Assembly: GCA_029933125.1 (NCBI GenBank)
Contig: JAOZOU010000010.1
Location: 1 to 64,000 of the forward strand
Source: a bacterium
GTDB lineage: Bacteria > Arandabacterota > Arandabacteria > Arandabacterales > Arandabacteraceae
DNA length: 64,000 nucleotides
Direction of reading: 5' to 3'
Shown: positions 1-64,000 of the stretch, piece after piece
Layout: each line of letters begins with the position of its first letter
Numbering within the stretch: position 1 is the first letter of the stretch
Made by a program: the position numbers and the translations under genes
The notes under the pieces: model-generated
The model's database searches: none
Seen by the model: only the letters and a program-made list of their open reading frames with translations
Told to the model about the DNA's origin: nothing

Positions 1-74
1 ATGTGTAGTGAGTCGCCGCTTAAAGACCCGCCTCAAGCGGCTCGTCAAAGGTGTGATAACAAAGGACGCAAGGC
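1..74. repeat. Copy 1 of a ~75-bp duplicated element
   Basis: These bases match 869-943 closely: both share ATGTGTAGTGAG, then CGCC, CTTAAA/CCTAAA, AAGCG.CTCGTCAAAGGT and AAAGGACGC. The second copy sits directly upstream (minus strand) of tRNA-Asn. This copy would therefore lie upstream of whatever minus-strand gene is left of the window edge, perhaps another tRNA; that part is inference. Confidence 0.7.
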
Positions 75-223
75 TATCGGAAGAGAGATTAGGAATCGGC
101 AGATCGATTCAAAGCTGAGCAGATTTTCTCTGACTTTTGTTCGGATGACTGTTGGCAGGTGTGAAGCGTACGCCACTTCAGGCGGTCAGTACGAACCTCT
201 TCCACTCCTAGGCAGTGTTACCT

Positions 224-532
224 TCAACTTTTCACCACCTGTATGCCCATTATTCTTACTCCGCCTTCTGTCCTCATGGCCAATGTTGCTGGCTCGGTGA
301 TGAGACACTGCCCTTCTCGAATGTAAGCTTTTTCTTGACCGACTCTTACTTCTGCCATTCCGCTGATGACATAGAAGATTACATAAGACGCCATTTCACA
401 AGTTGGCATCTCTCCACCAGGTGGAAGTTCGATAATTCTCGTCTTGAATTCCTTAGCCTTGTAGAACACGTTTCTTTCCCTTTGTTCGTACGGATATGCT
501 GTCATTGATTTGACATCGAATACTTCCATCAT
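224..532 (-). CDS. Small cupin-domain protein
   Basis: A 102-residue single-domain protein with the pattern of the small cupin fold: a glycine/proline turn (ELPPGGEMPTCE), a hydrophobic strand (YVIFYVISG) and a second conserved box (VRVGQEKAYIREGQCLI). The first box lacks the usual HxH pair, so metal binding is uncertain. GGAGG at 538-542 precedes two adjacent ATG codons (532 and 529); the second has the better spacing. Cupins of this size bind small ligands or act as simple enzymes; no substrate can be named. It lies downstream of tRNA-Asn on the same strand, with about 230 bp between them. Confidence 0.75.
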   Translation of the reverse strand: MMEVFDVKSMTAYPYEQRERNVFYKAKEFKTRIIELPPGGEMPTCEMASYVIFYVISGMAEVRVGQEKAYIREGQCLITEPATLAMRTEGGVRIMGIQVVKS

Positions 533-760
533 CCTTACCTCCGACAGGCTGCGCGGCTATCTACTTCATCCTTGGACTATTCGCTCCTTAAATGTTGCTT
601 CGAACCTGATTCTTACCTGTCTGTTGCAGCGCTACTTCCGGGAATTCCACCGACATTCAGTTTCGCGCATGTCCAACGCTATTTTGATGGGTAGCGGGAT
701 CTGGGAGAAGGCGACTCAAGATCTCCCTTGCCCATCTGAGTGAGTTCGAAAACGTCGAAG
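533..760. other. Intergenic, no gene seen
   Basis: Between the cupin start and the 3' end of tRNA-Asn. Apart from the cupin ribosome binding site I see no convincing ORF, promoter or repeat. Confidence 0.5.
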
Positions 761-835
761 TGGCTCCCCGGGCAGGATTCGAACCTGCAACCCTCCGGTT
801 AACAGCCGGATGCTCTACCGTTGAGCTACCGAGGA
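761..835 (-). tRNA. tRNA-Asn (anticodon GTT)
   Basis: Read on the minus strand this folds into a complete cloverleaf of 75 nt with an encoded CCA end. The acceptor is TCCTCGG/CCGGGGA with one T-G pair. The D arm is GCTC/GAGC. The anticodon stem is TCCGG/CCGGA around the loop CTGTTAA, giving anticodon GTT. The T arm contains GGTTCGAATCC. The discriminator base is G, as usual for tRNA-Asn. Confidence 0.97.
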
Positions 836-868
836 ACCAGTCTATTTGAACCGCACTGCCAAGCGTCT

Positions 869-943
869 ATGTGTAGTGAGCCGCCACCTAAATGCTCACA
901 TCAAGCGACTCGTCAAAGGTATGATAGACAAAAGGACGCTAAG
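869..943. repeat. Copy 2 of the ~75-bp duplicated element
   Basis: Second copy of the element at 1-74, ending about 35 bp upstream of the tRNA-Asn 5' end. Conserved parts include ATGTGTAGTGAG and CTCGTCAAAGGT. The latter reads TTGACGAG on the minus strand, a possible -35 box, so the duplicated part may be a tRNA promoter. Confidence 0.7.
888..916 (-). promoter_or_regulatory. Possible tRNA-Asn promoter
   Basis: On the minus strand TTGACG (911-916) is followed after 17 nt by ATTTAG (888-893), about 50 nt upstream of the mature tRNA 5' end. The -35 box is good and the -10 box is poor. The arrangement recurs in the first copy of the repeat. Confidence 0.35.
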
Positions 944-1039
944 TGTCAAGCGGGTTCGGGGGATCTGGGGTCGATCGGAAGTAGAGGATTTGGTATGATG
1001 AGGAGGCCGAAAACTGGCCCTAAGAGAGGTGAACTTGTG

Positions 1040-1126
1040 GGGCGAGGAACAAGAGGATCCGTGCGACAGGGCAAGGAATAAGAAGATCCCTGCGATTGGG
1101 GAAGGAACAAGAGGATCCGTGCGACG
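1040..1126. repeat. Three tandem 29-bp repeats
   Basis: Units start at 1040, 1069 and 1098, each of the form GGG.AAGGAACAAGAGGATCC followed by GTGCGAC. Units 1 and 3 are nearly identical; unit 2 carries several transitions. They lie in a stretch (836-1433) with no credible gene and are not spaced like a CRISPR array. Confidence 0.8.
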
Positions 1127-1433
1127 GAGCCAGAAAGTGAGAGGCTATCTGGTAAGGAGCGAGAACACCTTAGGTCTAAGCTCCCAACATGAGACGCATC
1201 AGGATACTGCGTTATCGCACTAAGGATCATGGCGTGGGATGGAAGCGTAGGCAGGCGGAGGTGCTGAGACATCGGTTGCCAGCGTGGGCCTTGCAGTAGA
1301 AATGATGATTGCGTTTAATGAATCGCAAGCAACGATCATCATTAGCTGTGGATCAGAAGAGCGCACATGATAATCTTCGAAGGCATAGGGAAAGGAAACG
1401 TGTGGATTGAATGTGCTAACATAGAGACGCGCG

Positions 1434-1462
1434 TTCGACTGTGACAATCCACTTCATATAAT
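1434..1462 (+). promoter_or_regulatory. Sigma-70-type promoter of the glycosyltransferase gene
   Basis: TTCGAC (1434-1439), 17 nt, then a perfect TATAAT (1457-1462). Transcription would start near 1469, about 90 nt before the start codon. It is the only strong plus-strand promoter I see upstream of the gene. Confidence 0.65.
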
Positions 1463-1556
1463 GGAAGATTTGCAATGCCACAGCCACGAACCCGGAAGAC
1501 AGTCGGGAAGCGCGGTAACTGGATGAGGTGCGAACAGTTCGCTCGAGAGCCCTGAG

Positions 1557-3803
1557 ATGCACATGACGACCGACAATACGGCTGCTGGTGACATCGCCAG
1601 CATATCTGGGCTTTCCGGGAAGAGAGCCATGCGCAGCGCCAGCATCGCCGGTCGGAAATCGGTTTGGGTCGGGTGCGTGATCGTTGCCTGTGTTGCGCTT
1701 GCACTCAGGCTGATTCATCTTGTTGCCATCAAGGAAAATCCCTTCTTCTATCATCCGATAGTAGATGCGTGGAGTTATCATAAGGATGCACTTCGGATGA
1801 TTCAATCCGGCGACTGGATTGGGAAGCGTGTCTTCTTTCAGGCACCCCTTACGAGTTATTTTCTCGCGCTTGCCTACAAGCTGGGCGGTGTGAATCTTCT
1901 GCTACCTCGAATAGTCCAGATCTTGCTCGGCACCTTCTCAGCCGTCAGCGTGTTCCTCCTCGGACGGCGACTGTTCAACCAAAAGGCAGGCTGGATCGCA
2001 GGCCTCGCTACAGCAGTCTATCCGCTTTTTATCTTCTTTGAAGGGGAGCTTCTTGCTCCTGCAATTACGATTACTCTCGACGTTACGGTCTTCTTGCTGA
2101 TCTTCTATTATGCCAAGGAGCGACCAGGATGGCGCTGGCTCGTACCAGGTCTCATATTTGGCGTCAGGGCACTGGCTACAACCAACAATCTGGCAACGGT
2201 GCCAGTCTTCTGGATCTGGCTTATCCTGTTGGGAAGGGAACTTTCCTGGTCGCGGCGGGCGACTCTCAGAAGCATCGGCGTCTTCACCCTAGGGATCGTG
2301 CTTGCGATTGCACCCGTTACGGCACGCAACTGGATAGTTCAACACGAGTTTGTTCTGGTCTCATCCAATGCAGGCATCAACTTCTACCTTGGTAACAGTG
2401 GCGACTATGAACACAAGGTTCGCCTTCGCCCAGGTCCTGACTGGGATGAATTCGTCAACCAGCACGTGCTTAAAGGACGCAAGGTTGGTCCAGAGATGTC
2501 GGGCTACTTCTTCAAAGAATCTTTCAAGTACATGCGCGAGCATCCAGGCGACGATCTCAAACTTCTTCTCTACAAGACCTACCTTCTGCTTCATGGGGAC
2601 GAGATTCTGCGGAATCAGGAGATCTATGCGTTCAGAGCCTATTCTCCTGTTCTCAGAGTGCTGCTCTGGAAGCTGCCCGGTAAAGTCGGGCTTGCGTGTC
2701 CTTTTGGGATCTTGCTACCGCTTGCAGTTCCAGCTGCCTTTTTGATGCTTCGAAAGCGGAAGGATGCTCCCACCCTCAACGCCTATCTCCTCAAAGGCTA
2801 TGCAGGACTGTATGCGCTTTCGGTCATTGCCTTCTTTGTTACAGCTCGCTATCGGCTTCCCATCGTCATCCCGATGATTCTGCTCGCAGCATACGGCTGG
2901 ACGAACTTTCGCGTCTGGTGGCAGAGCAGGCTGCGCTGGGTTGTGCTTGCTGGAATGGTGGGTGCTTATCTCCTCGCCAATACAAACCTTGCCCCCATGC
3001 CGAAGGAAATGAATCCCGATGCTTACTACAGCCTTGCCAATACCTGTTATGAGCAGGGAGAAATCGATCTTGCAGAAAAGTACTACCGTAAGGCAATCGA
3101 ACTCAATCCTGCCGATGCCGGCTCCTGGCTCAATCTCGGACTCGAGATTTACGAGACGCAAGGGGAATTCGAGCGCGCAATGGATTGCTATCGCAAAGCC
3201 ATAGAGCTTCGACCAGACTATGCGAAGGCTTACTACGACCTTGCTCGCCTTCTTGCGCTTGGTGGGCGTTCGGAAGAGGCAAAGAAGCTCTACGAGCATG
3301 CAATAAGGATCGATCCCCTAATGGCTCCTGCTTATGTCAATCTTGCATACATGGCTTTGAAAGACAGGAATTATGAGAGGGCGAGGCGGCTTTACGAGGA
3401 TGCTTACAGGATCGATCCTCAAGATGTTACTGCTCTAATTGGGCTTGGGATTGCAACCTTTCAAACGGGAAGGCCTGACGAGGCAATAGATTATCTCCTT
3501 AAAGCTCGTGAGATTGATCCCAGTGATCCCGACATCTACTTCAACCTTGCAACCATCTATTCGCGAACCTCAAGAAACGGACTTGCAGCCGAAGCTGCGC
3601 GCAAAGCAATTGAGCTCAATCCTGAAGACAGCCAAGCCTATCTCATCTATGCCGAGAGCATGAAGCTTGCAGGACGCACTCGTGAGGCGCGACGCTTCCT
3701 CGAAGGTATGGCACGCCGCTATCCTGATCTTGGTAGTCCCGAGCGCGCCCTCAAACTCCTGCGTGAACTGGGTAGGAGCGATAAGGAGGCGGATCCGCGG
3801 TAG
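1557..3803 (+). CDS. Membrane GT-C glycosyltransferase (PMT/ArnT-like) with C-terminal TPRs
   Basis: A 748-residue inner-membrane protein. Residues ~35-480 carry a multi-pass hydrophobic region of the PMT/ArnT (GT39-like) type. The first extracytoplasmic loop has the acidic motif HPIVDAWSYH, followed by repeated hydrophobic helices and a loop with ARNWIVQHE. Such enzymes move a sugar from a polyprenyl-phosphate donor to protein or lipid outside the membrane. Residues ~490-735 are about seven TPR units (YYRKAIELNPADAGSWLNLG and alike), probably facing the periplasm for partner binding. The start is weakly supported: 1557 and 1563 have only a poor GAG-type site, while an in-frame ATG at 1629 has GGAAGAG. 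Family membership is confident; donor and acceptor are unknown. Confidence 0.85.
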   Translation: MHMTTDNTAAGDIASISGLSGKRAMRSASIAGRKSVWVGCVIVACVALALRLIHLVAIKENPFFYHPIVDAWSYHKDALRMIQSGDWIGKRVFFQAPLTSYFLALAYKLGGVNLLLPRIVQILLGTFSAVSVFLLGRRLFNQKAGWIAGLATAVYPLFIFFEGELLAPAITITLDVTVFLLIFYYAKERPGWRWLVPGLIFGVRALATTNNLATVPVFWIWLILLGRELSWSRRATLRSIGVFTLGIVLAIAPVTARNWIVQHEFVLVSSNAGINFYLGNSGDYEHKVRLRPGPDWDEFVNQHVLKGRKVGPEMSGYFFKESFKYMREHPGDDLKLLLYKTYLLLHGDEILRNQEIYAFRAYSPVLRVLLWKLPGKVGLACPFGILLPLAVPAAFLMLRKRKDAPTLNAYLLKGYAGLYALSVIAFFVTARYRLPIVIPMILLAAYGWTNFRVWWQSRLRWVVLAGMVGAYLLANTNLAPMPKEMNPDAYYSLANTCYEQGEIDLAEKYYRKAIELNPADAGSWLNLGLEIYETQGEFERAMDCYRKAIELRPDYAKAYYDLARLLALGGRSEEAKKLYEHAIRIDPLMAPAYVNLAYMALKDRNYERARRLYEDAYRIDPQDVTALIGLGIATFQTGRPDEAIDYLLKAREIDPSDPDIYFNLATIYSRTSRNGLAAEAARKAIELNPEDSQAYLIYAESMKLAGRTREARRFLEGMARRYPDLGSPERALKLLRELGRSDKEADPR

Positions 3804-3821
3804 GCAGGTACTCTGCGGTGC

Positions 3822-3840
3822 GGGGGTCGTCCCCCCTTGT
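3822..3840 (+). terminator. Possible weak terminator
   Basis: GGGGG-TCGT-CCCCC starts 18 nt after the glycosyltransferase stop codon. No T-run follows (only CTTGT), so termination is plausible, not demonstrated. Confidence 0.35.
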
Positions 3841-3842
3841 CA

Positions 3843-4222
3843 GATGGGTGGATCCTGCTGTTCTCGGACTCCGCGACTCAGATGCGAGCCTCGGGTGTGC
3901 CCGGAGATGCACTTCGCGCTATCTCCTCAAGCATCTTTCGCCAGGGTAGCGGAGATAGCATGGTGATCCCTGTTTGCGATAAGGGTAGCCACGGCGGGCA
4001 TCGAAACATCCGGATCCATAGGGATTCCCTTAAAAGGGAGTCATCGCAAAGCCAGTGAGAAACGATGACCATTCCACGAGTATCGTGCTATGTGCGAATA
4101 GAAAACCCAAAGCATCAACGCGAGTTTCATTAACACAATTGTGGCACAGGCTACTGAAAACTTGAGGCCACCACACCGATTCTCCCAAAGCGTAACTCCG
4201 CCAGAGAGTGACTTCCATTCAA
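3843..4222. other. Intergenic, no gene seen
   Basis: Space between two convergent genes. Short open frames on both strands lack start signals and any recognisable protein. Nothing further is seen. Confidence 0.5.
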
Positions 4223-4296
4223 AGCAGCCCCGCCAAATAGCAAGTGACCTCCGCCCGAAGGCGGAGGTCACCCCCGCAACCAATCCCGGGGCTGCT
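4223..4296 (-). terminator. Nested inverted repeat downstream of the subtilisin gene
   Basis: The inner stem is a perfect 12-bp GTGACCTCCGCC/GGCGGAGGTCAC with loop CGAA (4244-4271). An outer 9-bp stem AGCAGCCCC/GGGGCTGCT (4223-4231 with 4288-4296) encloses it. It lies 28-100 nt beyond the stop of the minus-strand protease and can close that transcript. No long T-run is present, so it may instead stabilise the 3' end or serve both converging transcripts. Confidence 0.55.
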
Positions 4297-4323
4297 AAGC
4301 CACAGCCCCTAGATTCGCACTCG

Positions 4324-7300
4324 CTATCTCACATAGACCATGGTCTTGGTCTCACTCCACTCACCAGCATTGATGCGATAGTAGTAAACGCCAGAGGCAA
4401 CTCGCTCGCCCGAAGCATCCCTACCATCCCAGCCAATTGCGTACCTGTCGGCAGGAAGCGAACCATCGACCAGAGTCTTAATCAGCCGACCCCTCACGTC
4501 AAACACGTCGAGCCGCACCTTGCAGTCCTTTGGCAGATCGAAGCGGATCATGGTTGTTCCAGCAAACGGATTGGGAGCGTTCTGCCTCAGGGCAAACACC
4601 TTGGGCTTCTCCTCGCCAATGCCAGCTCCTGAAGGTGCAGCAATCGTGAAGAACTCATCAGAGGTATCATAACCAACGGCTTCGTCACCATCCATGGCAA
4701 ACACTCTTATGAGTCCCTGCTCAGTGGTAACCATCGGCACATCGACAATCACACTCTGACCCGTCACACCACTTGCAAGCTCCTGCCATGTCTCACCGCC
4801 GTCAGGGCTGAAGAGGACGACATAAGAGTCAGGATCCCATCCCTCAGGAGTCTCCCACGTGACGATCATCTGATCATATTCGTAGAAGACCTCACCACCG
4901 TTAGGATGGTTGACCCTGGGTCGTATGACACGTATCGTCTCACGACCTGCGATGTAGGTCATGCCATCAACCTCAGCAGCGATCCAGACCTCGACTGAAT
5001 CACCCTCGGGCAGAATAGCCTCGACAGCAGCCCTATCGAACTTGGCGTGGGCAGAGTAGATGCCTGCAGTGTCTGGTCCGAGGATCTCGAAACGCTCAGG
5101 TGGCGTCACCATTGAGTCACCACAAGCAACAAGCATGGTCTCACCAAGTACCATGTTGGGATCGTAGCCTGCGGGGATACCGAGAAGAGCATCAACCCAG
5201 CGACCGTTTGAATCAAGGTTCAGAGTGTTGGGGCTGAAGTCAACATACTCGGCATCCTCATAGCCTACATTGAGGTAGACCGGGCACTCAACAACAGGGT
5301 CAGTGAGATCATTGCTTGTGATCGAGATCAAGCCCTCGTAAAGGTCTTCCTCGAGTCCCGTGGCGTCACAGGTAACGGTGAGATCCTGGTATCCACCAGC
5401 AGGAATGACACCGCTTTCGGGCGCAACGCTCAACCAGGCTGGCGCAGCTGAGAAGAGAATCGCAAGATTCTCATGCACATAGTCGGCATTGAAGACAACA
5501 GTGAGCCCGTCATCCTTGGTCGCATTCTGGATGCCGATTGTGCAGCTGTTGAGAGTTGCTCCGAGGGTTCTATACTGATAGATGATTCTGCCATCGGGAT
5601 AGAGTATGATCTCGAAACTGTAGAACGGAGGGGTGAAGGCTGCGATACGACGCACCTCGTACTGGATAATCAGCCTCGTTCCGTCATTGTAGTAGTAAAC
5701 CTCGTTGCCGTCGTCTGGATCCACGACCATGTCATCCCAGAATACGGCCAGGAGGTTTTCAGGTACGGAGTAACCAGAGTTAGGAAGCGGCTGGTTGCTG
5801 TACGTGGTTCGTGTGCTTGTAAAGCTCACCCAACCGTTGGAGCATACTCTGAACTCGGTGAACTCATTTCCGTAGAATGGGAAGGTGAATCCGATCGGGA
5901 ACGGACCATAGTTGCGGTCGTCACTGTAGGCTCCGAATATGGGAGTTCCCACAGTGCTGATATCAACCCAGTCATAAACAGGTCCACCCGGCTCATCGCT
6001 GTCAATCCAGGTGTAACCGAACTGATCAGGACCACCCGAGCCAAGAATGCCAGGTCTCGGATCTTCTTCCTCCTTGCCGAGTTCGAGGTAGTCGTATTGC
6101 TCAACAGCTGTTGCGCTCTGTCTTGCACCAGCACTCCAGATGAGGTCGCTTCCACCAGTGTTCATGATCCTCAAGGTCTTGGTCTTGACCATGCCCTGCA
6201 TTGCCGCGACGTGGAGGGTGTCGGGATCGATCTCACACTCTGGCGGAATAACACCCTCGCCGGTGAGCGTTACATAAACCTCAGGCTCGTCCTCATCGTT
6301 TGTGAAGAGTGTGAGCGTGCCACTTGTCGGGCCTGCCACCGTCGGTGCGAAGACCACATCGAGCACCTTGGTCTCGCGCGGATTGAGGTTGAAGGGTGTA
6401 AGATCAGTTGAGAACTGATCATTGTCGAGCGTAAGCGAAGTCAGCTCCAGGAGATCGGTACCGATATTGGCAACGGTAACCTGAAGTGTCTCCGAAAGGC
6501 TTATGTAGAGCGGGCCAAAGTCAAGGGCAAGAGGCTCGACATCGATGTCAGGCGCACCGGTTACGTGCAGGAATGCAGGAACCTGGACAAGTCCTTCATC
6601 GGGATCGTTGCTTATGATGTTGATCGCACCGTTGTAATCACCACCAAAGAGCTCGGTTGCATTGAAGAGCACGTTAAGATCGAGGTAGCTACCCGCAGGG
6701 ATCGTACCTGAAGTTGGATTGACCGAGAGCCAATCGGGCATAAAGGCGATCTCAACCGCAAGGCTATCATGCATGTAAGGTGCATTGTAGACAACGGTGA
6801 GACCGTCGTCCTTGGTGGCATTCTGGATCCCGAGTGTCGCACTTTCGATCTGTCCAACCATCGAGAGATACTGGCATACGATCTTGCCGCTTGGATAGAG
6901 AATGATCTCGAAGGTAAAGGTGCCAGGATCATATGAGCTTAAACGTCTTACCTCATAGAACTCGATGATGCATCTTGTGCCGTCATTGTAGATGTAGGTG
7001 CGATAGTCACCAGCATCGATCTTGAGATCATCCCACCAGCCGGCAATCATGTTCTCGCAGACACGATAGTAGTCGCTCGGCAACTCTCGATTACCGTAAT
7101 AGTCATCGTCGCAGGTGAAGCTTATGAAGCCGTTGGTGCAGATGTAGAAGGAGCTGAACATGTTGCCGTAGAACGGGAAGTTGAAGCCGATATCGACAGG
7201 TCCGTAGGAATCATCATCACCATCGAGCGGAATGAGAGTACCGATTGAGGTGATATCAACCCAGTCGAAGATGGGTCCACCTGGCTCATCACTATCGACC

Positions 7301-10300
7301 CAGCGATAACCAAAGTTATCTGGACCACCGCTACCTTCGGTTTGAGGCACTCCCGGAGGACCTTCTTCGCCCTTAGGTATGTCACCTGTGTGGTCAACGA
7401 CCACCTCAGCCCCAAGACTCACACCGATGTCGAAGTTGAGGTCGCTACCACCTGTGTTCTCGACCCTCACGGTGTGACTTGATACCTCACCGACAAAGAG
7501 ACTATCAGCAAGGGATTCGGGTGTCACGGCTATGTCAGGAGCAATTAGTCCGTAGCCCGTCATAGGTATGACTACGGTAGGCTCATCCGGATCGTCACTC
7601 TGAATCGTGAGCGTGCTGCTTCTGTCACCAACCTCGGTTGGCGAGAAGCTTACAGTCACAAGCTGCTGCTGCATTGGCTCGAGTGTGAAGCTGGTAACGT
7701 CAACCGAGTATTCAGGGCTTGCCGGCACGATATCGGTTACGGTGAGAACATCCGTTCCTTCATTAAAGATAGTGAACTGACGCAAGGTGCTCACACCGAT
7801 AAAGACTGTGCCAAAGTCCAGGCTATCAGGCTCAGCTGCAATATCAGGCGCACCGGTTACGTGCATGTGAGCAGGCACATCCCAACGCGGCACTATCGGA
7901 TCGTTCCCATCGATATGAACAACAGCATCGTAGTCACCACCAAACATATCAGCAGCATTGAAGAGAGCCGTAAGATCCATCGATCCACCAGGTGGCACTG
8001 TTCCACTCGTTGGTGAAACAGTAAGCCACTCAGGAGCAGCTGAGAACTTGATGGCAAGATTGTCGTGGACATATTCGGCATTGTAGACAACCGTCAGTCC
8101 ATCATCCCTGGTATCGTTCTGGATACCGATAGTGGCGCTGGTAACATAGCCTTCCATCGAAAGGTATTGATAGATGATCGTACCATTCGGATAGAGGATT
8201 ACCTCGAAGGTAAAGACTCCAGGCTGATAGGAGCTATACCTTTCGACGTCTACGAACTCGATGATGAATCTCGTGCCATCATAGTAATAGTAGGCGCGCT
8301 CCACATAGCGGAAGTGCAGGTCATCCCACCAGACAGCAAGCAGATTCTCAGGAGCTGAGGTGTTGGGAAGTTGATAGTTACTCAACGATGTGCGCGTACT
8401 TGTGAAACTCAGCCAACCGTTGGTGCAGACATAAAGCTGGTCAAATGTGTTCCCATAGAATGGGAAGTTGAATCCGATCGGGATCGGTCCAACATTCTCA
8501 TCATCACCATCAAGTCCTGGCACGGGTGTTCCAACGCCGGTGATGTCAACCCAGTTGAATGCAGGTCCACCGGGTTCGTCACTGTCGATCCAGGTGTAGC
8601 CAAACATATCAGGTCCGCCGCTACCTTCTGTCTGAGGACCACTTGTTCTTGGATCGAGCTCCTCCTCACTCTTCGGATAAGAGGTCGTATCGCCCTGAAT
8701 GACTTCACTCGATGTTAGGATTTCCACACTTGCGGTGAAGATGAAGTCGGAACCACCAGAGTTGGAAATGGTTATCGTCTGAGCATCAGTCTCACCAGTC
8801 ATGAGATCAGCAAAGAGTGAGTCAGGTGTAACACTGAACTCAGGTGGGATAAGACCCGTACCAGCAACGTCAACTGTGACTGTGGGCTCGTCAGGATCGT
8901 TGCTGTAGATCGTAAATGTGCCTGATGTCGGTCCCGGATCAGTTGGCGAGAAAGTGGCTGTGACGATCTGAGCAGCCCGTGGTGCAAGCGTGAACGATTT
9001 CGGATTGGCATCAAAGACTGGATTGTCCGAAGTGATATCAGTTATGTCCAGATTGTCAGTACCTGGGTTGCTCACGATGAAAGTACGCTCCTCAGTCGCA
9101 CCTATGAAGATCTCACCAAAGTCAAGTGAGGTTGGGTCAACAGCGATGTCAGGTGCACCGATCACGTGGAGCTCAACAGGAACGACAACGGTCGGCTCAT
9201 CTGGATCATTGCTGGCTATGATGATGTTAGCGTCATAGTATCCACCTAGAAGCCCGGTTGCATCGAAGTCAACCGAGAGATCCATCGAGCCACCACCCCA
9301 GACTCTGCCCGATGTTGGAGTCACAGTAACCCACTGTGGGAGCTTGGAGATCTTTACGGCGAGACTATCGTGAACGTAGTCGGCATTGAAAGCTATCTGG
9401 AGCCCGTCATCCTTTGTGAAGTTCTGTGTTCCAATTGTGGCACTGTTTGTGGGCTCACCCATAGAGAGATACTGGTACAGGATGTCACCATTTGGATATA
9501 GGATCACTTCGAAGGTGTAGGGCCCACCACTACCGTAGTGGGGTACATCAACCCACTCAACGATGAGGCGCGTACCATCATTGTAATAGTAGCATCTGTT
9601 AACGCCACTGAAGTTGAGATCATCCCAGAAAGGAGCAATGAGATTCTCAGGCGCCCCAGTGTTGGGAAGCGGCTGATTGGAGTACTGACTGCTTGTTGAG
9701 GTGAACGAGATGAAACCATTGGTGCAGACTCTGAACTCACTGAATGTGTTTCCATAGAATTCAAAGTCAAAGCCGATTGGATAGGGACCAGTATTCTGGT
9801 CGTCTCCACTCATCGAGATCACTGTCCCGACGCCTGTGATGTCAACCCAATCAAACACAGGTCCGCCAAGCTCGTCACTATCAATCCAGCGGTAGCCTGT
9901 GGCATCCGGTCCACCCTGTCCCTCGGTGACTGGTCCACCTGTCCGCGTATCCTCCTCGCCCTTGCCTATCTCAACGTACTCTCCCATCACACTCGAGCCG
10001 AGGATGAGCGTGGGCTGCGGGACTTCAAAATCGAGTGTTCCTTCGCCAATGTTTGAGACGGTAAGTGTTTGTGAGGATGCACCACCCGAGATGAGCTCCT
10101 CGGTCATCGATGTTGGATCAACTGCGATGTCAGGGATGCCGAGAGTAGTACCAGTTACGAGATTGGAAATCGGTGAGTAGTTACCATACTCATCAAGAAC
10201 CTTGAGAGCAAAGTAATAGGTCGTGTTAAAATCGAGACCTGCAACCGTCATGGTCTCGAAGGTTCCCGACGGTCCGGGATCTGGTTCACCGACAGCTTCA

Positions 10301-11754
10301 GTTGCATCGAAGAAGTTGGTCTCATCGATCGGTGAAGTCGAATAGCGGACATCATAATAGCTTGCTGTTCCGGTATAGCCATCGTCACCTGTCGCCGTCC
10401 AGGAAAGATCCATTGCATTTGAAGTCGCATTTGAAGCAGCAAGATCCGTAACGGCTGCAGGTGGGATGCTATCGGGCTCGGCAATGCAATTGAAGGCATT
10501 CAGTCTGCCTTCGGTTACGCACATTCCGACAAGATCAGGAACCGGATCGACTGAATTAAGGATCAGTGCCTTGACCTGGTCGACCGTCATGCCGGGGAAC
10601 CTACCCCAGATGAGGGCAGCCACACCTGAGACATGCGGGGTTGCCATTGACGTCCCGCTCAGGGAACCATAGGAAGCGCCAGGGAATGTGCTCACAATGG
10701 AGACACCAGGCGCACCGAGGTCGACTGTTGTCGGTCCCCAGTTACTGAAGCTCGCCAGCTCATCGTTGTGATCGGTTGCAGCGACGGAGACAACGTTCGG
10801 AACATCGTAACACGATGGATAGTGGGGCGAGACATCTGTATTGGCACTGCTGTTGCCAGCTGCACAGACAAAGAGCACACCGGCATCATAGGCCTGCTGA
10901 ATCGCATCACGCAAAGCCTCTGAATAGCCACCTCCACCCCAGCTGTTGCTCATCACTTTGATGCCGGGAATGGTTAGGGCATATTGGATCGACTGGATAG
11001 CACCGGAGGTATAGCCCGAACCTGCTGCACTCAGGAATTTCACCGGCATCATCTTGACAGTCCAGTTGACGCCAACCACACCAACACCATTGTTGCCAAC
11101 CGCACCTATTGTGCCAGCAACGTGAGTTCCGTGTCCGTTATCATCCATTGGATCGTTGTCGTTGTTGTAGAAGTCCCAGCCCCTGACGTCATCGACAAAA
11201 CCATTGCCATCGTCATCGATGCCGTTGTCAGGAATCTCGCCTGGATTGACCCACATGTTTGCAGCCAGATCAGGATGGGTGTAGTCAGAGCCGGTATCGA
11301 TTATGACAACAATTACATCGGATGATCCTGTGAAAACATCCCAGGCACGGACAGCATCGATGTCAGCTCCAGGGGTTCCACCTGTTTGACCAGTATTGTG
11401 CAAGCCGTAGAGCTGATCGAACATTGGATCATTCGGGATCTCAAGTGCCCTGAGCCGATAGTCGGGCTCGATGTACTCGATCTTCTCGTGCATCTGATAC
11501 TTCTGGACCGCATCCGGAACGTAGTAGTTGGTGACTTTCCAGACCTCGGCTCCGATGAGCTCAAGATTCTTCTCCGTTGTTGCGCCGAGGTCGTTCATGA
11601 TTGCAGTGCGCTCGCTGGGTGTGACGTCATCGCGGAACTTGACGATCACACGTCTTATAGCAAATTGCTCGCTAGGTTGAAATGCGAGTACTATGCTAGC
11701 GACGAGAACTACAGCAATCATTAATGTGGCTGTGAATGCTATACGTCTACGCAT
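4324..11754 (-). CDS. Secreted multi-module subtilisin-like (S8) protease with C-terminal sorting domain
   Basis: A 2476-residue protease. The start is set at 11754, where AGGAGG (11765-11770) precedes MRRRIAFTATLMIAVVL, a clear signal peptide; a longer frame to 11820 has no such site. A propeptide-like region (~25-110) is followed by the catalytic domain: Asp in DTGSDYTHPD (~152), His in NGHGTHVAG (~208) and Ser in GTSMATPHVSG (~365). All three triad residues are present. A fibronectin-III-like domain (~455-555) leads into repeated modules of ~430 residues, each pairing a beta-rich choice-of-anchor-like part (WDDL, FEVILYPNG, SATIGIQN) with an ASPM-SPD-2-Hydin-like part. The end is a FlgD-like sorting domain (VASGVYYYRINAGEWSETK). 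It should degrade protein outside the cell or on its surface. It has its own promoter and is not obviously in an operon. Confidence 0.93.
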   Translation of the reverse strand: MRRRIAFTATLMIAVVLVASIVLAFQPSEQFAIRRVIVKFRDDVTPSERTAIMNDLGATTEKNLELIGAEVWKVTNYYVPDAVQKYQMHEKIEYIEPDYRLRALEIPNDPMFDQLYGLHNTGQTGGTPGADIDAVRAWDVFTGSSDVIVVIIDTGSDYTHPDLAANMWVNPGEIPDNGIDDDGNGFVDDVRGWDFYNNDNDPMDDNGHGTHVAGTIGAVGNNGVGVVGVNWTVKMMPVKFLSAAGSGYTSGAIQSIQYALTIPGIKVMSNSWGGGGYSEALRDAIQQAYDAGVLFVCAAGNSSANTDVSPHYPSCYDVPNVVSVAATDHNDELASFSNWGPTTVDLGAPGVSIVSTFPGASYGSLSGTSMATPHVSGVAALIWGRFPGMTVDQVKALILNSVDPVPDLVGMCVTEGRLNAFNCIAEPDSIPPAAVTDLAASNATSNAMDLSWTATGDDGYTGTASYYDVRYSTSPIDETNFFDATEAVGEPDPGPSGTFETMTVAGLDFNTTYYFALKVLDEYGNYSPISNLVTGTTLGIPDIAVDPTSMTEELISGGASSQTLTVSNIGEGTLDFEVPQPTLILGSSVMGEYVEIGKGEEDTRTGGPVTEGQGGPDATGYRWIDSDELGGPVFDWVDITGVGTVISMSGDDQNTGPYPIGFDFEFYGNTFSEFRVCTNGFISFTSTSSQYSNQPLPNTGAPENLIAPFWDDLNFSGVNRCYYYNDGTRLIVEWVDVPHYGSGGPYTFEVILYPNGDILYQYLSMGEPTNSATIGTQNFTKDDGLQIAFNADYVHDSLAVKISKLPQWVTVTPTSGRVWGGGSMDLSVDFDATGLLGGYYDANIIIASNDPDEPTVVVPVELHVIGAPDIAVDPTSLDFGEIFIGATEERTFIVSNPGTDNLDITDITSDNPVFDANPKSFTLAPRAAQIVTATFSPTDPGPTSGTFTIYSNDPDEPTVTVDVAGTGLIPPEFSVTPDSLFADLMTGETDAQTITISNSGGSDFIFTASVEILTSSEVIQGDTTSYPKSEEELDPRTSGPQTEGSGGPDMFGYTWIDSDEPGGPAFNWVDITGVGTPVPGLDGDDENVGPIPIGFNFPFYGNTFDQLYVCTNGWLSFTSTRTSLSNYQLPNTSAPENLLAVWWDDLHFRYVERAYYYYDGTRFIIEFVDVERYSSYQPGVFTFEVILYPNGTIIYQYLSMEGYVTSATIGIQNDTRDDGLTVVYNAEYVHDNLAIKFSAAPEWLTVSPTSGTVPPGGSMDLTALFNAADMFGGDYDAVVHIDGNDPIVPRWDVPAHMHVTGAPDIAAEPDSLDFGTVFIGVSTLRQFTIFNEGTDVLTVTDIVPASPEYSVDVTSFTLEPMQQQLVTVSFSPTEVGDRSSTLTIQSDDPDEPTVVIPMTGYGLIAPDIAVTPESLADSLFVGEVSSHTVRVENTGGSDLNFDIGVSLGAEVVVDHTGDIPKGEEGPPGVPQTEGSGGPDNFGYRWVDSDEPGGPIFDWVDITSIGTLIPLDGDDDSYGPVDIGFNFPFYGNMFSSFYICTNGFISFTCDDDYYGNRELPSDYYRVCENMIAGWWDDLKIDAGDYRTYIYNDGTRCIIEFYEVRRLSSYDPGTFTFEIILYPSGKIVCQYLSMVGQIESATLGIQNATKDDGLTVVYNAPYMHDSLAVEIAFMPDWLSVNPTSGTIPAGSYLDLNVLFNATELFGGDYNGAINIISNDPDEGLVQVPAFLHVTGAPDIDVEPLALDFGPLYISLSETLQVTVANIGTDLLELTSLTLDNDQFSTDLTPFNLNPRETKVLDVVFAPTVAGPTSGTLTLFTNDEDEPEVYVTLTGEGVIPPECEIDPDTLHVAAMQGMVKTKTLRIMNTGGSDLIWSAGARQSATAVEQYDYLELGKEEEDPRPGILGSGGPDQFGYTWIDSDEPGGPVYDWVDISTVGTPIFGAYSDDRNYGPFPIGFTFPFYGNEFTEFRVCSNGWVSFTSTRTTYSNQPLPNSGYSVPENLLAVFWDDMVVDPDDGNEVYYYNDGTRLIIQYEVRRIAAFTPPFYSFEIILYPDGRIIYQYRTLGATLNSCTIGIQNATKDDGLTVVFNADYVHENLAILFSAAPAWLSVAPESGVIPAGGYQDLTVTCDATGLEEDLYEGLISITSNDLTDPVVECPVYLNVGYEDAEYVDFSPNTLNLDSNGRWVDALLGIPAGYDPNMVLGETMLVACGDSMVTPPERFEILGPDTAGIYSAHAKFDRAAVEAILPEGDSVEVWIAAEVDGMTYIAGRETIRVIRPRVNHPNGGEVFYEYDQMIVTWETPEGWDPDSYVVLFSPDGGETWQELASGVTGQSVIVDVPMVTTEQGLIRVFAMDGDEAVGYDTSDEFFTIAAPSGAGIGEEKPKVFALRQNAPNPFAGTTMIRFDLPKDCKVRLDVFDVRGRLIKTLVDGSLPADRYAIGWDGRDASGERVASGVYYYRINAGEWSETKTMVYVR
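5275..10140 (-). repeat. Three and a half ~1.29-kb coding repeats inside the subtilisin gene
   Basis: Module starts lie near 10140, 8840, 7540 and 6240, a period of about 1.29 kb. Each contains a GSGGPD..GY.WIDSDE segment, FYGN.F, VCTNG, YYYNDGTR, FEVILYPNG and a following DFG.....NDPDEPTV segment. The last unit lacks the Hydin-like half. Copies are clearly related but well diverged at protein level, so the expansion is not recent. Confidence 0.85.
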
Positions 11755-11975
11755 ACGAAATCCACCTCCTGAAAAGTTAAGGGGTAAAAGGGTCCGCAAC
11801 TCCATGTGGAGATTAATCATCTCCTCCCGTCACTTGGTCTCACGAGAGACCTTTATATAAAAAAACCGGCAAGGTCAGACAGAGGCCTGCGCAGAGACAT
11901 GAGAAAAATTGCGATAGTCGTACTGCGTATCCTGCCCGGACTCACCAGTCTTGCTCCCCCGCTAGATGCATTGTC
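11755..11975 (-). other. 5' leader of the subtilisin gene
   Basis: About 215 nt of untranslated leader between the promoter and the ATG. It contains a 6-bp hairpin GGTCTC-TCGT-GAGACC (around 11839-11854) preceded on the transcript by a TTTTTTTATATAAA tract. It could affect mRNA stability or control; no known riboswitch class is recognised. Confidence 0.4.
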
Positions 11976-12004
11976 ATTCTAGCACAGACTTGATCAGAAG
12001 TCAA
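11976..12004 (-). promoter_or_regulatory. Sigma-70-type promoter of the subtilisin gene
   Basis: On the minus strand TTGACT (11999-12004), 17 nt, TAGAAT (11976-11981). The -10 is preceded by TGTGC, an extended -10 context that recurs at the 12387 and 23421 promoters. Confidence 0.7.
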
Positions 12005-12173
12005 GATTAAACTCGATGGAGGGGGGAATGGGTGGGGACATGGTGACCCCCCTGGGGTGGTTAGAATTGGGTGTCTGGTCGTTTTGGGGGCAGGAGAGTT
12101 AGAGGGAGAATCAATCTATATAGCATCAAACGCACACTGTCACCCCTATGGTGCGGATGCCTTTGCGGCTAAA
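12005..12173. other. G-rich spacer
   Basis: Between the subtilisin promoter and the repeat copy. It contains GGAGGGGGGAATGGGTGGGG (from ~12016), a possible G-quadruplex on the plus strand, then GGTGACCCCCC. On the minus strand the same bases give a GGGG...CCCC hairpin that could end the micro-gene transcript. Confidence 0.4.
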
Positions 12174-12400
12174 CACCAACTCCTGTATCAGTCTCGGGTG
12201 AGCCGATTGGATATCCGCCTCAAACGGCCTGACACTTCGCCTATTGATATTCGTCCGGATCACCGTAGATTACGATGAAGACAAGCCACTTGATCAACTC
12301 ATTGATGAGGTAGCCAAACATATAGCCTCACCTCCTTCTCAAGCCAGCTCTGCCTGAGCAACCTCAGGCTCAATACCCACGCTTAGCTTCTAGCACATAT
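12174..12400. repeat. Long interspersed repeat, copy 1
   Basis: 227 bp matching 23652-23877 with 13 differences, one of them a 1-nt gap. A central block of about 123 nt (12241-12363) is identical in both copies; the differences crowd into the flanks. No transposase, terminal inverted repeats or target-site duplication is visible, so this is not an obvious insertion sequence. The invariant block holds a micro-ORF and its ribosome binding site. Confidence 0.9.
12241..12321 (-). CDS. 26-residue hydrophobic micro-protein, copy 1
   Basis: The ORF runs from ATG (12321) to TAG and encodes MFGYLINELIKWLVFIVIYG followed by DPDEYQ: one likely membrane helix and an acidic tail. Its ribosome binding site is AAGGAGGTGA, 6 nt before the ATG, an almost complete match to the anti-Shine-Dalgarno sequence. 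ORF and site are identical in the second repeat copy although the flanks have diverged. I do not recognise the family; a small membrane regulator or type-I-toxin-like peptide would fit the size and composition. The opposite strand is also open, so coding on this strand rests on the start signal and the conservation. Confidence 0.6.
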   Translation of the reverse strand: MFGYLINELIKWLVFIVIYGDPDEYQ

Positions 12401-12416
12401 TCGCTGGTGGCGTCAA
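12387..12416 (-). promoter_or_regulatory. Possible promoter of the micro-gene
   Basis: TTGACG (12411-12416), 18 nt, TAGAAG (12387-12392), with TGTGC just before the -10. The transcript would begin ~60 nt before the micro-ORF. The -10 hexamer has a poor last base. Confidence 0.4.
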
Positions 12417-12497
12417 GGCATATGTTCTTTTCTTCTCTTCTGCGGCAATACAACCTGTTTAGTCTGGTTTTAGACGTCATTACCCAGATGGATACTC

Positions 12498-13742
12498 TCA
12501 TCTTTCCACTATTAGCTTTCGAGAGATTGATGTCACCTCAGTATTGAGTCTTACGAAATACATCCCTGGTGCCACCCTGTTTCCGCTGGATGCCCTTAGA
12601 GACCAGATGAGGGTATGCCAGCCAGGCTCGTAGGTCTCCTCAGAGATTGTCGTGACACATCTACCTGCTACATCGTATATCTTCACCGAGACAGCCTGCC
12701 TGTGTGGCAGAGCAAACCTGATAGCCGCTGTCCCTATTGCAGGGTTGGGACCGATAGATAGCGCAGGGACCTCAGGCACTTTCTTCTTCTCAACACCGGA
12801 GGTGCAGGTACCTGGTATAGACACAGGCCAGCCCAGATAGAAGAGGGTCCTGAGGTAGCTTCTCATTCCAGGATATTGCTGCCAGCAGGCACGTTTAGTG
12901 AGCCAGAAGCAATCAAGCAAGTCATGTGCCTCTCCACTGAAGAGCCATGAGGTGAATTCTCGGGCAAACAGCCTGTGCCAACTACTCCAGTTGCCTCTGC
13001 CAGTTGATATCCAGGCAACAGCTGCTGGCTTCATGGGATCATTACAGAGAAACATCTCCGCCAGTATAGGATCATAAACAGGGTTGTCCCTGTCGAAATC
13101 TGCCATGTCACAGCCAGGACCAAAGAAGACAAAGGGGCGCGGACCAGCCTCTGTGAGCCAGTCCATGTTCCAGACAGGGAAATCGACCTTTTGAATGTAG
13201 TCACCGCCGATGCGTGATCTGTTGGATATGGCGCCAGTGTTTACAACGATATCAACACCCTCATTGAGCGAGTCAGCCATAGCCAATTCACGCTCCAGGC
13301 GCAGTGGCTCATCACTTTCCTTCATAAAGCGTATCTGATAGCCGTTTGCACTAAACTCTGCCATGAGATCCTGCATCAACTCAGGCAAGCCTGCCGGACT
13401 TATGCCCTGCCACTCCACATCACCGAGTGTGAAGACTGCTCTATGGGTAGGCTCAGAGGCTACCTTGTTGAGGTAGTTCTCCACAGCAAGGGCTATCTTT
13501 GTGGCACTCGTCACAGGTAGGCGTGCAAGTTGCATATCTGCAAGCCCGTCCTGGTCGAAGTCGGCTGCTTCATCCTCTGTAGGACACCAGGTTGGGTCAG
13601 GATCGAAAAAGCATGCACCTGTCGGGTCGGTGAAATAGCCCAGATCCACCTGGTTCTTCTCCGGCTCTCCACCTTCGTTCGCATCACCAACTATGAGCAC
13701 TCTCGGATAAGACTCACCCAGCGAGTCTGCCACTTCCTTCAC
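12498..13742 (-). CDS. C25 (gingipain-like) protease, C-terminal part with sorting domain
   Basis: This frame is in phase with the ORF at 13767-15332 and separated from it only by a TGA (13767-13769). The first possible start after the stop is a GTG at 13742 without a good ribosome binding site, so it is probably the second part of one 944-codon gene. It shows the alpha/beta core of peptidase family C25 (VLIVGDANEGG, LARLPVTSA, ADFDQDGLAD, FFGPGCDMADFD) and ends in a FlgD-like sorting domain (PNPAIGTAAIRFAL to RKLIVER). Translated alone it would have no signal peptide. It is last in the leftward operon from the sigma-54 promoter at 16993. Confidence 0.75.
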   Translation of the reverse strand: MKEVADSLGESYPRVLIVGDANEGGEPEKNQVDLGYFTDPTGACFFDPDPTWCPTEDEAADFDQDGLADMQLARLPVTSATKIALAVENYLNKVASEPTHRAVFTLGDVEWQGISPAGLPELMQDLMAEFSANGYQIRFMKESDEPLRLERELAMADSLNEGVDIVVNTGAISNRSRIGGDYIQKVDFPVWNMDWLTEAGPRPFVFFGPGCDMADFDRDNPVYDPILAEMFLCNDPMKPAAVAWISTGRGNWSSWHRLFAREFTSWLFSGEAHDLLDCFWLTKRACWQQYPGMRSYLRTLFYLGWPVSIPGTCTSGVEKKKVPEVPALSIGPNPAIGTAAIRFALPHRQAVSVKIYDVAGRCVTTISEETYEPGWHTLIWSLRASSGNRVAPGMYFVRLNTEVTSISRKLIVER

Positions 13743-13769
13743 GCCGTGAAGGATCTCCCACAGGTCTCA
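13735..13769 (-). other. In-frame TGA followed by a SECIS-like hairpin
   Basis: TGA at 13767-13769 sits in the middle of the C25 frame (CAT TGA GAC). Fourteen nt later begins a perfect 8-bp stem, TCCTTCAC-GGC-GTGAAGGA (13753-13735). Its loop starts with G, 22 nt after the TGA. As I recall the published bacterial SECIS consensus, loop distance and a leading G both fit. A CGA-to-TGA nonsense mutation is the simpler explanation. Confidence 0.35.
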
Positions 13770-15332
13770 ATGGTAACTTGAGGTAGCATATATGGTGTCA
13801 ACCTCAAGCCCTTGTGACTCAAGATAACCGACTGCAGGCATACATGCAGCAATGAGACTATCAGGTCCGTAGAATATCCAGTCAGGCACATGTGTTGATC
13901 TTGTCAACCGTCGAGACTGCCTACATTGAGCAGGTTGTCTCGGCTTGAGTCTCAAGTTTTGGTAATAGCCCGGCAAGATCTTCTTCGCCACTTTGGCAAT
14001 CGGTGGCTCCTCCATGAGCACCTCAATGGGCATGGCTGGCAACCTTGCACCAGTAGCCTCTATCTCAACAACACGGTAGAGGCTATAGCCACCAGGTACG
14101 GTGATCTCGTAGAGGCTCGGCACGACAGCCTCACCTTTCTTGAGTTGAGCCAACTTGTGCCAGGTACCTCCTTCGAAACCCTGAACCTCGTAGCCCCACG
14201 TGCCCACCTCAGCCTCAACATGCCAGCCTACCTTAACATCAGAACCATCCCTGTATGCCCACATAGAGCCATAGCGGGCTGCTATGTCGGAGTCATAGCG
14301 GATGCCGTAGTCATCGCCATTGGGACCTACGCCGTCTGTGCCAGGAGGATTCCGGTTGCCATCAAGCGGGATTCCACCTTGGCTTATGGCACTGTAGGCA
14401 TCAACGCTGAGGTAACCAGGACCCGGACCAACGGCCTTTATGTGGAAGTTGATTATGTCGTAGTCACCATCGGTGCCCCAGTTGATGTCTTCAAGGGAGA
14501 AGACCGTGTCGTCAGCCTTGAGGATCTGCTCTGGGTTGATGTTTGTATCCATCCCAGTATCAAACCTTATCCAGCCATCGATACCCGTGCTACCAACAAT
14601 TGTGTCCTTAGGAGGATAGAACTCATCAACAGTCGGGGATAGCACCGTGTTGCCATTGCCCCAATGTGAAAGTAACAACCCTCCCAATGCACCATCCACA
14701 TACCTGCTCGCCTTCCCCTCATAGCCATTCAGCCGACTCCAGAAAAACTCCGCATCACCTCTCATCTGACCAAACGTCGGACTACCACTGTAGCCTATGA
14801 CCTCCCTCGCTCCATCCCACGCCGCCCAGTAGTCATGACTATGACAAGTTGCATTGTAGACTATCGACTCATTAGACTCAAAACACCTCGATATCAGCAA
14901 ACTCATAGCACCTATGTGATACATACGCCCCTGAGGCGTCGCTGCATCCGACTTGTATATCTCGAAGCTATCGTAGCCATGTGCCAAATAATAGTCATAC
15001 GCCGAATCTCGCTGCGCCTCCTCCGCAAATACCTCAACCGCAGGTCCAGCACTGCTACCATGGGAGGCTATACCGAAGATGCCCGTGCTGTAAGTGAGAT
15101 GCCAGACAAAGTCATCAAGGGTGACATGGTCATACTCGGTCTCTATCAGAGGAACAATCCAGTAGCCCTGTTTCTTGCAAACGCTCTGAAGACTATCAAG
15201 GACAGTCATATCCATTCCCAGAGCATAAGGCTCTATCCTGCAGCCATCGGTTGAGATAGGAGTCTCATAGATTGCGTAGGCATACGGGGTGGCTATGAAG
15301 AGGGCCAACAAGTAGGTGATACCTGTTCTCAT
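13767..15332 (-). CDS. Secreted C25-like cysteine protease, N-terminal part
   Basis: 521 codons before the TGA. A signal peptide (MRTGITYLLALFIATPYAYA) is followed by a caspase/gingipain-like region with a candidate catalytic His in GIFGIASHGSS and Cys in YNATCHSHDYW. A beta-rich insert (~250-350) follows, part of which is duplicated at 16199-16410. The frame then enters a second C25-type fold (WIFYGPDSLIAA) and is cut by TGA at codon 522; downstream sequence continues the fold in the same frame. The start overlaps the upstream gene by 4 nt (ATGA), which suggests translational coupling. It is either an inactivated gene, a read-through or selenocysteine gene, or two split proteins; I favour a recent nonsense change. 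Confidence 0.78.
   Translation of the reverse strand: MRTGITYLLALFIATPYAYAIYETPISTDGCRIEPYALGMDMTVLDSLQSVCKKQGYWIVPLIETEYDHVTLDDFVWHLTYSTGIFGIASHGSSAGPAVEVFAEEAQRDSAYDYYLAHGYDSFEIYKSDAATPQGRMYHIGAMSLLISRCFESNESIVYNATCHSHDYWAAWDGAREVIGYSGSPTFGQMRGDAEFFWSRLNGYEGKASRYVDGALGGLLLSHWGNGNTVLSPTVDEFYPPKDTIVGSTGIDGWIRFDTGMDTNINPEQILKADDTVFSLEDINWGTDGDYDIINFHIKAVGPGPGYLSVDAYSAISQGGIPLDGNRNPPGTDGVGPNGDDYGIRYDSDIAARYGSMWAYRDGSDVKVGWHVEAEVGTWGYEVQGFEGGTWHKLAQLKKGEAVVPSLYEITVPGGYSLYRVVEIEATGARLPAMPIEVLMEEPPIAKVAKKILPGYYQNLRLKPRQPAQCRQSRRLTRSTHVPDWIFYGPDSLIAACMPAVGYLESQGLEVDTIYATSSYH
14369..14580 (-). repeat. Source copy of a 212-bp intragenic duplication
   Basis: This part of the C25 gene aligns without gaps to 16199-16410, with 11 mismatches in 212 positions, at an offset of exactly 1830 bp. 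Confidence 0.95.
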
Positions 15333-16081
15333 TGCTTCTCACCTCTTTTCTTCAGAGCACGAGGGTTGATGAGTTCCTCGAGTCTTCCAGGTGGAGCATG
15401 CAAGGCTCTTTCATCCTCCTCTGATGCCCGCTCTTGTTCTTTCACTTTCTCTATCAGGGCTTCCACCTTGGCAAGATCCCGTGCGGGGACAGACAGGCAG
15501 AACTTCGAGCCCCGGATCTCTATCCCACCCATATTAAGAAGGGTTGTCATCAGTTTTGCCTCTCCTCTTAGTCTCTCCACAAAGGGTTGTGGGGGTGGAA
15601 TGACCGAGTGCGGAATCAGTACCTCCACCGGAGGATGCCTGTCGTAACTCTTCCAAACCAGTAACCTCCCCTCGATAACCCGAGCACTATCTATCCTCTC
15701 GAAAGTCTCATACAACTCTGCAGCCCTAGAAAGAATCGAATCGTAACTTACCTCTTGCTCCAACAGCGGAACAATAGCTCTGTAAACACTATCGTGCATG
15801 GCATCAGCCAGACTGTCTTGCTTGCTCTTTGGCTTGGGCTGAGCCTTACCCATGAAGTAGTAATCATTGACCCAGAGAGTGTCATCGTAGATCGTGAAGA
15901 CAAAGGGCGGCTCAAGACGATTCCCAAACAGATACAATATCCCCCTTGTCGCCACAGCCACTGTCTCCGGCTCTGCCACCGAAGTACTCTCAGGCTGAGT
16001 ATGTGTCTCATTGCCTTCAGCAAGCCCCTGGCTAGAACCAACCAGGGTTGCTATTAGTGCTACGAACAATAACGCTCTCAT
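15329..16081 (-). CDS. Secreted protein of unknown function
   Basis: A 250-residue protein with a signal peptide (MRALLFVALIATLVGSSQGLA), a low-complexity Thr/Ser/Glu stretch, and a charged helical C-terminus (~205-250) with likely coiled-coil character. The start is firm: TAAGGAGGTGA lies 6 nt before the ATG. It starts 2 nt after the stop of the upstream fragment ORF and overlaps the C25 gene by 4 nt, so it belongs to that operon and could be a chaperone, inhibitor or partner of the protease. No family is recognised. Confidence 0.8.
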   Translation of the reverse strand: MRALLFVALIATLVGSSQGLAEGNETHTQPESTSVAEPETVAVATRGILYLFGNRLEPPFVFTIYDDTLWVNDYYFMGKAQPKPKSKQDSLADAMHDSVYRAIVPLLEQEVSYDSILSRAAELYETFERIDSARVIEGRLLVWKSYDRHPPVEVLIPHSVIPPPQPFVERLRGEAKLMTTLLNMGGIEIRGSKFCLSVPARDLAKVEALIEKVKEQERASEEDERALHAPPGRLEELINPRALKKRGEKQ

Positions 16082-16082
16082 A

Positions 16083-16544
16083 CTAAATCACCTCCTTAGG
16101 TAATATACGACAGGGGGTGTCTATCGATATGATACTCATCTTGATTCCTTTGGTACTACTGTTCAGAAGGGGATAGTTATCCAGAGGGGCAAGTATGAGG
16201 ATTCCACCCTGGCTTATGGCACTGTAGGCATCAACGCTGAGGTAGCCAGGACCCGGACCAATAGCGCTTATGTGGAAGTTGATTATGTCGTAGTCACCAT
16301 CGGTGCCCCAGTTGATGTCTTTAAGGGAGAAGACCGTGTTGTCAGCCTTGAGGATCTGCTCTGAGTTGATGTTTGTATCCATCCGAGTATCAAATCTTAT
16401 CCAGCCATCGACACGAGCACTGTCAATGACGGTATATTCAGTGGGATAGAGAGCCTCAAGTGTTAGGCTGATATCACACCAGGGCATGCTGCCGTCTGTT
16501 ACGTCATACTGTGTTCTATCTTCCGAGCACATCCGTCTCTCCAT
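16083..16544 (-). pseudogene. ORF built around a copied fragment of the C25 gene
   Basis: About 153 codons. Residues ~45-118 repeat the middle of the downstream C25 protein (DGWIRFDT.MDTNIN, SVDAYSAISQGGI), and the DNA match is 95%. The N-terminal ~45 residues resemble the C25 protein only loosely (YPTEYTVIDSARVDGWIRFD against YPPKDTIVGSTGIDGWIRFD) and the C-terminus is unrelated. There is no signal peptide and only a weak AAAGG site before ATG 16544. It may be a relic left by duplication or gene conversion. It stays open and in the operon, so some product is possible. Confidence 0.5.
16199..16410 (-). repeat. Second copy of the 212-bp duplication
   Basis: Partner of 14369-14580. The match stops abruptly on both sides inside coding sequence, as expected for a partial-gene duplication. 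Confidence 0.95.
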
Positions 16545-16574
16545 CACGCCTTTTGTGAACCCGGGGAGGCCTCT

Positions 16575-16928
16575 TTAGCCTTCATTCTTATCAGGACAAT
16601 TCTCTGGACAACACCTTCGGATACAGCCACCTGCAAAGCAGATCTTCAGTTCTCCCCAGGTGCAGTCTCGAGTCACTCTTTTGGTATCTTGGTGGGTGCA
16701 TATTCGGACCGCATCCTGATAGGGCACACCCAAGACAAGGAAGTCTTGGACAGTTGGGACATAGTCATCAGGCCAGATATCAGCTCTTACCACAACACCT
16801 GGTGCCAACTGGATCATCTCGACTTGTCCATATTGGATATGCATATCGTAGAGACTTGCGATGGGCTGAGCAAGCAGTGAAAAAGGCAAAAGCAATGTGA
16901 CAACCAGTAGGATAGACGCCCTATGCAT
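16575..16928 (-). CDS. Small secreted cysteine-rich peptide (7 Cys)
   Basis: A 117-residue product, the first gene after the sigma-54 promoter. The signal peptide is MHRASILLVVTLLLPFSLLA. The last ~45 residues carry seven cysteines (RICTHQ, RDCTWG, KICFAGGC, RRCCPENC), a pattern of disulfide-stabilised secreted peptides. GGGGGTGA precedes the ATG. I recognise no family. Position and composition resemble the other small secreted genes at 19812-20216 and 17869-18024. It may be a signal, an effector or a substrate of the downstream protease; this is inference. Confidence 0.75.
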   Translation of the reverse strand: MHRASILLVVTLLLPFSLLAQPIASLYDMHIQYGQVEMIQLAPGVVVRADIWPDDYVPTVQDFLVLGVPYQDAVRICTHQDTKRVTRDCTWGELKICFAGGCIRRCCPENCPDKNEG

Positions 16929-16992
16929 CTAGCTCACCCCCTTGAAGCCAGACGCGGCATGCCCCGGGTTCACACGGCACCAGTAGAGAGGA

Positions 16993-17007
16993 GCATGAAG
17001 TGTGCCA
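16993..17007 (-). promoter_or_regulatory. Sigma-54 promoter (copy B operon)
   Basis: On the minus strand TGGCAC (-24) and ATGC (-12) keep the diagnostic GG-N10-GC spacing: TGGCAC-ACTTC-ATGC. Transcription would start near 16981, about 53 nt before the 16928 start codon. Three palindromes lie ~140 bp upstream and a sigma-54 activator gene is in the same region. Confidence 0.75.
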
Positions 17008-17141
17008 GTTGGAACAGAAACGGCGTAAGAATTATGCGAACGGGGCTAACCTTAAAGAATCTAAGGGGTTAGGGCGTCAACTGCTCCGGCTGTGTGGCTG
17101 TCTAACTTGAGCATGCGTTGCCTGAGAGCCTTAAGGGTCTT

Positions 17142-17192
17142 ACAGGTGTTTAAACAGTGTTTAAACAGTGTTTAAACATATGTAACACCTGT
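17142..17192. promoter_or_regulatory. Upstream activator sites: three TGTTTAAACA palindromes
   Basis: Perfect 10-bp palindromes at 17147-17156, 17158-17167 and 17169-17178, spaced exactly 11 bp so that they lie on nearly the same helix face. An outer inverted repeat ACAGGTGTT/AACACCTGT (17142-17150, 17184-17192) encloses them. Position and symmetry fit binding by the dimeric Fis-type HTH of a sigma-54 activator. The other promoter has the related TGTCTAGACA. Confidence 0.7.
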
Positions 17193-17516
17193 CTCACGAG
17201 CAAACCTCAGGCAAGCCGAGGGCGGGTGCCCTAGGATAGCACACGAGGGAATTGTCAGGGTCTGGCGATTGGGGAGCACAAAAGGCAACTATCACAAGCC
17301 CAGCAGCCATGCTGCCACTGCGATAATACCCTGGAGGTGCCTCCTGCGTTTCCCAATCGGAAAGCCTAAGGCGAAGCCACCACCGATCAGAACTACAGGA
17401 AGCCAAGCTTCGATTAGACTACCGCCTTCAAAAGTTGTTCAATCATGATAGCTCAACCCATAGAGCCAAGAAAGTGAGTGATTGTGGACGAAAACCCACC
17501 ATGGTGCTCACAGGAT
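17193..17516. other. Intergenic with a possible broken small membrane ORF
   Basis: On the minus strand an ATG at 17446 starts MIEQLLKAVV and stops at a TAA. One base out of phase, the sequence continues LIEAWLPVVLIGGGFALGF and GIIAVAAWLLGL to a TGA at 17292. Joined by a 1-nt correction this would be a ~51-residue two-helix protein. There is no good ribosome binding site. Nothing else is seen. Confidence 0.25.
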
Positions 17517-17800
17517 CTAATTGATGCCGAGAGATTTCATTCGATACCACAGTGTGCTGCGTGATATGCCGAGGAGTCTAGCCGCTTCGGTTCGATTGCC
17601 ACAAGCCTTTCTCAAAGCGGACTCAATCATGTCGCGGTTGATCTCGGAGAGGCTTGGCTTGTTTGCCAGGGTTATCTCGAGGTGTTGCTCGACCTCGCAC
17701 CGGCGGATCACACGTGACCTGCCAATAGCCACGAGGGCTTCGATCAGGTTCTTGAGTTCTCTCACATTGCCAGGCCAAGTGACTTCTTGCGGAATCCTGT
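17517..17800 (-). pseudogene. Remnant of a sigma-54 activator (C-terminal end only)
   Basis: Encodes the end of an AAA+ activator domain ([23 protein letters not shown]) and a Fis-type HTH (NRTEAARLLGISRSTLWYRM). It is very close to the intact activator at 20679-22922 ([20 protein letters not shown]), including at DNA level over the EALVAIGRS part. The frame opens after a TAA and lacks Walker A, GAFTGA and Walker B. A nearby frame (~17815-17870) reads HEVETIVTSERNDR, resembling the start of the intact AAA+ domain, so an internal deletion is likely. It lies immediately upstream of the TGTTTAAACA sites, as the intact gene lies upstream of TGTCTAGACA. Confidence 0.78.
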
Positions 17801-17868
17801 TGTGGTGACTGCAGAGAAAGTGGCCCTCTTACCTGTCATTGCGTTCTGAGGTGACAATAGTCTCAACT

Positions 17869-18024
17869 TCATGTATTGGCACTATTTGGACAAGTGCAGG
17901 TCTTTCGCTCCTCGTCAAATACGCCAGGTAGACTGTACCGCCTGTCCGCCCTCGCTGCATCTACTATCAACATCAAGAGGAGAAAGGTAAACACGATCGC
18001 CGACACTGACGTGAATCGCTTCAT
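17869..18024 (-). CDS. Small secreted Cys peptide, 51 residues
   Basis: Read from ATG 18024 with GGGGGATTAAT before it. The signal peptide MKRFTSVSAIVFTFLLLM continues to ADAARA-like small residues, then DRRYSLPGVFDEERKTCTCP. The mature part resembles the 20216 peptide (DRPDRITLPGEL..DKKICICP). Its start region, AAGGGGGATTAATATG, matches that of the 23262 peptide gene. It stands before the activator remnant just as 23262 stands before the intact activator. It may be truncated, because another frame takes over near its end. Confidence 0.6.
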   Translation of the reverse strand: MKRFTSVSAIVFTFLLLMLIVDAARADRRYSLPGVFDEERKTCTCPNSANT

Positions 18025-18168
18025 ATTAATCCCCCTTCACCTGCAGAACGCAGCGCTATGCTTCACTACATTGGATACATCTCGGTTGGCAGTGAGACTG
18101 CTCTCAAACTCAGACTCCACTGCTACCTGTCTTTACCCCACTGAGTACGGAGACACGAGCCCCAAGCG
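18025..18168. other. Short intergenic region
   Basis: No sigma-54 or clear sigma-70 promoter is seen in the minus orientation. A GG-N10-GC match exists on the plus strand (TTGGCAGTGAGACTGC) but points away from any gene, so I do not call it. Confidence 0.4.
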
Positions 18169-19761
18169 TCATCGTGAGGAGTCCATGTTGTCAACTTCTC
18201 TTAAGAACTCATCGATGGGCTTTCCGCCCTCTCCATAGAGATCGTATGTAGAATATGTTGCCAGTACGCTACCATCCCTGTCGAACACTACAAGCCCTGG
18301 GTAAGGATATGAAGGGGCTATCTCCATCACCAGACCGGGCTTCAAGTTTGGCACCACTATTGCTTCGAGAGTCAAGCCGCCTAGCAGGAATTCCAGCTCC
18401 TCTTTGAATGGATGGCTTATGACTACGTATAGTTGATAGTCGTCCCTCTGTGCACAGAATTCCCTAACGCCCTCGTACATTGCTGTGAATGCACAATCGT
18501 AAAAAGGCCTTACAAAGATTACGATACTACGAGGTGCAGATGTCAGGAATTCTCCAAAGGCGTGCCTCCTCCCACTCAAGTCGACGATACTAAACCGGGA
18601 TGTTTCCTCTAACCCTCCCCATGCAGTATCAACCAGAGCCTCAGTGATCACGTTTCTAATGTGACTTGCAGGAAGTGATTCTGCCGGTGCCTCTTCGCTT
18701 TCTACCCTTGCTTCCTTTTGCGAAATCGACGCAGTGTACTTGCCGACAACCACAAGCGTATCACTAAGATGCTCATAGAGGTAAATATAGTTTGAATCGC
18801 TGTAGACAAACGGCTTCTCGCCCAGCTCACAATAGCCTAAGTACCTCTTCTCAGTGATTGAGTAGAAGTCCAAGTAATAGGGTGGCAGCAAGCGCCTTGG
18901 AACCACGAATATATCTCCCTGATACATGCTGGGGCAACCGGTATAGCTCCATGTTGCCTCCCACTGCCCATCTTCCTCTTCACCTGTGTGTTGTTCAGAA
19001 GGGGGAGCAGCTTGAACTTCCCTGAGTGAAATGTAGTGTGGAGGAACCTTGTCGTACACATAAAGGAGCTCACCGGACAGTGAATATTCAAAAATCCTGT
19101 GGTCGAACATCTTGGTGCATAGCACGTGCCCATCGGGTGTAACTGTAAACAGCGGTCCAGGGAACCATCCACCAGCATTCTTGGATGACAATAGTTCTAG
19201 TTCGTCCTCCCCGGTGCGAAAGAAGCGCGTTACTGCCCTACCGGTGTTGTAGTCGTACACGAAAATACCCTCAGCTATATTCATACATGTGCCACTTGCT
19301 ATTAGGTAGGTATCGTACTTCCGCGAAAGCGTAGGCGAGAACCTGAACTCCGGTACGAACAAGGTCTTGAGCAGATTCCCCGCTCCATCATAGACATTGA
19401 CTCTCCTTCTTACATCTGTTGCAACAATCTCACCTTTGTCAGATACTGTCACTGAGTAACAGACGTAGGGAAATCTCCCAGGCTCCAGTCCTTTTCCCCC
19501 TATCTTCCTTATCAGGTTGCTGTCCTTGTCAAACAAGTAGATCCAATCATGACTCTCAACCGCAAAATAACCAGAGCCAGTCACGGCGAAACGGGGAACA
19601 GTGGAGGCATAAACCCCGGAAGGAATCCCGACGCCCTGGCGGAGGTAAAATTCTGCCTTTTTCACCAAAGGGATGGATTTGCCTTTGCTCTGTTCGCAGG
19701 TAGATGGAGATGCCAGCACTAAGGTCAAAGCAGCAATACACACCGACAAAAGTCTTAGCAT
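18169..19761 (-). CDS. Secreted six-bladed beta-propeller protein with thioredoxin-like C-terminus
   Basis: 530 residues from ATG 19761 (GGGAG 7 nt before; a GTG two codons earlier is less likely). The N-terminus MLRLLSVCIAALTLVLASPS is a signal peptide, possibly a lipoprotein signal with Cys in STCEQS. Residues ~35-350 have repeated strands of the NHL/6-bladed propeller type, with the hallmark IGGKGLEPGRFPYV. Residues ~375-525 look like an AhpC/TSA-type thioredoxin fold (FSIVDLSGRRHAFGEFL, IVIFVRPFYDC) with a single Cys in place of CxxC. In Bacteroidetes, propeller proteins of this kind often neighbour small secreted Cys peptides. Here the 134-aa peptide gene is 50 nt upstream, so the two share the sigma-54 promoter. 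Confidence 0.75.
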   Translation of the reverse strand: MLRLLSVCIAALTLVLASPSTCEQSKGKSIPLVKKAEFYLRQGVGIPSGVYASTVPRFAVTGSGYFAVESHDWIYLFDKDSNLIRKIGGKGLEPGRFPYVCYSVTVSDKGEIVATDVRRRVNVYDGAGNLLKTLFVPEFRFSPTLSRKYDTYLIASGTCMNIAEGIFVYDYNTGRAVTRFFRTGEDELELLSSKNAGGWFPGPLFTVTPDGHVLCTKMFDHRIFEYSLSGELLYVYDKVPPHYISLREVQAAPPSEQHTGEEEDGQWEATWSYTGCPSMYQGDIFVVPRRLLPPYYLDFYSITEKRYLGYCELGEKPFVYSDSNYIYLYEHLSDTLVVVGKYTASISQKEARVESEEAPAESLPASHIRNVITEALVDTAWGGLEETSRFSIVDLSGRRHAFGEFLTSAPRSIVIFVRPFYDCAFTAMYEGVREFCAQRDDYQLYVVISHPFKEELEFLLGGLTLEAIVVPNLKPGLVMEIAPSYPYPGLVVFDRDGSVLATYSTYDLYGEGGKPIDEFLREVDNMDSSR

Positions 19762-19811
19762 ACCCACACTCCCTGTTGTGGCAACGTTACCCTCCTATGC
19801 GTAAAACATTA

Positions 19812-20216
19812 CTATTGACCCATAACAAATTCTTCAAGCTCTCTCTTCGAAACTCTCACCAGCACATTGCCGCGGACAGTCACATCGAACACGGGCGGCT
19901 GTGTATTTTCTCTTATCCCAGCGCGGAAGTAGAGAAAATTCTCATCCTCTCCCTCGAAGGATTCCAAACTGATCAGCCGGCGGTAAGGCCTGCTGACCAC
20001 GATGCCCCCTTCACCAGGGAACGGCATGGGGGTGACAGGTGGCTCCAACTCTATAACACAAACACAAGTCTTGGCTTGGCGTGGGCATATGCAGATCTTC
20101 TTGTCGTTGGTCAATTCCCCCGGAAGGGTTATCCGATCCGGACGGTCACCAAACGCAAGATCAGCCCCCGCAAGCATCACCATGCAGAAAATCAGACTAA
20201 CAGCTAATGCTTTCAT
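19812..20216 (-). CDS. Small secreted Cys-containing protein, 134 residues
   Basis: First gene after the second sigma-54 promoter. The signal peptide is MKALAVSLIFCMVMLAGADLAFG. The mature part starts DRPDRITLPGEL and has a CICPRQAKTCVC cluster of four cysteines, then a Pro-rich turn and a beta-rich tail (ENFLYFRAGI, FDVTVRGNVLVRV). GGAGGTG lies ~9 nt before the ATG. It is related in its first mature third to the 51-residue peptide at 17869-18024, and its FLYFRAGI segment weakly resembles RIFVFRLGI in the 22909-23262 product. The function is unknown. Confidence 0.75.
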   Translation of the reverse strand: MKALAVSLIFCMVMLAGADLAFGDRPDRITLPGELTNDKKICICPRQAKTCVCVIELEPPVTPMPFPGEGGIVVSRPYRRLISLESFEGEDENFLYFRAGIRENTQPPVFDVTVRGNVLVRVSKRELEEFVMGQ

Positions 20217-20319
20217 TCTCTTTACACCTCCCCAGCGGCTTTTCTGTATCTGCCACGTGCTCTGCGCGGAGCTAGCTTTGCTGCTGCAGCCTCATGTGAC
20301 CAGGCAGAGAGAGTTGAAA

Positions 20320-20334
20320 GCATAGGGAGTGCCT
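20320..20334 (-). promoter_or_regulatory. Sigma-54 promoter (copy A operon)
   Basis: AGGCAC-TCCCT-ATGC on the minus strand keeps GG-N10-GC and shares GGCAC and ATGC with the promoter at 16993-17007. The predicted start is near 20308, about 92 nt before ATG 20216. The paired palindromes lie ~260 bp upstream. The rest of 20217-20678 holds no credible gene. Confidence 0.72.
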
Positions 20335-20591
20335 CTCCCTCGTATCGTCTCTCAACAGACACCGTTCTGAGTTCGAGCCACCCGGAGAGAATGCCTCGCC
20401 AGATGGCACCAAGCATTTCACTTCTGCCCGGACCTTCCCGGAATGCAAGACTCATGCCTGCTCCATCAGGGAATGGAGCTCGGGACATCACCCTATGACC
20501 ACTGGCAAACAAGCGATTAAGACAACATAGCCTGAAGCCAAGCACGGTGGTACCTTCAGAGGAGGAATATCCAGGGGAACGTAATGCGAGG

Positions 20592-20613
20592 TGTCTAGAC
20601 AGGTGTCTAGACA
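20592..20613. promoter_or_regulatory. Upstream activator sites: two TGTCTAGACA palindromes
   Basis: Perfect 10-bp palindromes at 20592-20601 and 20604-20613, 12 bp apart; the second extends to 12 bp (GTGTCTAGACAC). They lie just downstream of the intact activator gene and upstream of the sigma-54 promoter at 20320. They differ from the 17147 sites only at the inner position of each half-site (C/G for T/A). Confidence 0.7.
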
Positions 20614-20678
20614 CTTTGCTGCTCAAACGAACTCAACAAACCGGAGCACGGTACCGGCGAGGTAAGTAGATTGGCAGC

Positions 20679-22922
20679 CTAGTCCATGCCAAGAGATCTC
20701 ATGCGGTGCCAAAGAGTCCCGCGGGAGATACCCAATATCTTGGCAGCTTTGGTTCTGTTTCCTCGGGCTTGCTTCAAGGCAAGGCGGATGGCATCCTTTT
20801 CGGCTTGCTCTAGCAGACAACTACGCCTGCAAGTTCCCAGAAATTGGTCCAGGTCGGAGGGCTGGATCACCCGTGACCTGCCAATTGCCACGAGGGCTTC
20901 AATCACATTTTTGAGTTCTCTCACATTGCCAGGCCAACTGTAGGTGAGAAGCCCCTGGCGTGCCTCTTCACTCAAAGTCACCCTGACACCATAACTCGTG
21001 CAGTATTGATCAAGGTAGTAGTCAATGAGGAGTTCAATATCATAAGGACGCTCTCTTAGGGAGGGAATCCTCACAAGCACACCCTTTAGCCTATAATAAA
21101 GATCTTTTCTGAATTTGCCAGCCTCTACCTCATGCCACAGATCCCTTGTTGTTGCACTCAAGACCCTTACGTCTATCTTTCTTGGCTCATTGCTTCCAAC
21201 TCGCCTAACCGAGCCCTCCTCAAGCACTCTCAGGAGTTTTACCTGAAGTGCCTCACTGAGTTCTCCAACCTCATCCAGAAACAATGTGCCACCATTGGCA
21301 CTCTCAATGAGCCCAACCCGCTCTCTTACCGCACCAGTAAAGGCACCTCTGGCATGCCCAAAGAGTTCGCTCTCTGCAAGGGTTTCTGAGAGGCTGCCAC
21401 AGTCTATGACCACAAAGGGCTCCTCCCTGCGCCTGCTCATCCCGTGCATTGCTTGGGCAAGGAGTTCCTTGCCAACACCAGTCTCACCTTCAATCAAGAC
21501 TCTCACATCAGTTGGTCCCCACTGCTTGAGATCTCCCGCTATACGCTCATCTGCAGTGACAATGCCATACTGGAGGATGTCCTCGTAGCACTTGATACCG
21601 CTTGGGTGCCGGCTCTCCTCAAGGCTCGATCTTAAGCCACCAACCTTAGGAGGTGTGACAAGCCCAGCCAAGAGATTATCGATCTCCGCAATGGCGTCTC
21701 TCACACCAAGGTGGGAATAGATCCTCCTTGCAGTGATAAGATGCTCCAATGTCGTCCCATTGCTTGACTCAGGCTTGGCTTCAAGAAGAGCCTTTGCTAG
21801 CGTAAGTTCACTTGCCGCAAGTTCAGCAGAATGAACCGACAGATTCATCAACTTCTCAACTGAGTCTCTGATATGCTGTAATCCACATCCTGTGGTGCCC
21901 GTGGCGATCTCCACTTGACCAAGGATACGGAGGCAAATGGCAAGCTCGTATTCGTCTCCAATCCTTTGAGCAATACCGACAGCGAGGTTCACCAGGCGCT
22001 TTGCTGACTTTATTCTGTTGAGACAGAGCGCAGCACTCGCAGCCCGCCTGGCAATCTCGCACTCCAAATCTCCACCCTTTGCGAGCTGCCTAGCAAGCCT
22101 GAGTGCCTTCCCGTATATGGACAGTGCCCGTCGATACTCCTTCCTGGCAGACCACAGGTCACCTTCCAGCTCAAGTGCCAGAACCTGCTCTCTCCTCTGC
22201 TGGTTCTTTTGTGCGATCTCAGTTGCGTGAGTAATGAACTGCTCAGCCTGTCTATCATCATGGACTGTCAGACTAACGTTGGCGAGTTCCAATGCGTAGC
22301 TGCACTCATACAGAGGTAGCCCTAACTCTTTCGCAAGATGAAGTCCCTCGTTGCACAGGTCGTATGCCTTACCAAGGCTGCCTTTCTTTCTCAGCAAGAT
22401 TGCAAGATTGAGCAAACTTCTAACACGAGGTAGTGGATTGTCCATGCCAGCATACGCATCGAGTGCCTTCTTGAAATCTGTCTCAGCAAGATCCCAGAAA
22501 CCTACGTTCTTGTGCACAAGTCCAAGATTGTTCCAGGAATCACCTTCGAGCTTTCTATCGGCAAGTTCCCAGGTTGATAAATAGATGGCGGCTCCACAGT
22601 GTTTTTCTGCTAGTGCATAGTCGCCAGTCCGGAGGAATAAGGCAGCCAGCAGCAGGTGGCATCTTGCCAACCAGAAATTGCTCCGCAACGACTGAGAATC
22701 GTGCAACAGTCCCTGGGCCAAGTCCATAGCTTCGGTGTAGTGTCCTTCGCCAGCAGCAAGCCTAGCTCGCAGATATGTGAGCATCAAAACTGAATCACCG
22801 TCTGTCAAGCTTGCAATATCTGGTTGGATACGGTCGTATAGCTCTCGCGCTGCGCGAAAACTACCAGATTGCAGCAAGGACTCGAACTGTTCAAGTAGAC
22901 TGATCGTCTTATTTCCGGCCAT
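20679..22922 (-). CDS. Sigma-54-dependent transcriptional activator with TPR sensor
   Basis: 747 residues. Residues ~1-430 are helical TPR-like repeats ([39 protein letters not shown]) and replace the usual response-regulator receiver. The AAA+ domain is complete: Walker A GETGVGKE (~480), GAFTGA (~526, the sigma-54 contact loop), Walker [13 protein letters not shown] (~550) and WPGNVREL (~663). It ends in a Fis-type HTH (~722-747). It should use ATP to remodel sigma-54 RNA polymerase bound at the promoters at 20320 and perhaps 16993; the TPRs probably sense a peptide or protein partner. The start is set at 22922, where the ATG overlaps the end of the upstream small ORF by 14 nt; upstream in-frame GTG/ATG codons lack better sites. 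It is transcribed from the sigma-70 promoter at 23421. Confidence 0.92.
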
Positions 22923-23262
22923 GATGTTTAGAAGGCCCCCGTGAGTGACCATACAATCGTTCTGGATTGGGTTTCCTCGCACATGCAGCAGGGATGCCAA
23001 GCCTGAACACGAAAATTCGGCCACTAGATGGGATCAGCGAGAATCGTGCTCCAGGCGAACCCGAGGCAGCTGAACTTTCAGACCCCTCGGATGTAAGAAA
23101 CTCTTCAGAACCAGGTCTTCTGCTGTAAGCTGGCTGATCGGGATCTCCAAACCAGATAGATATTGCAACATCCCTTGCGGGAGGACGGATTGCAACCGAA
23201 TCAGACGCGACTACTGCGACTACAAGTCCCACCACAGCTATTGTAACCAGTAACCTTCTCAT
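22909..23262 (-). CDS. Small secreted protein coupled to the activator gene
   Basis: 117 residues from ATG 23262, with AAGGGGGGATTGAT before it; an ORF extension to 23289 has no site. The signal peptide is MRRLLVTIAVVGLVVAVVAS. The mature part is Ser/Gly/Pro-rich (SSAASGSPGARFSLIPSSGR) and ends in a basic tail with one Cys (ACARKPNP). Its end overlaps the activator start. The start context is nearly that of the 18024 peptide, which stands before the activator remnant. It could be the ligand or antagonist monitored by the TPR domain; that is a guess from position. No family is recognised. Confidence 0.65.
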   Translation of the reverse strand: MRRLLVTIAVVGLVVAVVASDSVAIRPPARDVAISIWFGDPDQPAYSRRPGSEEFLTSEGSESSAASGSPGARFSLIPSSGRIFVFRLGIPAACARKPNPERLYGHSRGPSKHHGRK

Positions 23263-23420
23263 ATCAATCCCCCCTTCTTGATGTACCACCAGTGGTGGGA
23301 CCTAAAAGAGAAAGGTCCCAACGACGCGCTCCAATAGGAGCTATCGTCAGGACCTCTTAAAGAGGTTAACCTATTTCTTTTAGGACTTTCCACAGCCCTT
23401 GCTCCCGCTCTTCACCTCCA
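23263..23420 (-). other. 5' leader of the activator operon with hairpins
   Basis: The transcript carries GGGACCT-(9 nt)-AGGTCCC (about 23299-23321) and the palindrome ACCTCTTAAAGAGGT (about 23352-23366). The two could fold the ~150-nt leader. No known riboswitch class is recognised. Confidence 0.45.
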
Positions 23421-23450
23421 TTTTTAGCACATACCTACGCATCGTGTCAA
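23421..23450 (-). promoter_or_regulatory. Sigma-70-type promoter of the peptide-activator operon
   Basis: TTGACA (23445-23450, perfect), 18 nt, TAAAAA (23421-23426), preceded by TATGTGC. The transcript would start near 23414. Confidence 0.65.
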
Positions 23451-23651
23451 GCTTTTTTGTGTTAACCGATACGACTTCACCTTCGCTTCAAGGCTGCGGG
23501 GCTACCTACCGAAGCTCGTAGTCACATCTCCGCAGCCCTCACCTCCAATTCCCTTTCTTGCCTGCTTGTAATTCTCAAGGAGGGGGTAGACGGGGAGACC
23601 AATCCACAAAGGATCACGTACACCCCGTTAACCATACAATTGCAAAGACCG

Positions 23652-23877
23652 CACCAACTCCTGTATCAGTCTCGGGTGAACCAATGGATATCCACCCCAA
23701 ACAGCCTGACACTTCACCTATTGATATTCGTCCGGATCACCGTAGATTACGATGAAGACAAGCCACTTGATCAACTCATTGATGAGGTAGCCAAACATAT
23801 AGCCTCACCTCCTTCTCAAGCCAGCTCTGCCTGAGCAACCCCGGGCTCAATACCCACACGCAGCTTCTAGTACATAT
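23652..23877. repeat. Long interspersed repeat, copy 2
   Basis: Second copy of the repeat at 12174-12400, in the same orientation and 11.5 kb away. The two copies bracket the sigma-54/protease region. Differences are mostly G/A and C/T transitions outside the invariant ~123-nt core. Outside the repeat, 23451-23651 and 23878-23951 hold no gene that I can see. Confidence 0.9.
23718..23798 (-). CDS. 26-residue hydrophobic micro-protein, copy 2
   Basis: Identical in sequence to the micro-ORF at 12241-12321, with the same AAGGAGGTGA site 6 nt before the ATG (23798) and the same TAG. The upstream flank differs (TTAACA-18 nt-TATATG is a possible promoter here), so the two copies may be expressed differently. 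The transcript runs towards the activator operon. Function unknown. Confidence 0.6.
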   Translation of the reverse strand: MFGYLINELIKWLVFIVIYGDPDEYQ

Positions 23878-23951
23878 ACTACATAGTCGTCGCCGATGTT
23901 AAGGCATATGTTTTGTGTTTCAGCAGTGGGAAGAGACAAGAAGGGTAAAGG

Positions 23952-24335
23952 TCACTCTGTACACGTTTCTAGCCCCGACCCCACTTTGAAGATTGGGATG
24001 GGACCACGGCGAGTCACGATCGGAGTCTCGATAGCACGTTTGATGGCGTGAGGACTTACAAGAATCGGGTCATACTCGATGACAACCCGATGCTTCGATG
24101 CATATGCAACGAGGCTTACGACACCAGGCACTTTTGCTATGTGGTGCCGAAGCAGGTTGGCAGTGCCGTAGCAGCGCACGCCGCGGACGATGAGATCGAC
24201 AGTTGCAGTTCGCCCTTCATAGTCTTCGATATACGTAAAAGTCAAAGTTGGCAAGCTAAGATAGCGAGCCCCCTGGGTTCCGGCAATGGTCATCAGGATT
24301 ATGACTGCAGGTACAAGCCAGATTTTCCAGCCCAT
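23952..24335 (-). CDS. Membrane-anchored HMA-like domain protein
   Basis: 127 residues. One N-terminal hydrophobic segment (WLVPAVIILMTIAG) is followed by a ferredoxin-like fold of the heavy-metal-associated type (VDLIVRGVRCYGTANLL, VPGVVSLVAYASKHRVVIEYDP). Only one Cys remains where HMA domains have CxxC, so classical copper binding is doubtful. AGGAGAG precedes the ATG. It lies 20 nt downstream of the NapH-like ferredoxin gene, probably in one operon, which hints at electron or metal handling at the membrane. Confidence 0.65.
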   Translation of the reverse strand: MGWKIWLVPAVIILMTIAGTQGARYLSLPTLTFTYIEDYEGRTATVDLIVRGVRCYGTANLLRHHIAKVPGVVSLVAYASKHRVVIEYDPILVSPHAIKRAIETPIVTRRGPIPIFKVGSGLETCTE

Positions 24336-24355
24336 GTTGAGGCTCTCCTAAAGAG

Positions 24356-25153
24356 TTAAACACTGACTTCGAGAACACCAGCTTGAGGGCAGTGACTTAC
24401 GCATTCAAAGCAATTTGTACAGTCAATCCTCGTTATCTTGTGAGCCTCGGATACTCGAATCCTTTGAGGACACACTGCATCGCATGTGCCACAGGCGTCA
24501 CAACGGGCTCGATCACGCCTGAGTTTGAGTAGCCCGAGGCGCGAGAGTGGATTCATCGCAGCTGCAAGCGGACAAAGATAGCGACACCAGGCAAACTCAA
24601 AAATGAAGCTCACAAACAAGATCACACTAGCCACAGCAAGGCTCAAACCGGGAATCAAGTCATGACCCTTACCACCTGTAAAAAGCACATAGAATGGATC
24701 GTAACCACGGAAGACAAGTTCCCCGGCTCTGTAAGTGAAGATAAGGATGGTGGCAAGCGCGACGTATTTGAGTTTTGATAGCAAGGCGTCGGTCCGGTCG
24801 CTGAGACGCAAACGCCTGCCTGGGATAATCTTCGATCGCAGAGCAGAAAGCCCTTCGAAGATTGTACCCAGTGGACAGACCCAGCTACAGAAGCTTCGCT
24901 TGGTGAAAAGTACTGTGGCAAGGAGGGCAAGAGCCAAACTGAGATTCATCTCGCCCAGGGCACAGATAAACTGCTGCTTCTTAAGAAGCCCGTAGAAAGA
25001 AACAATTCCGCCCATGGGGCAATAGTATTCAACCGTGCGAGTCGCTACACCTAGCAAAAGTTTTATCATGAGAATAACGGCTGCCCCGAGAAAGAACACC
25101 TGGAAAACCCTTCGGACAATTCTTATTGTCTTTGTTGTTGCTAGGGGTTGCAT
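24356..25153 (-). CDS. NapH/MauN-type membrane polyferredoxin
   Basis: 265 residues with about five membrane helices. Two membrane-loop motifs of the NapH type, CSWVCPLG and CRYLCPLA, lie about 90 residues apart. A C-terminal cytoplasmic double 4Fe-4S ferredoxin has CDACGTCDAVCP and CTNCFECVSHCP. Such proteins pass electrons across the membrane to periplasmic or maturation partners. The AAGG site before ATG 25153 is modest. It follows trpB2 by ~100 bp and may be read from the trpB2 promoter. The substrate pathway is not determined. Confidence 0.85.
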   Translation of the reverse strand: MQPLATTKTIRIVRRVFQVFFLGAAVILMIKLLLGVATRTVEYYCPMGGIVSFYGLLKKQQFICALGEMNLSLALALLATVLFTKRSFCSWVCPLGTIFEGLSALRSKIIPGRRLRLSDRTDALLSKLKYVALATILIFTYRAGELVFRGYDPFYVLFTGGKGHDLIPGLSLAVASVILFVSFIFEFAWCRYLCPLAAAMNPLSRLGLLKLRRDRARCDACGTCDAVCPQRIRVSEAHKITRIDCTNCFECVSHCPQAGVLEVSV

Positions 25154-25250
25154 TAGATACCTTGCTCGAGTCGAGCCGCTAGGGACTTGTGCTGCTTAAA
25201 CACATCGGCCGGAGCCGATTGCCATTCAGCTCCGACCTCCCTAATCCAGG

Positions 25251-26564
25251 TTACTTTGCCATTTCTCTAAGTGGGCTACGATCGGAGAGTCCGAGGACTT
25301 CGTCGTAGCCGACCATGTCCATGAAGCCATGTCCACTCACATTAAAGGCGATCACTTTTGCTTCCCCAGTCTTCTTGCACCTGTGCGCCTCATCGATGGC
25401 ACACGCTATGCTGTAAGCTGACTCAGGCGCCGGCAGAAAGCCCTCGGTGCGGGTGAATAGTTCAGCCATCTCAAAGACGTACTTCTCATCCTGGGGATAA
25501 GCAATCGTATCGATGTAACCATGTTTTCTGAGCAGACTTATTATGGGTGAGCAGCCATGGTAGCGGAGTCCGTCTCCTCTTATCGGTGGAAACTCGGTTT
25601 GATGTCCAAGCGTGTACATCTTAAGTTGTGGAGTGATCTCACCGTGATCAGCATAATCGTACTTGTACTCGCCCTGGAGATTGGGTGCCGCTTTGCTCTG
25701 GGCAGCAATGAACTTTATCTTCTTGCCTTTCTTGAGGACCTCACCAACGAAAGGCAGAACAAAACCGCCAAAGTTGCTTCCCCCGCCGAGGCAGGAAATC
25801 ATTATGTCAGGATAGTCGCCAGCCTTCTCAAATTGCTTTTGAGTCTCAAGTCCGATTATGGTCTGATGCATGAGAACGTGATTGAGCACAGAGCCCAACG
25901 AGTAAGCAGCTTTGGGATCCTGCGCATCCTCAAGCCCCTCAGATATGGCAATGCTGAGTGAACCAGGATGCTCAGGATTCTTATCATACAATTCCTTGCC
26001 AACCTTGGTATTTGGGCTTGGCGAGGCGAAGACCTGTGCGCCGAAAAGATTCATGAGGTTGCGGCGTGCCTTCTTCCAGCGATAGACTGCTCTTACCCAG
26101 TAGATCGTGCACTTAAGCCCAACCATTGCACAGGCGTAGGAGAGTGCTGTGCCCCACTGACCCGCTCCTGTCTCGGTCGTTAGGCGTTCTATCCCTTGCT
26201 CTTTGGCATAGTAGGCTTGAGCGAGAGCGGTGTTGACTTTGTGACTTCCCGTCGGGCTATAGAACTCACTCTTATAATACATGCGTGCAGGTGTGCCTAT
26301 TGCCCTCTCAAGAGCCCGTGCACGGAAGAGTGGCCTGGGGCGGCCGGCACGCTCATAGAGCTCAAGAACGCCATCGGGGATGTCTATCCAATTTTCCTGG
26401 GACATCTCCTGCTCGAGACACTTGCCAATCATCAATTCGGGAAGGCGCTGAAGCTGCTCATCGCCGATTGGAGGCGGCAAAGGCTCCGGTAGATCTGGAA
26501 GGATGTTATACCATTTCCTTGGCAGGTCATCAGTTGAAAGTCTTATCTGGTAACTCTCTCCCAT
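25251..26564 (-). CDS. trpB2: TrpB2-type tryptophan synthase beta chain
   Basis: 437 residues, matching the long TrpB2 subfamily rather than the ~400-residue TrpB1. It joins indole and serine using PLP. The PLP lysine is in SPTGSHKVNTA, the phosphate-binding glycines in CLGGGSNFGGF, and TETGAGQWGTAL is the conserved helix. GGAGGAG directly precedes ATG 26564. No trpA or other trp gene is near, as is common for TrpB2, which can work alone or salvage indole. It is transcribed from the promoter at 26841 through a long repeat-rich leader. Confidence 0.93.
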   Translation of the reverse strand: MGESYQIRLSTDDLPRKWYNILPDLPEPLPPPIGDEQLQRLPELMIGKCLEQEMSQENWIDIPDGVLELYERAGRPRPLFRARALERAIGTPARMYYKSEFYSPTGSHKVNTALAQAYYAKEQGIERLTTETGAGQWGTALSYACAMVGLKCTIYWVRAVYRWKKARRNLMNLFGAQVFASPSPNTKVGKELYDKNPEHPGSLSIAISEGLEDAQDPKAAYSLGSVLNHVLMHQTIIGLETQKQFEKAGDYPDIMISCLGGGSNFGGFVLPFVGEVLKKGKKIKFIAAQSKAAPNLQGEYKYDYADHGEITPQLKMYTLGHQTEFPPIRGDGLRYHGCSPIISLLRKHGYIDTIAYPQDEKYVFEMAELFTRTEGFLPAPESAYSIACAIDEAHRCKKTGEAKVIAFNVSGHGFMDMVGYDEVLGLSDRSPLREMAK

Positions 26565-26577
26565 CTTCTCCTCCTCT

Positions 26578-26823
26578 GGAAATCTTTGTTACCTTCTTGG
26601 AAATCTCAGTTTTCGGAAATCTAAGCTCACCTGGAAATTCTGGTTCCTCAGAGAATTCCGATTGCTCCCCCGAAGTCTTGCTTCCTTTCAGAAAGCCCGA
26701 TCAGAAAGCCCGATCGACAAGTGCAAAACCAGCCCGGACTGCGTGCTTCAAAGTCACTCAATTTCATCGCTCAATTTCAAAGCGATCCTGGTTCGAGGTG
26801 ATCCTAGTTCAAAGCGATCTTGG
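26578..26823 (-). repeat. Short tandem repeat families in the trpB2 leader
   Basis: Three families follow one another: GGAAATCT at 26578, 26599 and 26615 plus a variant at 26633; a 13-bp tandem pair CAGAAAGCCCGAT (26689-26701, 26702-26714); and three 16-bp units TTCAAAGCGATCCTGG-like (26776, 26792, 26808). They fill most of the ~270-nt leader. I see no T-box or tryptophan-codon run. A weak ORF with a single Trp codon is not convincing. Confidence 0.7.
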
Positions 26824-26840
26824 TCACCAACAACGCTGTG

Positions 26841-26870
26841 ATAATAGCATGCTCCAGCGAACAGTGTCAA
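26841..26870 (-). promoter_or_regulatory. Sigma-70 promoter of trpB2
   Basis: TTGACA (26865-26870), 18 nt, TATTAT (26841-26846). This is a near-consensus promoter, with transcription starting near 26834. Confidence 0.75.
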
Positions 26871-26898
26871 TATCCAGCAGTGGCGATGTCCAGCAGGT

Positions 26899-26950
26899 GG
26901 TAAGAAATCAAACGGACAGCTCCGACCTGATCTCGCAGGTTGAGCTGCCC
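26899..26950 (-). terminator. Terminator of the papain-like protease gene
   Basis: On the minus strand GGGCAGCTC-A-ACCTG, a 6-nt loop, CAGGT-CG-GAGCTGTCC (26950 down to 26914) forms a two-part stem, followed by the T-rich GTTTGATTTCTT. It begins ~50 nt after the stop codon. Confidence 0.7.
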
Positions 26951-26998
26951 GTTGCGTCTTTTTCGCCCTGACCCTCTCTCGCTACCTAATCAGGCTTC

Positions 26999-29749
26999 TT
27001 ATCGAATCAGGGTCACACGCTGTGTCAAAGTGCCCTTCGCCGTATTGAGTCGAATGAAGTAAATGCCTGGCGCAACCCTTCTGCCGGCACTATCACATCC
27101 ATTCCAAATCTCGCTGTAGCTTCCAGCCTCGCGTATCTGATCAGCCAGTGTGCGTATAGTTCTTCCCTGGACGTCATGCACTGTCAGACGAATGTAGCCA
27201 GCTGTTGGCAAAGAGTAACTCACCTTCGTCGAGTTCTTGATCGGATTTGGCTCGCAGGTAAGGCTCATGCCTTGCTTCTCAATCTTACTGAGCAGGCGAT
27301 TGACAGCTTCCTGAAGCTCAGGTGATCCACCGCTCAACTCCTCCAGCAGCTGCTTTGCACGCTCGGTAAGCTCTACACCCTCCTCGTTGGCTGCCAGCAA
27401 AGTCACATCACCGTGGTGATAGTGATCCGCGAAGGTGATGAAATCGGAGATACCAACAGTCCCATCCCATGAGAAGTCACTTCGAGAATGCGAGGTTCCG
27501 TAGTCCTGAGAGAATTGTATGAAATCAGTAAGGTCAACTGTTCCATCAATCTCGATGTCGATCGAAACGGATGGCAGCACATCGAGATCGTTGAGGGATG
27601 TTCCGGAGACATCCACTTGAATATTGATATCCCCACGGATGGAAGTATCGCCAACCAGTTCAAACCGAATCTCACCATTTGAGTTGGTTTGAGCATCTAC
27701 CGGTGTAGCTGTGCAAGAGAATGTCCCAAAGTATTCGGCTCCTGCAGCAGGTGTTACATTAACTGTGAACTGATCAGATGTGATTCCAGCAATGGGATTA
27801 CCAGATCCATCCCGAACCGTTACCTTCACGTACTGGTAGGCTGGTCCGTCACCGCTAGGGCAGGTGGTAAGTCCAGCGCCACTCTCGCCGGTGAGTGCCA
27901 CAAAGGAGGAATCAGGATCAATGGTTGTTGTGCACTCGAAGAGCGAGACATGGAAGTCATCTATGCCAGCCTCGACAACCGATCCATCACCAAGGTCAGA
28001 AGCCTCGAAGCGCACTTTGACCTGATTTGTAAGCGAGACATAGTCGCCAACCATGAAGCTATGCTCTACCCAATCGTGTGCTGGAGTTTGGGGGCCAATG
28101 GTGTCAACCGGCACCCACGTGGAGCCATTGTCATTGGAAACATAAGTGACAAAGATGTCGCTATGTGGTGCATTCCCATAATCATTGGTGTACCACAGGG
28201 CATAATCAATGCGAGCATCGGCCGCACCGCTAAGATCGAATGTAGGTGAGATAAGCCAGGTGATTCCGCCATCGATATCGGAGTCACCATCTGTGTTGCC
28301 GGTCAGATAGCATGACCCAGAGCCATCATAGTCTGTGGCAGGATCGCCACGATCGCCTCCACCGACAGGCACGCCTCTCTCCCATGCGCCAGTGGTCAGA
28401 TTGGGATCATTCTCGACACTCCAGCCAGAGTCAGTCTCAAAATCGTCATCGAAGAAGGAGGTCAGTGTTCCAACGACAACACTGTAAACGCTGGCTGGGG
28501 CATCCTCTGGATTATAGACAGTACCACTTGCTACGCCCTCGGCACTGAAATAGTATTCAGGCGTGTCATCACAGGTTGCCGGTGGCAATGTTGCCTGATA
28601 GAGATCTCCACTTACATGGACAAGCGGGGAAGTGAGATAGACACCGCCGTCGTAGCGATAGTGGAGGAGGCCACTGCCCGAGACGTAGGTATCAGATATT
28701 TCCTCAATGCGGACATCAATTGGAACCGATTGTCCTGGCGGGATTATGTCAGGCGCCCCATTGGGAAGCGTAATACGCAAGGTCGGATTTCCTGGATAGT
28801 CAACGTAGCATGCAGCATACCCGACGTCACACACGCCATATTCGATGCGCATATAGCCGTCCTCACCCCATCCCGGTCCCCAGGAGTTTCGCAGAAACCA
28901 CACACCATTAGTGCCCTGGCTGTCATCCCAGCCGACCAAGACCACTGCATGATTTATGTCTGAACAGGTTGGTCCACTGAAGACGCCGCCCGTATATGCC
29001 TGGAACTCGGAGTTTACGCATACTGCAACTGAGACCGGACCGTAATCCATTATCGCCTGTTTGATTGCATCAACTGGGGCAACACTATCCTCAGTTGCAA
29101 TGAATGCCCAGTTATCTATCCAGTAGTCGTGTGGGTAGGGGCAGTTACAAGGGGCATCGGTTGCGGTATAAGGGAAATTCGCCTCAAGGACTGCGCCGTC
29201 GTCACCGCATGGATCACCCTTCCAATGATGGTAATCATGCGCCCACCACCCACCATTGCAACCCCATCCCTCCTGGTTACAACTCACAAGCCACTGTTCG
29301 GAAAGGTCGACTTCTATTCCATCCTTTATGAGGATGTTACACTCTAGCGGGCCAACCGTACCGAAAGCCCAGCAACTTCCGCATCCATCCTGGTCCTTTA
29401 TGGAGGTACAACCTCCCTGGTCGCACCAGTTGAAATAGGAAGGGAGATTGAGCTTCGGAGTAATTTTCACGAAACGTGCGTGCTCCCGCCAATTTTCGGG
29501 AACGACAAGACCGCACAGCTGGTCAAGTGTATACTTAGTTGCCGAGTTTTCGCCAACCGTGTAATTCCAGCCGTGCTCGGCAATCTCCTGGCGCAGGGCT
29601 TGGATGTCCACTGTGCAAGGTACCTCGTGACGGTCCTCAGCTGCTGCATGCGGCTGAGAAGATGGCTGTCCTGCAAAGACCATACCGCTCAATGCGAACA
29701 GGGCGAACAGGACGGCCAAAGTAATGAATGCAGCATTTCGAAAAGACAT
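26999..29749 (-). CDS. Secreted papain-like (C1A) protease with dockerin-like and sorting domains
   Basis: 916 residues from ATG 29749 (AGGAGG 9 nt before). A longer frame to 29938 lacks a site and would bury the signal peptide SFRNAAFITLAVLFALFALS. The papain domain (~95-330) has Cys in CGSCWAFG (~125), His in INHAVVLVGWD (~265) and Asn in RNSWGPGWGEDGY (~286). A MAM/jellyroll-like region (~430-610) and an Ig-like segment follow. Next comes a pair of dockerin-like Ca-binding repeats (DGTVDLTDFIQF, DGTVGISDFITF) and a FlgD-like sorting domain (GRRVAPGIYFIRL). It is an extracellular or surface protease with its own promoter at 29944. Confidence 0.93.
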   Translation of the reverse strand: MSFRNAAFITLAVLFALFALSGMVFAGQPSSQPHAAAEDRHEVPCTVDIQALRQEIAEHGWNYTVGENSATKYTLDQLCGLVVPENWREHARFVKITPKLNLPSYFNWCDQGGCTSIKDQDGCGSCWAFGTVGPLECNILIKDGIEVDLSEQWLVSCNQEGWGCNGGWWAHDYHHWKGDPCGDDGAVLEANFPYTATDAPCNCPYPHDYWIDNWAFIATEDSVAPVDAIKQAIMDYGPVSVAVCVNSEFQAYTGGVFSGPTCSDINHAVVLVGWDDSQGTNGVWFLRNSWGPGWGEDGYMRIEYGVCDVGYAACYVDYPGNPTLRITLPNGAPDIIPPGQSVPIDVRIEEISDTYVSGSGLLHYRYDGGVYLTSPLVHVSGDLYQATLPPATCDDTPEYYFSAEGVASGTVYNPEDAPASVYSVVVGTLTSFFDDDFETDSGWSVENDPNLTTGAWERGVPVGGGDRGDPATDYDGSGSCYLTGNTDGDSDIDGGITWLISPTFDLSGAADARIDYALWYTNDYGNAPHSDIFVTYVSNDNGSTWVPVDTIGPQTPAHDWVEHSFMVGDYVSLTNQVKVRFEASDLGDGSVVEAGIDDFHVSLFECTTTIDPDSSFVALTGESGAGLTTCPSGDGPAYQYVKVTVRDGSGNPIAGITSDQFTVNVTPAAGAEYFGTFSCTATPVDAQTNSNGEIRFELVGDTSIRGDINIQVDVSGTSLNDLDVLPSVSIDIEIDGTVDLTDFIQFSQDYGTSHSRSDFSWDGTVGISDFITFADHYHHGDVTLLAANEEGVELTERAKQLLEELSGGSPELQEAVNRLLSKIEKQGMSLTCEPNPIKNSTKVSYSLPTAGYIRLTVHDVQGRTIRTLADQIREAGSYSEIWNGCDSAGRRVAPGIYFIRLNTAKGTLTQRVTLIR

Positions 29750-29943
29750 TGTTAAACCTCCTTTTGGCTTACTTTCGGGCTTCGAAGGGACTCCAATTCT
29801 TAGGTTTCTAAAGGGCTCGGAAGTTGGAAGGTTAATCGAAAATCGGGTAAGCAGATCCATGGCGAGAACTGCAAAACCCGTCTGACGGCGAGATGTCATA
29901 AAAAGCCTTTGCGTGTCTGCGCTGTTGAACAAGTTCAATTTTT
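29750..29943 (-). other. 5' leader of the papain-like protease gene
   Basis: About 190 nt between the promoter and the ATG; apart from the ribosome binding site I see no recognisable element. Confidence 0.4.
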
Positions 29944-29972
29944 AGTTTACCACAGATTATCCGCTTTTTCAA
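29944..29972 (-). promoter_or_regulatory. Sigma-70-type promoter of the papain-like protease gene
   Basis: TTGAAA (29967-29972), 17 nt, TAAACT (29944-29949) on the minus strand. Confidence 0.6.
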
Positions 29973-30257
29973 GCTACATCGCCTTGGCCGTGGGGAATGG
30001 GTTTCACAATCGCTTCCAGGCGTCCGCTAGAGGCTCCTGGAATGCGCACATCCGGGCACGGTTTTCCGGGAATTCACCCTTTGGCAAAGATAGCAGCATC
30101 CTCTCGTGACGGCCCATACATGTCGCGGATCAAATTCCATCCCCAGCATCACCCATGAATGGACCTTACCTTCCTATTCGACTGCCATCCCTGGCACTCC
30201 CAGGGGTTTTGTTATATCGGTCTGTCACCCAGGATGGTCGCAAGCCGCCATTTTGCA

Positions 30258-30357
30258 GATTTTTAGCTCCGACCCCAAAATGGCAGATTTGAAGATTTTT
30301 AGCTCCGACCCCAGAAACGGAGATTTGAAGATTTTTAGCTCCGACCCCAAAATGGGG
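30258..30357. repeat. Tandem 36-bp repeats
   Basis: Units start at 30258, 30294 and 30330 with the core GATTTTTAGCTCCGACCCC; the third unit is incomplete. A related string, TAGCCCCGACCCC followed by TTGAAGATT, occurs at ~23972-23992 at the end of the HMA-like gene. Such GACCCC-rich strings resemble REP-type elements, but no RAYT transposase is in the window. The bases between 29973 and 30257 hold no visible gene. Confidence 0.75.
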
Positions 30358-30378
30358 GGGTGGGGTTTTTTGGGGGGT
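30352..30378 (+). other. G-run with quadruplex potential
   Basis: Runs of seven, four and six G separated by short T tracts lie immediately upstream of the lipoprotein promoter. A G-quadruplex on the plus strand is possible. Confidence 0.4.
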
Positions 30379-30391
30379 GGAAAGATTTTGC

Positions 30392-30420
30392 TTGCCAATT
30401 TGGAGCGGGTAGTTTATATT
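30392..30420 (+). promoter_or_regulatory. Possible promoter of the lipoprotein gene
   Basis: TTGCCA (30392-30397), 17 nt, TATATT (30415-30420). The leader to ATG 30642 would be ~215 nt. Confidence 0.5.
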
Positions 30421-30641
30421 GAGGATGAGCGGGTCCTAAGGAGCGTGACGGGCGAGGAACTCGCAGCTCTGCTTCCACACCTTAATGCCCTACCCCTTAG
30501 CGACTCGCTCAAAAAAATTTGTCCACTCGTGTCACATTCATTTCCTGCCGAACACCATAATTCTTAAACCCTCACGTGTCGAACTAGGTGAGAGTAAGGG
30601 TTATGGTTCCGGCTCCGCCCAAAAAAGAGGAGGTGGATGGA

Positions 30642-31670
30642 ATGAAGGTGAGCCTGGCAATTGTCGCTCTCGCCGCAGTAGTCATCGCTGTCAGTGGCTG
30701 CGAGACTTTCCTCTCGAGCGGTGAGGAAAATGAACAACTCGCCACCCTCGACTACGGAGGCTACACCACCCAGAATGAGCAACCTGCTTTCGGAGATTCA
30801 GAGCTTCTGACTTCCTATTCTGATGGAGAGCCTTACGATGATGAGATGGCAGATGATCCGAGGGTCAGAAATGCTGAGCGCCACGGTGGTGCACGCCGGT
30901 ACACTTTGAGGCTTCTCTGGGGAAAGCTTGATCGTCCTGATACGACAATCGATCCCGGTGAGAACTGTCCTGTAACTGACTGGCCAGGATCAATCACTGT
31001 CACCGGAGGTATCGTAATCATAAGACGCCTCATTCGCTTCGAACCGGGTGACTATATTGTGAGACCTCGCAAAGGACCGGATTCAGTTGAATGGGTCTCG
31101 CATACCAAAGGCCACATCGATGGGATTCTCTTCAAGATAATAGACACACCTGATCCCCAGGGCATGGAAGCTTCGAACACACTCACCATTAGAACACCTC
31201 TCTATTCAGTCGAGATTGCTCTCTCAGATCTCGAGGATTATCGTGACTTCGTCGTTTTTGATGATTGCAACAAAATTTCAATTGTTGCGACCGAGACAAG
31301 TCCGCAGGTGTGTCCTAGAGGTTTCATGGAGGGTCGGTGGATACCTGAGAGCGACACCTCAGGATTCTTCAAAGGTATCTGGATAGCTGTCGATGGGGCT
31401 ATCGCTGGCTACCTCAGAGGACATTACACCATCGATGAAGGCAATCGCGTCCTTTATGGCAAGTGGATAACCCGCTCGGGTCACTTTGCTGGATTGCTCA
31501 AAGGCAAATGGGTACCTTTTGCATCTCCATCAAGTGGACCTGACGGTTACTTCGATGGTCACTGGGTTGACGAGACTTTCACAATTCGCGGCTTCTTCAA
31601 AGGTCACTACTGCATCTGTGACTCGACAGGAGGCTTCTTCCACGGTAGATGGAAAAGGGGTTGCCACTAG
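30642..31670 (+). CDS. Lipoprotein with Gly-x-Trp repeats
   Basis: 342 residues from ATG 30642 (AGGAGGTGG 6-8 nt before; the frame to 30588 is not supported). MKVSLAIVALAAVVIAVSGC has a lipobox ending in SGC, so the protein should be lipid-anchored. Residues ~100-220 are a beta-rich domain of unknown family. Residues ~232-342 are about seven repeats of ~15-20 residues (FMEGRW, FFKGIW, YLRGHY, LYGKW, LLKGKW, YFDGHW, FFKGHY, FFHGRW), suggesting a regular beta structure. Neighbours give no functional hint; a terminator follows. Confidence 0.78.
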   Translation: MKVSLAIVALAAVVIAVSGCETFLSSGEENEQLATLDYGGYTTQNEQPAFGDSELLTSYSDGEPYDDEMADDPRVRNAERHGGARRYTLRLLWGKLDRPDTTIDPGENCPVTDWPGSITVTGGIVIIRRLIRFEPGDYIVRPRKGPDSVEWVSHTKGHIDGILFKIIDTPDPQGMEASNTLTIRTPLYSVEIALSDLEDYRDFVVFDDCNKISIVATETSPQVCPRGFMEGRWIPESDTSGFFKGIWIAVDGAIAGYLRGHYTIDEGNRVLYGKWITRSGHFAGLLKGKWVPFASPSSGPDGYFDGHWVDETFTIRGFFKGHYCICDSTGGFFHGRWKRGCH

Positions 31671-31676
31671 AGCAGG

Positions 31677-31712
31677 GGGCAGCGATACTCCTTCGCTGCC
31701 CTTTCCCTTTCT
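31677..31712. terminator. Bidirectional terminator
   Basis: GGGCAGCGA-TACTCCT-TCGCTGCCC (31677-31701) is followed by TTTCCCTTTCT on the plus strand. It sits between the convergent lipoprotein and glcF-like stop codons and can serve both. Confidence 0.8.
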
Positions 31713-33075
31713 ATTTAGCAGTTTGATGGGTTTTCTCAGTGGAGGCTTCTATTGCCGAATAGCAAGGTGCAAGTACCTCAGCCACATGCATAACGCGCTG
31801 ACGCAGTCCACTCCGACGTAAGACATCTTCAAGCTGCATCATACAGCTCGGGCATGATGTAGCGACTACATCAGCCTCAGTTGCCGCGATGAAGCCTGCC
31901 TTCCTGCGCCCTATCTCCTTTGCGATCTCATAATGGGTGAAACTGAAAAGCCCCCCACCCCCACAACACCTTTCTGCTTCTTCCATCTCAATATAGGTTA
32001 CATTGGGAAGCGCTTGAAGGAGTTTACGGGGTTGTGCTGAGATACCCTGTCCTCTGTTGAGATGACAGGGATCGTGATATGTCACTTTGATAGGATTAAG
32101 CCCCTCACCTCTCAAATCAAGCTTCGCATACTTAGCCAGGAATTCATTGAGATCATATACCTTCGACCCCAGCGCATTTTTCCTGAAGCCGAGAATCTCA
32201 TGATAATCAGTCTTGAGAGCTCTTCCACATGATGCGCAGGCTGTCACAATTGCATCAAGTGCATAAGGCTCAAAAGCACGTATGTTCCTTAGAGCAAGCT
32301 CTCTCCCGGTACTCCTGTCACCTGATGTATAGACTGGCACACCGCAGCAGCCTTGTTTGTGCGGTATCACGACCTCGAAATTCTCACCAAGCAGTATTTG
32401 CATTACCGCTCTTCCAATGTTTGTGTAGATGAGATTCGTTGAGCATCCGACGAAAAATCCAACACGCATCCTTGGCTTCCCTCGGGGCTTAACGATCTCT
32501 CCAAACTCATCCATCAGTGTGCGCTCCGCAAAGATCGGCAGAATCCGCTCCCTATCAATTTTGATGACAGGGAGTAACACGCGATAGGGGCTCGATGGTG
32601 GCAGACACCGCAATATCTTACGCTCAATGAATGCAAGCACCTTGCTTATGGGTGGCAGAAGCCTGCCCCGCCTCAAGAGATGGCGGAAGATGAACTTCTT
32701 GAGGAAGGGGAACTTACCTCTTGCGAAAATCTCTGCTCTTGCAGCGAGAACTATCTCATCCACTTTTATTCCGCTTGGGCAGACCTCCATACATGACTTG
32801 CAATTGATGCACTTGGATAGCCGATCACTGAAGATCGTGCTCAGAGTGAGCTCACCATCTGCAAGGCTTTCAGCGAGGGCAATTTTGCCCCGGGCACATG
32901 CGCTTTCATCGAGAACCTCTGCAAAGACAGGACAAACCGATCTACACAGTCCACACTTAAGACATCTTTCAATCTCGGACCGCAGGGGCCCAAGCGTTCT
33001 GTAGTCAGCTTCATGGCTCTTATCAAAGAGCGCGAGCTGGCTGACACCCTGATCATGGTCTTGAGATTCAGTCAT
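31711..33075 (-). CDS. glcF: Glycolate/lactate oxidase-type iron-sulfur subunit (GlcF-like)
   Basis: 454 residues. The N-terminal part has two 4Fe-4S ferredoxin motifs (CLKCGLCRSVCP and CINCKSCMEVCP). The C-terminal half has two cysteine-rich CCG domains (GCCGVPVYTSGD with CASCG, and CCGGGGLFSF with CPSC). It carries electrons from the FAD subunit to a membrane acceptor. Its start overlaps the end of the upstream FAD subunit by 8 nt, so the two are translationally coupled. The substrate could be glycolate, D-lactate or another 2-hydroxy acid. Confidence 0.87.
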   Translation of the reverse strand: MTESQDHDQGVSQLALFDKSHEADYRTLGPLRSEIERCLKCGLCRSVCPVFAEVLDESACARGKIALAESLADGELTLSTIFSDRLSKCINCKSCMEVCPSGIKVDEIVLAARAEIFARGKFPFLKKFIFRHLLRRGRLLPPISKVLAFIERKILRCLPPSSPYRVLLPVIKIDRERILPIFAERTLMDEFGEIVKPRGKPRMRVGFFVGCSTNLIYTNIGRAVMQILLGENFEVVIPHKQGCCGVPVYTSGDRSTGRELALRNIRAFEPYALDAIVTACASCGRALKTDYHEILGFRKNALGSKVYDLNEFLAKYAKLDLRGEGLNPIKVTYHDPCHLNRGQGISAQPRKLLQALPNVTYIEMEEAERCCGGGGLFSFTHYEIAKEIGRRKAGFIAATEADVVATSCPSCMMQLEDVLRRSGLRQRVMHVAEVLAPCYSAIEASTEKTHQTAK

Positions 33076-34441
33076 AGAACATCTTACCTGGATTCATTAT
33101 ATCATGAGGATCCATGAGGCTCTTAAGATTCTTCATTATTTCGTATCCCGCCTTGCCGAGCTCGAGCTTAAGGAAGGGTTTCTTCTCAAGGCCTATGCCA
33201 TGCTCGCCAGAGATTGTTCCCCCAAGATCGAGGCATGCCCGCATCATCTCCGCAACTGCTGCATCCACCTGTTTCAAGGTTTCGCCTTCCTTACGATCAA
33301 AGAGGACTGTGGGGTGAAGATTGCCATCGCCAGCATGACCGAAGACGGCAACCGGGAGGGCAAAGTTGTGGCTTATCGTCCCAATCTTCTCTATCATCGA
33401 TGCCAACTTACTTCTTGGAACGGTCACGTCCTCAAGAACCAGAGAGCTTGCTCGACGGGTAAGTGCAGGCAGAGCCGAGCGTCTTGCTTCCCAGAGAAGG
33501 GCAACCCTTTGAGGGTCGATGTCATCGCTAACACCACTCCCAAACTCGCCTCTTATGAGCTCGGCACATCTGGCACTTTCCTCATCGCAAACGTTTCTCG
33601 TCCCGTCAAACTCTACGAGAAGAAGGACCTCAGCACCCAGCTTCTCTCCAAGATAGCTTTCACATGCCTCAATAGTGAGGCGGTCCATGATCTCAACTAC
33701 AGACGGCAGGAGATTGTTATCTATGATCGCGGTGACAGCCTCAGCTGCCTTCTTGACATCACTAAATGTGGCAGCAAGCACTTTTCTTGATGGTGGCAGG
33801 GGTAAAATCTTCAGGATGACCGAAGTGATGATGCCGAGTGTTCCTTCCGATCCAACCATGAGACGTGTGAGATCGTAACCGGCAACACTCTTAACAGTTC
33901 TCGCTCCAAGCCTCAGCACTTTGCCTTCGGGGCTCACAACCTCAAGACCAAGAACATAGTTACGCGTTGTACCGTATTTCAAACCGCGTGGGCCAGATGC
34001 ACACTCGGCAACATTGCCACCTACTGTGCAGGCAGCCTGACTTGCCGGATCCATGGGATAGAAGAGCCCTTTCGCCTCAACCTGCTTCTGAAAATCCTCA
34101 GTGACCACGCCGGGTTCGACAACGGCGTAAAGGTCTTCCTTATGAATCTGAGCACCATGATTCATGAGCTCGGTTGAGACAACTATTCCACCATTTATGG
34201 GAATCGAGCCACCGGAAAGTCCGGTTCCAGCTCCCCTTGGAGTGACTGGAACATTAGCCTCGTAAGCAAGCCGCATTATCTTGGCTACTTGCTCAGTATT
34301 GATTGGCTTGACTACTGCATCAGGCTTAGCCTTGAAGCGAGTTGCGTCGAAGGAATAGCAAACTAAGGCTTCCTCATCGGTGGACACATGTTCCGATCCG
34401 ACTATCTGGCGAAGTTTAGCAATATATGAAGGCTCAGCCAT
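33068..34441 (-). CDS. glcD: FAD-linked 2-hydroxyacid oxidase subunit (GlcD-like)
   Basis: 457 residues of the VAO/PCMH flavoprotein family. The FAD-binding part has VTPRGAGTGLSGGS, TVGGNVAECASGPRG and VGSEGTLGIIT. The C-terminal cap has VFGHAGDGNLHP and ISGEHGIGLEK, a signature of GlcD and D-lactate dehydrogenases. It oxidises a 2-hydroxyacid to the 2-oxoacid together with the FeS subunit. It starts just beyond the ribosomal terminator and has no strong promoter that I can see, so read-through is possible. Confidence 0.9.
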   Translation of the reverse strand: MAEPSYIAKLRQIVGSEHVSTDEEALVCYSFDATRFKAKPDAVVKPINTEQVAKIMRLAYEANVPVTPRGAGTGLSGGSIPINGGIVVSTELMNHGAQIHKEDLYAVVEPGVVTEDFQKQVEAKGLFYPMDPASQAACTVGGNVAECASGPRGLKYGTTRNYVLGLEVVSPEGKVLRLGARTVKSVAGYDLTRLMVGSEGTLGIITSVILKILPLPPSRKVLAATFSDVKKAAEAVTAIIDNNLLPSVVEIMDRLTIEACESYLGEKLGAEVLLLVEFDGTRNVCDEESARCAELIRGEFGSGVSDDIDPQRVALLWEARRSALPALTRRASSLVLEDVTVPRSKLASMIEKIGTISHNFALPVAVFGHAGDGNLHPTVLFDRKEGETLKQVDAAVAEMMRACLDLGGTISGEHGIGLEKKPFLKLELGKAGYEIMKNLKSLMDPHDIMNPGKMFYD

Positions 34442-34458
34442 CTACGACTCGATATGGG

Positions 34459-34488
34459 AAAAGCAGCCAGGTTGAAGTCCTTGGCTGC
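34459..34488 (-). terminator. Intrinsic terminator closing the ribosomal cluster
   Basis: GCAGCC-A-AGG, a 7-nt loop, CCT-GGCTGC on the minus strand, then TTTT. It begins ~29 nt after the rplQ stop. Confidence 0.75.
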
Positions 34489-34516
34489 CAATTCACACTT
34501 GATTTCCTCCCGAGAG

Positions 34517-34975
34517 CTACTCTTCCTCAGAGGTCTCGCCTTCCTCAGGCTCAGCTTCTGCTCTCTTGCGTGCTGCCTTCTTAGCCTTGCGAGCCGCCTT
34601 CTTCTCTTCAACCTCTGCCGTTTTCTCTGTCAGCTCGAGGATTGCCATTTCGGCATTGTCTCCGCGTCGCGGCCCCAGCTTGACAATCCTTGTGTATCCA
34701 CCATTGCGCTTCTCAAACCTCGGGGCAAGAACATCGAAAATCTTCTTCACCACATCGCTATCGGAAATGTAGCGCAGTGCGAGGCGCCTTGAATGAAGAT
34801 CACCTCGCTTACCCCATGTGAGCAGCTTCTCAGCGAGTTTACGCGCTTCCTTAGCTTTGGCAACTGTCGTTCGCACACTTTCGTTTACGAAAAGGGAGAC
34901 AACAAGATTGCGCAGCATTATCTCCCTGTGGCTTTTCTTTCTTCCCAGCTTCCTTCCCTTCTGTCTGTGCCGCAT
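34517..34975 (-). CDS. rplQ: 50S ribosomal protein L17
   Basis: 152 residues. [20 protein letters not shown] and [20 protein letters not shown] identify L17. It is ~30 residues longer than the usual ~120 because of a C-terminal lysine/alanine helix ending in an acidic tail ([10 protein letters not shown]). It is the last gene of the cluster, 26 nt after rpoA. Confidence 0.97.
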
Positions 34976-35001
34976 CTTACTGCTCTTACCTCCACTAACC
35001 C

Positions 35002-36018
35002 TTAACCGTAGTGAGCCTTAAGCTTCGCAGCAGCTTCGGCTTTCTTCTCATCCATGTAATAGTCAACATCCATACCAAAATGAAGTCCCATGCTCGCCAG
35101 TATGTCGGAAATCTCCTTGAGCGACTTTCTTCCAAAGTTCCTGAACTTGAGCATCTCTGATTCGGTCTTCCGCACAAGATCACCAATCGTTTTTATATTT
35201 GCATTCCTCAGGCAGTTGCTCGATCTGACTGAAAGTTCAAGCTCATCTACACTTCGCTTTAGAAGCTCATGAATTCTGAGCCATTCCTCATCAACTTCTT
35301 CAACCTCTTCCTGAACAGGCTCTTCCTCTTTGGTTATGAAGAGCTGGAGATGGTTCTTGAGGATGCTAGCAGCATAACTTACTGCATCCTGTGGAGTGAC
35401 ACTTCCATCGGTCCAGACCTCAAGAATGAGCTCATCGTAGTCCGTACGCTGCCCGACTCGCGTGTTCTCAACCTGGAAATTGACTCTCTTCACTGGACTG
35501 AAATTGCAGTCGAGAGGAATGACACCAATAGGGCGATCCCCTTCGCTTTGCATCTCCGAAAGCACAAAACCTCTTCCTGTGTCCACCTCTATCTCAATCC
35601 TGAGTTTTCCGCCCTTATCGAGAGTGGCAATCACGGTTTCAGGATTAAGAATCTCAACTCCTCCCTCACCTGTGAACCCTTCTGCTGTGACATCACCTGG
35701 GCCTTCTGCCTCAAGGGTCATTTTGCGCGGTTCATCAGCCGTGAACTTAAATCTCAATTTCTTGAGATTGAGTATTATCTCAGCGACATCCTCTCTCACA
35801 TAGGGCAGCGTAGAGAACTCGTGAAGCGCTCCGTCAATCTTCACACTCGTTATCGCTGCTCCCTGAATTGAGGAAAGGAGCACTCGCCTCAGGGCATTGC
35901 CGATTGTTGTGCCAAACCCTCTCTCCAGGGGCTCGACAATAAACTTGCCATAGGTATCTGTGGCAGATGCTGTGTCGTGCACAACACCTTTTGGCATCTG
36001 TAAGCTCTTGAATCTCAT
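35002..36018 (-). CDS. rpoA: RNA polymerase alpha subunit
   Basis: 338 residues. The N-terminal dimerisation domain ([20 protein letters not shown]) assembles beta and beta'. The C-terminal domain (~255-320, [20 protein letters not shown]) contacts UP elements and activators. Length and order rpsD-rpoA-rplQ are standard. Confidence 0.98.
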
Positions 36019-36055
36019 AGTGCAGCCACCTCGTCCTTAGAATTATGCAGACCCA

Positions 36056-36676
36056 TCACTTAGAGTAGAGCTCGACAATCAGCTGCTCCTGGATGGGTAT
36101 GCCAATGGTTTCCCGACTAGGCAAATCAACAACTGTAACGGATAGTTTTTCAGGAGAAACCTGCAACCACCCCACACTGTCAGTCCCATATCGCTCAAGG
36201 TTAGCCTTGACAACATCCCTGATGTTTTCTCTGGCAGCAATAACATCGCCAACCCTGACCGAATAGGAAGGAACATTGACTATTCGACCGTTAACTGTGA
36301 AATGCCTATGGCTTACCAGTTGCCTTGCTGCATCCCTTGACGGGGCAAATCCAGCTCTATAGACGACGTTGTCGAGCCTCAGCTCGAGGAGCCTGAGCAA
36401 GTTCTCGCCGGTCACACCCTTCTGGCGGGAAGCTATCTGGAAGTATCTTCGGAATTGACGTTCGAGTACCCCATAAATGCGCTTGACCTTTTGCTTCTCC
36501 CTGAGCTGCATTCCATACTCAGTGGTGCGTCTTCTCATCCGCTGACCATGCTCACCAGGTGGATACTGACGCCTTTCAACGGCGCATTTGGTACTCATGC
36601 AGCGCTCGCCTTTGAGGAAAAGCTTCATCCCCTCCCTGCGACAAAGTCTGCACTTCGACCCTGTATATCTTGCCAT
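36056..36676 (-). CDS. rpsD: 30S ribosomal protein S4
   Basis: 206 residues, a primary 16S-binding protein. The N-terminus keeps four cysteines ([18 protein letters not shown] with a further CAVE), the zinc-binding form. The S4 RNA-binding domain contains [11 protein letters not shown] and [17 protein letters not shown]. Confidence 0.98.
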
Positions 36677-36687
36677 TAAACCCCTCC

Positions 36688-37080
36688 TTAAACCCTTCTT
36701 CTCTTAGGTGGTCGACACCCGTTATGCGGTATTGGAGTTACATCCCGGATAGCAGTAATGGTAAGGCCAGCCGATTGCAATGAGCGAATCGCAGCTTCAC
36801 GGGCTGGGCCTGGCCCTTTTACCCTCACCTCAACGCTTCTGACTCCATAGCTAAGAGCCTCCTTTGCACATGCCTCCCCTGCAAGGGATGCTGCGAAGGG
36901 AGTGCTCTTTCTCGAACCTTTAAATCCGACCCTTCCGGAACTCGACCATGCCACAACGTTGCCCTTGGTATCAGTTATGGTCACAATCGTATTATTGAAA
37001 GTTGCCTGAATATGGGCAATCCCATTTTCCTCAACCCTGCGGTCTTTCCTCTTGGGCCTTCTACCTTTTGGCTTAGCCAA
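36688..37080 (-). CDS. rpsK: 30S ribosomal protein S11
   Basis: 130 residues. [32 protein letters not shown] and the end [12 protein letters not shown] are typical. It binds the platform of the small subunit. It lies 11 nt upstream of rpsD. Confidence 0.98.
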
Positions 37081-37098
37081 AACCTCACCCCCCGATGC

Positions 37099-37473
37099 TT
37101 ATTTCTTTTTCTTGCGGGTCATGACACCCTTCTTGGGACCCTTCCTTGTCCTGGCATTGGTATGCGTACGCTGTCCCCTGACAGGAAGCCCGCGCTGGTG
37201 TCTGAGGCCGCGATAACACCTTATGTCCATCAGTCGCTTAATGTTGCTAGCGATCTCGGAACGCAAGGCACCTTCGACTTTATATTCGTTCTCTATTTTT
37301 CTTCTGAGCTTTGCAGTATCTTCCTCACTCAGATTCTTAGTGCGTATCTCTGGATCTACCCCCGTCTCCTCGAGAATCTTCATAGCCGTAGATCTTCCGA
37401 TTCCGAAGATGTGAGTCAGGGCTATACTTATCTTCTTGTCAGCAGGTAAATCCACTCCAGCAATTCTTGGCAC
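37099..37473 (-). CDS. rpsM: 30S ribosomal protein S13
   Basis: 124 residues, starting [20 protein letters not shown] and ending in the basic tail [16 protein letters not shown] that reaches the P-site tRNA. Standard length and position. Confidence 0.98.
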
Positions 37474-37487
37474 TCTCTTCCCACCTC

Positions 37488-37601
37488 CTATCCCTGCTTC
37501 TGCTTATGCCTGGGATTCTTGCAAATCACATACACTACGCCTTTGCGCTTAACGATCCTACACTTATCGCAGATCTTCTTAACAGATGCTCTAACTTTCA
37601 T
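37488..37601 (-). CDS. rpmJ: 50S ribosomal protein L36
   Basis: 37 residues read directly from the sequence: [20 protein letters not shown] followed by a segment ending [10 protein letters not shown]. It keeps the Cys/Cys/Cys/His zinc ligands (CDKC, C, H). It starts 17 nt after the infA stop and is followed by rpsM 14 nt later. Confidence 0.97.
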
Positions 37602-37618
37602 CTCTTCGACTCCGTTTA

Positions 37619-37837
37619 TTATTTGTATCTGTAAATTATCCTGCCACGGCTGAGGTCGTAGGGCGAAAGCTCAACGGTAACCTTGTCTCCAGGAAGAATC
37701 TTGATAAAATGCATCCTCATTTTCCCGGAAACATGTGCGAGCACTTTGTGCCCATTCTCGAGCTCAACCCTGAACATTGCATTGGGAAGCGCTTCAACAA
37801 CTGTTCCCTCAACCGTTATCCCTTCCTCTTTCGCCAC
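37619..37837 (-). CDS. infA: Translation initiation factor IF-1
   Basis: 72 residues, an OB-fold protein ([36 protein letters not shown]) that occupies the A site during initiation. Exactly the usual length. Confidence 0.98.
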
Positions 37838-37862
37838 TTACGGATACCACCTCCAGAGTGAT

Positions 37863-38639
37863 CTATAATCTAGTCAATATCTCTCCACCATCTTGTCTCA
37901 CTACAATTGTATGTTCAAAATGGGCTGAAAGTTCACCATCCTTGGTGACAAATGTCCAACCATCCGCCTTTATGAGAACCTCAGCCGTTCCAACATTGAC
38001 CATAGGTTCAACCGCAAGGGTCATGCCAGTTCTAAGCAAAGGGCTTTCACCCGGGACCACGAAATTCGGAATCTGAGGCTCCTCATGCATCTGCTGACCT
38101 ATGCCGTGCCCAACAAGATCAGTAACGACCGAAAAACCCCCCTTCTCAACAACTGACTGAATTGCTCTTGACATGTCAACCACTCGATTGCCATCCTTCG
38201 CTTCAGCAATGCCAGCCATCAATGCATTCTTGGTGACCTCAAGAAGCCTCTGAGCCTTCTCATCAATGGAACCAACTGGAAAAGTTGCTGCTCCGTCACC
38301 GCAATAGCCATCCTTGAGCACCCCAACATCGATGCTTATGATCTCACCTTCTTTAAGAACCCTGGCACCTGGGATGCCATGAACAACCTCAGAATTGACG
38401 GAGGTACATATGCTCGCCGGAAAGCCTCGATAACCCTTGAATGCCGGGATAGCATCATTCGATCTTATGAATTCCTCTGCAGCACGGTCAAGATCACAGG
38501 TCTTCACACCTGGAGCAATCATCTTTCCCAGCATCTCGAGGGTCTGAGCAACGAGCCTCGAGCTGGCTCGCATGAGCTCAATCTCTTCCTCAGTTTTTAC
38601 TATCTTCCAGTCCCTTGTCTTCACAATAGCCTGAGGCAC
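37863..38639 (-). CDS. map: Methionine aminopeptidase, type I
   Basis: 258 residues with the five metal ligands in context: VDVGVLKDGYCGD, LVGHGIGQQMHEEPQIPN and LAVEPMVNVG. It removes the initiator methionine from nascent proteins. The stop of adk overlaps its start by one base. Confidence 0.97.
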   Translation of the reverse strand: MPQAIVKTRDWKIVKTEEEIELMRASSRLVAQTLEMLGKMIAPGVKTCDLDRAAEEFIRSNDAIPAFKGYRGFPASICTSVNSEVVHGIPGARVLKEGEIISIDVGVLKDGYCGDGAATFPVGSIDEKAQRLLEVTKNALMAGIAEAKDGNRVVDMSRAIQSVVEKGGFSVVTDLVGHGIGQQMHEEPQIPNFVVPGESPLLRTGMTLAVEPMVNVGTAEVLIKADGWTFVTKDGELSAHFEHTIVVRQDGGEILTRL

Positions 38640-39295
38640 TAACTTTGCCTCACCTCCGTCAGCGCTTCCATTATTGCGTCAAAAACCTCCTCCACCCTCC
38701 CCTCACCGTCTATCCTGCGAAGAATCCCTCTGGATTCGTAGTAATCAGCAAGTGGCAGTGTATCATTCCTGTAGACATTGAGCCTTGTTCGCACCGTCGT
38801 TTCCTCATCATCGCTCCTCAAGACAAGCTCCACACCACAGCGATCGCACCGATTATCATCTTTAGGTGGATCAGTATCGAGATTGTAAAGAGCATGACAT
38901 TGCGGACAGACGCGCCTTCGCGTTAGCCTCGTTATCACTGTCTCATCACTAACCTCTATCAAGATCGCAAGATCGATAGATTCGTGACGCTGGCTGAGGA
39001 TCTCATCGAGCCCAATCGCCTGAGCCAGAGTACGCGGAAAGCCATCGAGGATATATCCCTTTGCACAATCGGCCTCACCTGTGCGCTTCTCAATGAGTGA
39101 AAGCATGATGTCATCAGGCACAAGCTTACCAGCATCCATATACGACCTTGCCTTCTTGCCAAGATCACTGCCGCGAGCAACGGCTTCACGCAGAATATCC
39201 CCGGTTGATATCTGGGGAATACCCAGCCTGTCACTCACCATTTTTGCCTGAGTCCCCTTTCCCGACCCGGGTGGACCAAAGAAAACAAGCCTCAT
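38639..39295 (-). CDS. adk: Adenylate kinase (zinc-lid form)
   Basis: 218 residues. P-loop GPPGSGKGTQA, NMP-binding ISTGDILREAV, DGFPRTLAQA. The LID carries four cysteines (CPQC and CDRC), the structural-zinc type. It interconverts ATP+AMP and ADP. It shares its first base with the secY stop region. Confidence 0.98.
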   Translation of the reverse strand: MRLVFFGPPGSGKGTQAKMVSDRLGIPQISTGDILREAVARGSDLGKKARSYMDAGKLVPDDIMLSLIEKRTGEADCAKGYILDGFPRTLAQAIGLDEILSQRHESIDLAILIEVSDETVITRLTRRRVCPQCHALYNLDTDPPKDDNRCDRCGVELVLRSDDEETTVRTRLNVYRNDTLPLADYYESRGILRRIDGEGRVEEVFDAIMEALTEVRQS

Positions 39296-40605
39296 TAGCG
39301 TCTCCCTCGCAATCTTCCCTTCTTGAGGAAGCCCTCGTAGTGACGCATGATAAGGTGCGATTCAATCTGTTGTAATGTATCAAGTGCAACACCGACAACA
39401 ATTAGAAGTCCCGTTCCCCCAAAATAGAATGGAGCCTGGAACTTATATGTGAAAATCGATGGAAGAATTGCTATAAAGGCAAGGAATAATGCACCGGGAA
39501 GCGTAACCCTTGTAAGCACACGATCAATATACTCCGAAGTCCTCCTGCCTGGACGTATGCCTGGTATGAATCCCCCGTATTTCTGCATGTTGTCTGCAAG
39601 ATCCTGAGGATTAAATACAATTGCTGTGTAGAAGTAAGCAAAGAAGACGATCATTATTGCATAAAGGATGTTATAGAGTGCTGAAGACGGAGTCATATAG
39701 CTTGCAAATGTCTCCATGAAGCCAAACTTCTTAAAGAAGGTGGCGATTGTTGATGGAAACATGAGAATTGACTGGGCAAAGATGATAGGAATAACACCAG
39801 CGGTGTTGACTCGCAAAGGAATGTGAGTGCTCTGACCACCATAGACACGCCGACCTATAACACGCTTGGCATACTGGACAGGAATCTTACGCATCGCCTG
39901 CGTCATCACGACAACGCCTGCAACAATGAGCACCATGAGAAGGAGCAAGAATATCAGCGTGAAGAGCTTGAGTGAGCCAACTCTTAGCGATTCAATTGTG
40001 CGGACAATGTCATTGGGATACCGTGCAATGATACCTGTGAAAATGAGAAGTGATATACCATTGCCAATGCCCTTCTCAGATATTTGCTCACCAAGCCACA
40101 TGAGAAAGATCGTTCCCGATGTAAGTGTAATCATCGTCATTAGCATGAAGGATGCGCTAGGTACCGGAACAATCGGCCTTCCGGCTGGTGTTGGCATGTT
40201 CATAAGGAAATTAGCAATACCAAAAGCCTGAAGCATTGAAAGAAAGACGGTTCCATAACGTGTGTACTGCGTGATCTTGCGCCTTCCCTCTTCACCTTCC
40301 TTGTGAAGCTTCTCAAAGTAGGGGATCACTGCTGTGAGGAGCTGCATTATAATTGAAGCAGAAATGTAGGGCATTATCCCCAGAGCGAAAATAGTTGCCC
40401 TCCTGAATGCACCTCCGGCAAACATGTCATAAAGACCAAGAAGTGTCCCCTTCGTCTGATCAAGAGCCTCAGCAAGTGCAAGTCTATCAATTCCAGGAAC
40501 AGGGACGTAACTCCCTATCCTGAAGATGATCAGCATACCTATGGTGAAAAGTATGCGCCTTCTAAGCTCTGGGATCTTGAAAATGCTCTGGAACTTTTCA
40601 AACAC
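39295..40605 (-). CDS. secY: Preprotein translocase subunit SecY
   Basis: 436 residues and ten membrane helices. Signatures include RITQYTRYGTVFLSM, YAKRVIGRRVYGGQSTHIPL (exactly the cytosolic loop region) and FNPQDLADNMQKYGGFIPGI. It is the channel for Sec export, needed here for the many secreted proteins. Confidence 0.98.
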   Translation of the reverse strand: MFEKFQSIFKIPELRRRILFTIGMLIIFRIGSYVPVPGIDRLALAEALDQTKGTLLGLYDMFAGGAFRRATIFALGIMPYISASIIMQLLTAVIPYFEKLHKEGEEGRRKITQYTRYGTVFLSMLQAFGIANFLMNMPTPAGRPIVPVPSASFMLMTMITLTSGTIFLMWLGEQISEKGIGNGISLLIFTGIIARYPNDIVRTIESLRVGSLKLFTLIFLLLLMVLIVAGVVVMTQAMRKIPVQYAKRVIGRRVYGGQSTHIPLRVNTAGVIPIIFAQSILMFPSTIATFFKKFGFMETFASYMTPSSALYNILYAIMIVFFAYFYTAIVFNPQDLADNMQKYGGFIPGIRPGRRTSEYIDRVLTRVTLPGALFLAFIAILPSIFTYKFQAPFYFGGTGLLIVVGVALDTLQQIESHLIMRHYEGFLKKGRLRGRR

Positions 40606-40633
40606 TCTTATGTCCTCCGAAATTCAGGCGAAT

Positions 40634-41074
40634 CTATTTGATGAGAGATACCGTTCCTCCAGACTTCTCAATTATTTCCTTTGCCTTAGCCGAGATAGCG
40701 TGGGCAGAGATCTTGAGTGGGAAGGAAACCTCACCACGGCCGAGTATCTTCACCCTTGCATCTTTCTTGCTTATCAAGCGTTTTGCGGCAAGAGTCTCAG
40801 GATTGACCTCCTCACCCTCACCAAACTTAACGGCAAGCTTCTCGATATTGACTATCTCGTATTCAACACGAGTGGGATTCTTGAAACCGCGCTTGGGAAG
40901 TCGCCTCTGAAGTGGCATCTGCCCACCCTCAAACCACTTCTTCACCTTGTTTCTCGCTTTCTGCCCCTTATTACCGCGACAGCTGCGCCTACCGTGACCA
41001 CTTCCCGGTCCACGACCAACACGCTTTGGTTTCTTCTTTGCGCCCGGTGCCGGACTGAGCTCATTAAGTTTCAC
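40634..41074 (-). CDS. rplO: 50S ribosomal protein L15
   Basis: 146 residues from a GTG at 41074 ([20 protein letters not shown]). The frame upstream to 41098 would add eight residues not seen in L15. The glycine/arginine-rich GRGPGSGHGRRSCRGNKGQ loop is typical. The start overlaps the rpmD stop by 11 nt. Confidence 0.95.
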   Translation of the reverse strand: MKLNELSPAPGAKKKPKRVGRGPGSGHGRRSCRGNKGQKARNKVKKWFEGGQMPLQRRLPKRGFKNPTRVEYEIVNIEKLAVKFGEGEEVNPETLAAKRLISKKDARVKILGRGEVSFPLKISAHAISAKAKEIIEKSGGTVSLIK

Positions 41075-41279
41075 TTGATCCACTCTCCTCCTCAACAACC
41101 TCTACGCTTACAAGATGCTTGACCTTGTCAATCATTCCACGAATCGTCGGACTATCGCTGTGCTCAACGACATTACCAGGATGCTTGAGCCCGAGCGCCC
41201 TCAAGATGCGCTTATGTTTTGCTACCTGGCCTATACCACTGCGTGTCTGCTTAATTCTCAATCTCGCCACTTTCGCCAT
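41064..41279 (-). CDS. rpmD: 50S ribosomal protein L30
   Basis: 71 residues from ATG 41279 ([20 protein letters not shown]). The core [20 protein letters not shown] is standard; a short acidic tail EEESGSSET is extra. GGGGAG lies very close to this ATG, so a GTG three codons later is an alternative. It overlaps the end of rpsE by 29 nt. Confidence 0.93.
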
Positions 41280-41997
41280 TCTCCCCGAATCCAAGTACCT
41301 CAGGAATTGTCATCCCCCTAAGCTTTGCAACATCAGAAGCCCTTCTAAGTCTGAGCAAGGCATCCATTGTTGCCTTGACAACATTGTGGGGATTGGAAGA
41401 GCCGAGCACCTTTGTCAGAATATCCTTAATCCCTGCTGGTTCAAGCACACCCCTTACGGCACCACCAGCTATCACGCCTGTTCCAGGTGATGCAGGCTTG
41501 AGCAAAACCTTCCCGGCTCCACTTTTGCCCATCACCTCATGCGGGATGGTGGTCCCCAAAAGGGGAATCTTGACCATATTCTTGCGGGCAGCTTCGCTCC
41601 CCTTCCTTATCGAATCAGCAACCTCATTGGCTTTACCCAAACCGATGCCAACCGATCCTTTCCCATCACCGACTGCAACGATTGCATTGAAGCTGAAACG
41701 CCTACCACCTTTGACAACCTTGGCAACTCGATTGATGTGGATAACATGCTCAATCAGCTCCGCCTCACCTGTCTCGGCAGATTCAACAACTCTTTTTCTG
41801 GGGCCTGCTGCACGAACAACAGGCTTAGCCTGCTTGGGTGGGGCTTCAGTCGCCTCAACTTCTTCAACAGCCTCTTCGACGGCCGCCTCGTCAGCTTTCT
41901 CGGTTTTCTGCACTCCTTCAGAAGCATCAGCCGTGGTTTCACCTATCTCCTGAGTTTCCTCAGTTTCTTTTGCCTTCTCGTTGGCCTCTTCTGGCAA
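41251..41997 (-). CDS. rpsE: 30S ribosomal protein S5 with acidic N-terminal extension
   Basis: 248 residues against a usual ~165. The S5 core starts near residue 80 ([53 protein letters not shown]). The first ~60 residues are highly acidic and Ala/Thr-rich ([33 protein letters not shown]). The extension is in frame, lies between normal rplR and rpsE signals, and has a GGGGGTTGGAC-type leader upstream of ATG 41997. Confidence 0.95.
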
Positions 41998-42018
41998 AGT
42001 CCAACCCCCTTCTTGCCC

Positions 42019-42381
42019 TTAAAACTCTAAACCAGCCTCACGAGCAGCATCAGCGAGCGCCTTGATACGTCCATGGTAGCGATAACCAGCTCTGTCAAAA
42101 ACCACTTTCTTAACGCCCTTCTCGATTGCCCGCTTGGCAACAATTTCTCCAACTGCACGACTCTCAGCAAATCGCTCCTTGTCCTGTTTAATCCTCTCAG
42201 CGACTTGCTTTGATGAACCACATGCCCCCACGATAGTTCGACCTCCAACGTCGTCAACTATCTGGGCGTAAACATGGCGATTGCTTCGGAAAACAACCAG
42301 ACGAGGACGTTCTGGTGTCCCCTTTATCTTCTTTCTTATCCTTAAATGTCTTCTTTCCCTTCCACCAAGCCTCTTAGCCAT
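42019..42381 (-). CDS. rplR: 50S ribosomal protein L18
   Basis: 120 residues. [18 protein letters not shown] and [20 protein letters not shown] are diagnostic. It binds 5S rRNA together with L5. Standard length. Confidence 0.98.
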
Positions 42382-42395
42382 TAGTTCTCACTCCG

Positions 42396-42941
42396 TTAAC
42401 CCTGTGCGGCTCCAGCCTTTCCAGCCTTGCGTCTGACGTATTCATCCACATATCTAATCCCCTTACCCTTGTAAGGCTCAGGGGGATCGATACTTCTGAT
42501 CTCTGCTGCAACCTGCCCAACGACCTCCTTATCGATACCGCTTACTATTACCCTGTTGGGTGCAGGAACCTCGACCTTAACATCATCCCTTATCTCGTAT
42601 ATGACTGGATGAGATTTCGAGACTGTTAATGTGAGCTTCTTGCCCTGAAGCTCAGCCTTGTATCCAATACCCTGAATCTCGAGCTCTTTCCTAAATCCCT
42701 CGGTAACACCCTTAATCATGTTTGCCACGATTGCCCGACATGTTCCGTGCAATGATCGATGAAAAGGCAAATCCGTTGGGCGCTCAAACCTTAGCATGCC
42801 ATCCTCCATCTTGATCTTGATCGCTGGATGGAAGCGACGCTCAAGATTGCCCTTAGGGCCCTTGACACGAACCACATTGCCGTCAATCCTGACCTCAACT
42901 CCTTGCGGAATTTGTATTGGTTTTTTGCCAACTCTAGACAT
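42396..42941 (-). CDS. rplF: 50S ribosomal protein L6
   Basis: 181 residues (MSRVGKKPIQIPQGVEVRID, RSIDPPEPYKGKGIRYVDEY). It sits near the GTPase centre. Standard length and place after rpsH. Confidence 0.98.
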   Translation of the reverse strand: MSRVGKKPIQIPQGVEVRIDGNVVRVKGPKGNLERRFHPAIKIKMEDGMLRFERPTDLPFHRSLHGTCRAIVANMIKGVTEGFRKELEIQGIGYKAELQGKKLTLTVSKSHPVIYEIRDDVKVEVPAPNRVIVSGIDKEVVGQVAAEIRSIDPPEPYKGKGIRYVDEYVRRKAGKAGAAQG

Positions 42942-42954
42942 GACCCAACCTCAC

Positions 42955-43353
42955 TTACCAGATCTTACAGATGACTTCCCCACCTACACCGAGTTTTCTG
43001 GCTTCCTTATCAGTCATGACACCTCTTGAGGTGCTGATGATTGCAATACCCAAGCCACCCTGGACTCGCGGTACGTTCTTGGCATTCACATATCTGCGCA
43101 AACCAGGAGTCGAGACCCGCTCAATACCTGATATAACGCTCTTTTCATCAGGAGTATATTTTAGATAAATACGAAGTTTGCCCTGCTTGCCGTCTTCAAT
43201 ATACTTGTAATTGCTGATGAACTTCTCCTTCAGTAACACCTTAAGGATCTCACTTTTTAAGCGGGATGCAGGAACCTCCACCCGCTTGTGCTTGGCACGG
43301 CAACCATTCCTTATAACTGTGAGCATGTCTGCAATTGGGTCAGATACCGACAT
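42955..43353 (-). CDS. rpsH: 30S ribosomal protein S8
   Basis: 132 residues from ATG 43353 ([17 protein letters not shown]), with GAGGGGTG 7 nt before; a GTG at 43362 is in frame but inside that site. The C-terminal [20 protein letters not shown] binds the central domain of 16S rRNA. Confidence 0.97.
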
Positions 43354-43379
43354 CAAGTACACCCCTCATTTGGAAATAT

Positions 43380-43565
43380 CTACCAGCTAGCCTTTATGAC
43401 CCCAGGAATCTGACCATCGAGAGCCAGCTCCCTGAAGCAAATTCTGCAAACCCCAAATTTACGCAAGTAACCTCTCGCCCTACCGCAGCGATGACATCGG
43501 TTACGATGCCTTACCTTGAACTTGGGTTGCTTTCGCCATTTTTCCATCTTAGCCTTTGTTGCCAC
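43380..43565 (-). CDS. rpsZ: 30S ribosomal protein S14, zinc form
   Basis: 61 residues with CHRCG and CRICF, the short zinc-binding type Z form of S14. Standard place between rplE and rpsH. Confidence 0.97.
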
Positions 43566-43578
43566 CTATCTTCCTCTC

Positions 43579-44181
43579 CTAGCTTCTGATTGGCATTCCC
43601 ATAGCCTTGAGGAGCTCGAGAGCTTCCTCATCCGTCTGAGCCGTTGTTTGAATCGTTATATCCATCCCCCTGATCTTGATGACCTTGTCATAGTCGATCT
43701 CAGGGAAAACAATCTGCTCCTTTATTCCGAAAGTGTAGTTGCCATGACCATCAAAACTGTTCGGGGAAAGTCCTCTGAAATCCCTGATACGTGGGATTGC
43801 GACATTAACAAGCCTGTCAAAGAACTCATACATTCGTGCACCACGCAAGGTTACCCTGCATCCAATTGCCATTCCCTTGCGGACCTTAAAACTGGCAACG
43901 GACTTCTTGGCTCGCGTTATCGCCGGACGCTGTCCAGTTATCATCATGAGATCTTCGACTGCCGCATCAAGCAACTTGGCATCCCTTATGGCATCCCCAA
44001 CACCCATGTTGACAACTATCTTGGCAATTCTAGGCACTTCATGGATGTTCCTGTATCCAAAGCGCTTCTGGAGCGCAGGAATCACCTGTTCCCTGTACTT
44101 AAGGAGCAGGCGTGGCATATAGCCGGGTTCAACTTCAGTCGAAACTTCTTCTTTCTTTGCTTTCTCCTTATTCTCTGCCAC
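43579..44181 (-). CDS. rplE: 50S ribosomal protein L5
   Basis: 200 residues. The core is standard ([39 protein letters not shown]). A ~20-residue charged N-terminal extension ([20 protein letters not shown]) precedes the usual start. It binds 5S rRNA and P-site tRNA. Confidence 0.97.
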
Positions 44182-44198
44182 CTTGATCTAACCCTCAC

Positions 44199-44516
44199 TT
44201 AGGCTTTGCCAATTATCTCATTGCACTTATCACAAACCCTGACCCTACGTCCTTCGACCAGCCTCGTGCGCTTGGGCTTGGTCGGCTCACCACATCGTGG
44301 ACAGACAACCATGACATTGGAAATATGGATTGATCCTTCCTTCTCAATCACACCGCCAGGTTCCATCCTTGACCTCGCTCGTGTGTGGCGTTTAATAAAA
44401 TTGATACCCTCAACAATTATTCTTTGCTTCTTCGGGAAAACCTTAAGGACCTTGCCCGTCTTCCCCTTATCATCACCGGCTATCACTATAACCGTATCAT
44501 CCTTCGCAACCCGCAT
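44199..44516 (-). CDS. rplX: 50S ribosomal protein L24
   Basis: 105 residues from ATG 44516 (MRVAKDDTVIVIAGDDKGKT). The upstream frame to 44549 overlaps rplN and is not needed. The KOW motif and the zinc-like CPRCG/CDKC pair at the end are seen. Confidence 0.96.
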   Translation of the reverse strand: MRVAKDDTVIVIAGDDKGKTGKVLKVFPKKQRIIVEGINFIKRHTRARSRMEPGGVIEKEGSIHISNVMVVCPRCGEPTKPKRTRLVEGRRVRVCDKCNEIIGKA

Positions 44517-44529
44517 CACAAACCCTCCA

Positions 44530-44898
44530 TCATACAACCTCGGGGGCAAGCGAGATTATTTTCATAAAATGCTTGTCCCTTAGTTCTCGAGCAACAGGAC
44601 CAAAGATTCTCGACGCCTTGGGCTCCTTATCCTCATTTATCAGGACGGCGGCATTCTGATCAAAACGGATATAGGAGCCATCTGGTCTTTTGTACTCTTT
44701 CTTCGTTCTCACAACAACTGCCTTGGCGGTCTGACCTTTCTTGATATCACTGTCGGGCATAGCATCCCGAATACTCACAATGATAATATCACCAACCCTT
44801 GCATATCTACGGAACGAACCCCCAAGCACTCTTATGCATTTGGCGGTACGAGCGCCAGAATTATCAGCGATTGTGAGTATCGTCTGTACCTGTACCAT
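44530..44898 (-). CDS. rplN: 50S ribosomal protein L14
   Basis: 122 residues ([40 protein letters not shown]). Standard length. Confidence 0.98.
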
Positions 44899-44910
44899 CT
44901 CTAACCTCGC

Positions 44911-45165
44911 CTATTGCGCTTTCTTAACAATTTCCACTACTCGCCACCGCTTCAATTTGCTCAGCGGTCTGCACTCCATGATCTTAACGAGATCACCCTC
45001 TTGGCATTCGTTCTTTGCATCATGCGCATAAAAACGAGGGGTTTTCCTAACGACCTTGCCGTAAATTGGATGACGATACCGCCTCTCAACCTGCACGACA
45101 ACCGTCTTGTCCATTTTGTTACTTACGACAACCCCTGTTCTAACTTTTCTCCTGGTTTCATTCAT
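44911..45165 (-). CDS. rpsQ: 30S ribosomal protein S17
   Basis: 84 residues, OB fold ([40 protein letters not shown]). Standard place after rpmC. Confidence 0.98.
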
Positions 45166-45177
45166 CTTTCAACTTCC

Positions 45178-45432
45178 TTAGGATTTTGTTTGATCACTTT
45201 GCTCAGCAACACCTGCACCTGGCGAGCCTGGCAGTTTATGGATGCCAAGCTCATCCTCCCTTAAAATCGTAAGAACCCTCGCGAGATCCCTTCGTAGCTC
45301 GCGCAACTTCAGAGGATTATCCAGCTTTTGGGTTGAGACTCGAAATCTCAGATTGAAGAGCTCCTCACGCAGGTCTCTAGCTATCCTCTCAAGCTCCTCT
45401 CTTGTCATCTCTCGATACTTTTCTGGCTTCAT
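45178..45432 (-). CDS. rpmC: 50S ribosomal protein L29
   Basis: 84 residues. Two-helix core (MTREELERIARDLREELFNL, RELRRDLARVLTILREDEL) followed by an extra ~20-residue Gly/Ser tail. The start shares one base with the rplP stop. Confidence 0.97.
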   Translation of the reverse strand: MKPEKYREMTREELERIARDLREELFNLRFRVSTQKLDNPLKLRELRRDLARVLTILREDELGIHKLPGSPGAGVAEQSDQTKS

Positions 45433-45848
45433 CAGTGTACACCCTCTCTGACCAGGAAGCGTGTCTTTATGGGAAGCTTCCTTGCTGCCAGCGTCATAGA
45501 TTCCTCAGCAAGCTGGCGGTTCACACCTGCAAGCTCGAAGAGAATTCGCCCAGGCTTCACAACAGCCACATAGTATTCTGGATTTCCCTTACCCTTACCC
45601 ATCCTCGTTTCAGCAGGCTTAAATGTGACCGGTTTGTCAGGGAATATTCTCACCCAGAGCTTACCACCTCGCTTTACATGCCGCGTTATGGCAACACGCG
45701 CAGCCTCAATCTGCCGAGCCGTTATCCATGCTGGCTCAAGAGCTTGCAGAGCAAATTCTCCAAACTCGATTGTGGAACCTCTCCAGGCTTTACCCTTCAT
45801 TCTTCCACGCTGCTGTTTGCGATATTTAACCCTCTTGGGACTTAGCAT
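45432..45848 (-). CDS. rplP: 50S ribosomal protein L16
   Basis: 138 residues ([60 protein letters not shown]). It shapes the A-site tRNA cleft. Standard. Confidence 0.98.
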
Positions 45849-45861
45849 TGTTTAGCTCCTG

Positions 45862-46512
45862 TCATGCACTTTGGGTTTTCTGAGCCTCAGGGAATTTCTC
45901 CCCGTGAAAGATCCATACCTTAATACCTATGGTGCCGTAAGTCGTCCTGGCCGTTGCTCTTGCATAATCCACATCTGCTCTGAGTGTATGGAGCGGCACA
46001 CGACCTTCCATGTAGTGCTCACATCGAGCCATCTCAGCACCACCAAGTCTTCCCTTGCACTGAATCTTAATCCCCTTTGCACCAGCCCGCATCGAGGATG
46101 CAATTGCTTTCTTCATTGCTCTTCTATGTGACACTCGCTGTACAAGCTGGCTGGCGATGTGCTCAGCAACAAGCTTGGCATCGAGCTCGGGCTTCTCAAC
46201 CTCTTGAATGTTGACATGAATTTCCTTCTTGGTTATGTGCTGAAGCTCATCTCTGAGTTGATCCACCTCCGCACCTTTCCTACCGATCACAATACCTGGC
46301 CTTGCAGTATATATTGTTACAGTAATCTTCTTAGGCGCCCTGTCAATCACAACGCGTGATATGCCAGCCCTGTGAAGACGACTGGTTATGTACTTTCTTA
46401 TGAAGATATCTTCCCGAAGAAGGTCAGCATAATCTTTCTTTGCGTACCATCTTGAATCCCATGTTCTGGTTATGCCCAGTCTGAAACCTATCGGATTAGT
46501 CTTCTGCCCCAA
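45862..46512 (-). CDS. rpsC: 30S ribosomal protein S3
   Basis: 216 residues. KH domain with the [14 protein letters not shown] loop and C-terminal [20 protein letters not shown]. It lines the mRNA entry channel. Confidence 0.98.
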
Positions 46513-46525
46513 ATTATGACCTCCT

Positions 46526-46936
46526 TTACTTCTTGCCTTTCTTCGGCTTGCTCACGAGGCGCCTTGCCTTACGTGTCTTCTTAAACTCTTTAGGCATTTC
46601 CGTCGTGACAGTCACCTTGATATGACTCATACGTTTTCTTATTCGTGATGCTCTTCCAAATGCCCGCGGCTTCCAGCGATCCATTATCGGACCAGGATCT
46701 ATGACAGCGTCTTTAACGTAAAGGTCATCCGGATCGAGCTTTCCACTTCCTTCCTTATCAATTGCATTGGCTACTGCAGAGTTCAAAGTCTTAGTTATAA
46801 GGGTTGCTGCCCTCTTAGGCGTAAACTTAAGTATGGCAAGCGCCTCGTTGACAGGCTTACCCTTTATGAGATCTGCCGTCAGCTTTGCCTTTCTCGGCGA
46901 TATCACGACGAATTTGGTTACCGCTCTAGCTTCCAT
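46526..46936 (-). CDS. rplV: 50S ribosomal protein L22
   Basis: 136 residues ([40 protein letters not shown]). Its loop lines the exit tunnel. A lysine-rich tail of ~20 residues is longer than usual. Confidence 0.97.
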
Positions 46937-46946
46937 TCAAAAACCC

Positions 46947-47234
46947 TCACTTAACCTTTGTGGTTCTCTCGGCAAGCTTGCCACCATGACCTCTGAAGGT
47001 GCGGGTTGGTGCGAATTCACCGAGCTTATGACCCACCATGTTCTCCGTGATAAATACCGGTATGAACTTATTGCCATTATGAACTGCGATAGTGTGGCCA
47101 ACGAACTCGGGCACAATCGTCGATGAGCGTGACCACGTCCGAATGACCTTCCTATCACCAGTCCTGTTGAGCTGATTGATCTTTTCAAGCAACTTTGGAT
47201 GAACATAGGGTCCCTTCTTCAGAGATCTTGGCAT
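46947..47234 (-). CDS. rpsS: 30S ribosomal protein S19
   Basis: 95 residues ([40 protein letters not shown]). Standard. Confidence 0.98.
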
Positions 47235-47249
47235 ACCCTCTTATCCTCC

Positions 47250-48074
47250 CTATTTCGTTCTGCGTCTGACTATGTACTTGTCAGTTAGCCTGCGTTTACG
47301 AGTCTTATAACCCTTGGTCGGCCATCCCCAGGGTGAGCAAGGATGCCTTCCACCAGAGCTCTTGCCTTCGCCACCACCCATAGGATGGTCAACTGGATTC
47401 TTGGCAACACCTCTAACCCTCGGCCTTCTTCCAAGCCATCTCGTCCTACCAGCCTTGCCCCAGCTAATGTTCTCGTGATCGACATTTCCGACCTGTCCGA
47501 TGGTCGCAAGGCAGTCAAGCCTAGCAAGCCGAACCTCACCTGATGGAAGTCTCAGATGAGCATAATCACCTTCTTTGGCGACAATCTGGGCAAAGGTACC
47601 TGCACCACGTGCAAGTTGACCACCTTTGCCTGGTGTGAGTTCAACATTGTGCACCTCTGTACCAAGCGGAATCTCCCTCAAAGGCAGAGCATTTCCAACC
47701 TTTATCTCCGAACCAGGCCCGGAGACAACCGTGTCGCCCACATTAAGCCCAAGTGGCCAGAGCATGTAACGCTTCTCGCCATCGGCATAGTTGAGCAAAG
47801 CAATTCTCGCCGAGCGATTCGGATCATATTCGATGCTAGCAACCTTCGCTGGGATTCCGAACTTATCCCTTCGGAAATCAATCACCCTGTAGAGGCGCTT
47901 GTGTCCGCCACCTCGGTAACGAATCGTTATACGTCCCTGATTGTTGCGCCCACCCTTCTTGGGCAAAGGAACAACCAGACTCTTCTCGGGTTCAGTCTTC
48001 GTGACTTCCTCGAAGGTCGAGGTCGTCCTGTACCTCAATGTTGGTGTTACTGGCTTGTACCTTTTGATTCCCAT
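47250..48074 (-). CDS. rplB: 50S ribosomal protein L2
   Basis: 274 residues with the peptidyl-transferase-proximal [20 protein letters not shown] segment and [20 protein letters not shown]. It starts 3 nt after rplW. Confidence 0.98.
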
Positions 48075-48077
48075 AGC

Positions 48078-48368
48078 TTACACCTGCTCAAAGAGATCGA
48101 TTGTTTGTCCTTCTTCAAGAGTCACAACTGCCTTCTTCCAATCGGGTCTTTTGCCCTCGAATATCCCCATCCTCTTGACCTTACCGTGCATCACCATTGT
48201 CCTAACATTCTTCACCTTGACACCAAAGAGACTCTCAATCGCCTGCTTTATCTCAATCTTGTTCGCGTCACGAGCGACACTGAACATGTATTTATTCCCG
48301 CGTTCACGTAAGGCTGAGCCCTTTTCCGTAATGATTGGTTTCAAAACGATCGTCCTTGGATCTTTCAA
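48078..48368 (-). CDS. rplW: 50S ribosomal protein L23
   Basis: 96 residues (IIVL-like VLKPIITEKGSALRERGNKY, NKIEIKQAIESLFGVKVKNV). It marks the tunnel exit where SRP and trigger factor dock. The start overlaps the rplD stop by 4 nt. Confidence 0.97.
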   Translation of the reverse strand: MKDPRTIVLKPIITEKGSALRERGNKYMFSVARDANKIEIKQAIESLFGVKVKNVRTMVMHGKVKRMGIFEGKRPDWKKAVVTLEEGQTIDLFEQV

Positions 48369-48991
48369 CGTGTCAGCACCTCCACAATCGGTTGAATCGC
48401 ATCTTTATCAATAACAATTCTTTCAGCATTGAGGATGTCATAGATGTTGACATCCTTAGCAATTGTGGTACGCACCCGGCGCAAATTGCCGGTAGCTCTT
48501 AGCAAACCCTCTCGCTTCTCAGGCACAACAAGCAAGCACTTCTCCCCCTCGACTCCAAGAGCTCTAAGGAGTTTAATTGCTTCTTTTGTCTTGGGCTCAC
48601 TCACATCGAGTGAGTCAACAACTTTGACACCACCTTCCCTCATCTTTAGTGAAAGTGCTGCCTTTATAGCAAGCCTTCTTGCCTTCTTAGGCAATGTGAA
48701 ATAGTAGTCTCGTGGCTTAGGTCCATGTGCTACACCACCTCCAACCCATATTGGGGAGGCCACCGTACCTGCGCGAGCTCTACCCAGTCCCTTCTGCCTC
48801 CATGGCTTTCGTCCGCTTGCCTTGACCTCAGATCGTCCCTTGGTCGATGCGGTTCCCTGTCGCTGGTTAGCGAGAAATGAACGAACCGCCTCATGGAGAA
48901 GGTGCTTCTTAGCCTTCACATTGAAAACCTCATCGGGAACATCGACCTTACCAACGCTTGTCCCTTCTCTTGTCACAACTTCAAGTTCCAT
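48365..48991 (-). CDS. rplD: 50S ribosomal protein L4
   Basis: 208 residues from ATG 48991 (MELEVVTREGTSVGKVDVPD); GAGGAG lies upstream. A TTG at 49015 would overlap the rplC stop. The tunnel loop RQGTASTKGRSEVKASGRKP is intact. Confidence 0.96.
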   Translation of the reverse strand: MELEVVTREGTSVGKVDVPDEVFNVKAKKHLLHEAVRSFLANQRQGTASTKGRSEVKASGRKPWRQKGLGRARAGTVASPIWVGGGVAHGPKPRDYYFTLPKKARRLAIKAALSLKMREGGVKVVDSLDVSEPKTKEAIKLLRALGVEGEKCLLVVPEKREGLLRATGNLRRVRTTIAKDVNIYDILNAERIVIDKDAIQPIVEVLTR

Positions 48992-49011
48992 TGCTACCGT
49001 TTCTCCTCGGC

Positions 49012-49626
49012 TCAACCTCTAACTATCACGTATGATTTTGTGTGTCCTGGTACTGCACCCTTAACTGCTATTACATTTCTTTCAGGATCAACCCTTACAA
49101 CTTCGAGATTGCGCACCGTCACTCTTCGATTACCAGCATGACCACCCATCTTCTTGTTTTTCCATACGCGTGATGGTGTAGCACACTGTCCAATCGAACC
49201 AGGTTTCCTGTGAGACTTGCTACCGTGGGAATCTCCACACCCGCCAAAGCCCCAGCGTTTGACAACACCTTGGAATCCCTTACCCTTGGAGAATCCCGTT
49301 ACACTCACTTTCTCCCCAACCTCAAATATGTCAGCCTTTATCTCAGAACCAACCTCAAAGCCAGATGCGTCATCGACCCTTATCTCTCGAAGGATACGAG
49401 TGGGTTCGACTCCGGCTTTCTGGAAATGCCCCTGCATGGGCTTGTTTACACGCTTCTTTCTTAAGGGACCAAAGCCAATCTGGATAGCATCGTAGCCATG
49501 TTGGTCTTTTGTTTTAACCTCAACCACAGGGCAGGGTCCTGCCTCAATCACCGTAACCGGAACCGATTCCCCTTTATCGTTAAATATCCGGGTCATCCCT
49601 AATTTTCTTCCGATTATTCCCTTCAT
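49012..49626 (-). CDS. rplC: 50S ribosomal protein L3
   Basis: 204 residues from ATG 49626 ([20 protein letters not shown]), with GAGGAAGGTG before it; a GTG at 49635 falls inside that site. The [20 protein letters not shown] loop reaches the peptidyl transferase centre. Confidence 0.97.
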
Positions 49627-49653
49627 ACCTTTCACCTTCCTCGTCGCCCGCCT

Positions 49654-49962
49654 TTATACCTTTATCTCTATGTCGACACCAGCAGGCAGATCCAGTTTCA
49701 TCAATGCCTCAACAGTCTGCGGCGTTGAATCCCAGATATCTATCAGTCGCTTGTGAGTACGGATTTCAAACTGCTCTCTTGACTTCTTGTCAACATGAGG
49801 CGAACGAAGCACAGTGTATACCGACCTCTTTGTAGGAAGCGGTATAGGACCTGAGACCCTTGCACCTGTCTGCTTCGCCGTTTGAACAATCTCACGCGCA
49901 GACCGATCGACGGTGGCATGATCATAACCTTTGAGTCGAATTCTTATCTTCTGTCCAGGCAC
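49654..49962 (-). CDS. rpsJ: 30S ribosomal protein S10
   Basis: 102 residues ([40 protein letters not shown]). It is also the NusE partner in antitermination. It opens the S10-type part of the cluster, 27 nt after tuf. Confidence 0.98.
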
Positions 49963-49989
49963 GTACGACTACCTCCGTTGCTCGCCTGA

Positions 49990-51189
49990 TTATTCGATGA
50001 TTTCGGTGACGACGCCCTGTCCTACAGTGCGCCCCCCCTCACGAATCGCAAATGTCAACCCCTGCTCCATCGCTATCGGCTCTATCAACTCCACCTCCAT
50101 CGTCACATTATCTCCAGGCATCACCATCTCTCGCCCCTCTGGTAACTTTATCGTACCCGTCACATCCGTCGTCCTAAAGTAAAACTGCGGCCTATACCCA
50201 CTGAAAAACGGCTTGTGCCTACCCCCCTCATCCTTCGTCAATACATATACCTCTGCCTTAAACTTCGTATGAGGCGTCACACTACCCGGCGCCGCTATCA
50301 CCATACCCCGCTCCAACTCATCCTTCTCCACTCCTCGCAACAATAACCCAACATTATCACCCGCCTGCGCCTCATCCAATACCTTACGAAACATCTCAAC
50401 CCCCGTTACCACCGTCTCACGCGTCTCACCCAACCCAACTATCTCTACCTTATCTCCTACCTTCACCTTACCACGCTCCACTCGCCCAGTACCTACCGTC
50501 CCTCGCCCCGTTATAGAAAACACATCCTCCACCGACATCAAAAACGGCTTGTCTATATCTCGCACCGGCTCCGGTATGTAATCATCAACCGCCTTCATCA
50601 ACTCCAATACACTACTACACACCTCACACTCCTCCTTACCACACCCACACTCCATAGCCTTCAATGCACTACCCCTTATAACTGGCACCTCCTCACCAGG
50701 ATAACCATACTTAGTCAATAACTCCCGCACCTCCACCTCCACCAAATCCAATAACTCCGGATCATCCAACATGTCCACCTTGTTTATATATACAACCATC
50801 GCCGGAACACCCACCTGACGCGCCAACAATATGTGCTCTCGCGTCTGAGGCATAGGCCCATCATTCGCAGCCACCACCAATATCGCCCCATCCATCTGCG
50901 CAGCACCCGTTATCATGTTCTTTATGTAATCCGCATGCCCAGGACAATCTATATGCGCATAATGCCGCTTATCCGTCTCATACTCCACATGCGCCACCGC
51001 TATCGTTATTCCCCGCTCCTTCTCCTCCGGCGCATTGTCTATACTCTCAAATGTACGTACCTCTGCCAATCCACGCTTCGCCAAACACAACGTTATCGCA
51101 CTCGTCAACGTCGTCTTCCCATGATCAATATGACCTATCGTACCCACATTCAAATGAGGCTTAGTCCGCTCAAACTTAGCCTTCGCCAT
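49990..51189 (-). CDS. tuf: Elongation factor Tu
   Basis: 399 residues. GTPase motifs [18 protein letters not shown] and NKVDM are intact. An insertion with four cysteines ([11 protein letters not shown], ~residues 178-190) may bind zinc. The effector loop [18 protein letters not shown] is complete. The gene is normal in protein but strikingly different in codon use: T-ending GAT, CAT, TAT, TTT and G-ending TTG, ACG, GCG dominate, whereas neighbours prefer C-ending codons. It may have a second copy elsewhere or a history of conversion or transfer. Confidence 0.98.
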
Positions 51190-51208
51190 CTCGCCCCCTC
51201 CTAATGCG

Positions 51209-53305
51209 TTAGGAAAGTGAACCCATCTCTTCTATATTGGCAGACATCCGCTCAGCAACGCTCCTCGGTACCTCCTCATAGTGAGAGAACTCCATCGTGA
51301 AGAGCGCTCTTCCCTGAGTTGCAGATCTCAACCCAGTGGCATAGCCAAACATCTCTGAAAGCGGTACAGTCGCCTTGACAACATGACCATCAGCCCTAAG
51401 GAAACTGCCACTAACCTTTCCCCTCCGGGCATTGAGGTCTCCAATAACATCACCAACAAACTCTTCAGGAACAACAACTTCAACTTTCATCACAGGTTCC
51501 ATGATAATCGGCTTAGCCTTGATAATCGCATTCCTTACAGCCATTGCTGTTGCTATCTTATAGGCAACCTCATTGGAATCCTGCTCGTGGTAGGAACCCC
51601 CAATGAGAGTCGCCTTAACATCTACGACCCTGAATCCTGCAAGCACGCCATTCTCAAGTGAGTCATGCACACTCTGCTCAATAGCAGGCACAAAGCTTTC
51701 AGGTATGATCTCAGGACCAACATCAGAGACAAATTCAAATCCAGCGCCTCTGGGTAGAGGCTCGATCTTGAGAATAACATGTCCATATTGGCCCTTGCTG
51801 CCAGCAGTTCCTGGCTTTACAAAGCGACCCTCACCAGTTGCTGCTTGTGTAATGGTCTCCCGATAAGCAACCTGCGGCTTGCCAACATTCGCCTTTACGC
51901 CGAATTCGCGTATCATGCGATCGACAAGAACCTCGAGATGGAGCTCACCCATACCTGAGATTATTGTCTGTCCACTTTCCTCATCAACCCTCACTCTGAA
52001 GGTGGGATCCTCCTCCGCCAATCTTTCAAGCGTCGTAGCAAGCTTTTCTTGATCGGCTCGAGTCTTGGGCTCAATTGCAACACTTATCACTGGCTCGGGG
52101 AAGACCATGGATTCAAAGACGATGGGATACTTGGTATCGCATAGGGTGTCCCCGGTAAAGGTCTTCTTGAGCCCGACAGCAGCAACTATGTCACCAGCAA
52201 AGGCGCACTCGAGTTCCTCACGCTTGTTAGCATGCATGAGGAGTATCTTACCTATGCGTTCACGATGCCTTCTTCCAGCATTGTAAGTATTCATACCTGG
52301 CTTAAGCTTGCCGGAGTATATCCTCAAGTAGGTGAGCTTACCCACAAAGGGATCACTCATTATCTTGAACGCAAGTGCCGAGAAGGGCTCATCATCGCTC
52401 GGCTTCCTCTCTTCAACCTCGTTCGTCTTGGGATTTACACCTTCCACTGGTGGCACATCCACGGGCGAAGGCAGATAATCCACAATCGCATCCAGCACCT
52501 TCTGCACACCTTTGTTTCTCAGAGCAGCTCCGCAAAGAACAGGAACAGCCTTTGCCGCCAGGGTTGCCTTGCGGAGCGCCTTCTTTATCGCCTTTATCGG
52601 GATCTCTTCCCCATCGAGATACTTCTGCATAAGTGCATCATCATAGTCGGTAAGTGCCTCTATAAGTCGCTCACGCCTGAGGGAAGCATCTTCACGATAG
52701 GCTTCGGGTATATCAATGACATCAAAGCGCATCCCAAATGTTGACTCATCATATATGTAAGCTTTCATCTCTATGAGATCGATTATGCCTTCAAGGTCCT
52801 TACCACTGCCCATGGGCATCTCGATGGGTAAAGCATTGGATCCAAGATCATCATGCATCATGCGCACTACGCGATCGAAATCAGCACCGATGCGATCCAT
52901 CTTGTTGACAAAAGCTATTCTTGGAACCCGATAGCGATCAGCCTGGCGCCAGACGGTTTCAGATTGAGGCTCAACACCTCCAACGCCACAGAAGACAACG
53001 ACGACACCATCGAGCACCCTTAGAGATCTTTCAACTTCAATTGTGAAGTCAACGTGGCCAGGCGTATCTATTATGTTTATGCGATGGTCACGCCAGGCGC
53101 ATGATGTTGCAGCTGAAGTTATGGTTATCCCCCTCTCCTTCTCAATCTCCATCCAGTCCATAGTTGCGGCACCATCGTCCACCTCACCTATACGATGTAC
53201 GCGCCCGGTATAGTAAAGAATGCGCTCGGTCAGGGTAGTCTTCCCCGCATCAATATGAGCGGCAATCCCTATGTTTCTCGTTTTCTGGAGGGGGTATCTT
53301 CTCAT
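51209..53305 (-). CDS. fusA: Elongation factor G
   Basis: 698 residues from ATG 53305 ([20 protein letters not shown]), with GAGGGG 9 nt before; the frame to 53392 runs back into rpsG. GTPase motifs [18 protein letters not shown] and NKMDR are intact, followed by domains II-V. It translocates the ribosome. Confidence 0.97.
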
Positions 53306-53372
53306 CTCTTTACTTCCCCTCAATTTTGTTTCGCCAACAACCTTCATCCCCATCCCCAAAAAGATATCTTCC

Positions 53373-53843
53373 TTACCACCGGTAATGGGCAAAGGCTTTG
53401 TTAGCCTCAGCCATCCTGTGGGTATCTTCCTTCTTCTTTATTGCGCCACCTTCGTTTCTCGAAGCTGCAATAAGCTCAGATGCAAGGTTTTCCTGCATAG
53501 TATGCTCCTTGCGAGCCCTTGCATTCTCAAGAATCCACCGAATCGCCAGAGCTGTTCGACGCTCAGGTCTGACCTCCATTGGAACCTGATAAGTTGCACC
53601 ACCAACTCTTCGAGGACGGACCTCGAGTGTCGGCTTTGCATTGTTGATAGCCTGTTTGAAAACCTGGATTCCAGGCTGACCCGTGCGCTTCTCGATGATC
53701 TCCATGCTCTTGTAGAATATCCTCTCAGCCACGCTCTTCTTACCACGCTTCATGAGACAGTTGATGAATCTTGTCACCAGCGGACTGTTAAACTTCGGGT
53801 CCGGCGGAATCTCTCTTTTCTTTACAATTTTTCTCCTAGGCAT
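53373..53843 (-). CDS. rpsG: 30S ribosomal protein S7
   Basis: 156 residues ([40 protein letters not shown]). It nucleates the 30S head. Standard length. Confidence 0.98.
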
Positions 53844-53860
53844 ATCTCACCCTCTCGGCT

Positions 53861-54253
53861 TTAACGACCAGCAGGTGCCTGCGTCTTCTTAAGCTTTGTG
53901 CCATACTTGGAACGCGACTTCTTGCGATCCTCAACACCGCTGGCATCAAGCGCTCCACGAATGATGTGATATCTTACACCTGGTAAATCCTTGACTCGAC
54001 CGCCTCTGACCAGAACGATGGAGTGCTCCTGAAGGTTATGACCTTCCCCAGGTATGTATGCGGTTACCTCTATCCCGTTCGTCAATCTCACCCTTGCCAC
54101 CTTGCGAAGCGCAGAGTTTGGCTTCTTGGGCGTGGTCGTATAAACCCTCGTGCAAACACCACGCTTCTGCGGACACCCTTGCAGAGCTGGTGCCTTGGTC
54201 TTTGACTTCTGAGCACTTCTGCCACGTCTGATCAGTTGACTTATGGTCGGCAA
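53861..54253 (-). CDS. rpsL: 30S ribosomal protein S12 (TTG start)
   Basis: 130 residues. The N-terminus [11 protein letters not shown] requires the TTG at 54251-54253 as start codon, with GGAGGTG 8 nt before; no ATG is available. Decoding-site loops [19 protein letters not shown] and [20 protein letters not shown] are intact, with the usual streptomycin-site lysines. Confidence 0.97.
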
Positions 54254-54277
54254 AACTTAAACACCTCCATCTTCCAT

Positions 54278-57200
54278 TTAGGCCTCAGCGGCTTCTTCTT
54301 CACCTTCAATCTCTTCAGGTATTTCTGGTATCTCTTCCTCAGCAACGACCTTTATGTTTCTATTCCTGGCAACACCTGTACCGGCAGGTATAAGGTGGCC
54401 GATTATCACATTCTCCTTCAAGCCGAGGAGTCTATCGCGAGCACCGTTGATTGCAGCCTCAGTCAGCACTCGTGTTGTTTCCTGGAAAGCTGCAGCCGAT
54501 ATGAAGCTCTCAGTACTGAGTGAAGCCTTGGTTATACCGAGCAAGAGCGGCTGGAAGGTTGCAGGCTTACCCTTGGGTGCAACCCTTTCGTTTTCCTCGC
54601 GCACTCTCACCTTATCGACTTGCTCACCCTCAAGGAAATTGGTATCACCAGGTTCCTCGATGCGAACCTTCTCAAGCATCTGTCTCACGATGACCTCAAT
54701 GTGTTTGTCATTTATGCGCACACCCTGGAGACGATAGACCTCCTGGATCTCATTGACGAGATACTCCTGAACGGCATTTATACCCTTGATGCGTAGTATG
54801 TCATGCGGGTTGATGGGTCCTTCAGAAAGCTTGTCACCCGCCTTGACATAGTCACCGTTTCGCACCCTGAGATGCTTGCCGTGAGGAATGAGGTATTCCA
54901 TCTCCTCACCTGTCTCACCTCGAACCACAATCCTGCGCATGCCACGTGCAATACCCCTAAATTCAACCACTCCATCAATCTCGCTAACCGTGGCTCGATC
55001 CTTCGGCTTTCGGGCTTCAAAGAGCTCAGCAACTCTTGGCAAGCCGCCTGTGATGTCACGTGTCTTGGCGATCTCTCGAGGGATCTTTGCTAGAAGGTCG
55101 CCAACGACAACCTTCTCGCCATCGTGAACCATAAGGTGAGCCCCTGTAGGTATGGGATACTCACCGACGGTCTTACCCCCCGACTCGATCAGGATACGCG
55201 GATGGATGGTTTTGTCACGGTGCTCAATCACCACTCTCTGCCGCAAACCTGTCTTCTCATCGAGCTCTTCACGCACAGTGACTTCATCGATGATGTCATA
55301 GTAGCGAGCCGTACCAGATTTCTCTGCCAGAATCGGTGAGGAGTAAGGATCCCATTCAAACAGAACCTGACCCTTCTTCACCTCTTCACCATCGGCAACC
55401 AGCAGCTTTGCGCCATAAGGCACCGTATAGCGTGTTCGGATTTTGTCGTTCTCATAGAGGTGAAGCTCGCCCTTAGTTGAAAGCACGACCAGACTGCCAT
55501 CCTTGTAGTGCTCAGCTCTTACATTTATGAGCTTCGCCACACCGTCCCACTTGGCTGTGATTTTCGATTCCTCAGCAATTCTTCCAGCTGTTCCACCAAT
55601 GTGGAATGTTCTTAGGGTAAGCTGCGTACCTGGCTCACCAATCGATTGAGCAGCAATCACCCCAACAGCCTCACCGATGTTGACCAGTCTTCCAGTTGAG
55701 AGATTGCGACCATAGCACTTGGCGCAAACCCCTCGCGCTGACTCACATGTAAGCACAGATCTGATCTTTACTGTATCGATCGCTGATTCATCTATCGCAG
55801 CCGCTGCTTTCTCATCTATCTCCTCACCAGCTGCTACAATCAGTTCGTTGGTGATAGGATCGATCACATCCTCGGCAGCCACTCTGCCAAGCACACGATC
55901 ACCAAGAGGCTCGATTATCTCTTCGCCCTCTTTAAGAGCTGTGATATTGAGACCAAGAATCGTGCCACAGTCCTCCTCATTAATGATGGCATCCTGGGCA
56001 ACGTCAACAAGACGACGGGTAAGGTAACCAGCATCAGCAGTCTTCAGAGCTGTATCAGCCAATCCCTTCCTTGCACCATGGGTTGAGATGAAGTACTCAA
56101 GCACGCTCAAACCTTCTTTGAAGTTGGACGTGATCGGTGTCTCAATGATCTCACCCATCTGCCCTGTCATACGCTTTTGCGGCTTCGCCATGAGTCCACG
56201 CATACCAGCGAGCTGACGAATCTGTTCCTTCGAGCCCCTTGCTCCTGATGCCGCCATCATATAGATGGGATTGAATCCATCATCCACCTTGGCAAGGTTC
56301 TGAAACATTATTGTCCCGATCTTTGTTGTGACATTGGTCCAGTTATCAATGACCTGGTTGTACCTTTCGCCATCGGTTATGATTCCTCTCTGATAGTTCC
56401 TGTGTATCTTCTGAACCTGCTGATTTGCCCGCTGGATGATCTCATCCTTGGCTTCAGGAACGACGATGTCATCAATGCCAACCGTAAGGCCCGAAAGGGT
56501 GGCAAACTCAAAGCCAAGTTCCTTAAGCTTATCAAGGAAGAGCGACGTCCTGTATGGACCGAGCAATCTGTGGCAGTCGCCAACCAGCTTCTCAAGTGCC
56601 TTCTTATCTAGGGTCTCATTTATAAAGCCAATCTCATCAGGCAGGATGTCATTGAAAATTACCCTGCCAACAATCGTATCTATGGACTTGCCATTGATCT
56701 GAACCCTTATGGGATCATGGAGCTTGAGCTCACCTAAATTGTAGGCGCTTATCACATCTTCCGTTTGAGCGAAGATGCGGCGCTTCTCGCCCTCCTTAAG
56801 GCTACGTTCCTTGGTCAGATAGAAACAGCCAAGCACCATGTCCTGTGTTGGGGAAGCAAGAGGCCTGCCATTGGCAGGCGAAAGGATATTGTTTATCGAA
56901 AGCATAAGAACACGCGATTCAAGCTGTGCCTCAAAAGATAGCGGTACATGCACAGCCATCTGGTCACCATCGAAGTCAGCATTGAAAGCCTGACAAACAA
57001 GAGGATGGATCTTTATCGCCTTGCCCTCAACAAGCACAGGCTCGAATGCCTGAATTCCGAGTCTGTGAAGCGTCGGAGCACGATTGAGGAGAACAGGATG
57101 ATCCTTGATTATCTCCTCGAGGATATCCCAGACCTCGGGTCTTTCGCGCTCAACAAGCTTCTTGGCACTCTTAACCGTCTGAACGTAGCCCTTATCCTCA

Positions 57201-58348
57201 AGCTTCTTTATGATGAATGGCTTGAAGAGCTCAAGTGCCATACTCTTGGGCAAACCGCACTGGTGCATCTTGAGCTCAGGACCTACAACGATCACTGAAC
57301 GACCTGAGTAGTCGACTCGCTTACCCAGAAGATTTTGGCGGAAACGACCCTGCTTGCCCTTTAGCATATCGCTCAAAGACTTAAGCGGTCTGTTACCAGG
57401 ACCCCTTACTGCCCTTGAACGTCTTCCGTTGTCAAAGAGCGCATCAACTGCTTCCTGAAGCATGCGCTTCTCATTGCGCAGAATAACCTCAGGAGCTCTT
57501 ATCTCCATAAGCTTCTTAAGCCTGTTATTCCTGTTGATAACCCTTCGGTAAAGATCGTTGAGATCGGATGTTGCAAACCTGCCGCCCTCGAGTGGAACAA
57601 GTGGTCTGAGATCTGGTGGAAGCACCGGAATAACATCCATTATCATCCACTCAGGTCTATTGCCGCTTGTCCTGAAAGCCTCAACAAGCTTCAGTCGCTT
57701 GAGGGTTTCGCGCTTGCGCTGTGCAGAGGTTTCAACCCTCACCCTCGCTCTCAGCTCTGTCGAGAGCTCATCAAGATCGATCTCCTTGAGGAGCTCCTTG
57801 ATCGCGGGAGCCCCCATCTCAGCTCTGAACTGACCGGGATACTTCTCCTCCATCTCGAGGTATTCATCCTCTGTTATGAGCTGCCGCTTCTTAAGAGGAG
57901 TCTCACCCGGATCGATAACGATGTAACTCTCATAGTAGAGCACTCTTTCGATATCGCGGACACTCAGATCAAGCAGCTGTCCCATTCGGCTTGGGATACC
58001 CTTGAAGTACCAGATATGGGACACAGGTACAGCCAACTCGATATGTCCAAGGCGCTCCCTTCGAACCTTTGCCTGGGTGACCTCAACTTTACACTTATCG
58101 CAAATCACACCACGGTAACGAATCCGTTTATATTTGCCGCAATTGCACTCCCAGTCCTTTACAGGTCCAAAAATGCGCTCGCAGAAAAGGCCATCCCGCT
58201 CAGGCTTGAAGGACCTGTAGTTGATGGTCTCTGGTTTGGTCACCTCACCATATGACCACTGCCTTATGGTCTCAGGCGAGGCAAGCTGAATCCTGATTGC
58301 TGAGAATTCCACAGGGGTCTTTTCCCGTGCATCTGTTGGTCGTAGCAC
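54278..58348 (-). CDS. rpoC: RNA polymerase beta' subunit
   Basis: 1356 residues. The N-terminal zinc finger (CNC and CDKC around residue 70) is followed by the catalytic [12 protein letters not shown] (~455) that binds Mg. A second zinc site is [11 protein letters not shown] (~870), and the trigger-loop/bridge region ([20 protein letters not shown]) is complete. The C-terminus ends in an acidic tail ([15 protein letters not shown]). Confidence 0.99.
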
Positions 58349-58365
58349 CGAGAATACCTCCCTAC

Positions 58366-61300
58366 TTACTCCTCAAGCTGGACATCCAGCCCAAGGCTTT
58401 GAAGTTCTTTGACAAGGACGTTAAATGACTCAGGAATTCCAGGCTGAGGCGGATTCTCACCCTTCACAATCGCCTCATAGATTCTCGACCTTCCAGTAAC
58501 ATCATCAGACTTAACTGTAAGTATTTCCTGGAGTGCATAAGCAGCCCCATATGCCTCAAGTGCCCAGACTTCCATCTCACCGAAACGCTGTCCACCAAAC
58601 TGAGCCTTACCACCCAGCGGTTGCTGAGTAACAAGCGAATATGGACCAATCGATCTTGCATGAATCTTGTCATCTACAAGATGGGACAGCTTCATCATGT
58701 AGATGTAACCGACCGTCACCTCCTTATCGAATGGCTCACCTGTCTTGCCATCGTAAAGAACAGTCTTGCCTGACTCGGGGAGACCAGCTTCCCTGAGCAG
58801 CTCCTTTATCTCTTCAATGCTTGCACCATCAAAAACGGGTGATGCTACCTTGATGCCAAGCTCATGAGCAGCCCATCCAAGATGGGTCTCAAGTATCTGA
58901 CCAAGATTCATACGAGAAGGTACACCCAGCGGATTGAGCACTATCTCAACAGGTCTTCCATCGGGCAGATAGGGCATGTCCTCCTCCGGCACGATCTTGG
59001 CAACAACACCCTTGTTACCATGGCGTCCAGCAAGCTTGTCGCCGACGGAAAGCTTGCGCTTCTTGGCAACATAGACCTTTACAAGCTTGACCACTCCAGG
59101 TGGCAGTTCATCACCACGTGTGAGTTTCTCAATCTCTTTTTCATATGACTTGGATACCTCTTCAGCAGCCTCATCAACAATCTGGACAAGCCTGCGAACT
59201 CTTGCTGAGATTTCCTTATCTTTGACGATGTCTCGCGTGAAATCGACCTGAGAGAAATCGAGTTTGCTCAGGGTCCTTGCACTGAGCTTCTTGCCAGGCT
59301 TAACGAGGACATTGCCCTCGTGGTCAACGATGTCAACTGCAGTTTCGTCTGCCAGCATTTCACGCAGCCGCTCATCACGCTTCTGCATAAGTTGCTTGAT
59401 CTGTCGCTTCTCAGCTCTGCGCATCTGCTCTATCTGTTTTTTCTCGCGCTTCTTGACGGCGTCATCGCGTTCCTTGCGGGAGAAGACCTTAACATCTATA
59501 ACGATACCATCCATACCAGGAGGGGCCTTGAGTGAAGCGTCCCTGACATCGCATGCCTTCTCGCCAAAAATGGCCTTGAGCAGGCGTTCCTCGGGAGTCA
59601 GTTCTGTCTCACCCTTGGGAGTTACCTTGCCAACGAGAATATCCCCAGCTCTTACCCTTGCGCCTATTCTGACGATGCCATTCTCATCAAGATTACGAAT
59701 CGCCTCATCGCTCACATTAGGAATTTCAGCTGTTATCTCCTCAACGCCCCGCTTGGTCTCTCTCACCTGGAGCTCAAAATCCTCTATGTGGATGGATGTC
59801 ATGCGATCATCTTTGACGACCTTCTCACTTATCACGATCGCATCCTCATAGTTGTATCCACGCCATGGCAGGAAAGCTGTAAGCAAGTTCACTCCGAGTG
59901 CAAGTTCGCCATTCTTGGTTGCAGGACCATCGGCAAGGAGCTGCCCCTTGGTGACTCTATCGCCAGCCCTTACAACCGGACGCTGGTTGATGCAGGTATC
60001 CTGATTCGACCGCTTAAACTTGGTGAGTCTGTAGATATCCACATTTGCCATGCCAAAGATGTCATCATAATCATCAGACTCACCATGGCTTACGACAATC
60101 GTATCAGCAGACACCGATTCAACGACACCAGATCTCCTGGCAAAGATGAGATCTCCAGAGTCCGCAGCAACCTTTGCCTCAAGGCCCGTACCAACGAGGG
60201 GTTCCTCAGTAATGAGCAATGGCACTGCTTGACGCTGCATATTTGAACCCATGAGGGCTCGATTTGCGTCATCGTGCTCAAGGAAGGGTATGAGAGCTGC
60301 CGCTGCGCTCACGATTTGCTTTGGTGAAACATCCATGTAATCGACCTGCTTAGGATCGACCACAGGGAAATCACCCTTGTAGCGAGCGAAAACCCGGTCC
60401 CGTGCAAATCTACCATCCTCCCTCAGAGGAGCATTACTCTGAGCAACAACTATCTGGTCCTCTTTATCAGCGCTCAGATATTCGATCTCACGTGTAGCAA
60501 CTCCATCTTTCACACGCCGGTAAGGGGTCTCGAGAAAGCCGAATTCATTTATTCTTGCATAGGTTGAAAGTGAATTGATTAGTCCAATGTTAGGACCTTC
60601 AGGTGTCTCAATCGGGCAGATTCTTCCATAGTGGGTGTAGTGAACATCCCTTACCTCAAAGCCTGCACGCTCACGCGTCAAACCTCCAGGTCCGAGTGCA
60701 GAGAGACGCCGCTTATGGGTGAGCTCTGCAAGTGGATTGGTTTGATCCATGAACTGGGAAAGCTGACTCGATCCAAAGAAGGTCTTTATAACTGCCGCAA
60801 CGGTTCGAGCATTGACGAGATCAGATGGCGTCATGAGCTCAGTGTCCTGCAGGCTCATGCGCTCCTTGATGATGCGCGCCATTCGTGTCAGTCCGATCGA
60901 GAACTGATTTGCCAGAAGTTCTCCAACCGTTCTTACGCGGCGGTTACCGAGGTGATCGATGTCATCGGTGAAGCCCTTGTTGTCCCTGAGTACGAGCAGA
61001 TACTCAATTATCTTCACGAAGTCATTCTTGGTAAGGATTGTCACATCGATTGGCACGTCAAGACCTAGCCTCTGATTGAGCTTGTATCTTCCAACCTTGC
61101 CAAGATCGTAGCGTTTTGGGCTGAAGAAGAGCCTGTATATGAGATTGCGAGCGGTTTCAACAGTTGGCGGATCACCGGGGCGGAGAAGTGTATATATCTT
61201 AACGAGAGCTTCTTCTTCACAACGGCTTGTATCCTTTCTGAGGGTATTTCTCAGGACCTCATTATCTTGACCCTGACGATCAACAGTGACAGCGACCTTA

Positions 61301-62133
61301 TCAATTGCAGCAAGCTTGAGAGCTTCAACAGCGGCGGGCGTTATCTCCTCACCAGCCTCAACAAGAATCTCCCCCGTCGAGGTGTCCACAACTGTACGTG
61401 CGCAGTACCTGCCAACGAGAGGATGCTTGCGTTTCTTACCGCTGATGCCAACCTTTATCTCTTCAACGTCATAGTAGAGTCGCAGAATGTCCTCGGTCGC
61501 AGAGAAACCAATTGCTCTCAAGAGCACAGTCACGGGGATCTTGCGCTTGCGGTCGATGTGCACGTACATGATGTCGTTGACATCTAAGCTGAACTCAACC
61601 CAGGAGCCATGATAGGGTATTATCCTTGCAGCATAGAGTCGCTTGCCATTGGGATGAATGCTCTCGTCGAAAAAGACACCAGGCGAGCGATGCAACTGAC
61701 TTACTATGACTCGCTCAGCCCCGTTTATTATGAACGTGCCCTTATCGGTTATGAGGGGTATCTCCCCTAGATAGACCTCCTGTTCAATGATATCCTTTAT
61801 CTCCTTGCGACCGTTGACGCTCTCCTTGACAATCAGCCGCAATGTTGCCTTAAGCGGTGCAGCGTATGTGACATCCCTTTCTTGACACTCCTCGATCGTG
61901 TACTTGGGCTCACCGAGACTGTAGCTAACGAATTCGAGGCTGTAGTTATCCCTCGCATCTGAGATCGGAAAGATCTCTTTGAAGACTCGCTGCAAGCCTT
62001 CATCCTTACGCTGAGAGGGTGGCACATCTGCCTGCAGAAAATTCCTGAAGGAATCCAGCTGCACCGACAGGAGGTTAGGAACATCCATAACCTCATCGAT
62101 CTTTGCATAGCTCTTTCTTTTGACTCTTACCAT
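58366..62133 (-). CDS. rpoB: RNA polymerase beta subunit
   Basis: 1255 residues. The rifampicin-region motif [20 protein letters not shown] and the end region [20 protein letters not shown]-type segments are normal. A charged helical insertion (~930-1010, [20 protein letters not shown]) lies between conserved blocks. It starts 29 nt after rplL. Confidence 0.99.
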
Positions 62134-62162
62134 AAGGTAAATACACCCCCGGTGCCGGAAGC

Positions 62163-62564
62163 TTACTTAATCTCTACAGTAGCCCCGGCTTCTTCGAGCT
62201 TCGCCCTAATTTCCTGAGCATCCTCCTTGGCGATACCTTCCTTGATCACCTTCGGAGCACTCTCAACGAGATCCTTTGCCTCCTTAAGCCCAAGACCGGT
62301 AATGGCACGCACAACCTTGATTACCTGAAGCTTCTTATCGCCAATAGCACTCAGGACGACATCGAACTCGGTCTTCTCCTCTTCGGGAGCAGCTTCGCCA
62401 CCGCCTGCAGCTCCAGCCTGAGCTCCAACAGGAACAGCTGCCATCGGTGTAACGCCAAACTTCTCGCTCAGAGCCTTAGCCAGATCTGCCAGCTCAAGCG
62501 CAGTCAGCTGCTCGATCATCTCAACGATTTTCTCAACGTTTCCTTCACCAGATTCCTTAGCCAT
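62163..62564 (-). CDS. rplL: 50S ribosomal protein L7/L12
   Basis: 133 residues. Dimerisation helix ([20 protein letters not shown]), Ala/Gly hinge ([17 protein letters not shown]) and the factor-binding C-domain ([20 protein letters not shown]). Confidence 0.98.
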
Positions 62565-62596
62565 CTTCCACCTCCATACCTAATCTTACCTGGTGA

Positions 62597-63121
62597 CTAA
62601 GAGGCTCCCTGCTTCTGCTTTGCTGCTTGATCAAGAACAGAAACAAGGTTCCTCATAATACCCTCAAGTGTCCAAACTATCTGAGCCATCGGCGACTGAA
62701 TTGCACCGATAACCTGTGCAATCAATCCATCGCGCGAAGGCAGGGTTGCTATTTTCTGGAGCTCATCAGCACTGAAGAGTCTGCCTTCAACATATCCAAC
62801 TCTAAACTGCGGCTTCTGCGCCTGCCTGCGGAACGTATCGAGAACCCGCGCAGGTGCAATCGAATCACTCTCACTCAGGGCAACAGCAACTGGACCCTGA
62901 AAATGCTCAACAAGCTCGTCAACATTAGCTTGTTTTGCAGCAATCCGAGCAAGGGTGTTCTTGACAACCCGATACTCAACCTGGGCTTCCTTGCACATGC
63001 GGCGAAGCTCATTGGCTTCCGCAACAGTAAGCCCCGTGAAGTCAGCAAGAACAATACCCTTGGCAGCAGAAAACCTGTCCTTAAGAACCTCAACCGCCTG
63101 TATTTTTTCTGGCTTAGCCAT
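62597..63121 (-). CDS. rplJ: 50S ribosomal protein L10
   Basis: 174 residues (GIVLADFTGLTVAEANELRR, YRVVKNTLARIA). It anchors L7/L12 dimers. Only 15 nt separate it from rplA, so the usual long L10 autoregulatory leader is absent at this junction. Confidence 0.97.
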   Translation of the reverse strand: MAKPEKIQAVEVLKDRFSAAKGIVLADFTGLTVAEANELRRMCKEAQVEYRVVKNTLARIAAKQANVDELVEHFQGPVAVALSESDSIAPARVLDTFRRQAQKPQFRVGYVEGRLFSADELQKIATLPSRDGLIAQVIGAIQSPMAQIVWTLEGIMRNLVSVLDQAAKQKQGAS

Positions 63122-63136
63122 ATCTTTTCCCGCCTT

Positions 63137-63841
63137 CTACATCTTCAAAGCAGCAATCTCTGCAGCATGGTCCACTCTTATGCCCGGACCCATGGTCGAG
63201 CTTAGTGTGACACTCTTTATGTATTGCCCTTTTGCAGCCGCTGGCTTGAGTCGCAGTAACTCACCCAAAAGAGCCCGAGCATTCTCAGCTATATGCTGAG
63301 TTGGAAAAGAGACTTTACCAATCGGGGCATGAATGTTGCCTGCCTTATCAACTCGGAACTCAATCTTGCCAGCCTTTGCATCCTTAACTGCCTTGGCCAC
63401 ATCAAAGGTCACAGTTCCTGCCTTGGGATTGGGCATCAGACCCCTCGGACCAAGGATCTTACCAAGCTTACCAACCTCGCTCATGATGTCAGGGGTGGCT
63501 ATGGCAACATCGAAATCCGTCCATCCTTCCTTTATTTTGTTTATGAACTCATCACTGCCAACAAAATCGGCACCAGCCTCCTTAGCCTCCTTCTCCTTCT
63601 CGCCTCGTGTCAAGACAAGAACCTTTACGCTCTTTCCAGTGCCATGGGGAAGAACAACCGTGCCCCTCACCTGCTGGTCAGCTTTTTTGGGATCAACGTT
63701 GAGCCTCGCTGCAAATTCAACGGTCTCGTCAAACTTGGCGAAGGCATTTTGCTTGATGAGTTCAATCGCTTCTTCAAGCGGATATAACTTGGTCTTGTCT
63801 ATTTTCTCAAGCGTCGCAGAGTAACGTTTTCCTCTCTTCAT
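63137..63841 (-). CDS. rplA: 50S ribosomal protein L1
   Basis: 234 residues ([40 protein letters not shown]). The start overlaps the rplK stop by 4 nt (ATGA). It forms the L1 stalk. Confidence 0.98.
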
Positions 63842-64000
63842 TCTTTACCTGCCTTTTGTCCGACGACTTCTATCCCCATGCTTCTGGCAGTCCCGAGGAC
63901 CATCCTGACTGCCGCATCAAGGTCATCTGCGTTAAGGTCCGGCATCTTCGTCTTAGCAATTTCAATGACCTGGTCCATCGTGACCTTGCCAATCTTGGTC
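63838..64000 (-). CDS. rplK: 50S ribosomal protein L11, C-terminal part (cut by the window edge)
   Basis: The last ~53 residues are present: [20 protein letters not shown], then [20 protein letters not shown] and [13 protein letters not shown]. These form the RNA-binding domain of L11. The 5' end lies beyond 64000. Confidence 0.96.

Follow-up and report, generated by a model that had tools for sequence, protein, structure and literature searches.

A gene for a small secreted peptide with a D-[P/G]-D core directly precedes the gene for a TPR-containing sigma-54 activator in the 64,000-nt stretch of bacterial DNA analysed here (contig JAOZOU010000010.1; "the window"), and the same arrangement recurs in relatives. 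The architecture of this module, its conservation, coding selection, promoter placement and TPR fold were established by computation, and suggest a peptide-controlled, possibly cell-to-cell, sigma-54 regulatory system in two little-studied lineages.

Table 1. Features of the locus, numbered from the first letter of the window.
Feature	Position	Strand	Basis
TPR–AAA+ (sigma-54 activator)–Fis HTH protein, 747 aa, intact	20679-22922	-	Pfam
Gene for the 117-aa DPD peptide: ...IWFGDPDQPAYS... after a hydrophobic signal segment	22909-23262	-	ORF
Sigma-70-like promoter TTGACA-N17-TATGTGCTAAAAAT, ahead of peptide-activator operon	23420-23450	-	assigned by eye
Tandem palindromes TGTCTAGACA x2, where the activator presumably binds	20592-20613	.	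12-bp period, perfect
-24/-12 promoter AGGCACTCCCTATGCT, 11.5 bits	20334-20319	-	position and strand conserved across relatives
Alternative -24/-12 candidate AGGCATGAGTCTTGCA, 12.9 bits	20459-20444	-	score
Secreted Cys-containing peptide, 134 aa, first gene past -24/-12 promoter	19812-20216	-	ORF
Secreted 532-aa protein, N-terminal half NHL/beta-propeller	18169-19767	-	sequence searches
51-aa secreted peptide, related to the 134-aa peptide	17869-18024	-	alignment
Activator remnant: end of AAA region and complete Fis HTH; 82-aa ORF from GTG 17765	17517-17800	-	Pfam, comparison
Tandem palindromes TGTTTAAACA x3	17147-17178	.	11-bp period, perfect
-24/-12 promoter TGGCACACTTCATGCT, 14.5 bits	17007-16992	-	score
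Secreted Cys peptide, 117 aa (…CTWGELKICFAGGCIRRCCPENC…)	16575-16928	-	ORF
250-aa secreted protein	15329-16081	-	ORF; 248-aa counterpart in same place in relative G005
C25-like protein with secretion tail; TGA 13767-13769 read through, probably as selenocysteine	12498-15332	-	read-through and comparison
26-aa ORF MFGYLINELIKWLVFIVIYGDPDEYQ, strong RBS, within right flanking direct repeat	23718-23798	-	ORF
26-aa GDPDEYQ ORF, identical second copy, within left flanking direct repeat	12241-12321	-	ORF

The peptide gene and its activator

The activator described in an earlier note on this DNA is intact: TPRs (TPR_12), a Sigma54_activat AAA+ domain (214 bits), an AAA lid and a Fis HTH were recognised by Pfam, and the GAFTGA loop is read in the translation, while the protein scores below every NCBIfam equivalog cut-off. 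The rpoN gene, whose absence the note had named as a refutation, is present in the genome as a 479-aa frame with a PF04552 match of 212.8 bits. A single-sequence scan of the genome contigs found no relative; an alignment-based contig scan gave the same MAGs and one further lineage. Activators of this family in relatives are about 745–1030 aa long. Two paralogues lie in the same genome as the window (C168, 54%; C57, 47%), and the long types carry a GAF-like region besides the TPR array.

The window peptide is a signal-peptide ORF whose stop overlaps the activator start. In this phylum, a short secreted peptide lies ahead of every inspected full-length TPR-AAA-Fis activator with readable upstream sequence; a small ORF with GDPD and a hydrophobic N-terminus stands directly before all short-type activators with readable upstream sequence, and a GDPD-type peptide also precedes the long types. 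In a second candidate phylum the peptide precedes 24 of the 27 activators with readable 5′ ends. Nearly all of these peptides carry D-[P/G]-D, usually as GDPD: DPD occurs in 29 of 34 against a mean of 1.2 in shuffles, DPD or DGD in 33 of the 34, and GDPD is invariant where orthologous peptides were aligned. As a control, non-TPR sigma-54 activators of the same genome have an upstream ORF of this kind in 2 of 11 cases: one lacks a DPD-like motif, and in the second PGDPEPD precedes an AAA fragment. By this set, a peptide partner for ordinary two-component activators was rejected.

Preferred starts give peptides of 70–120 aa with mature parts of about 50–95 aa, and in nearly all cases the peptide stop falls between about 80 bp ahead of the activator start and overlap with it. 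A strong N-terminal hydrophobic segment is present in all, the signal segments having been called by hydrophobicity alone. Comparison of the window peptide with that of the C168 paralogue gave a dN/dS of 0.33 (dN 0.34, dS 1.03), and the ratio is well under 1 for all comparable pairs; the peptide genes are under purifying selection. TTGAC-type boxes, as in the window, also stand ahead of the peptide genes at L045, L046, L064, L065, L068 and L069.

Overlap of the peptide stop with the activator start would serve translational coupling. This would suit an alternative in which the peptide is a small envelope protein or translational leader that shares the operon without being a ligand, the TPR domain sensing another protein; a wide range of partners is open to TPR and GAF domains. 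We nevertheless consider this alternative improbable, since the peptide accompanies the activator family in two phyla, in three subfamilies of the activator and in many paralogues, whereas the controls are without it, and since the conserved feature is DPD rather than length or overlap.

Palindromes, promoters and putative target genes

Both sets of tandem palindromes reported in the earlier note proved perfect, and the two -24/-12 promoters that it had placed near 20320 and 16993 were recovered. The pattern TGTNTANACA-N1-2-TGTNTANACA occurs at the two window sites only in the 3.23-Mb genome (reversed-pattern control, 0), and both sites score above all of 60 shuffles. Among palindromes evaluated at single loci, only these two and that at L080 beat all shuffles. 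The window-type palindrome was absent from the paralogous loci searched, each of which has its own inverted repeat, in most loci no better than shuffles when taken alone; for long-type activators, the palindrome GTGAAnnTnnTTCAC is invariant across five genomes. At 26 activator loci, downstream sigma-54 sites numbered 16 on the same strand and none on the opposite strand, and the order of activator, palindrome, same-strand sigma-54 promoter and target is conserved in relatives, contrary to the second refuting condition named in the earlier note.

The two secreted Cys peptides were both found as ORFs. In relative G005, the counterpart of the 117-aa Cys peptide is a position-matched secreted peptide of 74 aa (…TTWGAIKTGQCG…), whose gene lies directly 3′ of a 17.0-bit -24/-12 site. 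For the 532-aa secreted protein, single copy in the genome, the proposed propeller is borne out in the N-terminus, whereas the proposed thioredoxin fold was unconfirmed by Pfam, NCBIfam and PDB sequence searches. Secreted peptides together with a protease make up the targets locally, in the window; among relatives, a sigma-70-family factor, a lipoprotein or other small peptides take the place of putative target.

The start of the C25 gene is not at 13742: the sequence reads as one gene through an in-frame TGA, codon 522, which is flanked on either side by coding sequence and keeps its codon position in another genus. The genome encodes SelA and tRNA-Sec, and in both genera a hairpin with GG in its loop lies 21 nt after the UGA; its folding energy is matched by shuffled sequences (z -0.7 and -0.3). 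Because of the conserved in-frame UGA, the Sec machinery and this hairpin, the C25-like protein is probably a selenoprotein. The C25 domain scores 58 bits over residues 490–820 of the read-through product, compared with 54.1 bits when the 3′ ORF is taken by itself; in the G005 relative no C25 match was obtained, and a PDB search with the read-through product gave nothing. The conserved Cys, C741, is present, and the segment expected as GHG reads NTGA and NMGT in the two genera. The protein appears to be without the catalytic His of its family.

The earlier note had read the locus as a tandemly duplicated module. The activator tail, the palindrome-promoter unit and the small Cys-peptide target do occur twice, in that order. 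The remnant comprises the last ∼86 codons only, with the Fis HTH intact, and shares 57–59% aa identity with the intact activator (best nucleotide stretch, 90% over 81). The DPD peptide and the 51-aa peptide, considered as duplicates, were rejected as such; the latter aligns instead with the 134-aa Cys peptide (20 of 47 aa alike, LPG..-K.C.CP), and the modules therefore have no common first gene. The large secreted proteins are likewise unrelated to each other. The locus is best explained by a recurring module present in two copies, the first intact and the second decayed. That it is a self-contained system, tandemly duplicated and since diverged, serving to secrete Cys peptides and a protease, seems highly improbable: the repeated order, and the protease half sitting behind an intact activator in G005, agree with it, but comparison has already refuted it in part, the non-homologous first peptides, unrelated large proteins and differing targets count against it, and no secretion machinery gene was recognised among the ORFs of the window.

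The TPR domain as a candidate receptor

Folding of the full activator from one sequence was of no use (pLDDT 51), whereas a model of the TPR region from aligned input (pLDDT 83) is an all-helical superhelix. Structures that match this model are NprR (TMt 0.76), the complex of Rap and its peptide CSF (0.70) and also peptide-bound LGN, and a sequence profile also picks RapF (1.3e-5). Peptide sensing through the TPR domain, raised as a possibility in the earlier note, is strengthened by this NprR/Rap-like fold and by the DPD partner in two phyla; we infer the binding, as well as the sign of its effect, the mature form of the peptide and its route back to the cytoplasm. On balance we lean slightly towards the DPD peptide being the TPR ligand that gates the activator. 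Against this stands the common core across many receptors, which is less pheromone-like than cognate-specific peptides would be, and TPR domains bind many other partners.

In the proposed mechanism, a sigma-70 promoter would yield together a Sec-exported D-[P/G]-D peptide and the TPR-AAA+-Fis activator encoded behind it. After export and trimming, the acidic GDPDxx segment may again reach the TPR groove and release or block the AAA+ domain; the activator, presumably bound to the palindromes 3′ of its own gene, would fire the -24/-12 promoter of the next genes and thereby switch the sigma-54 target operon.

Of 8 genomes searched, only 4 yielded OppA/DppA-type binding proteins, and import by the classical route is thus not a general feature. 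This would favour an export-status sensor, in which the TPR domain binds unexported precursor: overload of Sec or the envelope would let precursor build up in the cytoplasm and switch the activator, with neither import nor a cell-to-cell signal. The overlapping or adjacent, co-translated genes and the long mature parts are in keeping with such a sensor, and control of a sigma-70-family factor by the long-type activator fits a global stress circuit. It appears rather doubtful, however, as it is DPD, behind the signal segment, and not that segment itself that is most strongly conserved, and as the orphan 26-mer with its C-terminal GDPDEYQ makes more sense as a signal than as a monitor of load. 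This 26-mer is conserved in the same genus (nucleotide differences 7/3/15 by codon position), and its C-terminus is the heptad of the peptide partner of C120-type activators. Its size is within the RRNPP propeptide range, and its layout, a hydrophobic segment and a short C-terminus, resembles that of SHP-type propeptides.

Relation to known systems

Returning to the DPD peptide as TPR ligand, a wider possibility, offered tentatively and as less than probable, is a cross-phylum peptide-signalling family in Gram-negative-type candidate phyla, in which cytoplasmic TPR-sigma-54 activators would respond to secreted DPD pheromones, output would run through sigma-54 promoters (and, for the long type, a dedicated sigma-70-family factor) and the free-standing 26-aa GDPDEYQ genes would provide extra signals. 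Sensing of peptides by TPR receptors in the cytoplasm is known in Bacillota and in the phages and plasmids of these bacteria. If true, such a family would extend TPR-peptide logic to another bacterial envelope and transcription machinery, in two uncultured phyla with many paralogues per genome, each with its own secreted peptide; it would offer a testable account of the driver of sigma-54 regulation in both lineages, and a search key for genome surveys, a DPD peptide adjoining a TPR-AAA-Fis gene. Searches of the open-licence literature yielded no description of a TPR-sigma-54 activator paired with a secreted peptide.

RRNPP systems (Rap-Phr, NprR-NprX, PlcR-PapR, Rgg-SHP, PrgX) pair a Sec-secreted propeptide of 10–100 aa with a TPR receptor of 250–500 aa encoded directly adjacent, to which the re-imported mature peptide binds (PMC10075063). 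The present module resembles them in that the gene of a putative Sec-type propeptide, of 70–120 aa, adjoins a TPR receptor gene and the TPR model matches NprR and Rap. It differs in receptor size (745–1030 aa), in output, an AAA+ sigma-54 activator with a Fis HTH rather than an Xre HTH or phosphatase, in its hosts, MAGs labelled Eisenbacteria and of another candidate lineage rather than Bacillota, and in having one DPD core common to very different receptors. By analogy, it is best read as working like RRNPP peptide sensing yet not as a member, its size, domains and phylum being wrong. With the enhancer-binding proteins NtrC, NifA and NorR it shares a GAFTGA-type AAA+ domain, a Fis HTH, upstream palindromes and a -24/-12 promoter, but its sensory part is a TPR array and the gene just ahead of its own codes for a secreted peptide. 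As in PEP-CTERM/exosortase regulation (PrsR, PEP_resp_reg; PMC1569441), a sigma-54 activator is associated with exported proteins that carry a sorting tail at the C-terminus; unlike those response regulators, however, the window activator falls below the family model (284 bits against a cut-off of 502.6) and, unlike PrsR, it has TPRs and a peptide partner.

Peptide genes paired with TPR-sigma-54 activators

The assembly that contains the window, on its contig C23 (3.23 Mb in 176 contigs, completeness 96.7%), has MAGs as its closest named relatives, two of them labelled Candidatus Eisenbacteria. The comparison covered eight genomes of the window's phylum (G000, the window's own, to G007) and seven of a single other lineage (G008, G010-G015), every one of them a MAG. 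Paralogues of the intact window activator were present in the same genome on contigs C168 (54%) and C57 (47%), and counterparts were found in five further genomes of the family. Every short-type activator with a readable upstream region is preceded by a same-direction ORF of about 105-120 aa that touches or overlaps the activator gene; in its product, GDPD comes after a hydrophobic N-terminus (WGDPDWPA, FGDPDQPA, LGDPDSPA). The motif reads NWGDPDIVEG in the long type, DGDPDEYQ in the C120 type, an activator subfamily, and more weakly GGDHDIP in G007; in G006 the upstream region ends at the contig end.

Since its activators were collected by a TPR-GAF profile alone, the second lineage provided a fair test of this pairing. 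The 5′ end could be read for 27 of its TPR-AAA activators, and a peptide ORF preceded 24 of these (motifs GGGDPDNPVP, NGDPDDPFP, DTDPDDFP, VDPDGLEG or GDGDIPE); the other three were a kinase-TPR type, one unexplained case and one whose upstream sequence spans only 226 bp. DPD was found in 29 of 34 peptides, against an average of 1.2 and a maximum of 7 over 2000 rounds of shuffling, and DPD or DGD in 33 of 34; these counts call for caution, as the first-lineage members were spotted via the motif itself. Among 11 control sigma-54/AAA genes of G000 without TPR architecture, a small hydrophobic ORF lay upstream of two, one without the motif and the other encoding PGDPEPD before an AAA fragment beside a kinase-type sigma-54 activator. 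TPR proteins of G008 without AAA had no upstream peptide ORF, save one of 53 aa that is likely spurious. Judged by their substitutions the peptide genes are real, because dN/dS is about 0.13-0.46 in all computable pairs and third positions change most. These data establish the pairing and its conservation. At L090:8300-9354 and 9931 (G000 contig C76), a PGDPEPD peptide and a truncated AAA fragment are followed by a 16.9-bit -24/-12 site before dnaK.

The motif recurs in a 26-aa ORF carried by each of the direct repeats (95%) on either side of the whole region. The pattern GDPDEY had no matches beyond the two window 26-mers, a conserved same-genus homologue at locus L139, the peptides of C120 type in three genomes, and a single large protein. 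Between the 26-mers compared, 7, 3 and 15 changes fall at codon positions 1, 2 and 3, with GDPDEYQ unaltered.

Coordinates and strands of the principal features
Feature	Position	Strand	Remarks
Intact activator	20679-22922	-	TPRs, Sigma54_activat, AAA lid, Fis HTH
26-aa ORF MFGYLINELIKWLVFIVIYGDPDEYQ, identical copies	23718-23798, 12241-12321	-	Ends GDPDEYQ; one per flanking repeat; strong ribosome-binding site
C25-like gene	12498-15332	-	Read through in-frame TGA 13767-13769
C25-like counterpart, other genus	L073:5558-8479	+	TGA at same codon

Sigma-54 promoters and the second module

RpoN, which a sigma-54 reading requires, is present in the genome. The tandem palindromes reported in the earlier note were exact and had no other occurrence across the genome, and both of its -24/-12 sites were real matches. 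Its proposal of a tandem duplication held in part: a second activator exists, but just as an 86-codon tail with the Fis HTH intact (perhaps an isolated DNA-binding protein), and the first peptides of the two modules are unrelated. The 51-aa peptide at 18024 was rejected as a relative of the 23262 peptide; it aligns instead with peptide 20216 (134 aa), matching at 20 of 47 positions. In G005, a 17.0-bit -24/-12 site is followed by a 74-aa secreted peptide and by counterparts of the 250-aa protein and the C25-like protein, the order of window 16928-12498. From this arrangement, likely the ancestral form of the decayed second module, we infer that an intact activator probably once stood directly before the 16928-12498 operon. 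Since window 16199-16459 repeats 14369-14629 at 88% (261 nt), the ORF at 16083-16547 is probably a duplicated fragment of the internal part of the 521-aa ORF. Adjoining the region, 4324-11820 (-) encodes a secreted, subtilisin-like protein of 2498 aa that contains repeated domains and ends in a secretion tail.

Promoters downstream of the activators were likewise evident. With a matrix whose weights approximate the consensus, -24/-12 matches at most 1.2 kb downstream of 26 activators from both phyla numbered 16 on the activator strand and 0 on the opposite strand. On C168 a 17.0-bit site (TGGCACATCGCTTGCT) lies 352 bp past the activator, with inverted repeats based on TGTCAC/GTGACA in front of it. 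Long-type activators (about 1013-1030 aa) have extra TPRs, with a weak GAF match in L076. The next downstream gene in loci L080, L082, L083, L085, L086 and L087 is of the sigma-70 family (regions 1.2, 2 and 4); a -24/-12 site stands before it, and the long-type palindrome GTGAAnnTnnTTCAC, invariant across five genomes, lies about 115 bp upstream. These loci may be read as a cascade from peptide to sigma-54 to sigma-70. Elsewhere, ORFs downstream of the TGGCCCTnTTCTTGCT promoter at L064:160-1 (-) and L067:650-340 (-) have similar signal-less starts (TRT.FPQ.SAH.A..GL), the latter with a Cys-rich C-terminus that recalls a modified-peptide precursor, and a single in-frame TGA interrupts a sigma-54 activator match at G000:C176:165360-166211 (L029).

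The C25-like protein

The C25-like protein of G005, 47% identical over its whole length, has a TGA at the identical codon, within conserved residues (YATS.Y-U-DLW..LHG.K..ADS). SelA and tRNA-Sec are present in both genomes, and in both genera the UGA is followed 21 nt later by a hairpin whose loop contains GG and whose folding energy is not unusual. The protein is likely a selenoprotein. The earlier note called it a protease, which it may not be, since the segment of the catalytic His, located by a C25 reference motif, reads NTGA in one genus and NMGT in the other.

The TPR domain and its likeness to known systems

A TPR-domain model from six sequences (pLDDT 83) establishes the fold; its Foldseek matches included peptide-bound LGN, RapJ with CSF (TMt 0.69-0.70), NprR (0.76) and a phage Rap with pheromone (0.63), and a sequence profile had kinesin light chain, LGN and RapF among its matches. 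These are peptide-binding TPRs and support peptide binding by the activator, falling short of proof because TPRs resemble one another generally. In the best-supported reading, the DPD peptide would be the ligand of the co-encoded activator's TPR domain, whose invariant Asn, Lys and Arg residues (K138, R168, N172, R178, K179, N215) could bind the acidic DPD segment; the binding, the sign of its effect, and the mature form and route of the peptide are putative elements of this scheme. Searches for OppA-type binding proteins were positive in G000, G001, G002 and G007 and negative in G003 (94% complete), G004, G005 and G006; import by the OppA family is therefore not general among these eight genomes, and a serious rival is that the precursor is sensed before export.

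Searches of open-licence literature found no description of a module joining a secreted peptide to a TPR-sigma-54 activator. Compared with RRNPP systems (criteria in PMC10075063), peptide and receptor genes are likewise adjacent and the receptor has TPRs; propeptide size and Sec agree in part only, receptor length does not, and the module occurs outside Bacillota. By analogy, the module would work like an RRNPP system, but it is not classed as one.
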